Shown here: piece after piece, positions 1 through 64,000 of the stretch
Layout of the letters: the number at the start of each line of letters is the position of its first letter
Numbering within the stretch: position 1 is the first letter of the stretch
From: Paracoccus ravus
Lineage (GTDB): Bacteria > Pseudomonadota > Alphaproteobacteria > Rhodobacterales > Rhodobacteraceae
NCBI RefSeq assembly: GCF_004522175.1
Contig: NZ_SDEB01000020.1
Coordinates: 1-64,000, forward strand
Direction: 5' to 3'
DNA: 64,000 nucleotides
Made by a program: the position numbers and the translations under genes
The notes under the pieces: generated by a model
What the model saw: only the letters and a program-made list of their open reading frames with translations
What the model was told of the DNA's origin: nothing
Database searches by the model: none

Positions 1-69
1 CACATCCGCATTGCACTGATGAACCGCTTCAACGCCCTCGGCACTGCCGAGATTGATCGCGTGGCCTGA
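1..69 (+). CDS. 3' end of an unidentified upstream gene (partial)
   Basis: An open frame enters from the left edge and stops at TGA 67-69, giving 22 residues that end in EIDRVA. It is too short for identification. If the TTG start of the next gene is used, the two frames overlap by 17 bp, as is common in compact phage-type operons. Confidence 0.4.
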   Translation, partial: HIRIALMNRFNALGTAEIDRVA

Positions 70-2623
70 TCTCAAGGGGGAAAGGGGAAAGTCTGGCTCA
101 GACTGGGCTTCTGCAACAATGCCCATCGGAGACCGCGATAAGGTCCTGAATGGCGAAAAGGTAGAGGCCAGTTACTACACAGTAACGGATACGCTGGAAC
201 CGATTGAGTTTCAGGACCACCTGACTGGTCGCATCGGCCTCAGCATCGTCCTTAACTGCCTCGGCCCCAATGCCGAAGCAGGCGATTATAATCGCGACCA
301 CTGCAACCGTGCAGCCGTCGATATTGACCACTATACCGAAACGCCGGAAGAACGTAATAAACTGGCTGCGGATGTTGCCGCGACGCTGGAAGCCCTCGGC
401 ATTCCGGTGCTGATGACCATCAGCAAGTCTGGTGGCGTCCATGCCCATGTCTTCTTTGCCGAACTGACCCCGGCGTCGCTGGCGAACAACTTGATGAAAC
501 GTCTAAGGCAGCATATCGCCCAGGCACTTGGGCTTGCCGTGGACAAGATCGACGCTTTCCCGAAGCAGGAATTGGTCGATTACGACATGAACGCCAATCC
601 CCTCGGCAACAAGGGGAACGGCCTCAACCTCTGCTACAATGGCACCAACCGCCTCGGCTGGTCGCCTGACGGACCGCTGCCAGCGGACGTGTTCTTCCAG
701 CGCTGCAAAGCTGCGAGGCTGGACGCTCAGGCGGTGCAGAAGCTGGATCAGGCACTACCCCAGCTGACCCGCGACACCCGCCGCCCTACGGCGCAAGAGA
801 CAGCCGCTGACGCCAAGCTGAACCAGCCGGGAACCGCACTCTACGAAGGTCCACCGTGCTTGCAGAAGATCGTGGGTGCGGGCGTTCTCGAACACAACCG
901 CAACAATTTCCTCTACAGCTTGGGCGTGTTCTACAAGCGCGCTGGCATGGCCTCGGATGCTGCATCGCTGGACGAGATGCTGAAGGCGGACAATAACCGC
1001 CTTTGCCGCCCGTCGTTGTCAGACAAAGAGGTCAAGCCCATCGCCAAGTCGGTGTGGAAGACGGAGAATGCGTTCTACAAATGCAAGGAAGATCCGATCT
1101 GTGGCGTCTGCAACAAAGAGTTGTGCAAGACGCGCCAGTTCGGCATCGGGCAATCGGATATCCCCTACTATGACGATGTCGTGGAACTGATGGTCCAGCG
1201 CTTCCATGTGGTTGATCGCGGCGGTGAGCCAGTGGTCATGCATAGCAAGGTTCGCCCCAGCCGCTTCCACACCCGCCGCGAATGGGAGACGCAGACATTC
1301 ACGCAGTTCAAAAACCTGCTCATCAACGAAACTGTCTGGGTGATGCAGGGACAGAAGATGGTGGAGGCCCAATTGGCTGACACCTACCTCAAGGACCGCA
1401 ACCGCAAGACCTTTGCTGGAGTCGTCCTCGACCCCGAGAACGAATGGCCCGACCACCTGAACCTCTGGCAAGGCTTCGCTGTGGAACCAAATCCCGGTGA
1501 CTGGTCCCTGTTTGAAGACCACGTCCGCGAAGTGATCTGCGCCGGAGACCAAGAGCTGTTTGACTATGTGCTTGGCTGGATGGCCTGGAAGATCCAGAAC
1601 CCGTGCAGCGTCCCCGGCGTTGCGCTGGTGCTGCGCGGTGGGCGCGGCGTCGGCAAGAACACCTTCTTCGAGAACTATGGGAAGCTGTTCGGCCAGCACT
1701 TCTACATGACGGCGCATGGCGATCAGGTCATGGGGCGCTTCAACGACCACCTCATGGACTGTTGCCTGCTGGGGGCTGACGAAGCGTTCTGGGCCGGGGA
1801 CAAGCGCCATGAGGGCGTCCTCAAAGCCATGATCACCGGCGAGCAGCTTGGGTTCGAGGGCAAGGGCCGCAAAGCCATACAAGCCGACAACCACCTCGGG
1901 GTGATCGTGTCTTCGAACAATGACTATGTGGTCCCGGCTGGCCTCGATGAACGTCGCTTCTGCGTCATGGATGTCAGCGAAAAGCACAAGCAGGACGATG
2001 CCTACTTCAAGCCGCTGCGCGAGCAGATGAACGCCGGAGGCCGCGAGGCTATGCTGCACGACCTGAAGGCGATGGACCTCAGCGCGTTCAATATCCGCAA
2101 AGTGCCACAGACCAAGGCACTGGCGGACCAGAAGCTGGAAGCCGCACCGACGTTCCTGAAATGGCTGGTTGACGTGCTGACCCTTGGCGAGATCGAGTGG
2201 CCGTATAAGAGCAGCGCAGGAACGCGAACTGAATCATGGACTCGCGGCGCGACGTTTGAGATCAACAAGCCCCACTTCTTTGCTGCATACCGCGAGTGGT
2301 GCAAGCACAATACCCGTAAAGGTGGAACGGAGACAGGGCAGAAACTTGGCAAAGACGTTGGAAAATACCTGTTCCCGAAGAAGACCGTGAAGCAGAAGCG
2401 CAAAGGCCAGTCTGGCGATTATATCTACTGCCTGCCACCACTGGAAGAAGCCCGTAAGTTGATCGAGGCGGCGATTGGGGGCAGCATTGACTGGGGGGAT
2501 ACCGACGCCGAGGTGATCCCTTTTGAACGCGGGGCAGAGGCGCAAAAGGAAACCCACGATCCAATACTGGACGACATGTTCAGCGATGATGTCACGGACC
2601 AGATCAGCAAAGCACGTCATTAA
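53..2623 (+). CDS. Primase-helicase with AEP-like primase and DUF5906/SF3-like ATPase domains
   Basis: This is probably the replication initiator of the element, combining primer synthesis with DNA unwinding. The N-terminal quarter resembles archaeo-eukaryotic-type primase domains of phages and conflict systems. It has a DxD pair in AVDIDHY near residue 90, a KSGGVHAH motif near 125 and an FPKQ motif near 166. The C-terminal half has a Walker A GGRGVGKNT at about 529-537 and an acidic Walker B-like GADEAFW about 45 residues later, as in DUF5906 helicases of prophages. The start is uncertain: TTG at 53 overlaps the preceding gene, ATG at 119 is the first ATG, and neither has a clear ribosome binding site. 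The iteron dyad begins about 100 bp past its stop, which supports a replication role. Confidence 0.8.
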   Translation: MIAWPDLKGERGKSGSDWASATMPIGDRDKVLNGEKVEASYYTVTDTLEPIEFQDHLTGRIGLSIVLNCLGPNAEAGDYNRDHCNRAAVDIDHYTETPEERNKLAADVAATLEALGIPVLMTISKSGGVHAHVFFAELTPASLANNLMKRLRQHIAQALGLAVDKIDAFPKQELVDYDMNANPLGNKGNGLNLCYNGTNRLGWSPDGPLPADVFFQRCKAARLDAQAVQKLDQALPQLTRDTRRPTAQETAADAKLNQPGTALYEGPPCLQKIVGAGVLEHNRNNFLYSLGVFYKRAGMASDAASLDEMLKADNNRLCRPSLSDKEVKPIAKSVWKTENAFYKCKEDPICGVCNKELCKTRQFGIGQSDIPYYDDVVELMVQRFHVVDRGGEPVVMHSKVRPSRFHTRREWETQTFTQFKNLLINETVWVMQGQKMVEAQLADTYLKDRNRKTFAGVVLDPENEWPDHLNLWQGFAVEPNPGDWSLFEDHVREVICAGDQELFDYVLGWMAWKIQNPCSVPGVALVLRGGRGVGKNTFFENYGKLFGQHFYMTAHGDQVMGRFNDHLMDCCLLGADEAFWAGDKRHEGVLKAMITGEQLGFEGKGRKAIQADNHLGVIVSSNNDYVVPAGLDERRFCVMDVSEKHKQDDAYFKPLREQMNAGGREAMLHDLKAMDLSAFNIRKVPQTKALADQKLEAAPTFLKWLVDVLTLGEIEWPYKSSAGTRTESWTRGATFEINKPHFFAAYREWCKHNTRKGGTETGQKLGKDVGKYLFPKKTVKQKRKGQSGDYIYCLPPLEEARKLIEAAIGGSIDWGDTDAEVIPFERGAEAQKETHDPILDDMFSDDVTDQISKARH

Positions 2624-2720
2624 TAAAAGCGCTTGCAAGGTAGAATGACGTTGCTAAACATAGAAGATGTGCGCCACACCCTATGCGGGTAGTTGGCGCA
2701 CATTGCATTAGCGGAAAGCA

Positions 2721-3036
2721 AATAGCCCATGTGCTAAAAAATAGCCCATGTAGTAAAATCACTAGGGCGCGCTTTTTGCTAGTGATATCAAGGGTGGCGC
2801 TCATGTTGCCCTAGTTGCCCATGTTAAATCAAGTTTGTGACGCGATCAGCGTTTTTTGCTGCGCGGTCGGCTTGACTGACGTGACGCTGTGTTTTGATGC
2901 AGAGACAAATAACTACTATAGCAACTATAGCAACATGAGCGCCATGCTTGAAAACAAAGGAAAAAAGCGCGCCCATGTGGGAAAATCACATGGGCTATTC
3001 AAAGCATCACATGGGCTATTTTTGTGCTACATGGGC
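2721..3036. repeat. Origin-like dyad: two ~90-bp inverted arms with seven GCCCATGT iterons
   Basis: The left arm (2721-2809) and right arm (2930-3020) are imperfect inverted copies around a 120-bp centre. Matched blocks are AATAGCCCATGT (twice per arm), GGGCGCGCTTTTT, and a 22-bp block at 2788-2809 against 2930-2951 with two mismatches. The octamer GCCCATGT or its complement occurs exactly seven times: 2725, 2744, 2817, 2971, 2988, 3009 and 3029. A smaller 8-bp hairpin ATCACTAG/CTAGTGAT sits at 2758-2786. The flanking genes converge on this region, so it is not an ordinary promoter. The arrangement resembles initiator-binding iterons such as the ori/crr of P4-like satellites. A replication origin for the adjacent primase-helicase is the best reading, by inference. 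Confidence 0.7.
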
Positions 3037-3073
3037 GCGCATTGTCGTCGATTGGCGATGGCAGTTATTGCCC

Positions 3074-3871
3074 TTACATCCCTGAGAGGATCGCCTTGAC
3101 CCGACGAATATCAACATGGAGTGGTTCTATGAAGATTGTTCGGGGTTCTGCATCAGGGACTTTCCGGTATTCGATAGTCTGACCGTTCCATTTGATCACC
3201 CACCCATTCCTTGCATGAGTTTCCTTTAGGAACTCGCCTATCGCAGGGTAAGAGATTAAGCGTCGGCGCTCAGGTAACATCTCCACCCCGGACTTGATCA
3301 GAGAAATAGCTTTCGCCTTTTTCTGCATCAACGCCGGAACATCCTTTTCCGAGAAGTTGTCGTTTGTGACAGCTTTTAGAACGGATTTGAGACCGCCGGC
3401 ACCATGCGAGATCATAGCATCGGGGACATACCCAGAGCCACCAAAGACATCATGGAGTTTTTGCAAGGTTTTCCGAATTGTGGCCTCGGCATGAAGTGGC
3501 CCATCTTCTAAAGCCTCCATCACCGCGGGCAATCCAGCAGTCAGCCGATCCGCAGCCTCTTTCCTTTTTAAACCGGAGGCTGCGAGGTTTCGGCGCCGGT
3601 CAATCGCACCTACCGTTTCTTTCCCTGCTATCTTGATCGCGCAGCAGTTACCGCAGAGGGCCAGTGCGCCGTCAGGTAGGACAGCGAAATACCCTCGGCG
3701 GTGAGCCTGACGTTGAGTGCAGAAGCTGCAACGGACTTCGTTATCCGCATAGTATCCCGTCGGCAGCAGATCGACCGGGCGAACGCCTGCTTCTACTTCT
3801 TGGACTACACCCGGTTGACCGAGTGGATTCCGAATGAGGAAACTATCTGCGACGTTAAAGGCCTTACCCAT
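3074..3871 (-). CDS. Hypothetical protein with a four-cysteine zinc-finger-like motif
   Basis: This 265-residue protein is not recognised. Cysteines at 48, 51, 73 and 76 (with a further one at 77) form a CxxC-x21-CxxC pattern typical of a treble-clef or zinc-ribbon metal site. The rest is soluble and mixed helical, with a basic segment near residues 90-105. It converges with the primase gene across the iteron dyad. A DNA-binding accessory replication or regulatory role is possible but cannot be shown from the sequence. Confidence 0.55.
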   Translation of the reverse strand: MGKAFNVADSFLIRNPLGQPGVVQEVEAGVRPVDLLPTGYYADNEVRCSFCTQRQAHRRGYFAVLPDGALALCGNCCAIKIAGKETVGAIDRRRNLAASGLKRKEAADRLTAGLPAVMEALEDGPLHAEATIRKTLQKLHDVFGGSGYVPDAMISHGAGGLKSVLKAVTNDNFSEKDVPALMQKKAKAISLIKSGVEMLPERRRLISYPAIGEFLKETHARNGWVIKWNGQTIEYRKVPDAEPRTIFIEPLHVDIRRVKAILSGM

Positions 3872-4546
3872 TCATCTCTCCAATTTCCCAAGATGGTTAT
3901 GCCCTCCCGTCATCATCGTATCCGCTTTGTTCTCTTGTGGCAACGGTGGAGATTTTCTCAATATATTGGTCAAGCGTAAATACCGCGTCTGCGCAACTGA
4001 CGCTGCACCTGCTGTGGGCTAGCCCTGATGCCTCAGGCTCATCGTCAAGCTGTTGCGGATGTGGGCCAGGTGGTGTGGTGGCGGTGCGGCTGGTTGGCTG
4101 GCGGGTGCATCCGTTCGGGTGCTGCGATGTCAGCTGAGGACGAAGCCGTCAGCCTATAGGTCGTTGCAACAATGCGGCTGTGGCTGCGCTGTGACGTCTT
4201 TGGCGTAGAAGGCTGCTGGCGTCTGCCGCAGGGGTGGTATGGGGCTGCATGGTCGCTGCCTTGTGCGGTCCACAGCGCGGCCCTGTGGTGGCATCCACGG
4301 ATGGTCCTTGGATGGATCGGCGATGAGCCCGTGGGGGGGCCATCCGGCGGGGGGGCGGTGGAGAAGAACGCAGCTCGGGTGGGCCAGCGCGCCGGGTCGC
4401 GGAATCTTTTAACGAACTAATATATTAGCGGCCCTTCAAGATCGTCCGGGACACGGTCTAGACCTTCACCTGCGCATGATTGCGCATATCCCGTTGACAT
4501 GGTGAGCACAACACCAGCATGGACAATCAAAAACCGGAGACCAACC
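3872..4546. other. 675-bp non-coding stretch, G-rich on the plus strand
   Basis: No convincing gene is seen here; the open frames are arginine- and tryptophan-rich and lack ribosome binding sites. From about 3990 to 4400 the plus strand is strongly G/T-biased with GCTG- and GGTG-type runs, and has two seven-G runs at 4333-4339 and 4349-4355. The last 130 bp change character and hold the AT-rich palindrome at 4417-4428, a direct repeat of TGCGCAT (4471 and 4481) and a TTGACA hexamer at 4494 upstream of tusA. Confidence 0.5.
4417..4428. promoter_or_regulatory. 12-bp perfect palindrome CTAATATATTAG upstream of tusA
   Basis: This perfect AT-rich dyad stands in otherwise GC-rich sequence, 119 bp before the tusA start. 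It has the look of an operator for a dimeric repressor. ArsR-type sulfur- or metal-sensing repressors use AT-rich dyads, but no regulator gene lies nearby, so the assignment is only a suggestion. Confidence 0.35.
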
Positions 4547-4771
4547 ATGACATACGACCAACACCTAGACGTTCGCGGAACGCTTTGCCCGATTCCGGTC
4601 ATCAAAGCAAAAAAAGCTCTCAAGAGCATGGCTGCCGGTCAACTTCTGTTGATCGAAACTACCGATCCAGTCGCGCAAATAGATATTCCGCACATGTGCC
4701 AACAGCTTGGCGTTGTGCTAGAAAGTGCCTCCGAGGTTGCCGGAGGCCACGCCTTCGTAGTGCGGAAATAA
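4547..4771 (+). CDS. tusA: TusA-family sulfur carrier protein
   Basis: TusA proteins accept persulfide sulfur from a cysteine desulfurase and pass it on, for example in tRNA thiolation. This 74-residue protein has the family length and fold, with the hallmark CPIPV motif and its acceptor cysteine at residue 14 following the DxRGxxCPxP pattern. The start ATG at 4547 is chosen because GGAGA (4536-4540) lies six bases upstream; an in-frame GTG at 4499 is less likely. The gene runs toward the dnd operon and stops 4 bp before the dndEi stop codon. That position next to a DNA phosphorothioation operon lacking its own cysteine desulfurase suggests a sulfur-relay role for DndC, which is an inference. 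Confidence 0.9.
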   Translation: MTYDQHLDVRGTLCPIPVIKAKKALKSMAAGQLLLIETTDPVAQIDIPHMCQQLGVVLESASEVAGGHAFVVRK

Positions 4772-4775
4772 TCGT

Positions 4776-6320
4776 TTAGGTGGGCGACCAAGATTGGGCT
4801 TTTCGCGCCGCTTGGTCGCCGCGACGTTTTACATAGGCCTGACCGGTCGAGAGCGTTGCCAAATTTGCACCTCGACCCAGAACTCGTGTTGCCGCCTTCG
4901 ACGGCGCATTAGTTGAGAATGCAGCAACCAAGCCCATCTCGCTCAAGAAATCATCATCTTCACCTGAAAAATCATCAGGGCTCTGGGATATGAGCATGAC
5001 AGCCCCGCCCTTTGAACGGCTCATACGGACCAAGTTCGACAGAGACGGAAGTCGAGAGCCAAGAACTCGATGAGCCTCATCGATCATTGCAATGATCCGC
5101 ATTCCACGACTGCCATCCTCAGCAACTGCGGTGTCAGGCAAACTGTTTAAATATTGGTCTAGGGCATCAAGTACGAGATTGACAACAATAGACCGGCTTT
5201 CCTCAACCACATGAGGCGGGAGCTTGATAATCCAAGACCGACTGAAGAACTCATCCGGCGTCAATTCTGGAGTGAACAACGGGAAGCGGCATATTTCGCG
5301 TGCGGCCGCGATTGCTCCATCCTCCTTCATCTCACGCTCGGCATAGATGCTGATCAGTTCTCTTTGAAAATCGTCCAACTGACAGGGCGTCTGCGAACGC
5401 AATGCCCTAGATGCTGCTTCATAGACTGCGTCACGTTGCTTGTCGCCGAGCCTCGCCCCCTTAAGGCGAGAAAATGATTCGCGAAACCGTGAAGCAGCTT
5501 GCGAAAGATCAATGTCGTCCCGCGACCGCAAAGCCAGCACATTGAGCGGGACAGGCATCCTGGGAGGCTCGATAACAGTCGCGTCATATAGCTGCTCCAG
5601 ATGATACCCACCGCCAGATTCGTCGGTCGCTAGATCTCCCTTAAAATCAAACGCAATTATAGGTATCGGCGCCGCCTTTCGCACCGCCCGAAGAATGGAT
5701 ACGGCTGTCCTCGTTTTGCCGGACCCGACACCTCCCATTACTGCGCTATGCGGCGAGCATCCCGGGCCATTCAGGACCCATTCTATGGCAGCACCGGAGT
5801 TTGCATCTGTCGAAATCTCGCCAACAGGGACAGATATTAACTCATTGCTAGAAAACGGGTCGACATTCTGAGTTCGTTCACGGTGCTTCATCCGCCCAGC
5901 CAATGGCAATTCAGCATGCTCAACGAGTTTACGAACAAAGCGTGAGATGTCCTCGCCACTCTGCCGCCAGTCTGCATCAAGCAAATTGATCCCACGACGC
6001 CAATGCGCTGCAACTGCGCCCACAAGCCCACGAACGTCGTATTCCTGATCTGGACCATGTTGAACAATCAAGGAAACCCAGGTCATCAGATCCGCGCCGG
6101 TTCCAAAAAATGTGTCACCTTTTATGGTTTTCCCCCAATCGGAATCCGACGAAATCGACTCCGGGCGTGATGGAACTCCAAGAGATCGAGATAGCGCAAG
6201 ACGCGCAGGCAAGTAGCGTTTTCGCATACCGAGCCGCTTCATGAACTCGCTGTTCAATTCGTCGGAGGCTTCGTCAGTGCGGAAATTTGCCCCTGCAATG
6301 TCAACGATAGAAATAGTCAT
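4776..6320 (-). CDS. dndEi: DndE-HerA-type ATPase fusion (DndEi) of DNA phosphorothioation system
   Basis: The first ~136 residues match the small DNA-binding protein DndE: a helical segment from about residue 20, then the GTGADLMTWVSL stretch and the hallmark HWRRGINLL at 106-114. The remainder is a HerA/VirB4-like ATPase with Walker A GGVGSGKT at 196-203, Walker B IIAMIDEAH at 409-417 and a downstream SQSPDDF sensor-like segment. Fusions of DndE to a helicase-type ATPase are known in a branch of phosphorothioation systems. The start ATG overlaps the dndD stop by 4 bp (ATGA), so the two are translationally coupled. It is the last gene of the operon. At 514 residues it appears intact. No DptFGH or Pbe restriction genes lie in the window, so the ATPase may be a modification partner rather than a nuclease component. 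Confidence 0.85.
   Translation of the reverse strand: MTISIVDIAGANFRTDEASDELNSEFMKRLGMRKRYLPARLALSRSLGVPSRPESISSDSDWGKTIKGDTFFGTGADLMTWVSLIVQHGPDQEYDVRGLVGAVAAHWRRGINLLDADWRQSGEDISRFVRKLVEHAELPLAGRMKHRERTQNVDPFSSNELISVPVGEISTDANSGAAIEWVLNGPGCSPHSAVMGGVGSGKTRTAVSILRAVRKAAPIPIIAFDFKGDLATDESGGGYHLEQLYDATVIEPPRMPVPLNVLALRSRDDIDLSQAASRFRESFSRLKGARLGDKQRDAVYEAASRALRSQTPCQLDDFQRELISIYAEREMKEDGAIAAAREICRFPLFTPELTPDEFFSRSWIIKLPPHVVEESRSIVVNLVLDALDQYLNSLPDTAVAEDGSRGMRIIAMIDEAHRVLGSRLPSLSNLVRMSRSKGGAVMLISQSPDDFSGEDDDFLSEMGLVAAFSTNAPSKAATRVLGRGANLATLSTGQAYVKRRGDQAARKAQSWSPT
4783..4820. terminator. Inverted repeat at the tusA/dndEi junction, possible terminator
   Basis: GGCGACCAAG at 4783-4792 is exactly complementary to CTTGGTCGCC at 4811-4820, with an 18-base loop. 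It lies just past the tusA stop and inside the last codons of dndEi. It could stop tusA transcription before it runs antisense through the dnd operon. A short T-run follows only after a gap (GTTTT, from 4826), so this is not a textbook intrinsic terminator. Confidence 0.35.
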
Positions 6321-8395
6321 TGACGGGCTCCATCCTCAAAATAACCCTCGGAAACGGACGACACTCCAATATCACCCATTCGCTCAAAGCTCACCAGATA
6401 CTTCTTCTGGATATGTGGCTCTATAGCGTCCAGGTACTCACCCACGACCTCAGTGTTTGTCGTAAGCAAGATAACTTGATGCCCGCGTTGCACCAAATGG
6501 CGCAGAACGCCATTACGATGTTCGGTATCTAGACGGCCAAGGGGCGTGTCGATAACCATCGGGAAAGATCTTTGGGAAACCGATGCCACCGCAGAAATCA
6601 ATGCTTGCGTGAAAATTTGTTTTTCCCCAGCAGATAGATCGAAGTTTCTCAAATCTACCCCTTGTGAATTAAGCAGTTTAACTTCGCACTCTTCTGTAAT
6701 TTCGATGCGATCAACGAGGTCCTTTTTATGAGCCATCGAGTGATGAGCATCCGTCATCGCTTTCGCTACGGCGTTGATCTGACTTGGAACAGCTTGCGCA
6801 ACTATTGTGTCGACCATACTTGCAACTTTCAGAGCACGGCTCGCGCGACGGAGTGAGGGCTTCGCCTGATCCCACTGGCCGGAGAGCTTCGACAACTCTG
6901 CATTTCTCTTGGCGATGTCGGCATCGTACACCACTATTTCACGCCGGAAAGCGCCAAGCTCCTGATCAACCTCGCTCAAACGAGCATTGATTGCATTAAG
7001 CTCATTCTTCTTTTTGTCGATGTGAGGAGTGATTGTCTCGGTACGCAAAATTTCCTGCTGCAACTTGTACTGCGCATCCTCGTCAGCAGAAATTTGATCA
7101 AGCAATTCAACGACGGTTGGTGCTCCAAGTTCGTCCAGAGCATCAATCTTTTCGATAACCTTCACACGGTCAATTTCATTCAAATAGGAATGAAGAATTT
7201 TTTGAGAAACGCCTTCCGGCGGTGGGCTCCAGAGGGTTTCCCAGGCTTCTCGCGCAATCGAAACGACGGAATCTTTCTGAATGCTATCAAGGTGAGGTTG
7301 GACGCGCTCCAATGACGTGCGAACGCTTGCAACATAGCGCTCAAGGTTCGCGTCGCCTTGCTGGCGGCCTGCCACCCATTTTTGCCGAATAATTTCCCCT
7401 TGGAGGCTCTTTTTAAGCTGTTCACGCAATCCTCGCCCGCAAAGCGCAGGTGCAATATCTTGAGCTAATAGCGACTCCAAATGGGATTTCCCATCCTCAA
7501 CGCTTCTCTGTAAGCGATTTAGTTTCTCGTACTGTTCCTGAAACTGCGCTTGCGATCCAGCGCCAAAGCTTGCGAGCTCCCGCGTGAGCTTTTCACGCTG
7601 CTCCTTGAGATTAATATGCTCTGGCTCAAGTTCAGCAATTCTTTCGCTCCGCTTCCCCCGCTGGAAATTTAGGTTATCGAGGTCAAGTTCAATTCTTTCT
7701 ATGGTATTATCGCTAACGTTATTCACCTCGCCTTTGCGGACGCGAGCGTAAGCACGCAAGTCCTGCGCAAGCTCCCGCAACACCGGAATTCCCAGCAGCC
7801 CTTCAATGCCAGAGCGGACTTGCGCAGCCATTTCACGCTCAGCAAAAGCACTAACCTGTTCACCGTCGAACAAGAAAAAGGCCGCTAGATAATAAGGCAA
7901 GAAGCGCTTAGCTATGTAGTCTCGATACCACTCTAAATCATCTCCATCGTCTGCTGAACGTGGACCGACAACCTTCTTAGTTGAGCCTTCGAGTATCCGG
8001 ACCTCTTCATCCGACGGCTTGAATTGACCACGTTCGCTAAAGTACCATACGCGCTGAATTTCAATCTCTTCATCGTCATCAACAAACGTCAACTTAACCG
8101 AACATGAACTTCGGCCAGCGTCGATTGCGCCTCGATGGAGAGCTTTTTCAAGAAATGACCTATAAGAGGTTGCCAGCCTCTGCTTGTCGTCACTTGAAAA
8201 CGGAGAACGGGCCACGAGAGGTAATCCACTCTGCCCAAAAAGGCCAAGCACGATAGCCTCAAAAAGAGACGTTTTACCGTACCCATTCTGTGCGCCAATC
8301 AGAATGATATTCTTGGCACTAGTGGGAGCGGGGAATTCGAATGATGCGACTGCGTAGGCCTTCCAGTCACGAAGTACAATGCTCTTTAGGTACAT
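6317..8395 (-). CDS. dndD: DNA sulfur modification protein DndD (SMC/Rad50-like ATPase)
   Basis: DndD is an SMC-like ATPase needed for sulfur insertion into the DNA backbone, probably handling DNA structure or nicking. This 692-residue protein has the expected layout. Walker A GAQNGYGKTS lies at 34-43, followed by two long coiled-coil arms through the middle (heptad-rich stretches between about 220 and 520), the ABC signature LSAGEKQ at 587-593, and Walker B ending in MVIDTPLGRLD at about 613-623. The start ATG follows the small protein gene by six bases, with GGAGAT about nine bases upstream. Its stop overlaps the start of dndEi. The AT-richer composition and codon use differ from the host genes to the right, which supports acquisition with the element. 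Confidence 0.93.
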   Translation of the reverse strand: MYLKSIVLRDWKAYAVASFEFPAPTSAKNIILIGAQNGYGKTSLFEAIVLGLFGQSGLPLVARSPFSSDDKQRLATSYRSFLEKALHRGAIDAGRSSCSVKLTFVDDDEEIEIQRVWYFSERGQFKPSDEEVRILEGSTKKVVGPRSADDGDDLEWYRDYIAKRFLPYYLAAFFLFDGEQVSAFAEREMAAQVRSGIEGLLGIPVLRELAQDLRAYARVRKGEVNNVSDNTIERIELDLDNLNFQRGKRSERIAELEPEHINLKEQREKLTRELASFGAGSQAQFQEQYEKLNRLQRSVEDGKSHLESLLAQDIAPALCGRGLREQLKKSLQGEIIRQKWVAGRQQGDANLERYVASVRTSLERVQPHLDSIQKDSVVSIAREAWETLWSPPPEGVSQKILHSYLNEIDRVKVIEKIDALDELGAPTVVELLDQISADEDAQYKLQQEILRTETITPHIDKKKNELNAINARLSEVDQELGAFRREIVVYDADIAKRNAELSKLSGQWDQAKPSLRRASRALKVASMVDTIVAQAVPSQINAVAKAMTDAHHSMAHKKDLVDRIEITEECEVKLLNSQGVDLRNFDLSAGEKQIFTQALISAVASVSQRSFPMVIDTPLGRLDTEHRNGVLRHLVQRGHQVILLTTNTEVVGEYLDAIEPHIQKKYLVSFERMGDIGVSSVSEGYFEDGARQ

Positions 8396-8401
8396 AAAGG
8401 A

Positions 8402-8602
8402 TCAATCTCCGATCTCAATTCGATCAAGAATGTCATCGAAAGAATCCCAAAGACCTTTCTTCCTCTGCTTGCCGGTCTGATCGACTTCGGCTTGCACAAG
8501 CTCGACAAACTCTTGATAGTAGATTTTGTTCGCTATGCACTCTTCACGAACAAGAGATCTTCCTTCTGAGTTGTCAAACAATACGACGACATTCTGGGTC
8601 AT
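8402..8602 (-). CDS. Small DNA-modification-system-associated protein between dndC and dndD
   Basis: This 66-residue acidic/helical protein overlaps the end of dndC by 4 bp (ATGA) and precedes dndD by six bases, so it is clearly part of the operon. Small proteins at this position are seen in other dnd operons, but their biochemical role is not established. No catalytic motif is visible. It is probably a subunit or chaperone of the DndC-DndD complex, by position only. Confidence 0.8.
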   Translation of the reverse strand: MTQNVVVLFDNSEGRSLVREECIANKIYYQEFVELVQAEVDQTGKQRKKGLWDSFDDILDRIEIGD

Positions 8603-9762
8603 GTCTTATCCTTTTTCACCGTATCGACCGTCGTACGTGCACGTTTAGACGCATTCGAGGTCAGTTCTTCCGACCAGACTCGCTTAATTTCCTCAATCTC
8701 ATTACTTGAAATCAGCTCAACATCTAAATCAGCCTGTATCCCAAGGAGTCGATCTAGTATTTCGCTTCTCGCGTCCATTGTGAACGGCCCAGGAATGTAG
8801 GTTCCGGTGCTTGTGATCGTAATAGATCCATTTCTACGTCGCGCTTGCCGCTTTTCAGGGTTATTGCGAATAGAAACGAGCCAGTCACGAAAATCTAGCA
8901 GCGCTCCAAATTCAGAGAATCCGGACTCAACGAAGCCCTCAAGGCTTCTGTCTTTGTCAACAACCGTACAAGTCCAACATCCGAAGCGCGATGAGGAACT
9001 ACCACAGGAAGGAGCATCTGACTTCTGAGTAACGACTGGGCACTCTCCGCCTCCGGCGTCACGATAAAGCTTGATCAGCTTTCTATGGTCACCGCCCCAT
9101 GGGGCATCATTTTCGCCGAGGTACTCCCACACGTCATCAGTTGTGAGCTCAACGATGGGTCGAAAGACCAAACAACCGACAAGATCGTTGTGTCGATTTA
9201 AACGCTCGCCATTATCATAACGCTTAACGGAAGCAGCGCGTGTTGCAGATTCGCTGCGGCGTACACCAAGCAATAAAATGACATTTTGTGCTTCATCAAT
9301 GCGGGACTTGATGTAAGAACTTGTCGGCTGGATTTTCATCCGATCTGTACACCAACGAAAAGTTCTATTTGGCGAGGGATAACCTCGGCCGATTAAATTT
9401 ACCCAAAAGGTCTGTGAAATTTCAGGTCGCGTGATCTGCGTTTTAACAGGCAAGCGAAGGGCCATTGCAGCGTCGTGGATCTGTTCCAAGCTATCTACGA
9501 TATGCTTAATTACGAGAGGACTCTCAACAAGCGTATCATTTGACACGATGTGTACTTCTCTCGTGCGCTGACTGCGCGGCAGTGTCAAAAGAACCTTAAA
9601 GACCAAGTGAGCAACAAGCGTACTGTCCTTGCCACCTGAATAGCCGATGACCCACGGGTAGGTGTGTGGCTGTAGGTACTCGTCCCGTATCTCTGCCTCG
9701 ATGAGGCTTATAGCGTCATCAAGCGAAGTGTTCGAAAAATCGTGAAGACGTAGGTCGTCCAT
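8599..9762 (-). CDS. dndC: DNA phosphorothioation sulfurtransferase DndC (PAPS-reductase-like)
   Basis: DndC is the ATP-pyrophosphatase/iron-sulfur enzyme that activates sulfur for DNA backbone modification. Counting from ATG 9762 (387 residues), the PP-loop SGGKDS lies at 42-47. The RWCTDRMK segment characteristic of the PAPS-reductase-like fold lies near 137. Cysteines at about 241, 253, 262 and 265 match the four that bind a 4Fe-4S cluster in DndC proteins. An in-frame GTG at 9795 is an alternative start. The ATG is preferred because a TTGACA hexamer lies only about 20 bases upstream of that GTG, which would place it near or before the transcription start. It is the first gene of dndC-small-dndD-dndEi. 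dndA and dndB are absent, so a host cysteine desulfurase must supply sulfur. Confidence 0.93.
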   Translation of the reverse strand: MDDLRLHDFSNTSLDDAISLIEAEIRDEYLQPHTYPWVIGYSGGKDSTLVAHLVFKVLLTLPRSQRTREVHIVSNDTLVESPLVIKHIVDSLEQIHDAAMALRLPVKTQITRPEISQTFWVNLIGRGYPSPNRTFRWCTDRMKIQPTSSYIKSRIDEAQNVILLLGVRRSESATRAASVKRYDNGERLNRHNDLVGCLVFRPIVELTTDDVWEYLGENDAPWGGDHRKLIKLYRDAGGGECPVVTQKSDAPSCGSSSSRFGCWTCTVVDKDRSLEGFVESGFSEFGALLDFRDWLVSIRNNPEKRQARRRNGSITITSTGTYIPGPFTMDARSEILDRLLGIQADLDVELISSNEIEEIKRVWSEELTSNASKRARTTVDTVKKDKT

Positions 9763-10173
9763 GGGCGTTGAGCAAGTCTCGTTTTCTGCCAGCACCGTAG
9801 AAGTGCCAAGTTTTCTGTCAACGCCAAGCTATCCCATCCCCCTTCGCGTCGCAATGCTGGGACCCCAAAGCGCTACATCGCTTACGTTGCGTTTGCTGAA
9901 GCTTCAAGAATCTTCATCGTGCCAGACTTCAGGCCTGACGCACACCCTGGCTTGCCGAGTTGTGCTCACCGAGAGCAGTTGCAGAGAATTTTCTCTGCTA
10001 TTCAATGTTTGCCACGGGGAAGCTGGACCGGACGATGCAGCGCAACTTCGGCATCCGGCGCAAGCCCGGCTAAACGCGCAGATGATGGCTGCGAGGCGTT
10101 CTCAGCTACCCCTATAGCCGAGCCCCCTCTAGCAGCCATCTGCGCCACGCTGCGCACGGTGATCTGCGCTGTT
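9763..10173. other. Non-coding stretch upstream of dndC
   Basis: No gene is supported here. On the minus strand a TTGACA hexamer (about 9814-9819) lies just ahead of the dndC start region and may be part of its promoter, though no good -10 element is seen. The part from 10140 to 10190 has several CTGCGC copies in either orientation. The stretch separates the dnd operon from the five-gene operon upstream on the same strand. Confidence 0.4.
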
Positions 10174-10629
10174 CTACGCAGGGGCGCGCCCAAGCTGCCA
10201 GCCTCTGCGACCGAAATGCACCTCGGAGCCGTCGCCTAGCTTCGCATAGCGCCCTTTCGTCCAGGGCGTTGCGGGCATAGCAAGCCGGAGGCGCATCAGC
10301 TGCGCGAGGCTGTGAGGCGGCGCACCATTGAACTCGGCGGCAGGCGGAACCACGTCGGGGTCTTCTTGCTCCGGCAGATAGACGGCGGTGGCGAGCCCCG
10401 GAATGCCGTATTGAGTATGGTCGCCGAGCCACCTGTCAGCATATCCCATTTCGCCTTTTTCCGGCACATAGCCAGCGTCTTCGAGCGTCACCATAACTTT
10501 TTCGAGTTCCAGCAAACGCCCGCTAGGACGGTGGCAGATAAAATGGTTGCGCGGATTGCCGGTATCAAAAAGGATGAAGGCCGGAGCGATGGCTTCATTG
10601 TAGGTGAAGCCGAAATAGTCGATTTGCAT
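10174..10629 (-). CDS. Hypothetical protein, last gene of five-gene operon
   Basis: This 151-residue soluble protein of unknown family is rich in aromatic and proline residues and has no recognisable catalytic motif. The start ATG at 10629 is chosen because the sequence reads TAATG: the stop of the upstream gene shares a base with this start, a typical coupled junction. A longer in-frame extension to 10689 would overlap the upstream gene and is not needed. Confidence 0.6.
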   Translation of the reverse strand: MQIDYFGFTYNEAIAPAFILFDTGNPRNHFICHRPSGRLLELEKVMVTLEDAGYVPEKGEMGYADRWLGDHTQYGIPGLATAVYLPEQEDPDVVPPAAEFNGAPPHSLAQLMRLRLAMPATPWTKGRYAKLGDGSEVHFGRRGWQLGRAPA

Positions 10630-11303
10630 TATTCCTGACTCCTGTGCGACAGCTTTTCGAGTTCTCGGGCGATTTGGAAGGTGAGCCACGCGGCTTCTTC
10701 GGGATCGCGTTCGAGCGTTTCACGGATTCCTTGCACCGCGTCTTCTGCTATGGGGGAGATAATCGGCCTGAATGCCTCGACATCAACATCGGGAAGCAGC
10801 TTAACCAGTCCCGTCTGCATTTCCTTATTGCCGAATGTCGCAAAGCGCTTGATTGCGGTAAACGGCGAATCGAGGGCCGCCATATCATCATAGCAAAACG
10901 CGACGACGCCAGATTGATCATCGGCTTCCTGCGCCATTCGCATGTCAATATCGTGACGGTCGATATATCCGGCAAGGAGCATTGCTGCTTGCAATTCGGA
11001 CTGCCCATGTTCGGTTATGACATGGCGATGCAATCTTATGCCCACCAGTCGTTCCGCATCATCTTTGGGGAAGTTGCACAGGCGTCCATTACGGATATTG
11101 TTGAGCGCCATGACGACCATGACACCGAAACTAGTCATCGGGAATCTTTGCCGGTGATAGCTTTTGGTGGCGATTAGGACAGCAGCATTATCGTAACGGT
11201 CATATCTCACCAACCCATTTACACGCTGGAAGTAATAGGCAAGCACATGCTGCGCAGCATGAACAACGCGGCCGTTATCCTTTGGCAATTTTATCGCGGG
11301 CAT
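10629..11303 (-). CDS. Hypothetical protein, fourth gene of five-gene operon
   Basis: This 224-residue protein is not recognised. It has no membrane segments, a histidine-containing helical region in the middle (near VITEHGQ), and an acidic C-terminal helix. The ATG at 11303 is preferred over a TTG at 11333 because AGGGGA sits about nine bases upstream. The start lies inside the preceding gene (29-bp overlap), consistent with coupled translation. Confidence 0.6.
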   Translation of the reverse strand: MPAIKLPKDNGRVVHAAQHVLAYYFQRVNGLVRYDRYDNAAVLIATKSYHRQRFPMTSFGVMVVMALNNIRNGRLCNFPKDDAERLVGIRLHRHVITEHGQSELQAAMLLAGYIDRHDIDMRMAQEADDQSGVVAFCYDDMAALDSPFTAIKRFATFGNKEMQTGLVKLLPDVDVEAFRPIISPIAEDAVQGIRETLERDPEEAAWLTFQIARELEKLSHRSQE

Positions 11304-11871
11304 TGCGCAGAGTCCCCTTATAGGATTGACCAAGCCGCTGGTCCAAGCCGAGCATCAGCGACGTTGTATTTGACACATGCGCCATCTCTCGCGGCACCAA
11401 GAGCGGTGCAAGGATGTCGAGATCGGTGATTCCGATAAGCTCATCCGTCACCCGCGCTAGCTTTTCTGCATAGATATTGAAATGCGCCAAGGTCGCTAGG
11501 ATCGAGGTATCGCGTTCATTCTTGCTGGTGGTGATCTCATACAGGACGGAAATATCGCGGTCGGATAGAACACCCGCCTTCTCATAGGCTGCCAGACGCA
11601 AGGTTTCGGCAATATGCTCCTGCGGCATCAGGGCGAGTGGACCCAGTGCCGCAAGCGCCATTACCTTTTTCCTGATATGCGCCGGAACCTCGCCGGTGAA
11701 CGTCACAAACACCGCGCCTTTAGCGTCGATATGCAGCAACATATCCGAATAATATTTAGGGGCGGTGCGGTGCAGGGTCAGACAAGCCGAAACCGCGTGT
11801 GCGATTTCATGCTGGCAGACATCATAGGCGGTCTGCGGCTGGTCTTGATACGTCATGGCGGTGGCGCTCAT
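11275..11871 (-). CDS. Hypothetical protein with an HEIAH metallopeptidase-like motif
   Basis: The protein has 198 residues. Near residues 21-25 it carries HEIAHAV, which fits the HExxH zinc-binding helix of M41/FtsH-type and related peptidases. A long helical region follows, but no AAA domain is present, so it would be a stand-alone peptidase-like or pseudo-peptidase unit. Third zinc ligands cannot be assigned with confidence. The start overlaps the stop of the upstream coiled-coil gene by 4 bp. Within this operon it is the only gene with a hint of enzymatic activity. Confidence 0.6.
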   Translation of the reverse strand: MSATAMTYQDQPQTAYDVCQHEIAHAVSACLTLHRTAPKYYSDMLLHIDAKGAVFVTFTGEVPAHIRKKVMALAALGPLALMPQEHIAETLRLAAYEKAGVLSDRDISVLYEITTSKNERDTSILATLAHFNIYAEKLARVTDELIGITDLDILAPLLVPREMAHVSNTTSLMLGLDQRLGQSYKGTLRNARDKIAKG

Positions 11872-12356
11872 TTTGACAAAGCCCCCCGCATGACGATTCC
11901 TGCATTTTCTTTGCCGTCTACAAAGCAGGCGCGTTCACGCATGAAACCGATCGAGTATTTCACCATGCCTGCTTTGAGCGCCGCTAGCTTTGCAGCGGTG
12001 GCGTTCTGATACATGGCGTCGGGGGCATAGTTTCCGGCTAGCTTGATCTCGCTGCGCAACTCCTTAACCTCAGCCACCAGCGCGGCGACCTGGCTACGGA
12101 GTTCATCGGCCTCGCTGCGCAGCTTTGCATCCTCGACGCGCAGGGCATCGCGTTCCTCTTTGACCAGACGCGCCGTAGCTTCCATCATCGCTAGGCGCGA
12201 CTTCTTGTAGATGCCCACCGTCATGACCGTGCTGTCAGCGGGTGCGGGGGCGGTGGTGGCAAGCGCTGCTTTCACGGATGACCGCGCTACCTCATTGGAG
12301 GCTTTTGCAGTTGCCGCCTTAACGCGATCACGGTGAGCCCAAGGTGCTTCGGTCAT
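11868..12356 (-). CDS. Coiled-coil hypothetical protein, second gene of five-gene operon
   Basis: The 162-residue protein has an alanine-rich basic N-terminus and a clear coiled coil at about residues 60-105, where leucine and glutamate alternate in heptads (LRSEADELRSQVAAL and similar). No enzymatic motif is seen. It overlaps both neighbours by 4 bp. Pairing with the upstream helical protein through the coiled coil is plausible but unproven. Confidence 0.6.
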   Translation of the reverse strand: MTEAPWAHRDRVKAATAKASNEVARSSVKAALATTAPAPADSTVMTVGIYKKSRLAMMEATARLVKEERDALRVEDAKLRSEADELRSQVAALVAEVKELRSEIKLAGNYAPDAMYQNATAAKLAALKAGMVKYSIGFMRERACFVDGKENAGIVMRGALSK

Positions 12357-13171
12357 TTGCCACCTCCCATGATGCGGTGGATGTTCTCGGCCGCCTTTTG
12401 ATTACGGGCCTCTGCGGCGGCATCAGCGGCACGAGCACGCTCCACCGCCAGTTCCGCCGGGGTCATATGGCGCCTGCGCTCATTGCGCTTCTCATGCGCT
12501 GTCAGGCGGCGCTGAGACACAGCATCAGCCACAAGCTGCTTTGCCCCCGACGGTTGGATTCCTTTAGGCCAATGGGTCGGCAGGAAGTCTTTTAGACTGT
12601 GTTCTGCGAAGCGCTGGCGGGCCACCGGGTGTCCGTCACATGCCGCCCATGCTGCGCCGACGCACCTGCGAGCCTCGGCCTCGCACGGCCCTAGCTTGCG
12701 CTTGGCGGTCTCGATGTCGATGGCTAGCTGTTGCTCGGCTTCGCGCAGGCCGTGAAGCACCTCAGACAGATCGGCCTCTGCGGCATTGGGCGCAACGGAG
12801 AGAAGGCTGTCAGCAGCGCTGCGCATTTCGAGGGCGCAGGCCACCAGAGGCTCCGCTGCGAGTCCTGCCGGATAGTCGGCGGCTGTCCCCTCAAGGATCT
12901 TGATAGCAAGGCGCTTGGCTTCGAGAAGATCGCTTGCCCCCTCGACGGTTGCTTCAGCATCACGGAAGCCCTGCCTAGCGGTTTCTGCTGCTTTGACATA
13001 TTCCGCTGGGCCTCCCTCTAACTTGCCGTCTTCCATGCTTCGGGCAAGCCCCGCCGCATATTCAAGCGCGATACGCGCAACGTGTTGCGTTGAGGCAGAG
13101 CCGAGTTTTACTGAGAAATTCCCGCTGCAATGAACGATGGGTTGCAGTATGGGGATTGGTTGTTGACGCAT
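12353..13171 (-). CDS. Helical hypothetical protein, first gene of five-gene operon
   Basis: The 272-residue, alanine- and glutamate-rich protein is predicted mostly helical, with a basic, arginine-rich region around 225-245 that could contact nucleic acid. No known domain is recognised. It heads the operon: the ATG at 13171 follows a region with a perfect TATAAT hexamer. All downstream genes overlap head to tail, so the five products are made together. Confidence 0.6.
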   Translation of the reverse strand: MRQQPIPILQPIVHCSGNFSVKLGSASTQHVARIALEYAAGLARSMEDGKLEGGPAEYVKAAETARQGFRDAEATVEGASDLLEAKRLAIKILEGTAADYPAGLAAEPLVACALEMRSAADSLLSVAPNAAEADLSEVLHGLREAEQQLAIDIETAKRKLGPCEAEARRCVGAAWAACDGHPVARQRFAEHSLKDFLPTHWPKGIQPSGAKQLVADAVSQRRLTAHEKRNERRRHMTPAELAVERARAADAAAEARNQKAAENIHRIMGGGK

Positions 13172-13212
13172 GGGGGAGATACCTCGCCACTGGTTATTTA
13201 ACCTATGACGTA

Positions 13213-13218
13213 ATTATA
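13213..13218 (-). promoter_or_regulatory. -10 element (TATAAT) for the five-gene operon
   Basis: Read on the minus strand, a consensus TATAAT lies 42 bases upstream of the first start codon in an AT-rich spacer. The nearest TTGTTA is 21 bases further up, too far for an ideal -35, so activation by a regulator or another sigma factor is possible. Small inverted repeats (CTAAC/GTTAG, and GCCTC/GAGGC beside the hexamer) flank it. Confidence 0.35.
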
Positions 13219-13270
13219 TAGCCTCCCCCAAGAGGCGCCTAACAAAGAGTTAGATTAGATGGCAAAGAGT

Positions 13271-13963
13271 TTATCTTCCGTTCTCCGCCCCTTTGTAACC
13301 ATTCTTAATCGCGGTATAAGTTGCTTTCTCATAGCGGAACTGAAAGTCATCCATCTTCATACCCACCGCGACCTTGACACCATCGCATCGTTTCAAATGC
13401 GCGATGATTTCTTGCGGCGGCCGTTTTCTCTTAACGCTTGATAGGCTCTGATCCAGATTGCTCTTTAGCATATCCGCTATCGCTTGCAGGGCATCGAATC
13501 GAATATCTGTAAGACGCTTCCTTTTGCCGTCGTATGAAGCGGCTGCTTTCTCATACGCTGTGAGCCGCTTTTCGACTTTTGCAAAGCTCTGATCTAGGTC
13601 GAGACATTTCTTAGATGCCGGTGATCCATATTCAACTGGGTTCCGTGGGCGCTGCGCCTTACTAAACCGCGCATCTAATTCATGCAGCTTTTTCCTCGTA
13701 ATGAAGCGTTCATTGGCGCAAGATTTGAGAGGCAAACCCTCGTCTTCGCGTCTGATGTAATCTCCAAACTCCCCGTGGACCGCATAAAATGCCGTGCTAA
13801 GGACTGAGCGCTGCTTAATTTCCGTCTCGGCCTCATACATATCGAGGACGTCGCCGGTTCGTTCAACATAGTGGTCAGTTAGAGAAAAGCACTTCATATC
13901 TGCCATTGCTGCGGAACCGAATAGGCAGAGCGCCGCCGACATGGCAGCTAGTTGAATACGCAA
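13271..13963 (-). CDS. Secreted hypothetical protein
   Basis: The 230-residue protein begins with a typical Sec signal peptide: a basic start, a hydrophobic stretch rich in alanine and leucine, and a likely cleavage after AMA near residue 21. The mature part contains a few cysteines and a long lysine/arginine-rich helical region. No family is recognised. It sits alone between the five-gene operon and the integrase block, in a typical place for a cargo gene. A 7-bp inverted repeat CGCATTT/AAATGCG (13982-14008) lies in its upstream region. Confidence 0.55.
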   Translation of the reverse strand: MRIQLAAMSAALCLFGSAAMADMKCFSLTDHYVERTGDVLDMYEAETEIKQRSVLSTAFYAVHGEFGDYIRREDEGLPLKSCANERFITRKKLHELDARFSKAQRPRNPVEYGSPASKKCLDLDQSFAKVEKRLTAYEKAAASYDGKRKRLTDIRFDALQAIADMLKSNLDQSLSSVKRKRPPQEIIAHLKRCDGVKVAVGMKMDDFQFRYEKATYTAIKNGYKGAENGR

Positions 13964-14035
13964 TCCCTTGCTCCTTATTTACGCATTTGCGCTATTTTAC
14001 TAAATGCGCAGAGCATCCACAAACGGGAAACAAAG

Positions 14036-14068
14036 AAGGCGCAGCGGAAACTAATCTCGCTGCGCCTT
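14036..14068 (-). terminator. Intrinsic terminator after the small gene at 14080-14343
   Basis: AAGGCGCAGCG (14036-14046) pairs perfectly with CGCTGCGCCTT (14058-14068) around an 11-base loop. On the minus strand the stem is followed by TTCTTTG, and it lies just after the stop codon at 14080. The plus-strand side is followed by only a short T-run, so it mainly serves the minus strand. Confidence 0.7.
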
Positions 14069-14079
14069 TCATTATTCCG

Positions 14080-14343
14080 TTAAAGTCCGCGAGCCTTTTG
14101 AATGCGGCGGCGGCGTGTGGGCAAATCGTAAAGCCCATTGGCAACGTCACGGATTACCGATTCACGGTATCCATATTCGAGGCCAAGCTGGATATGTGGA
14201 GGGGCGGGGCGGTCTGGATGTCGCGTATCATTGCGTATCCAAGCAATCTTGCCCGCAAGGTTAAAACCAGCCGGAAACCCAAAGCGGGTGGCGTTCTCGT
14301 TTAGCTGGCTTGTCGGGATAATGCGATCTTCGTCGGATGCCAT
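14080..14343 (-). CDS. Small basic protein next to integrase, possible excisionase or regulator
   Basis: The 87-residue protein has a central segment resembling a DNA-recognition helix region and a very basic C-terminus (TRRRRIQKARGL). It is not a clear AlpA/Xis match, but size, charge and location beside the integrase fit a recombination directionality factor or repressor. The ATG at 14343 follows AGGT at about eight bases. A longer frame starting at 14403 would read through the inverted repeat at 14351-14395 and is rejected. The gene ends at a good terminator. Confidence 0.5.
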   Translation of the reverse strand: MASDEDRIIPTSQLNENATRFGFPAGFNLAGKIAWIRNDTRHPDRPAPPHIQLGLEYGYRESVIRDVANGLYDLPTRRRRIQKARGL

Positions 14344-14350
14344 AGAGCAC

Positions 14351-14395
14351 CTGTGGAAACAAAAGGTTGATCGGCCTTTCTCCTTGTTTCCACAG
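14351..14395. promoter_or_regulatory. Operator-like 12-bp perfect inverted repeat
   Basis: CTGTGGAAACAA (14351-14362) and TTGTTTCCACAG (14384-14395) are exact inverted copies separated by 21 bases. The repeat is directly upstream of the small basic gene, where the promoter should be, and 66 bp past the integrase stop. Centre-to-centre spacing of about three helical turns fits a dimer bound at each half or a looping regulator. Confidence 0.5.
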
Positions 14396-14461
14396 ATAGG
14401 CATTTTACCTAGATAGCCCGCGCTGTGCCGCGTTAGTCGGCTATTAATTGCAGTCTATGCG

Positions 14462-15679
14462 TTACCAGTTGGACTCCGCAAGCGCCTTAATAGGTGCTGC
14501 GCCGGTTTGTTTGTCGATCCAGTCGCTAATCGCCTGTTGCGCCACGACAAGATCGTCCCACATATCCTGCAGGTAGCCCGCTGCCTCCTCATTCTCAACC
14601 ACCCAGTTACCTAGAACGTGGCGCTCATAATCTGGCACACCTGCCTTCTTTGCAGCAGTGGCCCAAAGACGCCGGAAATCATGCGGGTTCGACGGCATCC
14701 CTGTGCCTTCCTCGGTCACAAGATGCCCCGACGGGTTGTGGTTAGACGGGAATACCCACGGGCTGTCGGTGCGCGGCAGCAGAGCCAGTATCGCAGCCAT
14801 CTGCTTGGTGATCGGAATGTTGAAGGGCACATCCCGCTTGCTGTTGCGAACGTGGATGACGCCACCGCTCATGTCCACGTCAGACCATTGTAGCTGCGAC
14901 AGGCTCGGCTTGCGCAGACCCGTGTAGAGTTTCATGGCAAGGTAAGCCGCCCGCACAGGTGAACGCTGCTCGGTGATATAGGTCCAAAGCCGCGCATAGA
15001 CGTCCTGCGTGGCAATGATCTGTTTGCCGGACTTCTTCTTAGCGCCGACCAACTTCTTCACCACCACGGGATTGAGGTTGGCGTCGGGGTAGATGATGCA
15101 AGCATAGTTGAACACGGCCTTGAACTGCGTCATCGCCATCTTGGCCGCTTCGGGTGCGGGACCTTCTTTGGCGTTGCCCGTCCGCACCCCTACCCCACGC
15201 GGCAAACCCTTGCGGGTTTCGATAGCCAACTGGCGGTGGTCGAGCATAGCGCGGGTGATCGAACTCAACGGCATGTCGAACCAGTCGCTGAACCACAGTT
15301 CGATGGTCCGGCGATACTTGGCAATGGTAGCTTCCTTGCGCTTGTTGACCTGCTGCTGAACGCTATAGGCGTCGAGGGCATTGCGAAGCGTGGCCTCGCG
15401 CTTCACCACTCCTGGCCATACCCCATGCTCCTCGAAATGGCGGCAAGCTGCACGGGCGGCATCACTGGCTTCCTTAGCAAGCATCAGGGGATACTGGCCG
15501 ACCGTGGTGTATTTGCGATTGCCCATGTAGGACGCCCGCGCAATCCATGACTTGCTGCCAGCCCCGACGATCAGTCTGATGAACTTGTCGTCGGTGTCTT
15601 GATACTCGACTTGCTTGCCTGATTCGAATGGCAGCTTGTCCACTGCGGCGTCGGTCAGCCGCTTTTTGATGATAGGCAT
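14462..15679 (-). CDS. int: Tyrosine-type site-specific integrase
   Basis: The enzyme would integrate and excise the element. It has 405 residues from ATG 15679 (MPIIKKRL), with an N-terminal arm-binding domain of the P4-integrase type, a core-binding helical domain, and a C-terminal catalytic domain. Catalytic residues are visible: Arg in YTGLRK, Lys in RNSKRD, the HDFRR box (HxxR), and a Tyr in EEAAGYL. The position usually held by His/Trp after the HxxR box reads LGNW, so Asn replaces His there. A longer frame extends to 15805 but would translate through the ACTTGC repeat array, so the inner start is preferred. An intermediate ATG at 15712 is possible. Confidence 0.9.
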   Translation of the reverse strand: MPIIKKRLTDAAVDKLPFESGKQVEYQDTDDKFIRLIVGAGSKSWIARASYMGNRKYTTVGQYPLMLAKEASDAARAACRHFEEHGVWPGVVKREATLRNALDAYSVQQQVNKRKEATIAKYRRTIELWFSDWFDMPLSSITRAMLDHRQLAIETRKGLPRGVGVRTGNAKEGPAPEAAKMAMTQFKAVFNYACIIYPDANLNPVVVKKLVGAKKKSGKQIIATQDVYARLWTYITEQRSPVRAAYLAMKLYTGLRKPSLSQLQWSDVDMSGGVIHVRNSKRDVPFNIPITKQMAAILALLPRTDSPWVFPSNHNPSGHLVTEEGTGMPSNPHDFRRLWATAAKKAGVPDYERHVLGNWVVENEEAAGYLQDMWDDLVVAQQAISDWIDKQTGAAPIKALAESNW

Positions 15680-15692
15680 GTAACTGAATCCC

Positions 15693-15764
15693 ACTTGCGT
15701 TACTTGCCTCATTACTTGCGCTCTACTTGCGTGGATGGGCAAGTATGAACAAACTGACGCAAGT
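15693..15764. repeat. Array of ACTTGC(G) repeats upstream of int (arm-type sites or operators)
   Basis: Four direct copies of ACTTGC lie at 15693, 15702, 15714 and 15725, spaced 9-12 bp. Two inverted copies (GCAAGT) lie at 15739 and 15759. The fuller consensus is TACTTGCGT. Short, closely phased repeats next to an integrase gene are typical of arm-type integrase-binding sites, or of operators controlling int. The array lies between int and the host DUF1127 gene, exactly where an attachment site is expected. Confidence 0.6.
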
Positions 15765-15974
15765 AGGCGCAACGGGGTATCCCGACTAACCATCTTGAAC
15801 TGCAAGGAAACTCTTTTGAGCGCTGGCCGCGGCAGCTAAACGCAATCCCCGACCAGCTTAACCCTGCGTTAACCGGCCATCGCGTGGCGACATGGCTGCA
15901 ATGACGCGAAAGGGGCTACTCATGCTGCACCGCAGAACCCATTCTGATAGCGCAAACAGAAAGGATGATGAATT

Positions 15975-16214
15975 ATGAATGCAGCAGTGCTTAACCCCGC
16001 AGCTCGCGCCGGCCACGGTCAGATTGCGCAAGTTGGACTGGCCCGCCGGATCAAGGCCTTTTTCGTCGCACGTCAGGTCGAGCGGCGCACTTTTGACGAG
16101 CTTGACATGACCAGCGACCGCGAGTTGGCCGATCTGGGTCTGAGCCGTCACGATGTCGCCCGGCTCGCAAGGCTGGCGGGCCGCCAGGCCGCCGAGAAAT
16201 ACCTGGCCGCCTGA
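15975..16214 (+). CDS. DUF1127 domain small protein
   Basis: The 79-residue protein carries the DUF1127 motif near its C-terminus (ELADLGLSRHD at about 54-64), an arginine-rich helical domain widespread in alphaproteobacteria and linked in some species to RNA turnover or phosphate and carbon responses. AAGGA at 15961-15965 lies nine bases before the ATG. It is the first host-type gene right of the element and ends in a terminator. Its neighbour on the opposite strand is a phosphate transporter. Confidence 0.85.
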   Translation: MNAAVLNPAARAGHGQIAQVGLARRIKAFFVARQVERRTFDELDMTSDRELADLGLSRHDVARLARLAGRQAAEKYLAA

Positions 16215-16235
16215 GCGGCTCGGCGGCCTTGCTGC

Positions 16236-16269
16236 GATCCGGGCGGGTATGCCGCCCGGGATCGGTTTT
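16236..16269 (+). terminator. Intrinsic terminator after the DUF1127 gene
   Basis: GATCCGGGCGG pairs with CCGCCCGGGATC (one bulged base) around a short GTATG loop and is followed by GGTTTTC. It lies 22 bp past the DUF1127 stop, between that gene and the convergent phosphate transporter. Confidence 0.75.
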
Positions 16270-16313
16270 CGAGCCCGCCCGCGACGGACTCAGACTATCT
16301 GACTAAAGGCCCG

Positions 16314-17813
16314 TCACGACGCGAGCTGTGACAGGACCAGGAAGATGCCGGCCGAGAGCACGGCAGAAAACGGCACAGTGATGACCCAGGCTGCGGCCAC
16401 GGTCACCGCATGCGAGCGACGGACCAGCTTGCGGCGACTGCGTTCTTCGGGCGGGATGATTTTGCCCTTTTGCAGGCCCAACACCTTTGCGCGGCGTTCT
16501 GCATGCCATTCCCGGAAGAAGCCCACGCCAAAGATGCCGCCCACGGCGATATGGGTCGAACTGACCGGCAGGCCCAGCCAGCTTGCCAAAATGACCGTGA
16601 TCGCCGCCGAAAGCGCAACGCAATAGGCCCGCATCGGGTTGAGCTTGGTGATCTGATCTCCGACCAATGCGATCAGCTTGGGGCCGAACAGCATCAGCCC
16701 CAGCGAAATTCCGGTCGCACCGATGACCATCACCCAGATCGGGATGTGGATCTTGTCCGCGATCGTGCCATGCTGGATGGTATGGACCACAGCAGCCAGC
16801 GGCCCGACGGCATTGGCGACGTCATTCGCGCCATGGGCAAAGGACAGTGCCGCGGCCGAGATGATCAGCGGCATGGCAAAAAGCGGGCGCAGCGATTTCT
16901 TGCGATTCTCGAGGCCGATGGATTGGCGCGCGATCAGCGGGCGCGCGCCGATCCAGCACAGAACCCCGATCACAGCGCCGACCCAGAGCGCGGTCAGCGG
17001 ATCGATCGGAAGGATGCGGCGCAGGCCCTTCATCGCGAGATAGGTCGCGAACACTCCCGCCATCACGCCGATCAACACCGGAACCCAGCGCTTAGCCGCC
17101 CCGATTTTGTCATCGACATAGGCGATCTTGGCTTTGATGAATGCCAGGAACAGGGCCGCGAAGATGCCGCCGAGCAAGGGCGAGATCACCCAGCTTGCTG
17201 CGATGCTGACCATTTGCGGCCAGTTCACCGCGCCAAAGCCTGCAGCCATCACACCCGCGCCGACCACGCCTCCGACCACCGAATGCGTGGTCGAAACTGG
17301 CGCGCCGATCAGCGTTGCGAGGTTGATCCAGAGCGCCGCCGCGATCAGGGCCGAGAGCATCAGCCAGACAAAGGTCGAGGAATCGGCCACTGCCTCGGGC
17401 GAAACGATCCCTGACGAGATGGTCGAGACCACATCCCCGCCTGCGATCAGCGCGCCCGCGGTTTCGCAGATCGCGGCGATGATCAGGGCCGAGCCCATGG
17501 TCAGCGCCTTGGCGCCGACGGCCGGACCCATGTTGTTGGCCACGTCATTGGCGCCGATATTCAGCGCCATATAGGCGGCGACGACGGCCGCGCCGACGAT
17601 CAGCATGCCGGATTGGCTGGCGCCGATCAGGGTCAGGGCCGAAAGCGCCACGACGATGACGAAAAGCAGCCCCAGTGCAGGGGCAGCCATAGCGCGTGAC
17701 ACGCTGAAGCTGGCCTCTTCGAGGCTAACGACCCGCTTCAAATCCTTGTCGAGGGTTTTCCACTGGTTGCGGGGGCCGTCGGAGACCCCGATGTTTTCAT
17801 CCGCCTTGCTCAC
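16314..17813 (-). CDS. pit: Inorganic phosphate transporter, PiT family
   Basis: PiT proteins are low-affinity cation-coupled phosphate symporters of the inner membrane. The 499-residue protein has many hydrophobic helices, a cytoplasmic loop at about 230-245, and the duplicated family signature GANDVAN at 87-93 and 328-334, one per inverted repeat half. An N-terminal hydrophilic extension of about 40 residues precedes the first helix, as in the longer PiT subgroup. The start is a GTG with no strong ribosome binding site. No accessory PhoU-like gene is adjacent. Confidence 0.93.
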   Translation of the reverse strand: MSKADENIGVSDGPRNQWKTLDKDLKRVVSLEEASFSVSRAMAAPALGLLFVIVVALSALTLIGASQSGMLIVGAAVVAAYMALNIGANDVANNMGPAVGAKALTMGSALIIAAICETAGALIAGGDVVSTISSGIVSPEAVADSSTFVWLMLSALIAAALWINLATLIGAPVSTTHSVVGGVVGAGVMAAGFGAVNWPQMVSIAASWVISPLLGGIFAALFLAFIKAKIAYVDDKIGAAKRWVPVLIGVMAGVFATYLAMKGLRRILPIDPLTALWVGAVIGVLCWIGARPLIARQSIGLENRKKSLRPLFAMPLIISAAALSFAHGANDVANAVGPLAAVVHTIQHGTIADKIHIPIWVMVIGATGISLGLMLFGPKLIALVGDQITKLNPMRAYCVALSAAITVILASWLGLPVSSTHIAVGGIFGVGFFREWHAERRAKVLGLQKGKIIPPEERSRRKLVRRSHAVTVAAAWVITVPFSAVLSAGIFLVLSQLAS

Positions 17814-17921
17814 TCGTCACATGCCCGTCAATCAACCGTCATTTTGCGCGCGGCATACAGTGCCCCGCGATCGCGCACAACCGCAGAGAGCCAATCTGTC
17901 GCATCCCTTCCGTTTCCGTCC

Positions 17922-18401
17922 TCAGCCGCGCCGGGCGGCTTCGATTCTGGCGACGTCGATCTTGGACATTTCCATCATCGCGTCAAAGGCCCGTTTGGCC
18001 TCGTCCCCGCCGATGGCGAGCGCCTCGCTCAGGACGCGCGGCGTGATCTGCCAAGAGATCCCCCATTTGTCCTTGCACCAGCCGCATTCACTGGGCTGGC
18101 CGCCATTCGCGATGATCCCATCCCAGTAACGGTCGGTCTCGGCCTGATTTTCTGTCGAGATCTGGAATGAAAACGCTTCGCTATGGCGAAAGGCGGTGCC
18201 ACCATTCAACCCCAGACAAGGGATCCCTGCGACGGTGAATGACACCGTCAGCACATCCCCCGCCTTGCCCGACGGATAGTCGCTGGGGGCGCGAAACACG
18301 GATGTCACCCGGCTGTCGGGAAACAGCGCCGTGTAAAACCGCGCGGCCTCCTCGGCCTCTTTGTCATACCACAGGCAGATCGTGTTCTTGGCGGTTTCCA
18401 T
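17922..18401 (-). CDS. VOC/PhnB-like family protein
   Basis: The 159-residue protein belongs to the PhnB-like branch of the vicinal-oxygen-chelate (glyoxalase-like) fold, recognisable from LWYDKEAEEAARFY near the start and CGWCKDKWGISWQITP toward the end. Members of this branch often lack the full metal-ligand set and have no settled activity. ATG 18401 is preceded by AAGGAGAAACC, a very good ribosome binding site, so the longer open frame upstream is not used. It stands alone, divergent from a lipoprotein gene. Confidence 0.85.
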   Translation of the reverse strand: METAKNTICLWYDKEAEEAARFYTALFPDSRVTSVFRAPSDYPSGKAGDVLTVSFTVAGIPCLGLNGGTAFRHSEAFSFQISTENQAETDRYWDGIIANGGQPSECGWCKDKWGISWQITPRVLSEALAIGGDEAKRAFDAMMEMSKIDVARIEAARRG

Positions 18402-18537
18402 GGTTTCTCCTTTCGCATTGGCACTTGCCCAAGGGGAAACGCATCTCCCGGCGCAACGGCCCCGGCGCGTTTCCGGCGAAATGTCTGGCGGGCGGTTTCG
18501 TGCTAGGCTGTGCCGAACTTCTGCAAAAGGACACATC

Positions 18538-18810
18538 ATGCGACCTATCCCCGCCATGGTTTTGTTGGGATCGCTGGCTGCCTGCGCAGCGCCGGAGATG
18601 CCTTCCGGCGCGTCGCGCTCGATGCGTGAAGCGTCCTGTGCGCAGGTGATCGCGGCCCATGTCGCACGGCCAGTTTCACAGGTCAGCGCGAAGTGGCTCT
18701 CGGAAGAGGGCGGGATCGCGCAGATTGAAACGCGCGATGGCGCACGCCGACATATCTGCGAGGTCGATGGCTCGGGACGCGTGCTGGGATATAGCCATCC
18801 GCCGGGATGA
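18538..18810 (+). CDS. Small lipoprotein
   Basis: The 90-residue protein starts with a lipoprotein signal peptide: a short basic start, hydrophobic MVLLGSLAA, and Cys15 in the lipobox LAAC. AAAGGA lies eight bases before the ATG. The mature part is small, with two further cysteines (near 34 and 79) that could form a disulfide. No family is recognised; probably periplasmic and membrane-anchored. Confidence 0.7.
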   Translation: MRPIPAMVLLGSLAACAAPEMPSGASRSMREASCAQVIAAHVARPVSQVSAKWLSEEGGIAQIETRDGARRHICEVDGSGRVLGYSHPPG

Positions 18811-19041
18811 TCCCCGGACGCGATCCGCCCCAAGCACCGGGCTGGTCAGGCTGACAGGCCACCAAGGAAAAACTTTCGGCAATCCGGCGACTGTGGTAAT
18901 TATGCACAGGTTAAGTCCCGTGAAGGGTGCCCCGAAAAGAGATTCGACGCCTGCCGGATGCAGGACGGGCGTCTAAAGGCATTGGAAATACAGGATTTTC
19001 CTTGCCTACCAGCCAAAAGTTTCGGTGTTTGGGGGGTCGTA

Positions 19042-20139
19042 ATGATTGGAGTTCTTGTTACCGGTGGCGTGGGTTTCGTTGGGTCCTTCCTATGCGAAAG
19101 ACTGCTCGAGGATGGCCACCGGGTTATTTGCGTGGACAATCTGCAAACGGGTTCTCTGCGTAATATCGGGCACTTGCTTTACAATCCTCGATTCGAGTTC
19201 CGGCCCAGCGATGTCGAATTGCCGCTTTCGGGAATCGACAATATCCAGCGGATCTACAATCTGGCTTGCCCGGCCAGCCCGGCCCATTATCAGGCCGACC
19301 CGGTTCGAACCATGCGCACCAACGTGCTCGGGGCGATCAATGTCCTGGAATTGGCGGCACGCAGCGGGGCGCGGGTCCTGCAGGCTTCGACCTCCGAGGT
19401 CTATGGCGATCCCGAAGTGCATCCCCAGCGCGAGGACTATCGCGGCTGCGTGTCGCTCAGCGGTCCGCGTGCCTGCTATGACGAAGGCAAACGTGCGGCC
19501 GAGACGCTTTGCCATGATTATGCCCGCCAATATGGTGTGGATATCCGGGTGGCGCGCATCTTCAACACCTACGGTCCCCGGATGGCGGCGGATGATGGCA
19601 GGGTGGTTTCGAATTTCATCGTCCAGGCGCTTCGGGGCGAGGCGTTGACGGTCTATGGCGATGGCAGTCAGACGCGGTCCTTTTGCTTCGTGTCGGATCT
19701 TGTCGATGGGCTGGTGCGGCTGATGGAGGCACCGTGCTACATGGCCCGGCCCTGCAATCTGGGCAATCCCCAGGAGCGGACCATCCTCGAACTGGCCGAG
19801 CGGATCATCACCATGACCGGAAGCGCGAGCCGGATCGAGCGCAGACCCTTGCCCCAGGACGATCCCACGCGGCGTCGACCGGATATAACGCTGGCCACGC
19901 GCGAACTGGGCTGGGCGCCGGTCGTGGATATTGTCGAGGGTCTCGGCCGGACCATCGCCTATTTCGACGAGCGCCTGCGCGAGCGCCGTGCGCTGTCCGA
20001 GACCTTGGCAAATCTGGTCCGGCCCGAAAAGGTCGGGATCATCGGGGACGCGGATGAATTCGCCGCCCTGACCGCGATTCGGGCGCAGCCCCCGGCGGCG
20101 CGGGCCACGAATGTCGTTCGATTGGAAACGCGCGTCTAG
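19042..20139 (+). CDS. UDP-glucuronate decarboxylase (UDP-xylose synthase)-like epimerase
   Basis: This extended-SDR enzyme would convert UDP-glucuronate to UDP-xylose for glycan synthesis. The 365-residue protein has GGVGFVG at 8-14 for [15 protein letters not shown] typical of UXS enzymes, catalytic Tyr146 and Lys150 in CYDEGKR, and [11 protein letters not shown] tail of about 50 residues past the usual end is not recognised. The ATG at 19042 is chosen from the family's N-terminus, with GGGG a few bases upstream; frames reaching further upstream lack homology. Its stop overlaps the end of the convergent flippase gene by 4 bp. Confidence 0.88.
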
Positions 20140-21419
20140 GAATCGCGCGCCTGCGCAGGGTCAGCCGGGGCGCTGCCTTTCCCAAGAGCATGAAAAACGA
20201 ACCAGAGGATGGCTCCTGCCGCCGTCAACTTCGTCAGCACATCCGCCCCGGCCAGGCCTGTCGCGCCATAAGGCAGGATCACCACCCAGGCGATGGCCCA
20301 TTTCCCCAGAACCTGAAGCAATGCGATCAGGCCGAAAAGCCGCGCAGAGCCCAGGGGAAAGAGCGTCAGCAACAAAGGGTTCATCACCAAAGTCAGCATG
20401 GACGAGGCGAAAAGCAGGTCAAATACGCGATGCCCTGGCCGGAAGTCCCCCCCCATCAACCCAGAAAGCAGCCAGGGGCTGACAAACGGAAAGACCGCGA
20501 CCGCCAGCAGAGACCAGGGCGCGCGCTTCACCCAGGTCACGGCATATCGGCGCATTTCGTCGCGCTCTTCCAGACGTGACACATGCGGCAGTTGTGTCGT
20601 GACGATCGCTTGGCTGAGAATGCCGATCGCGACGCAAAGTTGCAGCGATGCCGCGTAATAGGCCACCTGATCGGGCGTGCTGAAGGCCGAAAGCAGCATG
20701 ATGTCGACCCGGCTGGCGACGATCGAGACCGAGGCCAGCACCATCCATTTGTTGATCGCAAGCATCTCATGCGCGATCTGCGGCGAAAACCTGCCGGATC
20801 CGAAACGGCCGCGGCATGTGACCATGGTCGCGGCAAGTGCGACAAGGCCCGAGACGGCCAGCGCAATGCCCAACAGGGCGGGATCCCTGACGCCAAGCCC
20901 GAGACAAAGCAGGGCGGCTCCTAGCCGGCACAGGTTCTTGTAAGAAGAAGATATCGCAACGCTATGAAAGCGATTGGTAATTTGTGAAATTCCAATCAGC
21001 GCGCTCTGCACGGCCAGAAACCCTCCGGCGATGCCCGCAGACCGCATCATCCAGACGGCCAAAGGCAGATCGGGCAGCATCTTGCGCGACAGCCATTCGG
21101 CCGCCAGCACAAGGATCGCCGCATAGATCAATCCGCCCGCCAGTCTGAGCAACAATCCGGTATATAGCGCGTCATCCGCATCTTGCAGCGTCATTCGGCG
21201 CGATGCGACCGTCACGACGCCTGCCGCCAGAAGCGTATCGATCAGCAATTGTCCAAGATCGATCATCGTCAGCACGGGCGCGATCTGGCCGTAACCGGTC
21301 ACGCCAAGGCTGCGCGACAGCACGAGCAGAAGCAGCAGCCCCAATCCGGCCCCCGCGGCATTTCCCAGCGCGACCTGGGCTGTGGCGGAACGGCGCAGTT
21401 GTTCAACCAATGCGTGCAT
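20136..21419 (-). CDS. Polysaccharide/lipid-linked oligosaccharide flippase (Wzx/MATE-like)
   Basis: The 427-residue integral membrane protein has about 12-14 hydrophobic helices with the spacing of oligosaccharide flippases, beginning with [20 protein letters not shown]. Such proteins move undecaprenyl-linked sugars across the inner membrane. The inner ATG at 21419 is preferred because the extension to 21575 is low-complexity, proline- and arginine-rich and runs into the divergent neighbour. It lies between the UDP-xylose synthase and the SDR-aminotransferase gene, which suggests all belong to one surface-glycan locus. Confidence 0.8.
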
Positions 21420-21634
21420 CAACAACGCCTGCGAGGGGGGTGCCGGGACCGTCTGCCGGGGGGGAGTAGATGGGATGGTGAGCCATGACGACCTGCCCGC
21501 GCTGCCGGGATGTTCGGTCCTCCCGGGGGAAGGATCCGGCAGGTCATGGCGATTATTATTGTTTCTTCGATGCATTTGAGCAAGTCTTGGCTGACAGCTT
21601 GAATCTCTCGCTTACCCTGCATGTCGGACGGTGG

Positions 21635-23629
21635 ATGATGCAGAGAGTCGACCTTTCACGGACACACCGCCTCAAGACGTTTGCCGCCAAAGCGACACTT
21701 GTCGCACGGCGCGTCAGGGCGCATTTCACGACCCCGGATTCGATCGAGACGACGATTCGCAATCTGCCTTACGTCGCGAATGAAGGCGAGCTTGCGGGCA
21801 AGGTGGTGCTGGTGACCGGTGCGGGGCAGGGGGTCGGCCTGGTCCTGGCCGGGGCGCTGGCCGAGGCGGGGGCCAGGGTCGCGCTGATGGGGCGCAACCT
21901 GGCGCCCTTGGAGCACGCGAAGCAGCGCCTGATCGCGCAGGGCGCGGTCGTGCAGGTCGTGGTGGGAGATGCCTCGGATCCGGAAGCCGCCGAGCGTGCC
22001 TTGGCCGAGATCGATGCCCGGCTCGGCGGGGTCGATATTCTCGTCAACAATGCCGGCGTGGGCGGACCCTGGGGCAAGCCTTTCTGGGAGGCCGATCCGC
22101 GCGCGTTCCGCGAGGCAATTGATATCAACCTGTCCGGCGCATTCCTGATGGCGCGGGCGGCGGCGCGGCTGGCAGTCGCGCAGAACCGCCCCTTGCGCAT
22201 CATCAATGTCTCGTCTCTTGCCACCGAGATGCCCGGCGCGGGAATGGCGGCCTATAACAGTTCGAAATCCGGGCTGGAAAGCCTGACCCGGGCCATGGCC
22301 GCGGACGGCGACGGGCATGGCATCACGGTCGTGACATTGTCGCTGCATTCCGTCCAGACCGAGCGGAAGGCCGCGCATGACTGGGCCTCGAACGCCCTGC
22401 TGCCGCCCGCCCCGGTCGTCGTTCCGGCCTTTCTGCATGTTGCGACCGCCCCCGCGGCCGAGGTGCAGGGGCGGGTCGTCGCCTCGTGGCGATATCTCGC
22501 CGCGCCCGAGGCCGAGACGCTGCTGGCTGGTCCGAAATCGCTTCTTGTCCCGATCGCCTATCCGCCCTTCCTGCATCAAGGCCAAGCGACGGCGCGCGAT
22601 CCGCTGCGCTTCTCGATCCATGACCGGGCCGAAAATCCGTGGGGCCCCAGTCCTGAGGCCCTGCAGGCGATCGACCGGTCGCTTCAGGCAGCGCCGCTGA
22701 GCCATTACCCCGATGAGCGCCTTTCGGAACTGACGGGAATGCTCGCGCATCTGCATGGCTTGCCCGAGGCCTCGTTCGCCTTTGGGCCGGGGTCTTGGGA
22801 GGTGCTGGCGCGCCTCGTGTCGCTATTTGCAAAACCGGGCGAGCAGGTGGTCTCGCATGACCCCGGCTGGTTCGGATTCAACCTTGTCTGCCGGCGTGCC
22901 GGTGTGACCCAGGCGCGCGCCCGCTTTCACCTGGGGGATGCCCAATCGCCCCCGTCGCAGAATCTGCGTGCCATTCTGGACCGGATCACGCCGCAGACGC
23001 GGCTGGTCTATCTGATCAACCCTGCGAATCCCGAGGGGACGCCGCTTTTGCAGGCGGAAATGGATGAGTTTCTCGATGCGCTGCCACCGCGGTTGCCGGT
23101 GATCATCGACGAGGCCTATATCGAATACGCGGCCGCGTCTGGCATTTTCGATACGGTCGCCGCCGTGAAATTACGCCGAAACGCGATCATCGGGCTACGG
23201 ACATTCTCGAAATTCTACGGCCTTGCCGGTGCGCGGGTGGGCTATGCCTATGCCGCCCCGGATCTGGCGCAGCTTGTCCGCAATACCGAGAATATCTTTT
23301 CGCTGTCCTCGCCCTCGGCGGCGGCCGCTGCCGCGGCGCTGGCCGATCGGGCATATTATGCCGCGCTTCATGCCCGTTTCATCAATGAGCGCAAGACGGT
23401 GTTTCAGGGGCTTGAGCAGCGTGGCCTTGCCCCCCTGCCGGCGGAAACTCCCTTTGTCCTCGCCCACCGACCGCAAAATGCCGAAGAGCTTTTCGAAAGG
23501 CTCGAAAACGAGGGCATCTATATCGCGCGTTACGCCTTTCACGGAGATCGCTACATGATGTATCCCGTCGCTCAGGCAGCGACGACCGAGGCCATTTTCC
23601 ACCATCTCGACGCGCTGGCTTCGGGTTAG
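21635..23629 (+). CDS. Fusion of short-chain dehydrogenase and HisC-like PLP aminotransferase
   Basis: Two full enzymes are joined in 664 residues. The N-terminal half is a classical SDR with TGAGQGVG at 61-68, NNAG near 140, and catalytic Tyr207 and Lys211 in YNSSK. The C-terminal half (from about 330) is a fold-type I aminotransferase close to histidinol-phosphate aminotransferase/CobD, with DEAYIEY and the PLP lysine Lys526 in SKFYGLAG, plus a late Arg-containing strand. The pair could oxidise an alcohol and aminate the resulting carbonyl within one protein. The start is uncertain: ATG 21635 or 21638 follows GGACGG, while an upstream ATG at 21485 would add about 50 cysteine-rich residues with no homology. 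The gene opens a plus-strand operon with three acyltransferases. Confidence 0.82.
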   Translation: MMQRVDLSRTHRLKTFAAKATLVARRVRAHFTTPDSIETTIRNLPYVANEGELAGKVVLVTGAGQGVGLVLAGALAEAGARVALMGRNLAPLEHAKQRLIAQGAVVQVVVGDASDPEAAERALAEIDARLGGVDILVNNAGVGGPWGKPFWEADPRAFREAIDINLSGAFLMARAAARLAVAQNRPLRIINVSSLATEMPGAGMAAYNSSKSGLESLTRAMAADGDGHGITVVTLSLHSVQTERKAAHDWASNALLPPAPVVVPAFLHVATAPAAEVQGRVVASWRYLAAPEAETLLAGPKSLLVPIAYPPFLHQGQATARDPLRFSIHDRAENPWGPSPEALQAIDRSLQAAPLSHYPDERLSELTGMLAHLHGLPEASFAFGPGSWEVLARLVSLFAKPGEQVVSHDPGWFGFNLVCRRAGVTQARARFHLGDAQSPPSQNLRAILDRITPQTRLVYLINPANPEGTPLLQAEMDEFLDALPPRLPVIIDEAYIEYAAASGIFDTVAAVKLRRNAIIGLRTFSKFYGLAGARVGYAYAAPDLAQLVRNTENIFSLSSPSAAAAAAALADRAYYAALHARFINERKTVFQGLEQRGLAPLPAETPFVLAHRPQNAEELFERLENEGIYIARYAFHGDRYMMYPVAQAATTEAIFHHLDALASG

Positions 23630-23632
23630 TCA

Positions 23633-24808
23633 ATGAGCCGCGCCGATGAGATGCCGGTCGGGTTCCGGCACAAGGATCCGCCGCGCCACGCCCTTGTCGC
23701 CGCCAAGCCCTGGCCTTTCTCGGCCCTGCATGGACATCCCGGCTTCGTCGAAGCCTGGCGGCAGAGTTTCGCAGCAAATCTGCGATATGCTGTGCTGACC
23801 GGTGCCGGATTCACCTATCCGGCGGTGCGGGTGCGGATGCGCGCCCCGCTGGAGCTTGGTCAGCGTTTTCTGACCATTCCGGCGGATGCGGAATTCGTCC
23901 GCGAGGCCCGCAAACGTGTCCTTCCCTTGCGCATGCTCGCGCCGGCCACTTCGCTCGAAGCGGGAAATCAGCGCGGCTCGGCACGGCTTCTGGACGCGGA
24001 GCCGGTTCAGGCGCTCTGCCGGATCGGAGCCGCCCTCAAAGCCCTGCCGGGTTGGGACTATGCGCAGATCCCCGTCCCGCAGGGCATGGCACATGAGGTC
24101 GCGCAGGCCTGGCAAGAGGCGGGGCTCACGGCGATTTTCCGGCAGACCGGAAGACACTATCTTGGATATTCGGACTATCCGGGCTGGAATCAGCTTTTCG
24201 CTCGAATGTCCCATAACACAAGGAAAAATCTTGGCCGCATGCTCCGCTCCAATGCTGCGGCGGGGATACGGGTCGAGTATTTCGGGCCCGATCGGCTGGA
24301 GGCGGGACTGGGCCATCTTCGCGAGATGGCGGCGGTGAGTTGGAAGAACCGCGAGGCTGAGCGCAGGCCGCCGGTCCGCGTGCCCTTGACCGAGACCCAG
24401 ATCGCCTTTCTGCGGGCACTGGCCGGCCAGCGCGGAATCGCGCCGCGGATCTTTGTGCTCTTTCAGCAAAAGGCATGTCGCGGCATTGCCTTGTGGTTCG
24501 AATGCGATGGATGGCTGACCGGGGGGCTCACCTTTTTCGATCCGGCGGCGCAAGCCTTCTCGCCCGGACATGCGTTGATGCACGAGGCGCTGCTCTGGTG
24601 CGAGGAAAACGGCATCCGTAAACTGGACATGAATTCGACCGATGGCTGGCTGCGGGCCTATACCGATCTTTGCGAACCCTTTGGCGTGATGATCGTTTTG
24701 CGTCAAAACGCCTTTGGCCGCGCGCTTGAAAGATTGGCGCGCCGGGTCGAGGACCTGCCCCCGGAATCCACAAGGGCCGCCCATGATCCCGACCGCGATC
24801 ACGGCTGA
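23633..24808 (+). CDS. FemAB/BioF2-like acyltransferase (Acetyltransf_6), copy 1
   Basis: This 391-residue protein has the GNAT-like BioF2/FemAB fold. Recognisable stretches are the SHNTRKNLGRMLRSN helix near 200, the WKN segment near 240, and the late DMNSTDGWLRAY motif near 345 that usually shapes the acyl pocket. Family members transfer aminoacyl or acyl groups, for example in peptidoglycan or exopolysaccharide modification. It begins three bases after the fusion gene stop, and its end overlaps copy 2 by 26 bp. Substrate is unknown. Confidence 0.78.
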   Translation: MSRADEMPVGFRHKDPPRHALVAAKPWPFSALHGHPGFVEAWRQSFAANLRYAVLTGAGFTYPAVRVRMRAPLELGQRFLTIPADAEFVREARKRVLPLRMLAPATSLEAGNQRGSARLLDAEPVQALCRIGAALKALPGWDYAQIPVPQGMAHEVAQAWQEAGLTAIFRQTGRHYLGYSDYPGWNQLFARMSHNTRKNLGRMLRSNAAAGIRVEYFGPDRLEAGLGHLREMAAVSWKNREAERRPPVRVPLTETQIAFLRALAGQRGIAPRIFVLFQQKACRGIALWFECDGWLTGGLTFFDPAAQAFSPGHALMHEALLWCEENGIRKLDMNSTDGWLRAYTDLCEPFGVMIVLRQNAFGRALERLARRVEDLPPESTRAAHDPDRDHG

Positions 24809-25940
24809 GCTTTCCCCCTTGTGGCCCGATCCCGAATGGGAGGAATTGGCCAAGGCCGAGCCGAACTACCCCCTGTTGGGGCATCCGGCTTTTTCGCAGG
24901 CATTCGCCGCGCATTTCGATGACCGCGCCCGGATCTTTGCCGCCCGGTTGCGTGATGGGGCCGGAACGCTGCGGGCGGTGCAGCCATTGATGATCTCGCG
25001 CCATCTCAGACATCCCGGACTGGTTCCGCGTTATGATTACCTGTCGGGCGATGCCGCGTTTCTGACCGAAAAACGGTCGCGCGTTATTCCCTTGCGCCAG
25101 CTTAGCCCGGTTCTCGGCCTGGAATGTGGGAATCTGCGGATGGCCGGATGCCGGGGCGACCTGGCCAAGGAAATCTTCTGGCCTCCCCTTACGCTGCGGC
25201 TGCGCAGGCTGCGGGGCTGGGATATCGGGATCTTTCCCATCGAGGCGGGGGAATTCGAGCTTGCCGCAGCTTCCTTCCGCCATGCCGGCTGTCCCGCTTT
25301 CCGCGGCCGTACGGATCGTGCCTATCTGATGCGGGAAAAACCGAGGCCCATCGCGGAAATCGTCGCGACCCAGTCAAAGAAATTTCGCCAGAATATTCGC
25401 CGGGCCTCGTCCGAGGCCGAAAGCAGCGGCATTCGCTTCGACGTGCTGGACGGCCATGCGGCGAGCGACCTGATGCCGGCCTTTGCGGCCCTTGGCGCGG
25501 CAAGCTGGAAGGCTGGCGGCAGGCTGGTCGCAGAGGCAAGGGGACAGGCGCTCTCGGTGCCGTATCAGGGGCAACAGCGCGAATTTTTCGAGACGCTGGC
25601 CCGCGATCCGCGCTTGCGGCCCGTGATGTCGGTGGCGCGCGGCGATGACGGACTTCATGCCGCCTGTCTGGGATTTTTCGGGGCGGGCTGCCTGACGACG
25701 ATGATCACCCTGCACCGGCCCAGCAGCGGAAAGGCCGGTCATGGCAGGCTGGTGCTGCATGAGTTGATCGATTGGGCCTGGCGCAATGGCGCTTCTCGCA
25801 TCGACTTCAATACGACCGCGGAATGGCCCCGCCCCTATGCCGATCAAAGCCGCGACGATCTTCATCTGGTCGTCATGCGTCCGGGGATTTATGGGGGCGC
25901 ATTGGCGCTTTTGGCGCGGCTGCGGGGGCAGGACGGATGA
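24783..25940 (+). CDS. FemAB/BioF2-like acyltransferase (Acetyltransf_6), copy 2
   Basis: The 385-residue protein is paralogous to copy 1, with matching landmarks: SKKFRQNIRRASSEAE helix, ASWKAG segment and RIDFNTTAEWPRPYAD near the C-terminus. The ATG at 24783 is used because it starts inside copy 1 with a 26-bp overlap; a longer frame would overlap far more. Its stop overlaps copy 3 by 4 bp, showing coupled translation. Confidence 0.78.
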   Translation: MIPTAITAELSPLWPDPEWEELAKAEPNYPLLGHPAFSQAFAAHFDDRARIFAARLRDGAGTLRAVQPLMISRHLRHPGLVPRYDYLSGDAAFLTEKRSRVIPLRQLSPVLGLECGNLRMAGCRGDLAKEIFWPPLTLRLRRLRGWDIGIFPIEAGEFELAAASFRHAGCPAFRGRTDRAYLMREKPRPIAEIVATQSKKFRQNIRRASSEAESSGIRFDVLDGHAASDLMPAFAALGAASWKAGGRLVAEARGQALSVPYQGQQREFFETLARDPRLRPVMSVARGDDGLHAACLGFFGAGCLTTMITLHRPSSGKAGHGRLVLHELIDWAWRNGASRIDFNTTAEWPRPYADQSRDDLHLVVMRPGIYGGALALLARLRGQDG

Positions 25941-27010
25941 GCGCCGGGATCACCTCTTTTTCGCATGCCATGCGCGATGCAGGGCTGCGCCGCCTGTTGG
26001 ATCGGGATGGGGATCTCACGACCTGCGCGAAATGGGCGGAACTGTGGCACCAATCCTTTGGGCAAGAGGACGACCTGCTGGTGGTCGGCGATGAAGCGGC
26101 ATTGGCCCTGACCCGCGAGCGTCGTATGGGCGCAAGGGTGCTGCGCAGTTTCACCAATGGCCACAGCCAGCGCGCTTTGGCCGGACGTCCCGGCACGGAC
26201 GGGGCCTTCTCGCTTCTTTCCGCCCTTGCCGCGCGCCCGGGATGGGAGATGCTGCATCTTCAGGGGCTGTCTGCGGAATGGCGTGACGATTTCGTCGCTG
26301 CCGGAGCAGAACTTGGGCTAAGCGTCGCATGCGAATGTCAATCCCCGCGATGGCTGGCTAGGCTTGGAAAAGAGCCGCAAACCTACCTCGCCAGCCGCTC
26401 GCCATCGACCTTTGGCCGAAAAGCGCAATTGCAGCGCGCCTTTTTGAAGCAATGTGATGCCGAATTCGGTGCCGAGGATGCTTGCAGCGGCCTGTCCGAA
26501 TATCTTGCGGCCGAGCGGGCAAGCTGGAAGGCGCAGCGCGGAGAATTGCTTTCCGCCACGCCCAGGATCGAGCGCTTTTACCGCCTCGCAACCCAGACCG
26601 ATTTCGGTGATGGCGGGCGGGCCTGGATGGTCTCGGTGCGGGACCGTGGCAGGATGGTGGCGGGCATGATCTGGCTTCGAGATGGCGCGCAGGCCGTTGC
26701 GCTCAAGGCCTTTTACGATGAGGATTACAGAAAATATTCGCTCGGTTTCCTGCTGTTGCGCCATGCCATCGCGGGGCTGATCGATGAGGGGTTTTCGGGG
26801 CGCGTGGATTTTTATTCCGGGGCCGCCGCCTATGCGCCTTTTGCGACGGAAAGCCGCGACTATGCCGATTTGGTGATATGGGCCCGGTCGCCGCGGGCAC
26901 GAGCCGCGCGGCAAATCCGCGACGCCTTGCATCGTGGCCGGCTTGCCTTGCGGGCGAGGGGGCAGGGTGATGGCGCGACCCTGTCGCGAGAATTGCGGGA
27001 TCGCGGCTGA
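25937..27010 (+). CDS. FemAB/BioF2-like acyltransferase (Acetyltransf_6), copy 3
   Basis: The 357-residue protein is the most divergent of the three. It keeps the SPSTFGRKAQLQRAF helix, the ASWKAQ segment, LKAFYDEDYRKYSLG and a VDFYSGAAAYAPF motif in the acyl-pocket position. ATG 25937 overlaps the copy 2 stop (ATGA). Divergence between copies suggests different substrates rather than recent duplication. Confidence 0.72.
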   Translation: MSAGITSFSHAMRDAGLRRLLDRDGDLTTCAKWAELWHQSFGQEDDLLVVGDEAALALTRERRMGARVLRSFTNGHSQRALAGRPGTDGAFSLLSALAARPGWEMLHLQGLSAEWRDDFVAAGAELGLSVACECQSPRWLARLGKEPQTYLASRSPSTFGRKAQLQRAFLKQCDAEFGAEDACSGLSEYLAAERASWKAQRGELLSATPRIERFYRLATQTDFGDGGRAWMVSVRDRGRMVAGMIWLRDGAQAVALKAFYDEDYRKYSLGFLLLRHAIAGLIDEGFSGRVDFYSGAAAYAPFATESRDYADLVIWARSPRARAARQIRDALHRGRLALRARGQGDGATLSRELRDRG

Positions 27011-27082
27011 AGACTGCTTTTGGTTTCGCCCGCCGCCCCGAGCCTGTAGAGCAGGGCGCAAACGAGATGCGGGGGGCGCAAG

Positions 27083-27859
27083 ATGCCAATCAATGATCGA
27101 CCAAGGGTCGCCGTGGTGACCGGGGGCCTGTCCGGGATCGGGCGGGCGATCGCGCGACGGCTCGCCCAGGGCGGGATGCTGGTGCATGTCGGTGCGCGCA
27201 GCGCCGATGACTCTGCACGGCGCGCCGCGTTCGAGGCGGAATTCGGCGACAGCGTCGCGTTTGGCCGATTGGATGTGCGTGATACGGAAAGCTGCAGCCG
27301 TTTCGTGCAATCTGTCATCGCACAGCGTGGGCGCGTCGATATTCTCGTCAATGCGGCGGGCGTCTATGAAGAGGCAGAGGTGATTGGCCATTCCGACCGG
27401 ATCTGGAACGAGACGCTCGACACCAACCTGACCGGCACGTTCAAGATGATCCGCGAGGTCATGCCGCTGATGAAGGCGCAGGGCTGGGGCCGCATCGTCA
27501 ATATCGCTTCGGTCGCCGCCCATCAGGGCATGGCCGCGAATGCGGCCTATTGCGCCTCCAAGGCCGGGCTTCTGGGGCTCGGGCGCTGCGTCAGCCTCGA
27601 AGGGGCGGCGCATGGCATCACCTGCACCAGCATAAGCCCCACCTGGGTCGAGACCGAGATGCTCAGGAAATTCATCGATGACGAGGTCGCGGCGGGCGCG
27701 CCGCGCGCCGAGGTGGTCGCGAAATACGAAGCGTCGAACCCGCAAGGCAAGCTGGTCCAGCCCGAAGAGATCGCCGAGCTGGCCGCCTTTCTGGTCAGTG
27801 ATGCCGCCCGCGCGATCACCATGGAGGATGTTCAGGTCAATGCGGGCTCTCTGTGGTAG
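27083..27859 (+). CDS. Short-chain dehydrogenase/reductase (FabG-like)
   Basis: A 258-residue classical SDR with cofactor motif TGGLSGIG at 14-21, NAAG near 90, and catalytic Tyr156/Lys160 in YCASK. The C-terminal ITMEDVQVNAGSLW matches the hydroxybutyrate/3-oxoacyl-reductase group, so it could reduce or oxidise a short hydroxyacyl compound. GGGGGGCG precedes the ATG. It follows the third acyltransferase after 72 bp and its last 28 bp overlap the 3' end of the convergent NRPS-like gene. Confidence 0.85.
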   Translation: MPINDRPRVAVVTGGLSGIGRAIARRLAQGGMLVHVGARSADDSARRAAFEAEFGDSVAFGRLDVRDTESCSRFVQSVIAQRGRVDILVNAAGVYEEAEVIGHSDRIWNETLDTNLTGTFKMIREVMPLMKAQGWGRIVNIASVAAHQGMAANAAYCASKAGLLGLGRCVSLEGAAHGITCTSISPTWVETEMLRKFIDDEVAAGAPRAEVVAKYEASNPQGKLVQPEEIAELAAFLVSDAARAITMEDVQVNAGSLW

Positions 27860-30621
27860 CCGAGCCGCGCCGCGATCAGCCGCTCGGGGGTGCTGATCGC
27901 AGCAAAATCTCCCAATCCGGCCTGTTCCCAATGGTTCCGGGCGGCGGCATTGTCGAAATGGGCCGTCGCGCATAGCATCCGGTGATCGGCCGCGATCAGC
28001 TTGCGTATCCCCTCGGTCAGCGGCGCGCGATGCAGCCATTCCTCGATCGGTAGCACCTCGTACCCCTCGCATTGCGGCGTGAAAGGCGGCGCGACGAGGT
28101 TGCAGAAGCGCGTCCCAGCCGCCGGGCGGGCAGCGACCAGAAGTGCCGCCGCGGCGCGAACATCAGTCATCGGGAAACTCAACCCTTGAGGCAGGGCGCG
28201 CATCTCGCGACAGGCCGTCAGGACGTTCTCGTAGAGATCCCTGGGGTTCGGTGCGTCAAGATCGTAAAGCGATGGCAGGCGCAGGATCAGCGCGGCGATG
28301 CACGATGCCGCAATCTGCGCCTCGGCCACGGCCTTGGCCGCGCCATAGCCCGAGCCATCGCCGGAAATATTGGCCGGTCGCTCGGGATGGGGGCCACCCT
28401 GCCCGGGAAAGACCGCGCTGGAGGAGGAAAAGCGAAGATCCGCGCCAGAATCGCGACAGAGTTTGAGAATGGTCTGGGTCTCGGCCAGCGACCATGCTTC
28501 CATCTGACTGCGCCCCAAAGCCAGGTTCACCGTCGCCGCGCAATGGATCACCTGACCGATCCGGGCGCAAAGAGCGGCATAGTCGCGGGGGGCAAGCCCG
28601 AAATCCGGTTGGTCGAGCGCGCCTTCGACCAGAATGACGCGATCACGCGGCAACCCATGCGCGGCGGCCTCGAGCCGGGCGCGGGCCTCTTGCAGGCCGG
28701 GGCGCACGAGGCAATAGACCACCTGATCACCGGGCAGGCGCCGGAGCGCTTCGGCCAGCACATGTCTGCCCAGAAATCCGGTCGCTCCGGTCAGGAAGAT
28801 CCCCCTGCGGTCGAATGTCTCGGTCGTGCCGCCGAGATTTGCCTCCGCCAGAAGTTCGTGAAGCCGCATCAGCGGCAGGTTCAGCGCCCGGTCGAAATCG
28901 ACGCGGGTCCGGTATTCGCGCTCGAGCGACACGATCAGATCGACGCACATCAGGGAATCGCCGCCCAGTTCGGAAAAGGATCGGCCGGGATCAATCTCGG
29001 AGGGCTCGCAGCACAGGATCCGGGCGGCATGGCGTAAGCTCGCAGGCAGGTGCGAGTGGTCATCTTGGCGGCTGGGCGCAAGGATCTCGGGCAGGGCGGC
29101 GTAATTGCATTTGCCCGAGACCGCGTGGATCGGGATCTCGTCAAGCTGGACAAGATAGCTCGGCACGCAATAGGCGGGCAGGACCGCGCGCAGCCTGCGT
29201 GCCAACGGCTCGGGGATACGGCACTGGCCGCCCGGAATGTGCCATTGGGTCAGATTGGCTGCAGATTGGTCGGAATCGGCGGTGTAGTAAAAGACCAGCA
29301 TCTGGTCCTGATCGCCATCCTGCCGGACCCAAGGAATGGCGTGGGAAAAACCGAGGAACTCTGCCATGGTTTCGGTCAGTTCGCGGGTCTGGATGCTATA
29401 GCCGCGCAGCTTCAGCATATGGGCCATGCGGCCCATGACGATGATCTCGCCGTCCGCTTCCACAAGACCCCGGTCGCCGGTGTCGTAAAGCCGCGCGCTC
29501 TGGCCGTCGATGACGACCTCGCGGAAGCGGCGCGCGGTTTCCTCGGGCCGGTTGACATAGCCCGGTCCCAGCATGCGGGGCCCCTCGAAATGCAGCAGCC
29601 CGGGCGTGCCGGGCGGGCAGGGGCGATCGTGATCGTCGAGCACCACTGCCCGCAGATGCGGCATGGCCTTGCCGACGCTGACCCCCTCGGCGCGGCGCGA
29701 CGGACCGGCCAATCGGGACATGCAGATGTCATGCGTTTCGCAGATGCTGTAGAGGTTCCACAGCGCCGCCTCGGGCAGCTTGGCGCGGGCCTCGGCTGCG
29801 AGGCGGTCGCTGACCACCTCTCCGTTCAGGATGATGCGGCGCAAGGGTAGAGCCGCGGCGCGCTGATGATCCAGACCTTGCAGCATCTTCTCGAAGAACG
29901 AGGGCGTAAAGAGCATCTCATGCAGGTCGTGCTCGGTGATGAAACCGGCCAGAGCCTGCGGCGAGAGAAGGTCCTCGAGCACCGGGAAACAGACCTCGGC
30001 CCCATTGCGCAGAGGACGGAACATTTCCCAGATCGCAAAGATATAGACCCCGACCCTCATCCCGGGGGCGTAGGGCGTATAGGCGTCGCGCCATTCATAG
30101 GACAGTGAGGCCGCGTCATGAGTCACCGGAATGCATTTCGGCCGTCCCGTCGTGCCCGAAGTCGCGACGAGATAGATCGGATGTTCGGGGGCGACGCGAC
30201 CCGGTTCGAGATTCGGGCAGGCAGGACCGGCAAGGAAGCTGGCGGCATCGACGACGCGACAATGCTGCGGCAACTGCCCGGCGCGGGTAGGTTGCGCCGT
30301 CACGATCAGGCCGATCCCCAGTTCTTCGACGATATTGGCCAGAACCGGGTTAGGCATGGCGGGATCAAGATGCACGAAAGGGCAGCCAAGCACCACGCAG
30401 GCGGTCGCGGCCGCCCCGAAGAGCGTCCCCGGCGCGCCATAGATCGCGACGGCCTTTTCCGGTTCAAGCATATCCCGGCAGGCGGAAATATAGGCGGCCA
30501 ACTCGCCATAGCTCAAGTGCAGGTCGCGATCCCTGAGCGCGATGCGGTCGCGATGCAGGCGGAAAGCATCCGCCAGTTGCGCGGAAAGGGGGGGGAATTT
30601 CTGTGACATTATCCGCGCCAT
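27832..30621 (-). CDS. NRPS-like carboxylic acid reductase: adenylation, carrier and thioester-reductase domains
   Basis: The 929-residue enzyme would adenylate a carboxylic acid, tether it as a thioester and release it as an aldehyde or alcohol. The adenylation domain spans about 10-480, with the A3 core ATSGTTGRPK near 153-162, YDTGDRG as A7, and the A10 lysine in SGKCNY. The carrier domain has the phosphopantetheine serine Ser556 in LGGDSL. The reductase domain starts with GATGFLG at 612-618 and has the SSSSAVF and YGAAKAVAE catalytic region. No condensation domain is present. ATG 30621 is chosen; ATG 30609 is also possible. The aminotransferase, acyltransferase and SDR genes beside it suggest a shared pathway. 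Confidence 0.85.
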   Translation of the reverse strand: MARIMSQKFPPLSAQLADAFRLHRDRIALRDRDLHLSYGELAAYISACRDMLEPEKAVAIYGAPGTLFGAAATACVVLGCPFVHLDPAMPNPVLANIVEELGIGLIVTAQPTRAGQLPQHCRVVDAASFLAGPACPNLEPGRVAPEHPIYLVATSGTTGRPKCIPVTHDAASLSYEWRDAYTPYAPGMRVGVYIFAIWEMFRPLRNGAEVCFPVLEDLLSPQALAGFITEHDLHEMLFTPSFFEKMLQGLDHQRAAALPLRRIILNGEVVSDRLAAEARAKLPEAALWNLYSICETHDICMSRLAGPSRRAEGVSVGKAMPHLRAVVLDDHDRPCPPGTPGLLHFEGPRMLGPGYVNRPEETARRFREVVIDGQSARLYDTGDRGLVEADGEIIVMGRMAHMLKLRGYSIQTRELTETMAEFLGFSHAIPWVRQDGDQDQMLVFYYTADSDQSAANLTQWHIPGGQCRIPEPLARRLRAVLPAYCVPSYLVQLDEIPIHAVSGKCNYAALPEILAPSRQDDHSHLPASLRHAARILCCEPSEIDPGRSFSELGGDSLMCVDLIVSLEREYRTRVDFDRALNLPLMRLHELLAEANLGGTTETFDRRGIFLTGATGFLGRHVLAEALRRLPGDQVVYCLVRPGLQEARARLEAAAHGLPRDRVILVEGALDQPDFGLAPRDYAALCARIGQVIHCAATVNLALGRSQMEAWSLAETQTILKLCRDSGADLRFSSSSAVFPGQGGPHPERPANISGDGSGYGAAKAVAEAQIAASCIAALILRLPSLYDLDAPNPRDLYENVLTACREMRALPQGLSFPMTDVRAAAALLVAARPAAGTRFCNLVAPPFTPQCEGYEVLPIEEWLHRAPLTEGIRKLIAADHRMLCATAHFDNAAARNHWEQAGLGDFAAISTPERLIAARLGYHREPALT

Positions 30622-30719
30622 CGTCGCCTGATCTGTGGAACGACAGTGGTTGCGGCGAAATGGCGCAAGGTCAAGGGCCAAGGCGTTCACAACCCTGACC
30701 CCTGCGCTTGCCCTAGGGC

Positions 30720-31409
30720 TCAATATTCATCATGGAGCCGCACCCAGCTCATCGTCCCGCTTTCGTTCCGGCCCTTGGGGGTAAGATCGAGCCAGTTGAA
30801 TGCGCCGATCTGCAATTCATTGCCCCGGTGATAGGTGGAATAGGTGTGATAGACCGCACCGTCCTCGGACTTGGCAAAGATGCTCGTTCCGAACATGTCG
30901 GAACTGTTCCGGATGACGGTGCCGTAATTGTAGATCGCGCGACCCGTGGCGCGGTCTTCGGGCGTGAAGGACACGGCAAAGTCGAAATTGAAACTGTTCC
31001 GCGCCGAGGAAAGCCAGGGAAAGCTCCATCCCATGCGGCGCTTGACGGCCTCGATTGTTGCGACGGGTACCCTCGAGATCGCGGCAAAGGACAGGTCGGC
31101 CTGCTCGAAATGCTGTCGCGCCGAATCGATGTGATCGGCGATGAACGAACAGCCCTCGCAGACATGATCCGAGCCGGGCGTCAGCATGAAATGATAGACG
31201 GCCAATTGACTGCGGTTCTCGAAGAGGTCGGAAAGGCTGCGCTCTCCCGAAGGACCGTCAAAGACATAATCCTCTTCGACGCGGACCCAGGGCATTTTGC
31301 GTCGCTCGGCCCGCAATTCGTCAAGCTGGTGGGTCATGGCGCGTTCGCGGGCCAGCAATGCCTTGCGCGCGTCAAGCCATGCCTCGCGTGGGACGATGGT
31401 GGGGGTCAT
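30720..31409 (-). CDS. DUF899 family thioredoxin-like protein
   Basis: The 229-residue protein matches DUF899, a thioredoxin-fold family common in proteobacteria and of unproven function. Family landmarks are VFDGPSG, the CEGCSF segment near residue 100, and the C-terminal STYHRGNE and LDLTPKGR stretches. ATG 31409 is preferred to 31415 because AAGGAG is eight bases upstream of it. The ATG overlaps the stop of the small membrane-protein gene (ATGA), so the two are translated together. Homologues often lie near stress or regulatory genes, as with the winged-helix gene here. Confidence 0.85.
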   Translation of the reverse strand: MTPTIVPREAWLDARKALLARERAMTHQLDELRAERRKMPWVRVEEDYVFDGPSGERSLSDLFENRSQLAVYHFMLTPGSDHVCEGCSFIADHIDSARQHFEQADLSFAAISRVPVATIEAVKRRMGWSFPWLSSARNSFNFDFAVSFTPEDRATGRAIYNYGTVIRNSSDMFGTSIFAKSEDGAVYHTYSTYHRGNELQIGAFNWLDLTPKGRNESGTMSWVRLHDEY

Positions 31410-31651
31410 TGGCATTTCTCCTTTTTCAGGGGGATAGGCGTGATGGTCTTGCCGCGCCATGGCCGCAGCCAGGCTGGCAGATGAAAGACGCTCATCAGCA
31501 GATACATCGTGGCCATGTCGTTCAGGGGCCAGGGACCGGGGGTCGAGACGCATATAGTCCCGTGGCCCCCCGCCGCCACCCACGCCATCCCCAGGCAGAC
31601 CGGCGCCGCCGCACGCGACAGCCATTCCGAGACCTGTAACTGCGTTGCCAT
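31406..31651 (-). CDS. Small membrane protein coupled to the DUF899 gene
   Basis: This 81-residue frame has AGGAG seven bases before its ATG and ends in a 4-bp overlap with the DUF899 start, both strong signs of a real gene. Two hydrophobic segments (about 15-28 and 45-62) suggest a small inner-membrane protein with a lysine-rich cytoplasmic tail. Histidines in GGHG and VFHL and a few cysteines are present. No family is recognised. Confidence 0.6.
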   Translation of the reverse strand: MATQLQVSEWLSRAAAPVCLGMAWVAAGGHGTICVSTPGPWPLNDMATMYLLMSVFHLPAWLRPWRGKTITPIPLKKEKCQ

Positions 31652-31740
31652 GGGGCCGCTCCTGTCCGATGGTCTTTCGATGTCCCAGATCTAGAACGGG
31701 TCCGGGCCGGACCGGGAGTGACAAGCATGGCGCGATTTCG

Positions 31741-32958
31741 ATGGAGGAGGTGATTGCTGCCGCTTCGCGCGCTTTGGCCACGGGCGCTGCGCTCGGGGCG
31801 CTGAAGCGTGTCGCCCTTCGTTCCGATCCCGCCGCGCTGGCGCTGCGCGGCATCGCCATGGCCCGGCTGGGCGATCTGGACCGGGCCCGCGATCTGTTGC
31901 GCGGGGCATCGCGGGGCTTTGGGCCGGCAGAGCCGCTCGCGGTCGCCCGCTGCAATCTCGCCGGTGCCGAGATCGCGCTGGTGACGCGTCATCTGACCGG
32001 ATTGCCCGCGAGTCTGGCGGCAGCGAAACGGGTCCTGACGGCATGTGGCGATCGCGCCAATGCGGCCCATGCGTCTTGCCTGCAGGCGCGACTTGCCTTG
32101 TTGATGGGCGAGGTCGATGCCGCCGAGGATGCCTTGGCCGCGATCGACCTTGGCGATATGCCCGCGCTGTCGCTGCCGGGCTACTGGCTTGTCCGGGCCG
32201 GAATCGCGATGCGGCGCATCCAGAGCCAACCCGCCCTCGAGGCGGTGCGGCATGCGCGAAACGCCCCGGCGACAGGGGCGGTTCCGGCGCTTGAGATGGA
32301 GGTCCTGCTTGCCGAGCGGGCCATTCAGCAGCCGTTCGCCCGACGGATCGAAAAGAGCGGCCAGCGCCTGATGCGGCTTGCGGAAATCGAGGCCCTGATC
32401 GCGTCGGACCTGTTCATTCTGGACGCGTTCCGAAACCGTTTGCGCCAATCGGGGCAGGTCGTGTCTCTGGCCGCGCGCCCCGTGCTGTTCGGCCTAGCGC
32501 GCTGTCTGGCCGAGGCCTGGCCGGATGATGTCGCGCGTCAGGATCTTCTGGCTCGGGTCTTTCGCGCGCGGCAGGCGGATGAATCGCATCGCGCGCGTCT
32601 GCGGGTCGAAATCGCGCGGCTGCGAAAGCTGATCGCTCCTTTTGCAGAGGTCTCGGCGACGTCCGGCGGTTTCATCTTGCAGCCGCACGGCGGCCCACCG
32701 ACCATTCTGGCCCCGCTGGTCGAGGGCCCGCAGGGGCAGATGCTCGCCCTTCTCGCGGATGGAGAGGCCTGGAGCAGTTCGGGCCTTGCCCTCGCCTTGG
32801 GGGTCAGCCCGCGCACGGTGCAACGCGGGCTCGAGGCGCTGTACCGGGCGGAAAAGGTCGAATGGTTCGGCCATGGTCGCGCGCGGCGCTGGATCATCAA
32901 AGGCGTGCCGGGTTTCCCGACAGGCATGTTACTCTCGCTGGCATTGCCGGAGGGGTAG
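31741..32958 (+). CDS. Helix-turn-helix transcriptional regulator with OmpR-like wing and helical repeats
   Basis: This 405-residue protein is probably the regulator of the divergent DUF899 pair. The N-terminal 200 residues are alanine-rich helical repeats of TPR-like character. A winged-helix domain of the OmpR/SARP type lies at about 265-315 (HRARLRVEIARLRKLI then GGFIL). A second helix-turn-helix lies near the C-terminus (LALGVSPRTVQRGLEAL, about 355-375). No receiver domain is present. The start ATG at 31741 has no clear ribosome binding site, and a start further upstream at 31645 would overlap the divergent promoter. Ligand and targets are unknown. Confidence 0.65.
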   Translation: MEEVIAAASRALATGAALGALKRVALRSDPAALALRGIAMARLGDLDRARDLLRGASRGFGPAEPLAVARCNLAGAEIALVTRHLTGLPASLAAAKRVLTACGDRANAAHASCLQARLALLMGEVDAAEDALAAIDLGDMPALSLPGYWLVRAGIAMRRIQSQPALEAVRHARNAPATGAVPALEMEVLLAERAIQQPFARRIEKSGQRLMRLAEIEALIASDLFILDAFRNRLRQSGQVVSLAARPVLFGLARCLAEAWPDDVARQDLLARVFRARQADESHRARLRVEIARLRKLIAPFAEVSATSGGFILQPHGGPPTILAPLVEGPQGQMLALLADGEAWSSSGLALALGVSPRTVQRGLEALYRAEKVEWFGHGRARRWIIKGVPGFPTGMLLSLALPEG

Positions 32959-32967
32959 GTTGGACAG

Positions 32968-33606
32968 ATGAAGCACGAGGCCGAGATCATCCGCGAATAT
33001 GGCCCCTTTCCGGGGATAAAGGCCGTGCATGGTGTAAGCTATGACGGCGCGCAAGTCTGGCTGGCCACGGGCACGCAGTTGCAGGCGCTCGACCCCGATA
33101 CGGGCGTGCTGGGGCGCGCGGTAGATCTTGCCGCAGATGCCGGGACGGCCTTTGATGGCACGCATCTGTTTCAGATCGCGGGAGAGCATATCCGAAAACT
33201 CGATCCCGCAACGGGCAAGATTCTGGCCACAATCCCGGCACCGGCCGGCGGCGATGCTTCGGGACTGGCCTGGGCCGAGGGCAGTTTATGGGTCGGTCAA
33301 TACAAGGACCGGGCCATCGTGCAGATCAACCCCGAAACCGGAGCGATCCTGCGCCGCATCGCCTCGGACCGCTTTGTCACCGGCATCAGTTGGGTCGATG
33401 GCGAATTGTGGCACGGCACATGGGAAGAGGATCGCAGCGAATTGCGCCATGTCGATCCAGCGTCGGGAGGGGTGATCGACACGATCGAACTGCCCGAGGG
33501 CATCGGCGTCTCGGGGCTCGAATCGGACGGGGCGGAGCGGTTCTTCTGCGGCGGCGGTCCCAGCGGAAAGCTACGCGTGGTCCGGCGCAGCACCGCACCC
33601 GGATGA
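32968..33606 (+). CDS. Beta-propeller protein (glutamine-cyclotransferase/YncE-like)
   Basis: The 212-residue protein consists of repeating strands with the pattern of beta-propellers: DGAQVWLATGTQLQALDP, DGTHLFQIAG, EGSLWVGQY and DGELWHGTW mark successive blades. No signal peptide is present, so it is probably cytoplasmic. It follows the regulator by nine bases and may be cotranscribed. Catalytic residues of glutaminyl cyclases are not evident, so a binding role is as likely as an enzymatic one. Confidence 0.7.
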   Translation: MKHEAEIIREYGPFPGIKAVHGVSYDGAQVWLATGTQLQALDPDTGVLGRAVDLAADAGTAFDGTHLFQIAGEHIRKLDPATGKILATIPAPAGGDASGLAWAEGSLWVGQYKDRAIVQINPETGAILRRIASDRFVTGISWVDGELWHGTWEEDRSELRHVDPASGGVIDTIELPEGIGVSGLESDGAERFFCGGGPSGKLRVVRRSTAPG

Positions 33607-33631
33607 TGGGGAGCGGGCCCTGCGCCATTTG

Positions 33632-34378
33632 TCAGACAGCCGTTTCCGGTTTGCGCCCCATGATGATCATGCCAAGGATATCGTCATCGGTGACCTCATC
33701 GACGCGCACCGTGCCGACGCGCTGCCCGTTCTTCATCACCACCGCGCGGTCGCAGAGTTTCATCACCGCATGGATGTCATGCTCGATCAGAAAAATCCCC
33801 AGGCCCTGGCGTTTCAATTCGTCAATCAGTTCGGCCACCATCTGGGTTTCCTGCGGTCCAAGCGCGGCGGTCGGCTCATCCATGATTAGGATGCGGGCAT
33901 TGAAATAGACCGCGCGTGCGATCGCGACCGATTGCCTCTGTCCTCCTGACAGCGCCATCACCGGTTCCGAGAACTTGCGGAAATTGGGATTGAGCCTCGC
34001 CATGATCCGGCGCGTCTCGGCCTCCATCCGGGCCTCGTCCAGAAGGCCGGTGGGGGTGACAAGCTCGCGGCCCAGAAAGAGGTTCGAGGCCGCGTCCAGA
34101 TTGTCTGCCAATGCGAGCGTCTGATAAATCGTCTCGATGTTATAGGCGCGGGCGTCGCGGGTATTGTGGATCTCGGCCTTTTTGCCGTCGATATGGATCT
34201 CGCCCGCATCCGGGCGATAGGCACCGGAAAGGCATTTGATCAGCGTGGATTTTCCGGCCCCGTTATGGCCCAGAAGGCCCACGACCTCGCCGGGATAGAG
34301 ATCGACCGAGACATGGTCCACCGCCTTGATGCCCCCGAACGAGACCGAGATGTCGCGCATTTCAACAAGTGGCGTCAT
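33632..34378 (-). CDS. xylG: Sugar ABC transporter ATP-binding protein (XylG/FrcA-like, single ATPase)
   Basis: A single-ATPase sugar transporter subunit of 248 residues: Walker [10 protein letters not shown] at 37-45, signature LSGGQ at 143-147, Walker B ILIMDEPT at 163-170 and a switch histidine in EHDIH. Enterobacterial XylG has two fused ATPases; alphaproteobacterial xylose and fructose systems often have one, as here. The start overlaps the permease stop by 4 bp. It powers uptake of the sugar bound by the xylF product. Confidence 0.88.
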
Positions 34379-35667
34379 CTCATGCCCAGCCTTTTGCGAT
34401 ATTGGATGTCGATCCAGACGGCCAGCACCAGAACCACACCCACCACGATATTCTGCAAGGGCGCGTCGGCCCCGACCATGGCCATGCCCGATTGCAGGCT
34501 CTGCATGATCAAGGCCCCAAGGATCGCGCCGTGGATCGTGCCGATGCCGCCCGACAAGGCGGTGCCGCCGATCACTGCGGCGGCGATCACCCGCAACTCG
34601 TCCAATGTGCCGATGTCATTGGGGTGGGATTGCAGACGGGCCTGCGCGATGATTGCGGAGAGGCCGCAAAGAAACCCCATGAGGGCAAAGATCTTGACGG
34701 TCAGCAGCCGGGTATTGATGCCGGAAAGCTCGGCGGCATCCGGGTTCCCCCCTGTCGCGAAGATATAGCGCCCAAAGCGTGTCCGCCCCGCGATCACCGT
34801 CATGGCAACGGCGACCAGGATCAGGATCAGGACTGAGATGGGCAGGCCATAGCCCTGCGTGTAACCCTCGGGCATGATTTCGCCGCGCGCCTCGAAGATC
34901 CGGCGCAGTTTGGCCTGGGGCAGCTCATAGGAATTGAGAATGGCGACGAAGCCCATGATAAGCGTGACCGCCAGCGTCATCACCACCGTCTCGGCCCAGA
35001 CCGGTCGGACAGGGAAATCATGCGCCTGCTTGCGACGGCGGCCGGACCAGATCACCCAAAGGGCGGCGGCGGCGGCGAGCCCGCCCGCGACCCAGCTGGC
35101 CCCGACCCCCAAAGTGCCCTCGGCCCCGCCAAAAAGCAGGAAGGTCTGGTTCAGCGGCGCGATGGTCTGTCCCGCGGTCAGATACCAGCCGACATAGCGC
35201 CAGATCAGCAGCCCACCCAGTGTGACGATGAAGGCGGGGATGCGCTGATAGCCGACGAGCCAGCCATTCAGCGCCCCGATCGCCGTGCCCGTGACCAGAC
35301 CCGAGATCATCGTCACCGGCGCGATCAGCGGATGCCCCAGTCCCAGCCCGAGCGCATTGGGCAGCCAGCGCGCCTGCATCACCCCCATGACCGCCGAAGC
35401 CAGAGCGAGGATCGCGCCGACCGACAGGTCGATATGACGGCAGACGATGACAAAGACCATGCCCGTCGCCATGATCGCGACCGACACCGTCTGGATCGTC
35501 AGGTTGAAGATATTGCGGGCTGACAGGAACCGGCCATCCGTGACGACCGAGAAGCACAGGCAGACCAGGGCAAAGGCCCCGATCATACCCAGCAATCGCA
35601 GGTCGATTTCCAGTTTCTCCAGCCAGTTCCGGCGGGTCCGCGAGGCGGCGGGGGAAAAATCACTCAT
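34375..35667 (-). CDS. xylH: Sugar ABC transporter permease (XylH-like)
   Basis: The 430-residue inner-membrane permease has about ten hydrophobic segments and the BPD_transp_2 family stretches [13 protein letters not shown] and [11 protein letters not shown], the latter being the coupling-helix region near the ATPase. ATG 35667 is used; an in-frame GTG at 35688 would add seven residues. It is the middle gene of xylF-xylH-xylG, each on the minus strand, with 45 bp to xylF. Confidence 0.88.
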
Positions 35668-35712
35668 ATCCTTAGGCGGCGACGGCACGGGATGCGCCGT
35701 CGCCTGTTCCCG

Positions 35713-36738
35713 TCAGTTGCAGGGCGCGGGGCCGTTCTGGACACCCTGGCAGAGGGCGTCCTTGGTGATCCATCCGGCATCGACCACGGTCGAGAGGTTT
35801 TCCTTGGTGATTGGCACGGGCGTCAGCAGGATCGCGTCCATGTCCTTGCCGCCGGGAGTCTTGAACTTCATGGCATTGGGGATCTCGGCCGCAGCCTTGC
35901 CACCAGCCAGCGCCAGGGCGATTTCCGCCGCGTTCTTGCCGAGTTCGCGCGAATCCTTCCAGACCGAGACCGTCTGCGTTCCCAGCGCGACGCGGTTCAG
36001 CGCGGCGTGATCGGCATCCTGTCCCGAGACCGGGATCCCCTGCATCCCCTGCGCCGTCAGCGCGGCCACGGCCCCGCCTGCGGTGCCGTCATTCGAGGCC
36101 ACGACCGCATCGACCTTATTGTCGTTCTGGGTCAGGATCTGCTCCATGTTCTTCTGGGCATTGGCGGGCAGCCAGCCATCGGTATAGGCCTCGCCGACGA
36201 TCGTGATCTCGCCCGCATCGATCGCCTTCTGCAGCACCTCCTGCTGGCCACCGCGCAGGAAATCGGCATTCGGATCGGTGGGCGAGCCCTTGATCATGAC
36301 GTAATTGCCCTTGGGCGCGGCCTTCAGCACCTCGGCGGCCTGCATCCGGCCCACCTCGACATTGTCGAAGGTCAGGTAAAAGGCGCGGGGGTCTTCGATC
36401 AGGCGGTCATAGGCGACGACCGGGATGCCTTCGTCCGCGGCTGCCTGCACGGCGGGAACCACGGCCTCGGTATCCTGACCCAGCACGATCAGCGCATTGA
36501 CGCCCTGCGCAATCAGCGCCTCGATATCCGAAAGCTGCTTGGCCGAAGAGGATTGCGCATCGGCCGAGACATATTTCGCCCCTGCGGCCTCCAGCGCGTC
36601 CTTGATGGCCTTTTCGTCGGTCTTCCAGCGTTCTTCCTGAAAATTCGACCAGGACACGCCAACGGTCATGTCCTGTGCAAGCGATGCAGATGAAAACCCC
36701 ACCGTCGCAAGGACAGCGGTCAGAATTACAGTGCGCAT
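35713..36738 (-). CDS. xylF: Xylose-type sugar-binding periplasmic protein (XylF)
   Basis: The 341-residue binding protein has a Sec signal peptide with likely cleavage after SLA near residue 21. It shares the XylF pattern through its length: [37 protein letters not shown] and [12 protein letters not shown]. Periplasmic D-xylose or a related pentose is the likely ligand. GGAGGTAACG precedes the ATG, an excellent ribosome binding site that fits the high expression expected of a binding protein. No xylA/xylB or regulator is adjacent, so catabolic genes must be elsewhere. Confidence 0.92.
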
Positions 36739-36956
36739 CGTTACCTCCCCGATGATGCGACCATCCGGACGAGTCGCCGGATCTGTTGCAAGACTGCGCT
36801 GCGCAGGGGCAGGCTGTCAAAAACAAAGAGATAGCCCTGCGCGCGGCGCATACAATCTGAGGGAAGCTGCGGCATTTCAGGCCCGCTTCGCATCTTGCGA
36901 CTCGACAGATTCACGGCGTGACATAAGCTGTCAACGCCTGTGCTCGGGGAAAACCA

Positions 36957-38888
36957 GTGGACATCCTGCCGACCGCGCCGCGTGACCTATTGCGAGTGGA
37001 GGGGCTCTCGGTCTCCTTTCCACTGCATCGTGGTGAATTGCGCGCGGTCGATGCGGCAAGCATGCGCGTGCTGCCCGGACGGATCACCGCGCTTGTCGGC
37101 GAATCGGGCTCGGGGAAAAGCATGACCGGGCTGACCATCATGGGCCTGCAACCGGCCCATGCGCGGGTCGGGGGCAGGGTCATCTTTGACCGTGGCGAGG
37201 GCGCGGCGGTCGATCTCATGACGCTGCCGCGCGACGGGCGGCAGATCAGGGCCATACGGGGCGGGCAGATCGGAATGATCTTTCAGGAGCCGATGACCTC
37301 CTTTTCGCCGCTGCACACCATCGGCAACCAGATTTCCGAGGCCCTGCGGCTGCATTTGCCGGTCTCGGCGGCCGAGGCACGCGCGCGCTGCGAGGTGATG
37401 CTGGGCCGGGTCGGCTTCCCGGATCCCGGACGCGTCTATTCGATGTATCCGTTCGAATTGTCGGGGGGAATGCGGCAGCGCGCCATGATCGCCATGGCGG
37501 TGATCTGCGGCCCTTCGCTGCTGATCGCGGATGAGCCGACAACGGCGCTGGACGTGACGATCCAGGCGCAGATCCTGGCCCTGATCCGGGACCTGCAACA
37601 GGAACTGGGCCTGGGCGTGCTGATGATCACCCATGATCTGGGGGTGGTCGCGAATATCGCCGACGAGGTCGTGGTGATGTATCACGGCCGCGTGGTCGAG
37701 GCGGGAGCCACCGAGACGATCTTTCGCGATCCCACCCATCCCTATCTGCGCGGCCTGATCGCGGCCGTGCCGGGCCTTGGGGAAAGGGGCCGGACGCGGT
37801 TGCGCCCGCTGCGGGAAATCCCTGCCGACGGGATTCGCGATCTTGCCCGCATGGGCCTGCAGCACGCCGCTCCCAGACGCGCGGCCGGCCCGTCGCGGGC
37901 GCTGATTTCCTTGCGCGACGTCACCAAGACATTTCTGCCGCGCCACCAGTCCTGGGGGTTGCTGGCGCCAAAGCCGGTCCCGATGCCTGCGGTGGATCAC
38001 GTGAGCCTCGATATCCTGCGCGGCGAATGTCTGGGTCTGGTCGGCGAGAGTGGCTCGGGGAAAAGCACCCTGGGCAAGTTGCTGGTGCGCGCGATCAAGC
38101 CGGACCGGGGCAGCATCATCCTTGACGACGGTCCGAGCGTCATCGACCTCGCCGAGGCATCGGGCGCGGAACTCGCGACGCTGCGCAGCCGCGTGCAGAT
38201 GATTTTTCAGGATCCGGTCTCGTCGCTTTCGCCCCGCATGACGGTGGGCAATATTCTGTCGGAGCCGTTGGATATCCACCGCCGCGGCAGCGCGGCCGAG
38301 CGCCGCCGTTTGGTCGCGGCGCTGCTGCAGGCCATCGGCATGGGTGAGGGTGCTGCCACGCGGTTCCCGCACAGTTTCTCGGGTGGGCAGAGACAGCGCA
38401 TCGGCATTGCCCGCGCACTGGCCTTGGCGCCGGAATTCATCGTCTGCGACGAGGTCGTTTCGGCGCTGGATGTCTCGGTTCAGGCCCAGATCCTGAACCT
38501 GCTCAAGGATTTGCAACGAGAATTGAACCTGACCTATCTGTTCATCTCGCATGATCTGGCCGTGGTGAACTACATGGCGGATCGGATTGCCGTGATGTGG
38601 CGGGGCCGGTTGGTTGAGATCGCCCCCCGCGACATCATCATGCAAGCGCCGATCCATCCCTATACCCGGTCCCTACTGGCCGCGGTGCCCGTGCCGGACC
38701 CGGCCCGGCGTCTTGACATCGCCGCGGCGCGCATGCCCGCGGAAAAGGCCGAACTGCTCTGGCCCGAAGCCTTTCGCGAGGCCCCCGGCGCGCCTGCGGA
38801 ACTGCAGGATATGGGCCAAGGCCACCGGGTGCGGATGCGGACGTCATGCCGGGCGTCTGCCATTCCCCGGACCGGGGCGGCGCGATGA
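36957..38888 (+). CDS. Dipeptide/oligopeptide-type ABC transporter, fused double ATPase
   Basis: Both ATPases of a peptide/nickel-type importer are joined in 643 residues, equivalent to DppD plus DppF. The first half has Walker A GESGSGKS at 48-55 and signature LSGGMRQR. The second half has Walker [10 protein letters not shown] at 363-371 and signature FSGGQRQR. Each half ends in the oligopeptide-type HPYxR-x-L tail. The start is GTG 36957 with GGGGA six bases upstream. Its stop overlaps the binding-protein start by 4 bp. This gene opens a long plus-strand run that continues into glycosyltransferases, which is unusual for a peptide importer. Confidence 0.88.
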
Positions 38889-40795
38889 AGGGGCCGGTCC
38901 TGACCCGGCGCAAGGCCACGGCGATGCTCGCCTGCGCGACCGCTTTCGGCCCGCAGGCGGGGCGGGGGTTTACCGGCGCGGCCATGCTCGACGAACGCGT
39001 CGCCGCGGGGGAATTGCCCCCGGTCGAGATGCGCCTGCCGGTCGAGCCGCGCGTGATCGACCTTGACGCCCTGGGCCGCAGCGCGGGGCAGCATGGCGGA
39101 ACGCTGCGCGTGCTGATCGGCGGCCAGCGCGACATCCGCTACATGCCGATCAATGGCTATGCGCGGCTGGTCGGATATGACCTGCAACTGAACCTCGTCG
39201 CGGATATTCTCTCCGCCTGGGAGGTCCATGAGGGTCGCAGCTTTACGCTGCATCTGCGCAAGGGGCATCGCTGGTCGGACGGCCATCCCTTTACCGCCGA
39301 GGATTTTCGCTATTGCTGGCAGGACGTGATCCTGCGCGACGATCTGGGCGGCATGCCCCCCGAGATGCGGCTCGAGGGGCAGGGACCGGATTTCGAACTG
39401 CTGGACGATCTGACCCTGCGCTATTCCTGGCCCGCGCCCCTGCCGGATTTCCTGCCGCTGCTCGCCGCGCCCTCGCCGCTGCGGATCTGCATGCCTGCCC
39501 ATTACATGAAGGGATTCCATGCGAGCTACGCCTCGCCGGACCGGCTCGACGCCCTGATCCGGGCGGAACGCGTGGACGATTGGCAGGCGCTTCATCAGAA
39601 AATGAGCCGCATCACGCGACCCGAAAATCCCGATCTGCCGACGCTCGACCCGTGGCGCCCCCGGACCCGCCCCCCGGCCCAGCAATTCGTATTCGAGCGC
39701 AATCCGTTCTTCCACCGCGTCGATCAGAAGGGGCGGCAATTGCCCTATGTCGATCGCGTGGTGATGAATGTCTCGACCTATGACATCATCCCCGCCAAGG
39801 TCGCAACCGGCGAAAGCGACCTGCAGGCATTCGGCATAGATTTCTCGGATTATACGCTGGTGAAAGAGGCCGAGAGCCGCTTTCCCATCAAGGTCGATCT
39901 CTGGACCCGCACCCAGGGCTCGCGCGTGGCGCTCTTGCCCAACATGACCTGCGCCGACCCGGTCTGGAGCGCGCTGTTTCGCGATGTTCGGCTTCGGCGG
40001 GCGCTCTCGATCGCGATCGACCGGACCGAGATCAACAAGGCGCTCTTCTTTGGCCTTGCCCGCGAAAGCGCGAATACGGTGATGCCGGAAAGCCCCCTCT
40101 ACCGCGAGGAATATGCCCGCGCCTGGGCGCAATACGATCCCGATCAGGCCAATGCGCTTCTGGACCAGACGCTGCTGTCCAAACCCCGGATGGACGGGTT
40201 GCGTCGCCTGCCGGACGGGCGCGTGGCGGGCATCCTTGCGGAAACCGCTGGCGAAAGCACGGTCGAGACGGATGTTCTGGAACTGGTCGCCGGGCATTTC
40301 CACGCAGTCGGGATCGCGCTCTGGACGCGGGTTTCTCAGCGTGACCTCTTGCGCAGCCGCAGCATGGCCGGACAGACCAGCATGGCGGTGTGGATGGGCC
40401 TCGACAATGCCGTGCCCACGGCCGAGATGCCCCCCTATGAACTGGCCCCGACCACCGACGACCAGCATCAATGGCCGCGCTGGGGGGTGCATTATTCCTC
40501 GAAAGGGGCGCAGGGCATCGCGCCGGAACTGCCCGAGGTGCAGGAACTGGTGGCATTGGTCCGGCGCTGGCGGCTATCGCGCAGCCATGACGAGCGGACC
40601 GAGATCTGGCATCGGATGCTGGCGATCCATGCGGATCAGGTCTTTACCATCGGCACGGTGAACGGGGCGAAGCAACCCGTCGCGCGCCACGCCCGGCTGC
40701 AGAACGTGCCCGAGACCGGGCTGATCGGGTTCCAGCCCACCTCGCTTCTGGGGATCTACATGCCCGATACGTTCTGGCAGAAGGACGAGGGCTAG
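38885..40795 (+). CDS. ABC transporter substrate-binding protein (SBP_bac_5 family)
   Basis: The 636-residue extracytoplasmic binding protein is of the peptide/nickel family, recognised from WEVHEGRSFTLHLRKGHRWSDG (split over residues ~115-135), the FTAEDF motif and RLRRALSIAIDR. The N-terminus TRRKATAMLACA looks like a twin-arginine-type signal rather than a standard lipobox. At 636 residues it is longer than typical DppA. ATG overlaps the upstream stop (ATGA), and it ends directly against the permease start. The ligand is unknown; a glycoconjugate precursor or peptide is possible. Confidence 0.85.
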   Translation: MKGPVLTRRKATAMLACATAFGPQAGRGFTGAAMLDERVAAGELPPVEMRLPVEPRVIDLDALGRSAGQHGGTLRVLIGGQRDIRYMPINGYARLVGYDLQLNLVADILSAWEVHEGRSFTLHLRKGHRWSDGHPFTAEDFRYCWQDVILRDDLGGMPPEMRLEGQGPDFELLDDLTLRYSWPAPLPDFLPLLAAPSPLRICMPAHYMKGFHASYASPDRLDALIRAERVDDWQALHQKMSRITRPENPDLPTLDPWRPRTRPPAQQFVFERNPFFHRVDQKGRQLPYVDRVVMNVSTYDIIPAKVATGESDLQAFGIDFSDYTLVKEAESRFPIKVDLWTRTQGSRVALLPNMTCADPVWSALFRDVRLRRALSIAIDRTEINKALFFGLARESANTVMPESPLYREEYARAWAQYDPDQANALLDQTLLSKPRMDGLRRLPDGRVAGILAETAGESTVETDVLELVAGHFHAVGIALWTRVSQRDLLRSRSMAGQTSMAVWMGLDNAVPTAEMPPYELAPTTDDQHQWPRWGVHYSSKGAQGIAPELPEVQELVALVRRWRLSRSHDERTEIWHRMLAIHADQVFTIGTVNGAKQPVARHARLQNVPETGLIGFQPTSLLGIYMPDTFWQKDEG

Positions 40796-41791
40796 ATGCT
40801 GCGCTATATCCTTGGCCGCATCCTGATCATGCTGCCCACGCTGGTGGTCATCTCGATGCTGATCTTTGCCATTATCGAACTGCCGCCGGGCGACTATTTC
40901 GAAAGCTATGTGCAAGAACTGAAGATGCTGGGCGAGGCGGCCAATCTTCAGGAAATCGAGGAACTCAAGGCGCGCTATCATTTCGACGACCCCGCGCCGC
41001 TGCGCTATCTGCAATGGGTGGGCGGCATGCTGCATGGCGATTTCGGTTACAGTTTCGAATATCGCATGCCGGTCAACGAGGTCGTCGGCGACCGGCTCTG
41101 GCTGACCATCCTGATCAGCATGGTCACCATCGCCTTCACCTGGATGCTGGCCTTTCCGATCGGGCTCTATTCGGCGACGCGTCAATATAGCTGGGGCGAT
41201 TACGGGCTGACGCTTCTGGGTCTGATGGGGATTGCCGTGCCGCATTTCATGCTGGCGATCATCCTGATGTACTTCGCCAATGTCTGGTTCGGTACCTCGA
41301 TCGGGCATCTGATGGATCTGCAATATCTTGACCAGCCGATGAGCTGGGCCAAGTTCCGCTCCATCCTCGAACATATCTGGATCCCGGTTCTGATCATCGG
41401 AACGGCGGGCACGGCAGGGATGGCGCGGCGGCTGAGGGCGAACCTGCTGGACGAACTGGGCAAGCAATATGTCGTGACGGCGCGGGCCAAGGGACTTTCG
41501 CCCACGCGGGTCGTGCTGAAATACCCGCTGCGCATGGCGCTGAATTTCTTCATCGCGGATATAGGCTCGATCCTGCCGCAGATCATCTCGGGGGCCGAGG
41601 TCACGGCGATCATTCTGTCGCTCGAGACCACCGGGCCGATGCTGATCCGGGCGCTGCAAAGTCAGGACATGTATCTTGCCGGCTCCTTCCTGATGTTTCT
41701 GGCCGGGCTGACCGTGCTGGGGGTGCTGGTCTCGGACATCGCGCTCAGCCTGCTTGATCCGCGCATCCGCCTGCAAGGGAGGCGTGGATGA
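40796..41791 (+). CDS. ABC transporter permease, DppB type
   Basis: The 331-residue permease starts immediately after the binding-protein stop (TAGATG). It has the DppB N-terminal helix (MLRYILGRILIMLPTLVVIS, residues 1-20) and the EAA-type coupling loop around ELGKQYVVTARAKGLSP near 220. It pairs with the following DppC-type permease. Confidence 0.9.
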   Translation: MLRYILGRILIMLPTLVVISMLIFAIIELPPGDYFESYVQELKMLGEAANLQEIEELKARYHFDDPAPLRYLQWVGGMLHGDFGYSFEYRMPVNEVVGDRLWLTILISMVTIAFTWMLAFPIGLYSATRQYSWGDYGLTLLGLMGIAVPHFMLAIILMYFANVWFGTSIGHLMDLQYLDQPMSWAKFRSILEHIWIPVLIIGTAGTAGMARRLRANLLDELGKQYVVTARAKGLSPTRVVLKYPLRMALNFFIADIGSILPQIISGAEVTAIILSLETTGPMLIRALQSQDMYLAGSFLMFLAGLTVLGVLVSDIALSLLDPRIRLQGRRG

Positions 41792-42957
41792 ACGGGCCCT
41801 TGCCGCCGCCGGGTCGGGAATTGGGGCATTACGTCTCGGATATTCCCTTCGACCCCAAGGCCGAGCCGGGCGGGGCATATCTCGGCATGGGCAGCGCCAG
41901 CCAGTTCAGGCTGACATGGCTGAAATTCCGCCGCCACCGGCTCGCGCTGATCTCGGGCGTGTTCCTGCTGGTGATCTATGGCTCGCTCCTGATCACCGAG
42001 TTTCTCGCGCCCTACCGGCTAGACAGCCGCAACCTCGATTTCATCTACGCCCCGCCGCAGCGCGTCCATCTGTTCCATGAGGGGCAATGGGTCGGGCCTT
42101 TCGTCTATGGCCAGACCATGCGGCTGGACCTGGACCAGCTGCGCCGGGTCTATTCCGATGATCCCCAGGATATCCAGAAGCTGCGCTTCTTCTGTCGCGG
42201 CGAGGAATACCGATTCTGGAAGCTCCTTCCCGCCGATCTGCACCTGTTCTGCCCGGCCGAGGGCGGGCGCCTGAACCTGCTCGGCACGGATCGTCTGGGG
42301 CGTGACGTGCTGTCGCGGATCCTGCACGGGGCCCGGATCTCGCTGACGATCGGACTTTTGGGCACCATGGTCAGCTTTGTCCTGGGCATCGTGATCGGCG
42401 GCATCGCGGGTTATCGCGGCGGCTGGTTCGATCACGCCATGCAGCGCATGATCGAGGTCATCCAGTCCATCCCCTCGATCCCGCTCTGGATGACGCTGGC
42501 GGCGATCATACCGATGAGCTGGAGCCCGCTTCTGGTCTATCTGGGCATCACGGTGATCCTTGGGATGCTGGACTGGACCGGCCAGGCACGGGCCGTGCGC
42601 TCGAAGCTTTTCGCCCTGCGCGAAGAGGATTACGTCCTTGCCGCCGAACTCATGGGCGCGAAAACGCCGCGCATCATCGGCCGGCACCTGCTGCCCGGGG
42701 TGCTGTCGCATCTGATCGCCAGCGCCAGCCTCTCGGTCCCCGCGATGATCCTTGGCGAAACCGCGCTGACCTTCCTTGGCCTCGGGCTGCGTCCCCCGGT
42801 CACAAGCTGGGGCATCCTTTTGACCGAGGCGCGCGGCATTAACATTGTCGCGCTTTATCCTTGGCTGCTTTGGCCCATGCTGCCCATTATCCTGGTCATC
42901 CTTGCCTTCAATTTTCTGGGCGACGGTCTGCGAGACGCCGCCGATCCTTATCACTGA
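41788..42957 (+). CDS. ABC transporter permease, DppC type
   Basis: The 389-residue permease overlaps the first permease by 4 bp. An N-terminal cytoplasmic segment and a long periplasmic insertion (about 75-165, with two cysteines) precede the transport domain, which carries the DLLGTDRLGRDVLSR-like stretch and the coupling loop YVLAAELMGAKTPRII. The insertion is longer than in typical DppC and may dock the long binding protein. Confidence 0.88.
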   Translation: MNGPLPPPGRELGHYVSDIPFDPKAEPGGAYLGMGSASQFRLTWLKFRRHRLALISGVFLLVIYGSLLITEFLAPYRLDSRNLDFIYAPPQRVHLFHEGQWVGPFVYGQTMRLDLDQLRRVYSDDPQDIQKLRFFCRGEEYRFWKLLPADLHLFCPAEGGRLNLLGTDRLGRDVLSRILHGARISLTIGLLGTMVSFVLGIVIGGIAGYRGGWFDHAMQRMIEVIQSIPSIPLWMTLAAIIPMSWSPLLVYLGITVILGMLDWTGQARAVRSKLFALREEDYVLAAELMGAKTPRIIGRHLLPGVLSHLIASASLSVPAMILGETALTFLGLGLRPPVTSWGILLTEARGINIVALYPWLLWPMLPIILVILAFNFLGDGLRDAADPYH

Positions 42958-42989
42958 TACCGTGCGACCAATCGATTTCGGAACATGCC

Positions 42990-44216
42990 ATGAAACCCAG
43001 ACTCGATAATGCCCGCATTCTTATGTACAGCCACGACACCTTCGGGCTAGGCCATCTGCGCCGCTGCCGCGAGATCGCCCATACTCTGGTCGATGCCTAT
43101 CACGGCCTTTCGGTCATGATCATTTCCGGGACCACGATCGCGGGGGCGTTCGATTACCGGATGCGCGTGGATTTCGTGAAGATCCCCAGCGTGATCAAGC
43201 TGCGCAACGGCGAATACCAATCCATGGCCCAGCATACCGCGCTGGAGGACACGCTCGAGATCCGCCGCGCGATCATTCGCAATACCGCCGAAACCTTCCG
43301 CCCCGACATCTTCATCACCGACAAGGAGCCGATGGGCCTGCATGGCGAGATCGAAGAGACGCTGACCCTGCTCAAGACGCGGGGCACGCGGCTGGTCCTG
43401 GGCTTGCGCGATGTCATGGACGCGCCCGAACTCTTGGGACCGGAATGGGCGCGCAAGGATCTGTTGCGCCGGATCGAGGCCTATTACGACACGATCTGGG
43501 TCTATGGGCCGCAATCCTTCTACGACCCGCTTGCCGGGCTGCCGGTATCCGAAACGATCCGGGCACGGATGCGCTATACGGGTTTTCTGCGGCGTTCGCT
43601 GCTGCGCGCCGAACCGGCGCAGGCCCGGCCACAGGGGGAGTATCTGCTCGTCACCACCGGGGGCGGCGGCGACGGTGCGGAGCTGATCGAGCAGGTCTAT
43701 GCCGCGCATCGGCATGATCCCGGGCTTTGCCGCACGCTGGTCGTGCTGGGACCCTATCTGCCTTTCCGGGAACGCGCCGAATTCATCGCCCGCGCCGCAG
43801 ACCTGCCCGGGATCGAGGTGCTGGAATTCGACAACCGGCTCGAGGATCTGGTGGCTGGCGCGGCCGGGGTGGTGGCGATGGGAGGGTATAACACATTCTG
43901 CGAAATCCTCAGCTTCGACCGGCCCGCCGTGATCGTGCCGCGCCTCCAGCCGCGGCGCGAACAGGCCATTCGCGCCAGCCGCGCCGAGGCGTTCGGGATG
44001 CTGCGGGTCATGCCGCCCGCGCAGGCGGGCGACCCCGCGCAGATGGCCGCTGCCCTGCGCGACCTGCCGCAATCGCCACCGCCCTCACGATCGACCAGCG
44101 CGATCGAAGCGGGATTTCTGCGCCTTGACGGCCGCGAGAATATCGCGCGCGACGTCGGGGCTTGGTTGCGTCCGTCGGGCAGGCACCAATTGCGTGCAGT
44201 CCCGGGGCCGGCATGA
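42990..44216 (+). CDS. Glycosyltransferase, COG4671/MurG-like, copy 1
   Basis: The 408-residue GT-B enzyme has the COG4671 opening ILMYSHDTFGLGHLRRC, in which the GLGHLRR loop binds the nucleotide sugar. A later VVAMGGYNTFCEIL segment is the MurG-like donor site. Members are predicted cytoplasmic glycosyltransferases. ATG 42990 is chosen from the family start; the longer frame upstream overlaps the permease. It follows the permease after 32 bp and overlaps the next gene by 4 bp. Confidence 0.8.
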   Translation: MKPRLDNARILMYSHDTFGLGHLRRCREIAHTLVDAYHGLSVMIISGTTIAGAFDYRMRVDFVKIPSVIKLRNGEYQSMAQHTALEDTLEIRRAIIRNTAETFRPDIFITDKEPMGLHGEIEETLTLLKTRGTRLVLGLRDVMDAPELLGPEWARKDLLRRIEAYYDTIWVYGPQSFYDPLAGLPVSETIRARMRYTGFLRRSLLRAEPAQARPQGEYLLVTTGGGGDGAELIEQVYAAHRHDPGLCRTLVVLGPYLPFRERAEFIARAADLPGIEVLEFDNRLEDLVAGAAGVVAMGGYNTFCEILSFDRPAVIVPRLQPRREQAIRASRAEAFGMLRVMPPAQAGDPAQMAAALRDLPQSPPPSRSTSAIEAGFLRLDGRENIARDVGAWLRPSGRHQLRAVPGPA

Positions 44217-45454
44217 CGCAGCCCCCTTTGCTTATCGTCCTCGTCAAGGGCTATCCGCGCCTGTCCGAGACCTTCATCGCCCAGGAGTTGCTGGGCCTCG
44301 AACGCCGGGGCTTCCGGCTGCGGATCGTCTCGTTGCGGCATCCGACCGATCGCACGCACCACCCGATCCATGACGAGATCCGCGCGACGGTCAGCTACCT
44401 TCCGGAATATCTCTGGCACGAGCCGGGCCGCGTGTTACGCAGCTTCTGGACCTGCGTTGGACGTCCGGGGTTCGGGCGGGCCGTCGGGCTGCTTCTGCGC
44501 GACCTCGCGCGCGATCCCACGCCCAACCGGCTGCGGCGCTTCGGTCAGGCGCTTGTCACGGTGGCGGAAATGCCTGACGGCGCGAACTGGATCCATGCCC
44601 ATTTCGCGCATACGCCTGCCTCGGTCGCGCGCTATGCCGCGGCGATGGACGGGCGGCCTTTCACCTTTTCGGCCCATGCCAAGGACATCTGGACGTCGCC
44701 GGGCTGGGATCTGTCGCGCAAGCTGGCCGATGCCGATTGGGCCGTGGTCTGCACCGAGGCGGGTCAGGCACGGCTGTCGGCCCTCGCGCCGCGGGCGCGG
44801 GTGCATCTGTCCTATCACGGCCTCGACCTCGACCGTTTCCCGTCCCCGGCCAGTTTGCGCCCTTTGCGCGATGGGCGTGACCCCGCAGCGCCGGTGCGCC
44901 TTTTGTCGATCGGCCGCGCGGTTCCGAAAAAGGGCTTCGATCTTTTGCTCGACGCCTTGGCGGGCCTGCCCGCGGGGGTGCATTGGCGTCTGGTCCATGT
45001 CGGCGGCGGGGGCGAGTTGCCCCAGCTTCGGGCGCAGGCCGACCGGCTGGGCCTTGCCGGGCGGGTCGAATGGCGTGGACCCGCATCGCAGGCGCAGGTG
45101 CTCGAGGCCTATCGCGCGGCCGATCTCTTCGTCCTTGCCAGCCGCAGGACGGCGGATGGGGACCGGGATGGGCTGCCCAATGTGATCGTCGAGGCGGCCA
45201 GTCAGGGTCTGGCCTGTCTTGGCACTACGCTGTCGGGCATTCCGGAATTCATTCGCGACGAGCAGACCGGGCTTTTGGTCCCGCCGGATGACGTGGTCGC
45301 GCTGCGCGATGCGCTGGAACGGCTGATCGGCGCGCCATGCCTGCGCGCCCGGCTGGGTGAAGCCGCGATGCATCGCGTGAAGCAGGACTTTCGCCATGAC
45401 CGGGGGATCGACCAGCTTGCCGCCCTGTTCCGTGAAAGCTGGAGCGCGTCTTGA
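44213..45454 (+). CDS. Glycosyltransferase family 4
   Basis: A 413-residue GT-B retaining glycosyltransferase: VKGYPRLSETFIAQEL at the start, IHAHFAHTPASVARY, SFSAHAKDIW-like acceptor loop, and the donor motif DGLPNVIVEAASQGLACLGT near 330-350 with the E-x7-E pair. It sits in four-base overlap with the COG4671 genes on each side, so three glycosyltransferases are made as one unit. Confidence 0.88.
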   Translation: MTQPPLLIVLVKGYPRLSETFIAQELLGLERRGFRLRIVSLRHPTDRTHHPIHDEIRATVSYLPEYLWHEPGRVLRSFWTCVGRPGFGRAVGLLLRDLARDPTPNRLRRFGQALVTVAEMPDGANWIHAHFAHTPASVARYAAAMDGRPFTFSAHAKDIWTSPGWDLSRKLADADWAVVCTEAGQARLSALAPRARVHLSYHGLDLDRFPSPASLRPLRDGRDPAAPVRLLSIGRAVPKKGFDLLLDALAGLPAGVHWRLVHVGGGGELPQLRAQADRLGLAGRVEWRGPASQAQVLEAYRAADLFVLASRRTADGDRDGLPNVIVEAASQGLACLGTTLSGIPEFIRDEQTGLLVPPDDVVALRDALERLIGAPCLRARLGEAAMHRVKQDFRHDRGIDQLAALFRESWSAS

Positions 45455-46623
45455 CCCGAAATCCGGCGCGGCCCCGCATCCTGTTCTATGTCCAGCACCT
45501 GCTGGGCATCGGCCATCTGGCACGAGCCAGCCGCATCGCCCAGGCCCTGTCCCGCCGCGGCGCCGAGATCACGCTGGTGACCGGAGGCCTGCCCGTGCCG
45601 GGCTTTCCCCCGCCGGGCCTGGCGCATATCGCCTTGCCGCCGGTTCAGATGGCGTGCGAAGGTTTCGCCGGGCTTGCGGATGCGCAAGGGCGACCTGTCC
45701 AGGACGATTTCCTGAAAGCGCGTCGCGATCTTTTGTGCGACGCCTTTCGCCGGCTTCGGCCCGATATCGTGCTGACCGAGGCTTTTCCCTTTGGCCGCAG
45801 ACAGATGCGCTTCGAACTTCTTCCATTGCTTGACGCCATTGAAACAGCCCGTCCGCGGCCAGTGCTTTTCTGCTCGCTGCGCGACATCGTGCAAGAAAAG
45901 GCGAAACCCGGCCGGGCCGAGGAAACCGTCGCGCTGATCCATGCCCATTACGACGGCGTGCTGATCCATGGCGATCCGACATTCGCGCGGCTCGAGGACA
46001 GTTTTCCCCTGGCCGGGCAGATTGCGGATCGCTTGACCTATACGGGTCTGGTCGCGCCGCCCCCCCCGCGAGAGCGTCCCGAGGGCTTTGACACCGTCAC
46101 CTCCGCGGGAGGGGGCGCGGTCGGGGCGGCATTGGCGCGGGCCGCACTCGAGGCGGCCGCGATCTTGCCCCCCGGTCTGCGTCACTGCATCATCTGCGGC
46201 CCCAATCTGCCGCAGCCGCAGCGCGACGAGCTGATGGCGCGCGCCGCCGCGCTGTCATCCAGAACCGTGAAGATCGAAACGTTCCGCCCGGATTTCGTGG
46301 GGCTTCTCGCCGCGTCCCGGCTTTCGGTATCGCAGGCCGGTTACAACACCGTCTGCGACCTGCTGCGTGCGGGCTGCCATGCGATACTTGTGCCATTTGC
46401 AGCGGGAGGCGAGACCGAGCAGGCGACCCGCGCCCGCCGCCTTGCGCAAATCGGCCGCGCGACGGTCCTGCCGGAAGATGGGCTGAGCGGACAGGAACTG
46501 GCGGCGGCAATAAGTGCGGCGCTCGTCCGACCGAGATCCCAGACGCAAGGGCTTGACCTTGACGGGGCCGAGCAGACTGCCAACATCCTCTACAATTTCG
46601 CCGAATATCGAAGACCTGTCTGA
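45451..46623 (+). CDS. Glycosyltransferase, COG4671/MurG-like, copy 2
   Basis: This 390-residue protein is paralogous to copy 1: ILFYVQHLLGIGHLARA at the start and LSVSQAGYNTVCDLLRAG in the donor site. The start is TTG 45451, overlapping the preceding stop as TTGA; no ATG is available at the family's N-terminus. The two COG4671 copies flank the GT4 gene, which suggests alternating linkages in one glycan. Confidence 0.8.
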   Translation: MTRNPARPRILFYVQHLLGIGHLARASRIAQALSRRGAEITLVTGGLPVPGFPPPGLAHIALPPVQMACEGFAGLADAQGRPVQDDFLKARRDLLCDAFRRLRPDIVLTEAFPFGRRQMRFELLPLLDAIETARPRPVLFCSLRDIVQEKAKPGRAEETVALIHAHYDGVLIHGDPTFARLEDSFPLAGQIADRLTYTGLVAPPPPRERPEGFDTVTSAGGGAVGAALARAALEAAAILPPGLRHCIICGPNLPQPQRDELMARAAALSSRTVKIETFRPDFVGLLAASRLSVSQAGYNTVCDLLRAGCHAILVPFAAGGETEQATRARRLAQIGRATVLPEDGLSGQELAAAISAALVRPRSQTQGLDLDGAEQTANILYNFAEYRRPV

Positions 46624-46644
46624 AGAAGACCGCGCCCTTCTGCC

Positions 46645-49431
46645 TTGGACTTTCCAGCCCCTGAAGCCGCGGCACAGAGATTGCTTTCGATGGAACCCAA
46701 TATCTTTCGCTATATCTGGATGCATACGCGGCGAGAGCAGATCCTGATCGTCATGGTCGTGCTGGTCTCGATGATCCCATATTATCTGGCGCTGGACCTG
46801 CCCAAGCAGATCGTCAACCGCCCGATTCAGGGCATGGGTTTCGAAGAGCCCGGCAGCACGCAGCTTTTCTTCCGGATCGCGCCGACCCTGCCTTTCATCG
46901 GAGAGATCCGGATCTTCGAGGGGGTCGCGCTTGAGCGGGTCCCGCTGCTGATCGCGCTCAGCCTGACCTTTCTGGCGCTTGTCATCATCAACGGCCTGTT
47001 CAAATTCTACATCAATGTCCGCAAGGGCCTTCTGGGCGAAAGACTCTTGCGCCGGACCCGCTATGAGCTGGTCGACCGTATCCTGCGTTTTCCCCCGCAG
47101 CGATTCCGGCAGGCAAAATCCGGCGAGATGTCCAGTCTGGTCAAGGATGAGATCGAGCCGCTGGGCGGCTTTGCGGCGGATGCCTTTACCCAGCCGGTCT
47201 TTCTGGGAGGTCAGGCGCTTACCGCGATGATCTTCATCTTCGTCCAGCATTTCTGGCTGGGCGTGGTGGCGGCGGTCATGGCGAGCATTCAGGTCCTGAT
47301 CATCCCGCGGATGCGCAGGCGGCTGATCCGGCTGGGGCGGGAAAGACAGCTGACCGCGCGAGAGCTCGCGGGGCGCGTGGCCGAAATCGTGGATGGCATC
47401 CAGACCATCCACACCAATGACGCGACCAATTGGGAAAGGGCCGATATCGTCGCCAGACTCGGGCGGATCTTCAGCATCCGCTATGACATCTACCAGTGGA
47501 AATTCCTGGTCAAGTTTCTCAACAACTTCATCGCGCAGGTGACGCCTTTCCTGTTCTATTCCATCGGCGGCTATCTGACGATCCGCGGCAGCCTGGATGT
47601 CGGGCAGCTGATCGCGGTGATCAATGCCTATAAGGAACTGCCCGGCCCCCTGAAGGAACTGATCGACTGGGATCTGGCGCGCCAGGACATGCAGGTCCGA
47701 TACGAGCAGGTCATCGAACAATTCGAGGCCGAGGGTCTGGTCGATCCGGCAAGGCACGATATCGACGCCGAGATCCCGCCCGATACGCTTGGCCCGCTCG
47801 CGATGCAGCGTCTGTTCCTGCGCAATGAATTCGGCTCGCCCCTGCTCGAGGATGTTTCGCTACAGGTGGCTCCGGGCGAGACCCTCGCCGTGATCGGGGA
47901 ATCCGGCGGCGGCGCGCCCGTCATCGGCGAAGTCTTCGCCGGGCTAGTCGCGCCTTCGCAGGGCAGGATCGTGCTGGGCGAGCGTGATCTCGGCCAGCTT
48001 CCCGAGCGCGTGACGGGCCGCATGATCGGCTATGCTGGCCCGGCGATCCACCTGCTGGGCGGAACGGTCATGGATAACATCACCTATGGGCTCAAGCGTC
48101 GGCCCGCGGACCCGCTGGCCGACGGCAATCCTGAGCCGGATGACATGCGCGAATGGCGTCTGAAAGAGGCGCGCATGACAGGAAACCCGGTCTTCGACAA
48201 GGATCTGGACTGGATCGACTATGACGCCATTCAGCCTTCGCTGCGCGATGCCGGACTGATGGCGGCCATCCATGAAGTGCTCGAGGTGGTCGGCCTGCGC
48301 GGCGACATCATGAGCTTTGCCGTTCACCAGACGGTCGACCCCGATGCCACGCCAGAGCTTGTCGCGGCGGTTCTGGCGATGCGCAGCCGGCTGCATGCCC
48401 GCCTGACCGAGCGCGACCTGGCAGGAACCGTCCTGCCCTTTGATCGCGGGCGCTACAATGCCGAAGCGACGATTGGCGAAAACCTTCTCTTTGGCATCCC
48501 GGCCGAGAGGAATGCCTCGATCGGCGTGATCGTCTCGGATCCGTTCTTTCGAGAAACGCTGGTCGCGACGGGCCTCTTGCCGCGGCTTTTCGATCTGGGC
48601 CGGAACTTTGCCCGCGTCACCCTGGATCTGTTCGGCGGGATGGCCGACAACCCCGACCTCCTGCAATGGCTGACCTATATGAGCCCCGAGGAACTGCCGG
48701 AATTCGAACATATCCTATCGCAGACCGAAACGGGCGGCGCGGATCGCGCGAAACCCGCGCATCTTGTCCGTCTGGTGCGGCTGGCCATGTGGTATATCGA
48801 GCCGAAATACCGCTTCGGCCTGCTTGACGACGGCTTGCGCGACATGCTGGTCGAGGGCCGCCAAAGACTTGACCGGCAGATGCCTGCGGCCCTGCGCGAC
48901 CATCTTCAGCCCTATGATCCCGCAGCCTATCTGGCGCGTGCGACGATTCTCGACAATATTCTCTTCGGCAAGATCAACCGCCGCATCGGCCGCTCGGAAG
49001 AGCGGATCGCCGAGCGGGTGCGAAGCATCCTCGCCGAGGCAATGGCCGAGGATCGCAAGCTGCGCGATGCCGTTCTGACACTCGGCCTTGGCTATGACAT
49101 CGGCGCCGGCGGGCGTCGGCTGACCTTGTTCCAGCGGCAGCGGCTGGCGCTTGCCCGGACCTTGCTGCGGGATTCGCGCTTCTATGTCTTCAACGAACCG
49201 CTTTCCGGGGTGGATCCGGTGTTCCAGGAGCGGATGATCCAGGACATCCTTGCATTTCTGGCGGGGCAGCCCGAACCGCCGGGCATCGTCTGGGTGCTTG
49301 CAAATCCCGCGCTGGCACACCATTTTGTGAGAAAGGCGGAATTTTCCCGGGGCAGGCTGGTTGCGGCCGCGCTGTCCGGGACAGGGGACGTGAACGATAA
49401 CCTTGGTGAGTTTCAGGCAGTCATTTCCTGA
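46645..49431 (+). CDS. ABC exporter-like protein with degenerate ATPase and three DNIxFG-type segments
   Basis: A 928-residue protein with an exporter-type membrane domain (helices between about 30 and 330) followed by a long, altered ATPase. The Walker A region reads GESGGGAP at 418-425 and lacks the invariant lysine. The signature reads LTLFQRQR at 826-833 instead of LSGGQ, and Walker B ends FNEP (848-852) with Asn in place of Asp. About 340 extra residues separate the halves. A Q-loop-like segment appears three times: TVMDNITYG 474, ATIGENLLFG 608 and ATILDNILFG 766. Transport may be impaired or driven in an unusual way. The start TTG 46645 is doubtful; ATG 46690 is an alternative, and a plausible N-terminal extension lies in another frame just upstream. 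Confidence 0.75.
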   Translation: MDFPAPEAAAQRLLSMEPNIFRYIWMHTRREQILIVMVVLVSMIPYYLALDLPKQIVNRPIQGMGFEEPGSTQLFFRIAPTLPFIGEIRIFEGVALERVPLLIALSLTFLALVIINGLFKFYINVRKGLLGERLLRRTRYELVDRILRFPPQRFRQAKSGEMSSLVKDEIEPLGGFAADAFTQPVFLGGQALTAMIFIFVQHFWLGVVAAVMASIQVLIIPRMRRRLIRLGRERQLTARELAGRVAEIVDGIQTIHTNDATNWERADIVARLGRIFSIRYDIYQWKFLVKFLNNFIAQVTPFLFYSIGGYLTIRGSLDVGQLIAVINAYKELPGPLKELIDWDLARQDMQVRYEQVIEQFEAEGLVDPARHDIDAEIPPDTLGPLAMQRLFLRNEFGSPLLEDVSLQVAPGETLAVIGESGGGAPVIGEVFAGLVAPSQGRIVLGERDLGQLPERVTGRMIGYAGPAIHLLGGTVMDNITYGLKRRPADPLADGNPEPDDMREWRLKEARMTGNPVFDKDLDWIDYDAIQPSLRDAGLMAAIHEVLEVVGLRGDIMSFAVHQTVDPDATPELVAAVLAMRSRLHARLTERDLAGTVLPFDRGRYNAEATIGENLLFGIPAERNASIGVIVSDPFFRETLVATGLLPRLFDLGRNFARVTLDLFGGMADNPDLLQWLTYMSPEELPEFEHILSQTETGGADRAKPAHLVRLVRLAMWYIEPKYRFGLLDDGLRDMLVEGRQRLDRQMPAALRDHLQPYDPAAYLARATILDNILFGKINRRIGRSEERIAERVRSILAEAMAEDRKLRDAVLTLGLGYDIGAGGRRLTLFQRQRLALARTLLRDSRFYVFNEPLSGVDPVFQERMIQDILAFLAGQPEPPGIVWVLANPALAHHFVRKAEFSRGRLVAAALSGTGDVNDNLGEFQAVIS

Positions 49432-49480
49432 TCCCGTCTTGCACGGGTCGGGAAGGCGCTGCGCCTGAAAGGGGCTTGTC

Positions 49481-49912
49481 ATGCTGCTGGAAGACGAGGT
49501 TGCACTTTTGCGGAAACTGCCCCTCCTGTCGCGGGTCGACCCGGCGCGGCTGAAGTTGCTCTGCTTTGCCTCGGGCCGCGAGAGCTTCGCGCCGGGGGAA
49601 ATCCTGTTCCGCGAGGGTGAGCCCAGTTCCGGGGCCTATGTGATCCTGTCAGGCTCGGTCGATGTGTTCAGATCCGAGGCGGACCGCCATACGGTCAAGA
49701 CCGGATCCGAGGTCGAGGTGGCCATCGTCGGCCAGTCCTCGATGCTGAATGACACACCCCGGCATGCCACGGTCACGGCCCTTTCGGATGTCGAGGTGCT
49801 GCGCATCAACAGCAGTTGCTTCATGCAGCTCATGACCTCATGCTGCAAGAGCAGCGAGGGGGTGATCCGCTCGCTGGGGGCGCAATTGGGCAAGAACCCC
49901 GGCCAGCAATAA
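49481..49912 (+). CDS. Cyclic nucleotide-binding domain protein
   Basis: A 143-residue single cNMP-binding domain with no DNA-binding part: FAPGEILFREGEPSSGAYVILSG, then GQSSMLNDTPRHATVTAL, where the Arg occupies the phosphate-binding position. It follows the exporter after 49 bp with AAAGGGGC before the ATG. It may be a regulatory subunit that adjusts the exporter to cyclic nucleotide level. It converges tightly (3 bp) with the deacetylase gene. Confidence 0.85.
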   Translation: MLLEDEVALLRKLPLLSRVDPARLKLLCFASGRESFAPGEILFREGEPSSGAYVILSGSVDVFRSEADRHTVKTGSEVEVAIVGQSSMLNDTPRHATVTALSDVEVLRINSSCFMQLMTSCCKSSEGVIRSLGAQLGKNPGQQ

Positions 49913-49915
49913 TGC

Positions 49916-50665
49916 TCAGTCCAGACCGGCAAGTTTCTCGATTCCGGTCCATTCGACGCCGCCATCGCGGGTGAGGTCGATCATCTCGCTCAGAAAGTGC
50001 CAGTTCTCTTCGTCATGGGCCAGGTGATGGGTCAGAAGTCCCGCATAGGGCTGGCCCGATTGCGCGGCAAGACGCAGATCGCGCCACAGGCTGTCGCGAT
50101 CCCGCGCGCGCGGGCCAGAACGCCAGTCGATCACATCGAGATGGGTATTGACGACCCTCAGCCCCGGCACGGGCCGTTCGGGGCCAAAGGTCGAGAGTGC
50201 GGAAAACCCGTCCGCAGCCAGATGCGGAACCAGCGCGTCGGCGATCCGATTCCAAGGCGGAACCAGCAGCGGCAGGACGCGCGGCCCGTGAAATTCGCGC
50301 AGCAGCGAAAGCCCGCCGCGCAGTTCGGCACGCATCTCCTCCAGGGGCCGTGTCGGGCATAGCTCCTGGCGCTTGGCGTCGGGTGGGGCGTGATTGCGAT
50401 GTGACCAGCCATGCACCGCCACCCGGAGGCGCGGCACATTCTTGAGCCGCTCGGCCAGCGCGACGCCGGTCGAGATCCCGTTCCATGGCTGCGGGATCAC
50501 GGCGAGGGTCAGCGGAATTTCGGCCGCATCCGCGATGCCGAGCAACCGGTCCAACGGGGCTGTCGGAATAACCGCATCGTCATCGCGCCACCAAAGGCGC
50601 AGGGGTCGCCCCATCTCGGCGCGCAGGGCCAGCGCGTGTCGGGCAAGCTCTCTTTCGCGGCTCAT
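49916..50665 (-). CDS. Polysaccharide deacetylase-family protein
   Basis: The 249-residue protein belongs to the NodB-like/YdjC-like deacetylase fold: the metal-site RDDD near residue 27, HGWSHRNH near 85-92 for zinc histidines, and PPWNR near 140. No signal peptide is seen, so it probably acts on a cytoplasmic sugar or lipid-linked intermediate. Its ATG overlaps the upstream glycosyltransferase stop by 4 bp. Confidence 0.8.
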   Translation of the reverse strand: MSRERELARHALALRAEMGRPLRLWWRDDDAVIPTAPLDRLLGIADAAEIPLTLAVIPQPWNGISTGVALAERLKNVPRLRVAVHGWSHRNHAPPDAKRQELCPTRPLEEMRAELRGGLSLLREFHGPRVLPLLVPPWNRIADALVPHLAADGFSALSTFGPERPVPGLRVVNTHLDVIDWRSGPRARDRDSLWRDLRLAAQSGQPYAGLLTHHLAHDEENWHFLSEMIDLTRDGGVEWTGIEKLAGLD

Positions 50666-51741
50666 CGGGCGATCCTTTGCAATTCACTGTTCAGAATCAG
50701 GGCCGCCGCCGCGATGCCGTGCCGGTCCATGACACGCATGCGCGCCGCTTCGCCCATCCGGCGGCGCAGCCCGCGATCGGACAAAAGCCGGGCGATCCCT
50801 GCGGCGAGACCCGCTAGGTCGCCCTCTGGCGCGAGCAAGCCCGTTTCCCCGTCTGACACGACCTCGGGAACGCCCGCCGTCGCCCATGCCACGACCGGAA
50901 GTCCCGCGGCCTGCGCCTCGAGATAGGCCAGCCCATAGGCCTCGCCCTGACCCGGCCAGACATAGATGCTGGCCTTGGCAAAGAGCGCGCGGACCTCCTG
51001 CGCCGAAAGCTGGCCGTGCCACCGGACCTTTCCGGCCGGAAACAGCGCCCTGACCTCTGCCCGCATCGGGCCGTCCCCGGCCACGTCAAGCTGCCAGCCG
51101 GTCCCGGCGGGCAAGAGGCGCAAGGCAGCCGACAAGGCGCGGTAGCTCTCCATCTTGTCGCCCGAGCGCATCATCGCGACGGTGACCAGCTGACCATTGG
51201 GCGAGGGTGCGGGCGGCGGCAGATCGTCCAGATCCAGAAAGGCGGGCAGGGCCGCGAGGCGCAGATCCGGCAGCATTCCCCTAAGCCCCTCGGCGTCACG
51301 CCGTGTCAGGGTGAAATTGACCGCGGCCTGCGCGAGCGCATCGGCGACGAGCGCCTGACTGCGCCGCCAGATCCCGTGGTCGCGCCGCGCTGACAGCGAG
51401 GCCTCGGCACTGACCCAGGGCAAAGCGAATTCCCGCGCGAGTTCGGGACCGATCATGTCGGGGGACTTGCAATAGGGATGGTAGCAGAACCAGACGTCCG
51501 GCACGCCATTCTCGCGCCAGAGCGCGGCCAGCCGCGCCCGCTCTGCCTGCGCGGCAGTTTGTAGCGCCAGAAACCGGGCTTCATCCCGGGCATCGGGCAG
51601 GTAGGCGCGCAGTTCCGAGGCCAGTTCGACCCGATGCCCGCCCCGTCTCAGGGCCGCCATCAGCGACCGGGCCATCTGGCGATCGCCCGAGGGGACCGGG
51701 TGATCCGGCGGTTTCAGCGGCGCATAAAAGGCGATCCTCAC
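50662..51741 (-). CDS. Glycosyltransferase family 4
   Basis: The 359-residue GT-B enzyme begins VRIAFYAPLKPPDHPVPSGD, includes DGPMRAEV and ends with the donor motif EAYGLAYLEAQAAGLPVVAW (about 260-280). The GTG at 51741 overlaps the upstream lyase stop (GTGA), so it is preferred over longer frames. The three minus-strand genes (lyase, GT4, deacetylase) are one coupled operon facing the export operon. Confidence 0.85.
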   Translation of the reverse strand: MRIAFYAPLKPPDHPVPSGDRQMARSLMAALRRGGHRVELASELRAYLPDARDEARFLALQTAAQAERARLAALWRENGVPDVWFCYHPYCKSPDMIGPELAREFALPWVSAEASLSARRDHGIWRRSQALVADALAQAAVNFTLTRRDAEGLRGMLPDLRLAALPAFLDLDDLPPPAPSPNGQLVTVAMMRSGDKMESYRALSAALRLLPAGTGWQLDVAGDGPMRAEVRALFPAGKVRWHGQLSAQEVRALFAKASIYVWPGQGEAYGLAYLEAQAAGLPVVAWATAGVPEVVSDGETGLLAPEGDLAGLAAGIARLLSDRGLRRRMGEAARMRVMDRHGIAAAALILNSELQRIAR

Positions 51742-52727
51742 TCCAGCCCTTCGCACCGCGCCTTGGGCAGCACGGCCTCGCATGTCGCGGCGCGGATGAA
51801 GTTGTCATAGAAAAGCGTCCACTTGCCCGCGCCGGCATCGCGATAGGGGCCGAACTTGAAATACTGGTTCTCGCCAAGCCCGTGATCGTCATGGCCGATA
51901 TGGCCGCGGATCGTGGCCGCGATCGCCCCATCGACGGCGATATGGATCATGCCCCCGCCGCGCGGACCCGGCAGGGTGTAAAAGCCATAGTCATGCCAGG
52001 ACGGCCCGGCCTCGGGAAGAGCGCGGGGACCAGTGACCCGGACCGCATTCGTGCAGCGGTCGAATTCCGGACCGATCCTGTCGCTCCAATTTGGCGCATG
52101 GGCGACAAGGACCCGCATCTGCCGGGTTTCCGGCCGAAGCCAGACCGGGCTCCACCCCGCCGGGCAGCGTCCATTGGCAGCGGGTGGCGCGTCGGGCGGG
52201 AGGGCCAGAAAATTCGTCTCGACGGTTGCGAAGACCACCCCCGAACGCATCCGCAGCGCAAGGAAAGGGCTGAAATCGCCATCCGCCTCCGGTCCGATCT
52301 CGCGTTTCCACTGCGCCATGACATAGCGGTGATCGTCCTGCGGCACGGGCTCGGCGAAGCGCATCGAGAAACCATACCACACCCCCTTGTCATAGGGGAT
52401 GCGCAGGGCGGTCCTTTCCCAGATCTCGGCCCTTTCGCTGCAGCCCTCGGCCCCGGCCGGGCAAAGCGGGCGGACCGAAAGCTGCAAGGCGCCCCGGCCC
52501 GCGCGGGTGATCTCGGATTGAAAGACCACTTCCCCGGCGGATTGCTCGAAATTGTCGCGATAGTACAGGCCGCCCTCGGGCGAAAAATCCTGGGCCTCGA
52601 ACCCGTCCTGCAATGTCGAGGGCTCCGAGGCCTGGCCTGTCTGCGGCGCGGTTGTCCCGGCCAAGACGAGGACGAGGGCGGTAATCACTCTAACGGGCGC
52701 GTCAGGGCGCGCTTGCAGGCAACACAT
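51738..52727 (-). CDS. Secreted polysaccharide lyase-like protein
   Basis: The 329-residue protein starts with a signal peptide (ATG 52727, a hydrophobic ITALVLVLAG stretch, cleavage probably after QA near 33). The mature protein resembles the heparin-lyase-I-like jelly-roll family: RAEIWERTALRIPYDKG, VWYGFSMRF and a C-terminal KWTLFYDNF. It would cut or bind a secreted acidic glycan and may trim the product of this locus. CAGGA lies upstream of the ATG; a TTG at 52796 is less likely. It is divergent from the nucleotide-sugar dehydrogenase. Confidence 0.75.
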   Translation of the reverse strand: MCCLQARPDAPVRVITALVLVLAGTTAPQTGQASEPSTLQDGFEAQDFSPEGGLYYRDNFEQSAGEVVFQSEITRAGRGALQLSVRPLCPAGAEGCSERAEIWERTALRIPYDKGVWYGFSMRFAEPVPQDDHRYVMAQWKREIGPEADGDFSPFLALRMRSGVVFATVETNFLALPPDAPPAANGRCPAGWSPVWLRPETRQMRVLVAHAPNWSDRIGPEFDRCTNAVRVTGPRALPEAGPSWHDYGFYTLPGPRGGGMIHIAVDGAIAATIRGHIGHDDHGLGENQYFKFGPYRDAGAGKWTLFYDNFIRAATCEAVLPKARCEGLE

Positions 52728-52826
52728 CGGGAATTCCTGCGGCTGGGATGAGGGGCAGTCCGCAGAAAGCTTGACAGCCGTCAGCGGAATTTTCAACCGT
52801 CATTCCAGATCCTTGAGGACGCATCC

Positions 52827-54167
52827 ATGACCTTACCGGACCCCGCTGCGAAGCTCATGTCGCGCATTCAGACCCGCGAAGCGCGGGCGGGGGTGATCGG
52901 GCTGGGCTATGTCGGGCTGCCGCTGGCAGTGACGCTTGTCAACGCAGGCTATCCGGTCACGGGATTCGATATAGACCCGGCCAAGATCGCGCTCATCTCT
53001 CGCGCTCACAGCTACATTCAGGCCGTCACGTCGGATATGCTGGCCGGGGCGCTGGCGACGGGCCGGTTCAGTGCCACCGCCGATTTCGCGGCGCGCTTGA
53101 GCGAATGCGATGTCATCGTGATCTGTGTGCCGACGCCTCTGAACGCGCATCGCGAGCCCGATCTGCGCTTTGTCGAAGAGACCGCCCGCAGCATCGCGCA
53201 AAGCCTTCGCGCGGGGCAGCTCGTGATCCTCGAATCGACGACCTGGCCCGGCACCACAAGCAGCGTGCTGGGGCCGATCCTCGAAGGCACCGGCCTGAGG
53301 GCTGGAACGGATTTCTTTCTGGGCTATTCGCCGGAACGCGAAGATCCGGGCAATCCGCAGTTTTCGACCTCGACCATCCCCAAGGTCGTCGCCGGAGACG
53401 GGGATGCCGCGCAGGAACTGGTCGCCGCCTTTTACGGCGCGGCGCTGGCCCGGGTGGTGCCGGTTTCCAGCACGGCCACGGCCGAGGCGGTCAAGATCAC
53501 CGAGAACATATTCCGGGCAGTCAATATCGCGCTCGTGAACGAATTGAAGATCGTTTACGACGCAATGGGGATCGACATCTGGGAGGTCATCGAAGCGGCC
53601 AAGACCAAGCCTTTCGGCTATATGCCCTTTTACCCCGGTCCGGGTCTTGGCGGCCATTGCATTCCGATCGATCCCTTCTATCTGACCTGGAAATCGCGGG
53701 AATATGACCTTCCGACGCGCTTCATCGAACTGGCCGGCGAGATCAACGCCGCCATGCCGCGCCATGTCGTAACCCGCCTCGCCGAAGCTCTGGACCGCCG
53801 CCAGGGCAAGGCGTTGAGCCGGGCGCGGATCCTGCTGCTGGGCATGGCCTACAAGCGAAACGTCCCGGACCTGCGCGAAAGCCCGGCGCTCAAGCTGATG
53901 GAATTGCTGGAGGAGCGCGGGGCCGAAGTCTCGTATCACGACCCGCATCTGGCCGAGATTCCACCGACCCGCAACTATGGCGACTATCGGGGCCGTCGCT
54001 CGGTGGACCTGACCCCCGAGGCCATTGCCGAATGCGATGCCGTCCTGATCGCGACCGATCACGACGCTGTGGATTACAGCCTGCTGCGCAAGGCGGCGCT
54101 GGTCATCGACACGCGGAACGTGATGGCCAGACTGGGACTGCAGGCCGCCACCGTGGTCAAGGCCTGA
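52827..54167 (+). CDS. Nucleotide-sugar dehydrogenase (UDP-Glc/UDP-HexNAc 6-dehydrogenase, WbpA-like)
   Basis: The 446-residue enzyme oxidises C6 of a UDP-sugar to the uronate. It has the Rossmann motif GLGYVGLP near 25-32, VPTP, catalytic Cys278 in GGHCIPIDP, and a C-terminal domain with the KRNVPDLRESPAL stretch. The sequence is nearer the WbpA/UDP-GlcNAc dehydrogenase type than to Ugd, but the substrate cannot be fixed. With the UDP-xylose synthase elsewhere in the window it could supply uronate precursors to the glycan loci. Confidence 0.88.
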   Translation: MTLPDPAAKLMSRIQTREARAGVIGLGYVGLPLAVTLVNAGYPVTGFDIDPAKIALISRAHSYIQAVTSDMLAGALATGRFSATADFAARLSECDVIVICVPTPLNAHREPDLRFVEETARSIAQSLRAGQLVILESTTWPGTTSSVLGPILEGTGLRAGTDFFLGYSPEREDPGNPQFSTSTIPKVVAGDGDAAQELVAAFYGAALARVVPVSSTATAEAVKITENIFRAVNIALVNELKIVYDAMGIDIWEVIEAAKTKPFGYMPFYPGPGLGGHCIPIDPFYLTWKSREYDLPTRFIELAGEINAAMPRHVVTRLAEALDRRQGKALSRARILLLGMAYKRNVPDLRESPALKLMELLEERGAEVSYHDPHLAEIPPTRNYGDYRGRRSVDLTPEAIAECDAVLIATDHDAVDYSLLRKAALVIDTRNVMARLGLQAATVVKA

Positions 54168-54176
54168 GGTTAAGGC

Positions 54177-54728
54177 TCACGCCAGATCCGTCGCTTCGTC
54201 GACATCGCGCAAATGCGCATCCGGCAGGTGCACTTGCCGCGACGGCGGGATATGACGCAGGACTGCACCCGCGCCGCGATCTCCGGTCGCGGCCGTCAGA
54301 TCGTCGAACAGGCGGGCTGGAAAGACGGCGGGCGGCATTGGGATACCGGCCCTGCTTGCGCAAGCAGCTTCGGCAGTTGCCAAGGCCAGCAGGGCGCGCA
54401 GATCGTCACGGGTGATCCAGGGCATGTCCCCCAGCCCCACCAGAATGCGCTCGGCCCCGCGCTTTCCAAGCAGGTCCACCCCGGCCCTAAGACTGGCGCT
54501 TTGTTCCTGACCGGGTGCGATCCGATGGGGCTCGAAACCCATCCGATGGACAAGATCCGCGACGGTCCGGGATGAGACGACCACCAGGCGTTCCCGCGCC
54601 TCGGGCAAGGCAAAGGCGGTCAGGACATGCGCCAGCATGGGTCGCCCCGCGATCCGGGCCATCAACTTGTCCGAGGGACCGAACCGGCGCGACCCGCCGG
54701 CGGCCAGGATCAGGACGCCAAGGCTCAC
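54177..54728 (-). CDS. MobA/MocA-like nucleotidyltransferase
   Basis: The 183-residue protein has the nucleotidyltransferase start LILAAGGSRRFGPSDKL (6-22), a GLGDMPW metal-binding segment near 98, and a C-terminal DVDEATDL, as in MocA, which adds CMP to the molybdenum cofactor. The GTG start overlaps the xdhC stop by 4 bp. With XdhC it would mature a molybdenum hydroxylase whose structural genes are not in the window. Confidence 0.85.
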   Translation of the reverse strand: MSLGVLILAAGGSRRFGPSDKLMARIAGRPMLAHVLTAFALPEARERLVVVSSRTVADLVHRMGFEPHRIAPGQEQSASLRAGVDLLGKRGAERILVGLGDMPWITRDDLRALLALATAEAACASRAGIPMPPAVFPARLFDDLTAATGDRGAGAVLRHIPPSRQVHLPDAHLRDVDEATDLA

Positions 54729-55669
54729 GCCGCGCCGCTCTGCTGCCTGGCCCTGTCCAGAACATGGGCCAAGACCGAGACGGCAAGCGTCCTTGGGTCT
54801 CGCGCCGATGGGATGAGCCCAAAGGGCGAGGCGAGGCGGGCGATCTGTTGGGCGGGCACACCAAGGGCGGCCAATGCCTTGCAGCGCGCCTGATGGGCCC
54901 GCAGGCTGCCCTGCGCGCCAATATAAAAGGCGGGCCCGGCAAGGGCGGGACCCAGCAACTCGGCCTCGCGGTCATGGTCGTGAAAGAACATCGCGATCGC
55001 GGTGCGGGGATCGATCCTGACCCCCTCGGGCCAGCCTGGGGTCATCTCGCCGAACCCAGCCTCATCAAGCGTTTGCCGGTCGGGCGCATGCAGTTCGACC
55101 GGATAGCCCGCCTGCCGGGCGAGGCTGGCAAAACAGGCCGCCTCGGGCCCCTTGCCCAGAACGAGAAAGCGGATCTGCGGCAGGATCCACAAGGCCAGGC
55201 CCCGCGCCGCCTGCGCCACCAGGCGGTGGTCTTCTGCAATGACGATCCTCGCGCCTTGCCGCGCGGCGAGCCTTTCCGCCGCAGCCGCCAGCAAGCCGCG
55301 CGGAGGGTGGGGAATGATCGTGATCTCGAGCGCCCCGCCGCAGGGAAGCGTGATGTCGAGAAAGGGGGAACCCTCTCCGTAGCGCAGCAGCATGGGCTGA
55401 CGATTGCTCATGGCTTGCCTCGCGCGCAGGATCACATCCTGCTCGAGGCAGCCCGAAGACAGGCTGCCCCGATGCCGGCCCCCGGCCTCGATCAGCATCA
55501 TCGCGCCGAGCGGGCGATAGGAGGCTCCGGTGACGCCGGTAATCGCGGCGAGCGCAAATCCTCCCTCGGCAGGAAGGTCATGCAGGGGGAATTCGGTCTC
55601 GCAGATCTCGGCATGGCGCAGCATCGCGCTTGCTCGGGTCTGGGGGGAAACCGGGCGCGCCTCGTTCAT
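54725..55669 (-). CDS. xdhC: XdhC-family molybdenum-enzyme maturation protein
   Basis: The 314-residue protein has the XdhC/CoxI N-terminal domain (TGASYRPLGAMMLI and SSGCLEQDV) and a Rossmann C-terminal domain (YIGAQGS). XdhC binds and sulfurates molybdenum cofactor for xanthine-dehydrogenase-type enzymes. It is coupled to the MocA-like gene downstream. No xdhA/xdhB genes are present nearby. Confidence 0.88.
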   Translation of the reverse strand: MNEARPVSPQTRASAMLRHAEICETEFPLHDLPAEGGFALAAITGVTGASYRPLGAMMLIEAGGRHRGSLSSGCLEQDVILRARQAMSNRQPMLLRYGEGSPFLDITLPCGGALEITIIPHPPRGLLAAAAERLAARQGARIVIAEDHRLVAQAARGLALWILPQIRFLVLGKGPEAACFASLARQAGYPVELHAPDRQTLDEAGFGEMTPGWPEGVRIDPRTAIAMFFHDHDREAELLGPALAGPAFYIGAQGSLRAHQARCKALAALGVPAQQIARLASPFGLIPSARDPRTLAVSVLAHVLDRARQQSGAA

Positions 55670-55761
55670 TCGGATACCCTTCGTCGTCGTGGGCCGGAAC
55701 GGGATCCGGCACTGCCATCATGGCAGGTTCGCCGCCAAGGTCCAGCCCGGTTGGCGGGCCG

Positions 55762-55929
55762 TCAGACCCGCCCTTCCAGCAGCAAATCGGCCGCGATGAA
55801 ACCCAGGGTCATCGCGACCACCAGCAAGGCGCCGGTGATCCTGGGCGGGGCGGGCAAGGGCAGGTCGAACCAGCGACAGGTCGAGCCGATCAGCCCGCCA
55901 AGGGCGAGTCCCGCAAGCGCCGCAGTCAT
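55762..55929 (-). CDS. XapX (DUF1427) small membrane protein, copy 2
   Basis: A 55-residue protein with two hydrophobic helices and the XapX-like FDLPLPAPP turn followed by GALLVVAMTLGF. ATG 55929 overlaps the stop of copy 1 by 4 bp. Role unknown; the family is found near purine and other catabolic genes. Confidence 0.75.
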   Translation of the reverse strand: MTAALAGLALGGLIGSTCRWFDLPLPAPPRITGALLVVAMTLGFIAADLLLEGRV

Positions 55930-56147
55930 GATCGGTCTTCGCGCGGCTGCCCGGTGGGACCACCGCAGAGCAGGCGGGTGGTCGCAGCGCGAGATGCCGC
56001 AAACCGGTCGGTCAGCACATAACCCAGCGTCATCGCCAGAACCAGCGCCGCCCCGATCAATGCGGGCGGGGCGGGCAGGGGGATTCCCGCGAAACGACAG
56101 CCGACGCCAATCGCGAAGGCCAGCAGAAGGCCAAGTATTGTTTTCAT
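55926..56147 (-). CDS. XapX (DUF1427) small membrane protein, copy 1
   Basis: A 73-residue XapX-family protein with helices at about 3-18 and 30-46 around the conserved AGIPLPAPP turn, and a hydrophilic arginine-rich tail that copy 2 lacks. AAAGGAG precedes the ATG. The two copies are translationally coupled and probably act as a pair in the inner membrane. They sit between the molybdenum-cofactor genes and the MFS exporter. Confidence 0.8.
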   Translation of the reverse strand: MKTILGLLLAFAIGVGCRFAGIPLPAPPALIGAALVLAMTLGYVLTDRFAASRAATTRLLCGGPTGQPREDRS

Positions 56148-56182
56148 CCCGAACTCCTTTCTGATGCGATGGCAAACGCCCC

Positions 56183-57802
56183 TCAGCGTGACGGCGCGAT
56201 CAAATGCCGGATCTGCGGCGGAGACGCGCCCCGGTGAAAGGCGCGGGCGCGGGAATGCAGGGCCAGGTCATGGCCGGTCGCCCGCGCATGTTGGCGCAGA
56301 TGTTCCGCCCAATTGGGCAGCAGGAACCATTCGACCCAGAGCCGCGGATCAGAGACATCCTGAAAGATCCCCCAATCATGCGCCCCGTCGCGACGCCGCT
56401 CGCCCGAAAGCTCGGCCATGGCGGCAAGGAAGGGCAGGTGGTCCGCGGGCTCGATCTCGTAGCTGATCGTCACCATGACGGGGCCGCGATCGAATTCCGG
56501 GACGGAATCGGTGGCGATGGTCGGCTCTGCCCATGCCAGCGCCGGCCCTAGATCACGCCCATCCCCCTGGCCCAGCCGGGCATGGCGCGTCAGGATCATG
56601 GCGAGAATTGCCCCCAGGGCCGCGGCCAGCAGCGCCGTGCGGAGCGAGGAACGCGCGGCGACCTGGCCCCAGCAGGCCGCGCCGACTGCCATGCTGCCAT
56701 AAAAGACCATGAGCGAGATCGCGAGCCCGCGTGCCCGGACCCAATTCGGCAGCGCGGTTTGCGCCGAAAGGTTCAGGCTGGTCAGGACGGCAATCCAGCC
56801 CAGCCCCGCCAGAAAGCTTGCGGCAATCCCCCCAGCGGCGGATTGGCCAAACCCCAGCATCAGCATGGCCAGCGCCAGCGCCACGGTTCCCGCCTCGGTC
56901 AGCCGGTTCGGTCCGACGATCCGGCGCAGCCGCGGCAGGGTGAGCGCGCCGCTCACCGCGCCGCATCCTACGGCCCCCATGAGCAGGCCAAAGAACGACG
57001 CCCCCGCCCCCGGCAGCTCCCGCGCGACCAGCGGCAGCAAGGCCCAGAACGCGCTGGCAAAGGTGAAAAAGGCCAGCGAGCGCAACATGGTCGCCTTGAG
57101 CGGCGCGTTATGGGCGGCATGGCGCAACCCCGTCAGCATCGCGCCGATGATCGGCTCGGGCGGCAAGACCGGGGGGGCGACCGGGGCGGGTCTCCAGAGC
57201 AAGAGCGCGCCAAGAATGACGAGGATGCTCACGGCATTGGCGAAAAAGGGCGCGGTCAGGCCGACCGAGGTGATCAGGATACCCGCCAGCGCCGGCCCGA
57301 TCGCGCGGGCAATGTTGATGCCCAGCGAATTCAGTGCGATCGCCGGTTGCAGCGCCTCGCGCGGGACAAGGTTAGGCACGACCGCCTGCCATGCCGGTGC
57401 GACAAAGGCGGCCCCGATGCCCAGAAGAAAGGTGAAAAACAGCAGCAAAGCCGGTGTCATCTGCCCGCTCGCCGTCAGGGCGGCCAGCGCAAAGACCGCG
57501 ACGGCCAGCAGCGCATTGACGGTAATCAGATATCGCCGCCGGTCCACCCGGTCCGCCAGCGCCCCGGCAAGCAAGGCGAACAGAAATACCGGCCCGGTCG
57601 TCGCCGTCTGCACCAGCGAGACGATCGCGGGCGAGGGGGCCAGCTCTGTCATCAGCCAGCTTGCCCCGACATCATGCATCCAGGTTCCAATATTCGAGAC
57701 CAGCGTGGCGGTCCAAAGCAGGGCGAATGCGGAATGTCGAAACGGACTCCAGGCCGAGGCCGAGGGCAGTGTCGAATCTGCGGGGCGGTCGGAAGCGCTC
57801 AT
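56183..57802 (-). CDS. MFS transporter (MFS_3/EntS-like) with C-terminal barrel domain
   Basis: The 539-residue exporter has about 12 membrane helices (30-420) of the MFS_3 type, with ALADRVDRRRY as the loop 2-3 motif. A cytoplasmic C-terminal domain of about 110 residues (VMVTISYEI onward) resembles a dimeric alpha-beta barrel, a known arrangement in this family. ATG 57802 is taken from the family start. It follows the amidohydrolase gene after 4 bp and may export a product or analogue of that pathway. Confidence 0.85.
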   Translation of the reverse strand: MSASDRPADSTLPSASAWSPFRHSAFALLWTATLVSNIGTWMHDVGASWLMTELAPSPAIVSLVQTATTGPVFLFALLAGALADRVDRRRYLITVNALLAVAVFALAALTASGQMTPALLLFFTFLLGIGAAFVAPAWQAVVPNLVPREALQPAIALNSLGINIARAIGPALAGILITSVGLTAPFFANAVSILVILGALLLWRPAPVAPPVLPPEPIIGAMLTGLRHAAHNAPLKATMLRSLAFFTFASAFWALLPLVARELPGAGASFFGLLMGAVGCGAVSGALTLPRLRRIVGPNRLTEAGTVALALAMLMLGFGQSAAGGIAASFLAGLGWIAVLTSLNLSAQTALPNWVRARGLAISLMVFYGSMAVGAACWGQVAARSSLRTALLAAALGAILAMILTRHARLGQGDGRDLGPALAWAEPTIATDSVPEFDRGPVMVTISYEIEPADHLPFLAAMAELSGERRRDGAHDWGIFQDVSDPRLWVEWFLLPNWAEHLRQHARATGHDLALHSRARAFHRGASPPQIRHLIAPSR

Positions 57803-57806
57803 GGAT

Positions 57807-59660
57807 TCACGCAAAGCAGGAACATCCCAGCGCGCCCCAGAAGGCCGAGATCTGGCTTGTGGGAATGGGGTTTGTCCAGGCGATGGCATGGGCGTGGCCG
57901 TGCAGGCCGCATGCCTGCCCGCAGCCCTCATGGCAGGACCGCGCATGGGCCTCTGCCGGGACCGGGCCGGGACGCAGGCCGGGGCTGGGCAGATGACCGA
58001 CCGGGCTCCAATCCGGACTGGCGGGGGGCAGCGGCGGGTCGAGATGCGAGAATTCCTGCGTCGCATGGACGATGCGGCCCCCGACCATCGTCAGGACCGA
58101 CGAAATCCTGCGGATCTCTTCCTCTGGGACGCGCATGTAATCTGCCGACAGGACGGCGAGATCGGCGAATTGGCCGGGGGCGATCCGGCCCTTGCGGCCG
58201 GCCTCTCCCGAGAACCAGGCCGATCCCTCGGTCCAGAGCCGCAATGCGGTCTCGCGGTCGAGGATGTTGGTGGCATCGGCCAGTTGCATCCCGCCCAGGG
58301 TCTTTCCGGTCACCAGCCAGTGCAGTGCGACCCAAGGGTCATAAGAGGCGACCCGGGTCGCATCGCTGCCACCTCCCACGGGCACACCCTCAGCAAGCAT
58401 CCGCGCGACCGGAGGCGTCGCAGCAGCCGCTTGGGCACCATAGCGCGCCACGAAATATTCGCCCTGGAACGCCATGCGGTGCTGGATCGCGATGCCGCCG
58501 CCAAGCGCGCGGATGCGCTCGATGTTTCTTGGCGTCACCGTCTCGGCATGGTCGATGATGAAGGGGGCACGGAAGGGGCTATGCCCGTTCACGCGCTCGA
58601 ACACGGTCAGAAACCGGTCGATCGTCTCGTCATAGGTGGCATGGATGCGGAAGGGCCAGGCATTCTCGGCCAAAAGCGTCACGATGCGCTCAAGCTCGGC
58701 CTCCATGACCGGGGCGGGCTCGGGTCGGGGTTCGAGAAAATTCTCGAAATCTGCCGCGGACCATGTCAGGTTCTCGCCCGCGCCATTCATGCGCAGCATC
58801 TCGGACCCGGCTCCGGGCTCAGTCAGCGCCAGCCAGCGCTCGTAATCCGAAAGCTCGCTGCCGGGCTTTTGCGCGAAAAGGTTATAGGCGACGCGGACGG
58901 TCATGCTGCCTGCCGCGTCAAGCTGGCGGATGACCTCGTAATCATCGGGATAGTTCTGCCCGCCGCCACCCGCATCGATGACGCTCGTGATGCCAAGCCG
59001 GTTCAATTCCCGCATGAAGTGGCGGGTCGAATTGACCTGATCCTCGAAGGGCAGTTTCGGCCCCTGCGCCAGCGTCGAATAAAGGATCAGCGCCGAAGGT
59101 TTGGCGAGCAGCATTCCCGTCGGATGGCCCGCCGCGTCTCGCTCGATCACGCCGCCGGGCGGATTGGGCGTGTCGCGTCCGATGCCCAGCACGCGCAGCG
59201 CGGCACGGTTCAGCAGCGCGCGGGCGTAAAGATGCAGGATGAAGACCGGCGTATCCGGTGCGGCGGCGTTGATTTCGTCAAGCGTCGGCATACGGCGCTC
59301 GGCGAATTGGAACTCGGACCAGCCTCCGATGACACGCAGCCATTGCGGGGCAGGAGTGCGTCGGGCCTGGTCCCGCAAGAGGGTCAGCGCCTCCGAAAGC
59401 GAGGCGATGTTTTCCCAGCGCAGTTCCATATTATAGCTGAGCCCGCCGCGGATCAGATGGGTATGGCTGTCATTCAACCCCGGAATGACGCGCCGCCCGC
59501 CCAGATCCAGCACATGCGTCGCGTCTGTGGCGTAGCGCATCATCTCGCCCGTGCTGCCGGTGGCAAGGATCTTGCCCCCGGCGATGGCGACGGCCTCGGT
59601 TTCGGAATGTTCGGGGTCAAGCGTCGTGACGCGCCCTCCGGTCAGGATCAGATCGGCCAT
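57807..59660 (-). CDS. Amidohydrolase (YtcJ-like) with Cys/His-rich tail
   Basis: The 617-residue metal-dependent hydrolase has the metal-binding HTH at 66-68, a later HATYDE and IIDHAE (metal ligand region), and GSDATR. YtcJ-like enzymes act on amides or cyclic ureas, but the substrate is unknown. The last 80 residues include CHEGCGQACGLHGHAHA and CSC, a cysteine/histidine-rich tail beyond the barrel that may bind a metal. It belongs to a minus-strand run of hydrolases (YcaC-like, alpha/beta hydrolase) likely transcribed together. Confidence 0.85.
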   Translation of the reverse strand: MADLILTGGRVTTLDPEHSETEAVAIAGGKILATGSTGEMMRYATDATHVLDLGGRRVIPGLNDSHTHLIRGGLSYNMELRWENIASLSEALTLLRDQARRTPAPQWLRVIGGWSEFQFAERRMPTLDEINAAAPDTPVFILHLYARALLNRAALRVLGIGRDTPNPPGGVIERDAAGHPTGMLLAKPSALILYSTLAQGPKLPFEDQVNSTRHFMRELNRLGITSVIDAGGGGQNYPDDYEVIRQLDAAGSMTVRVAYNLFAQKPGSELSDYERWLALTEPGAGSEMLRMNGAGENLTWSAADFENFLEPRPEPAPVMEAELERIVTLLAENAWPFRIHATYDETIDRFLTVFERVNGHSPFRAPFIIDHAETVTPRNIERIRALGGGIAIQHRMAFQGEYFVARYGAQAAAATPPVARMLAEGVPVGGGSDATRVASYDPWVALHWLVTGKTLGGMQLADATNILDRETALRLWTEGSAWFSGEAGRKGRIAPGQFADLAVLSADYMRVPEEEIRRISSVLTMVGGRIVHATQEFSHLDPPLPPASPDWSPVGHLPSPGLRPGPVPAEAHARSCHEGCGQACGLHGHAHAIAWTNPIPTSQISAFWGALGCSCFA

Positions 59661-59727
59661 GGGTCCACTCTTTGCAAAGGTGACGCTGGCCGCGCCGGAA
59701 AGGGGAGGACGGCGCGGCCAGCTGCGG

Positions 59728-60429
59728 TCATTCGGCGGCTTGGGGGGAGGGTGCCGCCGGGACCGGGGCCAGGCGCGGCCCGTGGGGGACGCGCTCGGGC
59801 GCCTTGTGGACCATGGTATAGGCGTAATCGACGCCCATGCCGTAGGCCCCGGAATGTTCCTTCACCAGCGCCATGACCGCGTCATAGGTCTCGCGGCGCG
59901 CCCAGTCCCGCTGCCATTCCAGCAGCACCTGCTGCCAGGTCATCGGCACCACCCCGGCCTGGACCATGCGCTGCATCGACCAGTCATGCGCCTCGCGCGA
60001 GGTGCCGCCCGAGGCATCGGCGACCATATAGATTTCGTAATCACCCTCGAGCATGGCCGAGAGGGCGAAACTGTTGTTGCAGACCTCGGTCCAAAGGCCC
60101 GAAACGATGACTTTTTTCCGGGCATTCGCAGCGAGGGCGTCGCGCACCTTCTGGTCGTCCCATGAATTCATCGAACTGCGTTCGAGCAGGGGCTGATCTG
60201 GAAAGACGGCCAGAAGCTCGGGATAGGTATGGCCAGAAAAGGCCTCGGTTTCGACCGTGGTGATCGTTGTGGGAATGTCGAAGATCCGCGCCGCCTTGGC
60301 CAGCGCGACGGTATTGTTCTTGAGCACCTGACGGTCGATGGACTGCACGCCGAAGGCCATCTGGGGCTGGTGGTCGATGAAGATGATCTGAGAATTCTCG
60401 GGGGTCAGCAGTTCCAGTTTGGGGGACAT
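59728..60429 (-). CDS. YcaC-like isochorismatase-family hydrolase
   Basis: The 233-residue cysteine hydrolase has the family triad: Asp20 in FIDHQPQ, a Lys near 105-106, and Cys117 in GLWTEVCNN. YcaC-type proteins have no firmly established substrate. ATG 60429 is preceded by GGAGAG. It lies 13 bp after the alpha/beta hydrolase stop. Confidence 0.88.
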   Translation of the reverse strand: MSPKLELLTPENSQIIFIDHQPQMAFGVQSIDRQVLKNNTVALAKAARIFDIPTTITTVETEAFSGHTYPELLAVFPDQPLLERSSMNSWDDQKVRDALAANARKKVIVSGLWTEVCNNSFALSAMLEGDYEIYMVADASGGTSREAHDWSMQRMVQAGVVPMTWQQVLLEWQRDWARRETYDAVMALVKEHSGAYGMGVDYAYTMVHKAPERVPHGPRLAPVPAAPSPQAAE

Positions 60430-60442
60430 GGCTCTCTCCGTC

Positions 60443-61267
60443 TCAAAGGCTGGCGATAAAGGCCAGCACGTCATGGTTGAACTGTTCGGGCTGGGTTTCC
60501 GGCAGGCCATGCGCGCCGCCGGGATAGATCTTGAGCGTGCCCTTGGCGGTGAGCTTCACCGCCTTTTCCGCCGCCGCGCCGATCGGCACGATCTGATCGT
60601 CGTCGCCATGGATGAACAGGACCGGCACGTCGATCCGTTTCAGATCCTCGGTATAATCGACCTCCGAGAATTCATGGATGCAGTCGTAGAGGCCCTTGAT
60701 TCCGCCGGCCATGCCCTGCAGCCAGAAGTTATCCTGAAGGCCCTTGCTGATATTGGCGGCGTCGCGATTGAAGCTGTAGAAAGGGCCGGACAGATCCTGA
60801 AAGAATTGCGAGCGGTTGGTGGCCACGCCCGCCCGGATGCTGTCGAACACGTCGATGGGCAGACCTTCTGGATTGGCTTCGGTTCTGGCCATCAGGGGTG
60901 GCACGGCCCCGACAAGCACTGCTGCAGAGACCCGCGAACTGCCATGCCGGCCAAGGTAATGCGCCACTTCGCCGCCGCCGGTGGAATGGCCGATCAGAAT
61001 CGCGTCCTGAAGATCCAGCGTTTCGATAAGCTCGGCGAGATCGTCGGCATAGCGGACCATGTTATTGCCATCCCAGACCTGTTGCGAGCGGCCGTGGCTC
61101 CTGCGGTCATGCGCGATGACACGATAGCCCTGAGCACCGAAAAACAGCATCTGGGTTTCCCACGCATCGGCCGAAAGCGGCCAGCCATGCGAAAAGACGA
61201 TGGGCCGTCCGGTGCCGAAATCCTTGTAAAAGATCTCGGCCCCGTCCGAGGCGGTCAGATAGCTCAT
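60443..61267 (-). CDS. Alpha/beta hydrolase (non-haem chloroperoxidase/esterase type)
   Basis: The 274-residue hydrolase has the oxyanion HGWP near 27-30, nucleophile Ser95 in GHSTGG, acid in GDDDQIVP near 225, and histidine in GGAHGLP near 253. Such enzymes are annotated as cofactor-free chloroperoxidases but act as esterases in vivo in most cases. CGGAG precedes the ATG. The start overlaps the 40-codon upstream frame by 4 bp. Confidence 0.88.
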
Positions 61268-61386
61268 GTCGGAACTCCGTTCACGGGATGCAGCGAAGGC
61301 GCAGCCCCTTGCGGTGCCTTGGCCTTGCCGTCGCGGCAGTCAGCAGGCGTCGCGGCCCTGACTTGGGCGATGATGGCGATCGGCAT
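61264..61386 (-). CDS. Short coupled upstream frame (40 aa) before the alpha/beta hydrolase
   Basis: This 40-residue frame has AAGGAG eight bases before its ATG and ends in a 4-bp ATGA overlap with the hydrolase start. Both features argue that it is translated, either as a small protein or as a leader that sets hydrolase translation. It starts [10 protein letters not shown] and is otherwise alanine-, proline- and lysine-containing with one cysteine. No family is recognised. Confidence 0.45.
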
Positions 61387-61466
61387 CGGAAGGCTCCTTG
61401 GCTGGCCTTCCCAACTCTATGCCCTGTTCGCCTGCCCGATCTTGTAAGCTCGTACCGGCCGTTTCA

Positions 61467-62495
61467 TCATCGTCCGCCGCTGGCGGTAATCAGGGTGGTG
61501 CGGGCCAGCTTCTGGCAATCGCGCGGGTCCGCCCCGCCGATCCGGGCCAGCAAAAGCTCGGCCAGCGCCACGCCCGTCGCATTATGTGAGAAATGCGAGG
61601 CATGGACGCGACTTGCGATATAGCGGTCGATCCGCGTGCCCGCGCGCAGGGCAAATCCGATCCGCTCGGCCTCGGATCCGAGGCGGTCCCGCACGCCCGC
61701 CCTTGCGCCCAGAAACGTCACTTCGTTCGAGCAGAGAAACCCGTCCACCCCGGCGTCCAGAAACGGCCCGACAGCGCCCCGGGCAATATCGGCGGCCAGC
61801 CGGGAATGGTGACGCAGGCTGGGGACAGGTTCGAGCCCATGCTCACGCAGGGCACGTTCATAACCGCGCACCCGCTGCCGCACAAAGGTGTAGCGCGTGT
61901 CGCCGTCGATCATGGCGATCCGGCGGCAGCCATCGCGCAAGAGCGCATCCGTGCTTTGCCAGGCGGCGAATTCATTGTCGATGTCGAACCAGGCATGTTC
62001 GGTGAACAGCTCGGTCCGGCCAAAGGTGACAAAGGGGAAATCCGCCTCGAGCAGATAGCGCACACGGGCGTCCTGCATCTCGATCAGATCAAAGACCAGC
62101 CCGTCGGCCAGCCGACCGCGCACGACCTCGCCGACACGGGCGATGGCTGTCCCATCACGTGCCGCCGGTTCGGCGCGGACGGCATAATCGCTGCCGGCGA
62201 AACAGGTGTGGAAGCCGTTCAGCAGGCCGACGGCACCGGAATCTCCGATTTCCTCCTCATCGGCGAAATCCAGAAGCGCCATGGCGATGAGGGTCTTGCC
62301 CATGCGCAGCTTGGCACCTTCGAGGTTGCGCACATAGCCCAGTCGGGCCGCCGTGTCGCGCACCAGCGCCACGGTGTCCGGACCGACCTTGTGACCATCC
62401 TTGAGCGCGCGTGCGACAGTCGTGACCGACACGCCAAGCTCGGCGGCGATCGTCTTCAACGTCACGGGTGGGGCGCTTGGGCCGGGTCGGTTCAT
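61467..62495 (-). CDS. LacI-family transcriptional regulator
   Basis: The 342-residue repressor has the LacI helix-turn-helix at 12-34 (TLKTIAAELGVSVTTVARAL) and a periplasmic-binding-like sugar domain with FVTFGRTE and DGFLCSNEV. Its ATG overlaps the stop of the GH2 gene by 4 bp, so it is expressed with that enzyme and probably controls a mannoside or related oligosaccharide operon that extends beyond the window. Confidence 0.9.
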   Translation of the reverse strand: MNRPGPSAPPVTLKTIAAELGVSVTTVARALKDGHKVGPDTVALVRDTAARLGYVRNLEGAKLRMGKTLIAMALLDFADEEEIGDSGAVGLLNGFHTCFAGSDYAVRAEPAARDGTAIARVGEVVRGRLADGLVFDLIEMQDARVRYLLEADFPFVTFGRTELFTEHAWFDIDNEFAAWQSTDALLRDGCRRIAMIDGDTRYTFVRQRVRGYERALREHGLEPVPSLRHHSRLAADIARGAVGPFLDAGVDGFLCSNEVTFLGARAGVRDRLGSEAERIGFALRAGTRIDRYIASRVHASHFSHNATGVALAELLLARIGGADPRDCQKLARTTLITASGGR

Positions 62496-64000
62496 GAATA
62501 TCCTCGCAGGGCGCGCGCCTTGGGGGCGCTCACTGGCAGGCGCGCGGGCCTCTGACGCAGCGCCTGTAGGGTCCGGGGGTGATCGGGAAGCAGGGTGAAG
62601 CAATTATCGTCCCATATCGTATCTCCGCCGAGATCCCAAGTCACACAAAGCGCCGGCCGGTCGGTGGCGAGGGTCACCTGCGCCACGCCCTCGGACGACA
62701 ATCCGATCCGCGCCGAGATTTCAGGCTGGCCCAGATCGTATTCCTTGGGCCGCCGTGGCAGAAACTCGTTCTGGCCGCAATGCGTCCCGCGACGATCGGA
62801 CCAGTGAAACAACAGGAACGCATCAGTCGCGACAGCCGAGGCCGGCAGACGGGCGATCTCGGTCGCGCGCTCCGGCGGGCAAACCGCCTGCCACGCGCCC
62901 AGTTCGGCGATCTCACCCGTCAGGCGGACCGATTGCAGGCCCACAGCAAGCGCGACAGGTGCGGGGGTGTCGTTGAGGGCGAAGAGCGTGATCTGATCCG
63001 CAGGGCCAGGTTGGGCCACCACCGTCACCGGGGCGAAGAAACGGCGCGCCATGTAATGCAGCGCCTTCCATCCGCCGCCATATTCAAGGCTCGACCAGCT
63101 TGCGACCGGCCAGGTGTCGTTCAACTGCCAGTAAAGCGTTCCCATGCAGCGCGGCTTGGCGGCCCGCCAGCATTCGACGGCGGTCTTTATCGCCATTCCC
63201 TGCGAGATCTGGCTCAGCCAGACCATGTCGTCGAACGTGTCGGGAAAGGCGAAATAGCGCGCCAATGTCTCGGCGATGCGGCTGTTTCCGCCGGCATTGC
63301 GCTGATGGATCTCCATGATCGGCGAGGAGAGATTGCGATCGCGCGGCTCGGTGAAACTTTCGATCACGCGCGGCGAGGGAAAGGACTGGAACCCGAATTC
63401 CGAGCAGAAGCGCGGTTTGACACTGCGGTAATGCTCAAAATCCTTGGCCGAATGCCAGACATCCCAGAAATGCATGTCCCCCGCGCTATCGTCATGCCAG
63501 CCATCGGCAAAATTCAGCGGACCCGCCGAGGGCGACGAAGGCCACCACGGTATCCCCGGGGCCTCGTCCCGAACGACCTGTTCCAGCGTATGGTTCAGAC
63601 GGTCGTAAAGCGCGACATAGCGGTCCCGGTCGGCCTTGCTTTCGGGAAACCAGCCGATTGCGCCCAGACTTTCATTGTCCCCGCACCAGAGCGCCAGGCA
63701 GGGATGGGCCGAGAGGCGGCGAACCTGCTGACGCGCCTCGCGCCGGACCGAGTCGAGCCAATCCGCATCCATCGCGGGATAGAGGTTGCAGGAGAACATG
63801 AAGTCCTGCCAGACCAGCAACCCGCGTTCCGAACACATGCGATAAAAGAAATCCGGCTCGTAGCAGCCTCCGCCCCAGACGCGGAGCATGTTCATATTGG
63901 CCAGCACGGCGCTGTCCAGCAGATCCGCGACGGTCTCGGGTGTCGCGCGGGCGGGCAGGGCATCCGCCGGGATCCAGTTCGCGCCGCGCATGAAGATGTC
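62492..64000 (-). CDS. Beta-mannosidase-type glycoside hydrolase family 2 (5' end outside window)
   Basis: A partial protein: 502 codons are visible and the frame continues past 64000 without a break. Landmarks of GH2 beta-mannosidases are RGANWIPAD, MLRVWGGGCYEPDFFY, the acid/base region WCGDNES and the nucleophile region RFCSEFGFQS, followed by WQLNDTWP. It would release mannose or a related sugar from beta-linked oligosaccharides, probably in the cytoplasm. The LacI gene overlaps its stop. Confidence 0.9.
   Translation of the reverse strand, partial: DIFMRGANWIPADALPARATPETVADLLDSAVLANMNMLRVWGGGCYEPDFFYRMCSERGLLVWQDFMFSCNLYPAMDADWLDSVRREARQQVRRLSAHPCLALWCGDNESLGAIGWFPESKADRDRYVALYDRLNHTLEQVVRDEAPGIPWWPSSPSAGPLNFADGWHDDSAGDMHFWDVWHSAKDFEHYRSVKPRFCSEFGFQSFPSPRVIESFTEPRDRNLSSPIMEIHQRNAGGNSRIAETLARYFAFPDTFDDMVWLSQISQGMAIKTAVECWRAAKPRCMGTLYWQLNDTWPVASWSSLEYGGGWKALHYMARRFFAPVTVVAQPGPADQITLFALNDTPAPVALAVGLQSVRLTGEIAELGAWQAVCPPERATEIARLPASAVATDAFLLFHWSDRRGTHCGQNEFLPRRPKEYDLGQPEISARIGLSSEGVAQVTLATDRPALCVTWDLGGDTIWDDNCFTLLPDHPRTLQALRQRPARLPVSAPKARALRGYS

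Follow-up and report, generated by a model that had tools for sequence, protein, structure and literature searches.

The window, a 64,000-nucleotide stretch of a Paracoccus ravus contig, contains an iteron dyad (2721–3036) directly 3′ of a gene for a primase-helicase. We consider it likely that this dyad is the replication origin of an integrative element and is read by the adjacent primase-helicase, in the manner of SaPI and PICI origins. We favor this reading because the array layout recurs behind distantly related primases, because of the structure of the primase, and because SaPI/PICI and P4 provide precedents. The architecture is already known; the iteron word and its setting are new. The features of the region are:

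1–123, +, right end of an insertion sequence (IS); source of the ATG with which the primase frame now starts
119–2623, +, primase-helicase, candidate initiator (AEP-like domain, PriCT_1, DUF5906 SF3-type helicase, C-terminal domain)
1631–1957, +, DUF5906 SF3-type helicase part, within the primase gene
2267–2476, +, predicted winged-helix-like C-terminal domain (AF2; residues 717–786), candidate iteron binder
2667–2703, perfect 10-bp hairpin 3′ of the primase stop; possible terminator, with no T run after it
2721–3036, iteron dyad, candidate replication origin (repeat, BLAST, folding and shuffle analyses)
2725–2732, +, iteron 1, GCCCATGT, exact
2744–2751, +, iteron 2, GCCCATGT, exact
2799–2806, +, iteron 3, GCTCATGT, one mismatch
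2817–2824, +, iteron 4, GCCCATGT, exact
2825–2932, centre between the two iteron sets, 108 bp, 55.6% A+T
2933–2940, −, iteron 5, GCTCATGT, one mismatch
2971–2978, +, iteron 6, GCCCATGT, exact; the sole outward-facing copy
2988–2995, −, iteron 7, GCCCATGT, exact
3009–3016, −, iteron 8, GCCCATGT, exact
3029–3036, −, iteron 9, GCCCATGT, exact
3074–3871, −, convergent 265-aa ORF, stop at 3074; no known family
14462–15805, −, tyrosine integrase on the right of the low-GC element (Pfam Phage_integrase 2.6e-10, Arm-DNA-bind_3)

Seven exact copies of GCCCATGT lie within 312 bp (2725–3036), the first of them 101 bp past the primase stop, and one-mismatch copies (GCTCATGT) at 2799 (+) and 2933 (−) bring the total to nine. 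Markov shuffles of positions 2624–3073 contain a mean of 0.02 exact copies, and in 2000 shuffles of this 450-bp region no 8-bp word of any kind exceeded four. When copies with up to one mismatch are counted, sets of four and five iterons flank the centre and eight of the nine point toward it; the two-set layout with its 108-bp centre requires counting both one-mismatch copies. The shortest steps between iterons are 17–21 bp, not 9 bp. The A+T content of the centre is barely above that of the arms (53.8%), compared with 41.6% for the primase gene. The arms are inverted copies of one another, with 76% complementarity over 79 nt and 102 nt between them; BLAST aligns 99/101 nt at 74%. Aligned arm against arm, they share common blocks in conserved order, namely two iterons, GGGCGCGCTTTTT, TCAAG and TGGCGCTCATGTTGC. 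The first-pass annotation of this DNA had described the iterons as far more numerous than chance allows, the dyad as large and inverted with blocks shared in order, and its position as lying between the 3′ ends of the primase-helicase gene and a convergent ORF. All three descriptions hold, with stops at 2623 and 3074 placing the ends of both frames at the dyad.

The convergent gene is less certain than the primase gene because its 265-aa ORF has neither a family match nor a relative: Pfam, PADLOC and NCBIfam gave no match, PHROG gave one weak match of unknown function, and no relative was found in the other 197 family genomes or in the fetched primase loci. The ORF was accordingly rejected as a partner of the primase and dyad. 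Two ORFs that overlap the dyad (2815–3099, + and 2604–2804, −) have no NCBIfam match, and a tRNA search of the window found none.

Relatives of the primase were gathered from genomes, plasmids and phages and by an alignment-based search. They are distant, with best-segment identities of ~25–47%, and a pattern scan with the window protein alone found no close homologue in the genome or viral contigs. The array test takes the commonest exact 8-bp word, on both strands and within 320 bp, in the 450 bp past the primase stop; the threshold for an array, at least five copies, was chosen once the pattern had been seen in ~30 loci. The 144 primase ORFs with a stop were reduced to 106 at 80% identity and to 102 with 450 bp downstream. 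Loci repeating one already included (e.g. L074, L077) and four ORFs with less than 450 bp downstream were dropped before the count. For L038, L045, L052 and L070, whose counts are all 2, the BLAST match passes an in-frame stop and the downstream region was taken from the later stop.

Arrays of at least five copies, and up to 11, follow 40 of the 102 dereplicated relatives, the window included (39 of 101 others), and 48 of the 102 have at least four copies. Other 450-bp regions of the same loci served as controls and reach five copies in 9 of 1953 cases and four in 28 of 1953. The threshold of five is reached by 2 of 265 windows of 320 bp placed on intergenic gaps, and by 1 of 2040 Markov shuffles of the downstream regions. 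When only loci fetched after the pattern had been seen are considered, arrays are present in 25 of 73, versus 8 of 1260 controls, which answers the post hoc choice of threshold only in part. The remaining 62 of the 102 relatives fall below five copies, so the layout is not universal in the family. An initial survey of DUF5906 loci across the class gave fewer arrays, with at least five copies in 2 of 29 loci (L073 and L075) and three or four in several more; those of its loci that passed the filters are included in the 102. Phage records matching the primase number 245, and the only one counted, a Rhizobium phage (L053), has no array; an array is present in two of the four plasmid records analysed. 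Among named genome_contigs loci with an array, eight of nine bear alphaproteobacterial names and one is Polaromonas, in a sample biased toward relatives of the window.

These counts bear on further points of the first-pass annotation. It had proposed checking whether the dyad always accompanies this primase; judged by layout, an array does so at 40 of 102 loci and not at all of them. Its reading of the dyad as an origin stands to the extent that the array looks like an origin or cis-required site, on the strength of the comparison, the primase structure and the SaPI/PICI and P4 precedents. The suggestion that the architecture is new does not survive, given the comparable arrays behind 39 of 101 other primases and the match to published PICI origins (PMC6092414). 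Satellite is only a tentative label for the window element, the left part of which lies outside the contig.

The arrays have a common layout. Across the 40, the median distance past the stop is 14 bp for the start of the first copy and 282 bp for the end of the last. The largest step between neighbouring copies has a median of 109.5 bp, and the two copies bordering it have opposite orientations in 29 arrays (binomial p 0.006) and the same orientation in 11; the window falls among the latter if exact copies alone are counted. In A+T content the array centre exceeds the primase gene in 37 of the 40 arrays and the arms in 27. Steps of 9 bp are the commonest (52 of 239 intervals) and always join copies of the same orientation.

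The iteron word varies by lineage, examples being ACCCTGGA, CTGGGGTC, GGTTGGAC and GTCGGTAA. Similarity of iteron profiles correlates with similarity of the primases (Mantel p 0.0002 in both comparisons), r being 0.38 with the last 190 residues and 0.34 with the helicase part; the C-terminal region is scarcely a better predictor of the iterons than the helicase. Such a correlation would be expected of a site read by the primase, but it would equally arise if the module had been inherited as a unit. The genome also has a second DUF5906 gene (L250, G000:C34:184000-196000, ~6288), which is followed by seven copies of AGTGAAAA at +157 to +391.

Two small replicons illustrate the setting of these arrays. 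The IMG/VR contig L129 (10,857 bp) has ten iterons and is probably a complete 10.9-kb circle because its ends share a direct repeat of 127 bp. Its genes include those for a prohead protease, a capsid protein, a terminase small subunit and a DUF5906 primase, a content that suggests a capsid-carrying satellite. The circular 9.7-kb Roseomonas plasmid L049 has nine iterons, and among the nine genes scanned of its ten annotated genes the primase is the only replication protein by Pfam. Viral contigs with at least five copies have a median length of 12.3 kb (n = 15), compared with 48 kb for those with one or two copies (n = 19; p 0.001), the comparison omitting 17 contigs with three or four (median 40.7 kb). 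Arrays occur in 3 of 24 viral contigs of at least 40 kb versus 12 of 27 shorter ones; many contigs are incomplete, and the association of arrays with shorter contigs is only a trend. A separate observation concerns the Vibrio vulnificus plasmid pMP1 (L051), where positions 6574–6938 hold nine copies of TAACTGTA, three on the + strand followed by six on the − strand. This is a second, larger, dyad-like array with a word different from that of the array behind the pMP1 primase.

The window primase matches DUF5906 (1e-18), PriCT_1 (2e-7) and AEP-TOTE (2e-7) in Pfam, and its AlphaFold model is confident over residues ~350–790. The best solved match to the model is the helicase region of the NrS-1 phage primase-polymerase (Z 27.1), whose structures (6k9c, 6k9e, 6lrb) represent the closest solved fold and, among solved chains, are alone in matching clearly by sequence. 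The SaPI5 primase-helicase (7om0) is matched at Z 19.3, with an rmsd of 5.6 Å over 360 residues. In the AF2 model the C-terminal domain has the element order H-H-E-E-H, which is winged-helix-like. Its fold matches are weak, the best being the RFX1 DNA-binding domain (Z 5.9), with the ASFV tail and ORC at Z 4–6 and the P4 origin-binding domain (1ka8) at Z 4.5; these matches would indicate a fold class at best. A Foldseek search with this domain alone returned nothing below E 0.001 (best E 0.28). SaPI chains are absent from the best 50 of the matches ranked by Z, an absence that is no evidence against a likeness to SaPI.

The arrangement resembles that of known satellite origins. Through its C-terminal domain, SaPI Rep recognises iterons that lie immediately 3′ of the rep gene (PMC7581432). 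PICI origins consist of an AT-rich region between two iteron sets, and a rep-ori pair replicates a plasmid (PMC6092414). The window site likewise lies directly 3′ of its initiator and has two sets of short iterons around a centre, and the initiator combines an AEP domain with an SF3-type helicase whose model matches the SaPI5 structure. It differs from the SaPI5 protein in belonging to the DUF5906 branch and in being only 14% identical over the aligned part, and from PICIs and SaPIs in its word and spacing, in its Dnd/Pbe-like cargo and in a layout found also on small plasmids. The mapped origins of Gram-negative PICIs lie together with primase and DUF5906 genes (PMC10111431), and DUF5906 serves as a primase marker for PICMI satellites (PMC10803314). 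Gram-negative PICIs have one direction of transcription and, like them, the window element has an integrase, but its primase is on the + strand and most of the cargo and the integrase are on the − strand. Neither alpA/rpr nor terS was found among the window proteins scanned, a subset of the ORFs from the part of the element to the right of the IS. On these grounds, the known genes running in both directions and AlpA and terS being at most possible, the element is not classed as a PICI. SCCmec Cch2 provides a further likeness, with direct repeats right behind the helicase gene that are bound by the isolated C-terminal domain; it has three 5-nt repeats only and a separate polymerase, and its origin is putative (PMC7581432). 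A limited literature search found no earlier description of such DUF5906-branch origins outside PICIs.

In the proposed mechanism, the C-terminal winged-helix-like domain would bind the 8-bp iterons, which lie in two opposed sets. Each set would load one SF3 helicase hexamer, the pair facing each other across the 108-bp centre, which would then melt as the hexamers move apart. Priming by the AEP domain would lead to bidirectional theta-type replication of the excised circle.

Phage P4 offers both a likeness and the main competing explanation. The P4 crr lies directly 3′ of alpha and contains 8-bp type 1 repeats in both orientations, ~9 bp apart (NC_001609 annotation), and the P4 origin-binding domain is among the weak matches of the window C-terminal domain. 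Used as a positive control, P4 gives five copies downstream of alpha in the array test, and its next-best region, with four copies, overlaps part of the annotated ori. The dyad could be a site needed in cis, or one for copy control or partition, to which the primase or some other protein of the element binds while the strands open elsewhere; in P4 the array in this same place has a counterpart with the same word at ori. A second array is conceivable here as well, the left part of the window element being absent from the contig. We regard this explanation as unlikely. The circular relatives L049 and L129 have one array each, the exact word recurring outside it once in L049 and not at all in L129, and PICIs have single-site origins in this position (PMC6092414). 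In comparison with P4 and its two arrays (crr and ori), window positions 1–16300 hold a single exact-copy array, with the left part of the element absent from the contig. The window primase scores 25.6 bits against TIGR01613, the P4 alpha family, far below the cut-off of 108.7.

It is very unlikely that the dyad instead encodes a structured RNA or terminates transcription bidirectionally between the two convergent genes. In favour of this reading, both frames end at the dyad, the 10-bp hairpin lies at 2667–2703, and the dyad folds as single-stranded DNA with a z of −9.9 relative to shuffles. In a separate comparison of the 40 arrays the window has the third lowest z. The arrays of the relatives also fold better (median z −3.6) than downstream regions with one or two copies (−0.9). 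The strength of the dyad fold follows, however, from the presence of opposed copies of one word. The repeat unit is many 8-bp copies in both orientations rather than one stem, relatives use other words in the same place, and an Rfam scan of the window found no family at threshold.

A MITE remnant or other inverted duplication with no role in replication, which the two long inverted arms around a centre might bring to mind, is barely credible for a dyad that has a single BLAST occurrence in the 4.2-Mb genome where a multi-copy element would be expected, whose word forms only isolated pairs in the 124 other genus genomes, among the pairs listed, and whose position is filled in relatives by similarly arranged copies of other words. 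Of 125 genomes of the genus, that of the window among them, 32 contain pairs of GCCCATGT. Separately, two copies of TAGCCCATGT lie close together in 24 viral contigs, the exact copies all on one strand in each contig; these were rejected as kin sites, no primase relative being encoded in the stretches examined.

With the dyad taken as an origin read by its primase-helicase, an odd repeat becomes a testable initiator-origin pair. A search of the 450 bp past the stop of a DUF5906 primase provides a simple rule for finding candidate origins on elements of unknown replication, whether satellites, small plasmids or islands, and the lineage-specific words together with the related C-terminal domains form a natural data set on initiator-origin co-change. 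A wider generalisation is possible, although we lean slightly against it: DUF5906 primase-helicases may define a large and mostly undescribed class of self-replicating elements, comprising small plasmids, capsid-carrying satellites and defence islands, each with a private origin 3′ of the initiator gene. The lineage-specific word would change with the initiator, and sequence alone would suffice to identify origins and compatibility groups.

The window element is visible as a low-GC segment. From position 1 to ~16 kb the GC content is 0.47–0.59 per kb, with one block at 0.63, and the remainder is 0.60–0.69. Matches within 15500–18000 are present in 42 of 61 genus genomes, and the long ones begin near 16.3 kb. 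A search for an att pair found the right-end DNA repeated only as short, weak matches of at most ~30 bases, and hence no such pair.

At the left, the element is interrupted by the IS, and the part beyond it is absent from the window contig. Bases 1–123 are identical to the start of contig C51 and 87% identical to a segment of C47, in which the ORF sharing this C-terminal end encodes a DDE transposase (Pfam 7e-27). The same IS end begins both C51 and the window contig, so at least two near-identical copies exist. No contig end matched in a search for the other IS end, and a match in C89 was rejected because it lies 100 kb inside a 136-kb contig beside ABC-transporter-like ORFs (named by eye). 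The native primase start is lost or displaced by the IS. Profile alignments indicate that ~20 N-terminal residues are apparently missing, the helicase and the other parts of the AEP match being still present. The window copy may be inactive because the IS replaced the native start.

The remainder of the element carries cargo. Several − strand ORFs at 10174–14403 gave nothing above cut-off in Pfam and nothing informative in PHROG. Positions 4499–9795 encode a sulfur-type defence cargo that begins with a TusA-like protein (+) and a DndE-HerA-like fusion (−). These are followed, all on the − strand, by a PbeC/DndD-like SMC protein (PADLOC PbeC 2e-281), a small ORF and a DndC-like PAPS reductase. 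The adjoining of TusA and the DndE-HerA fusion may be an unusual layout.
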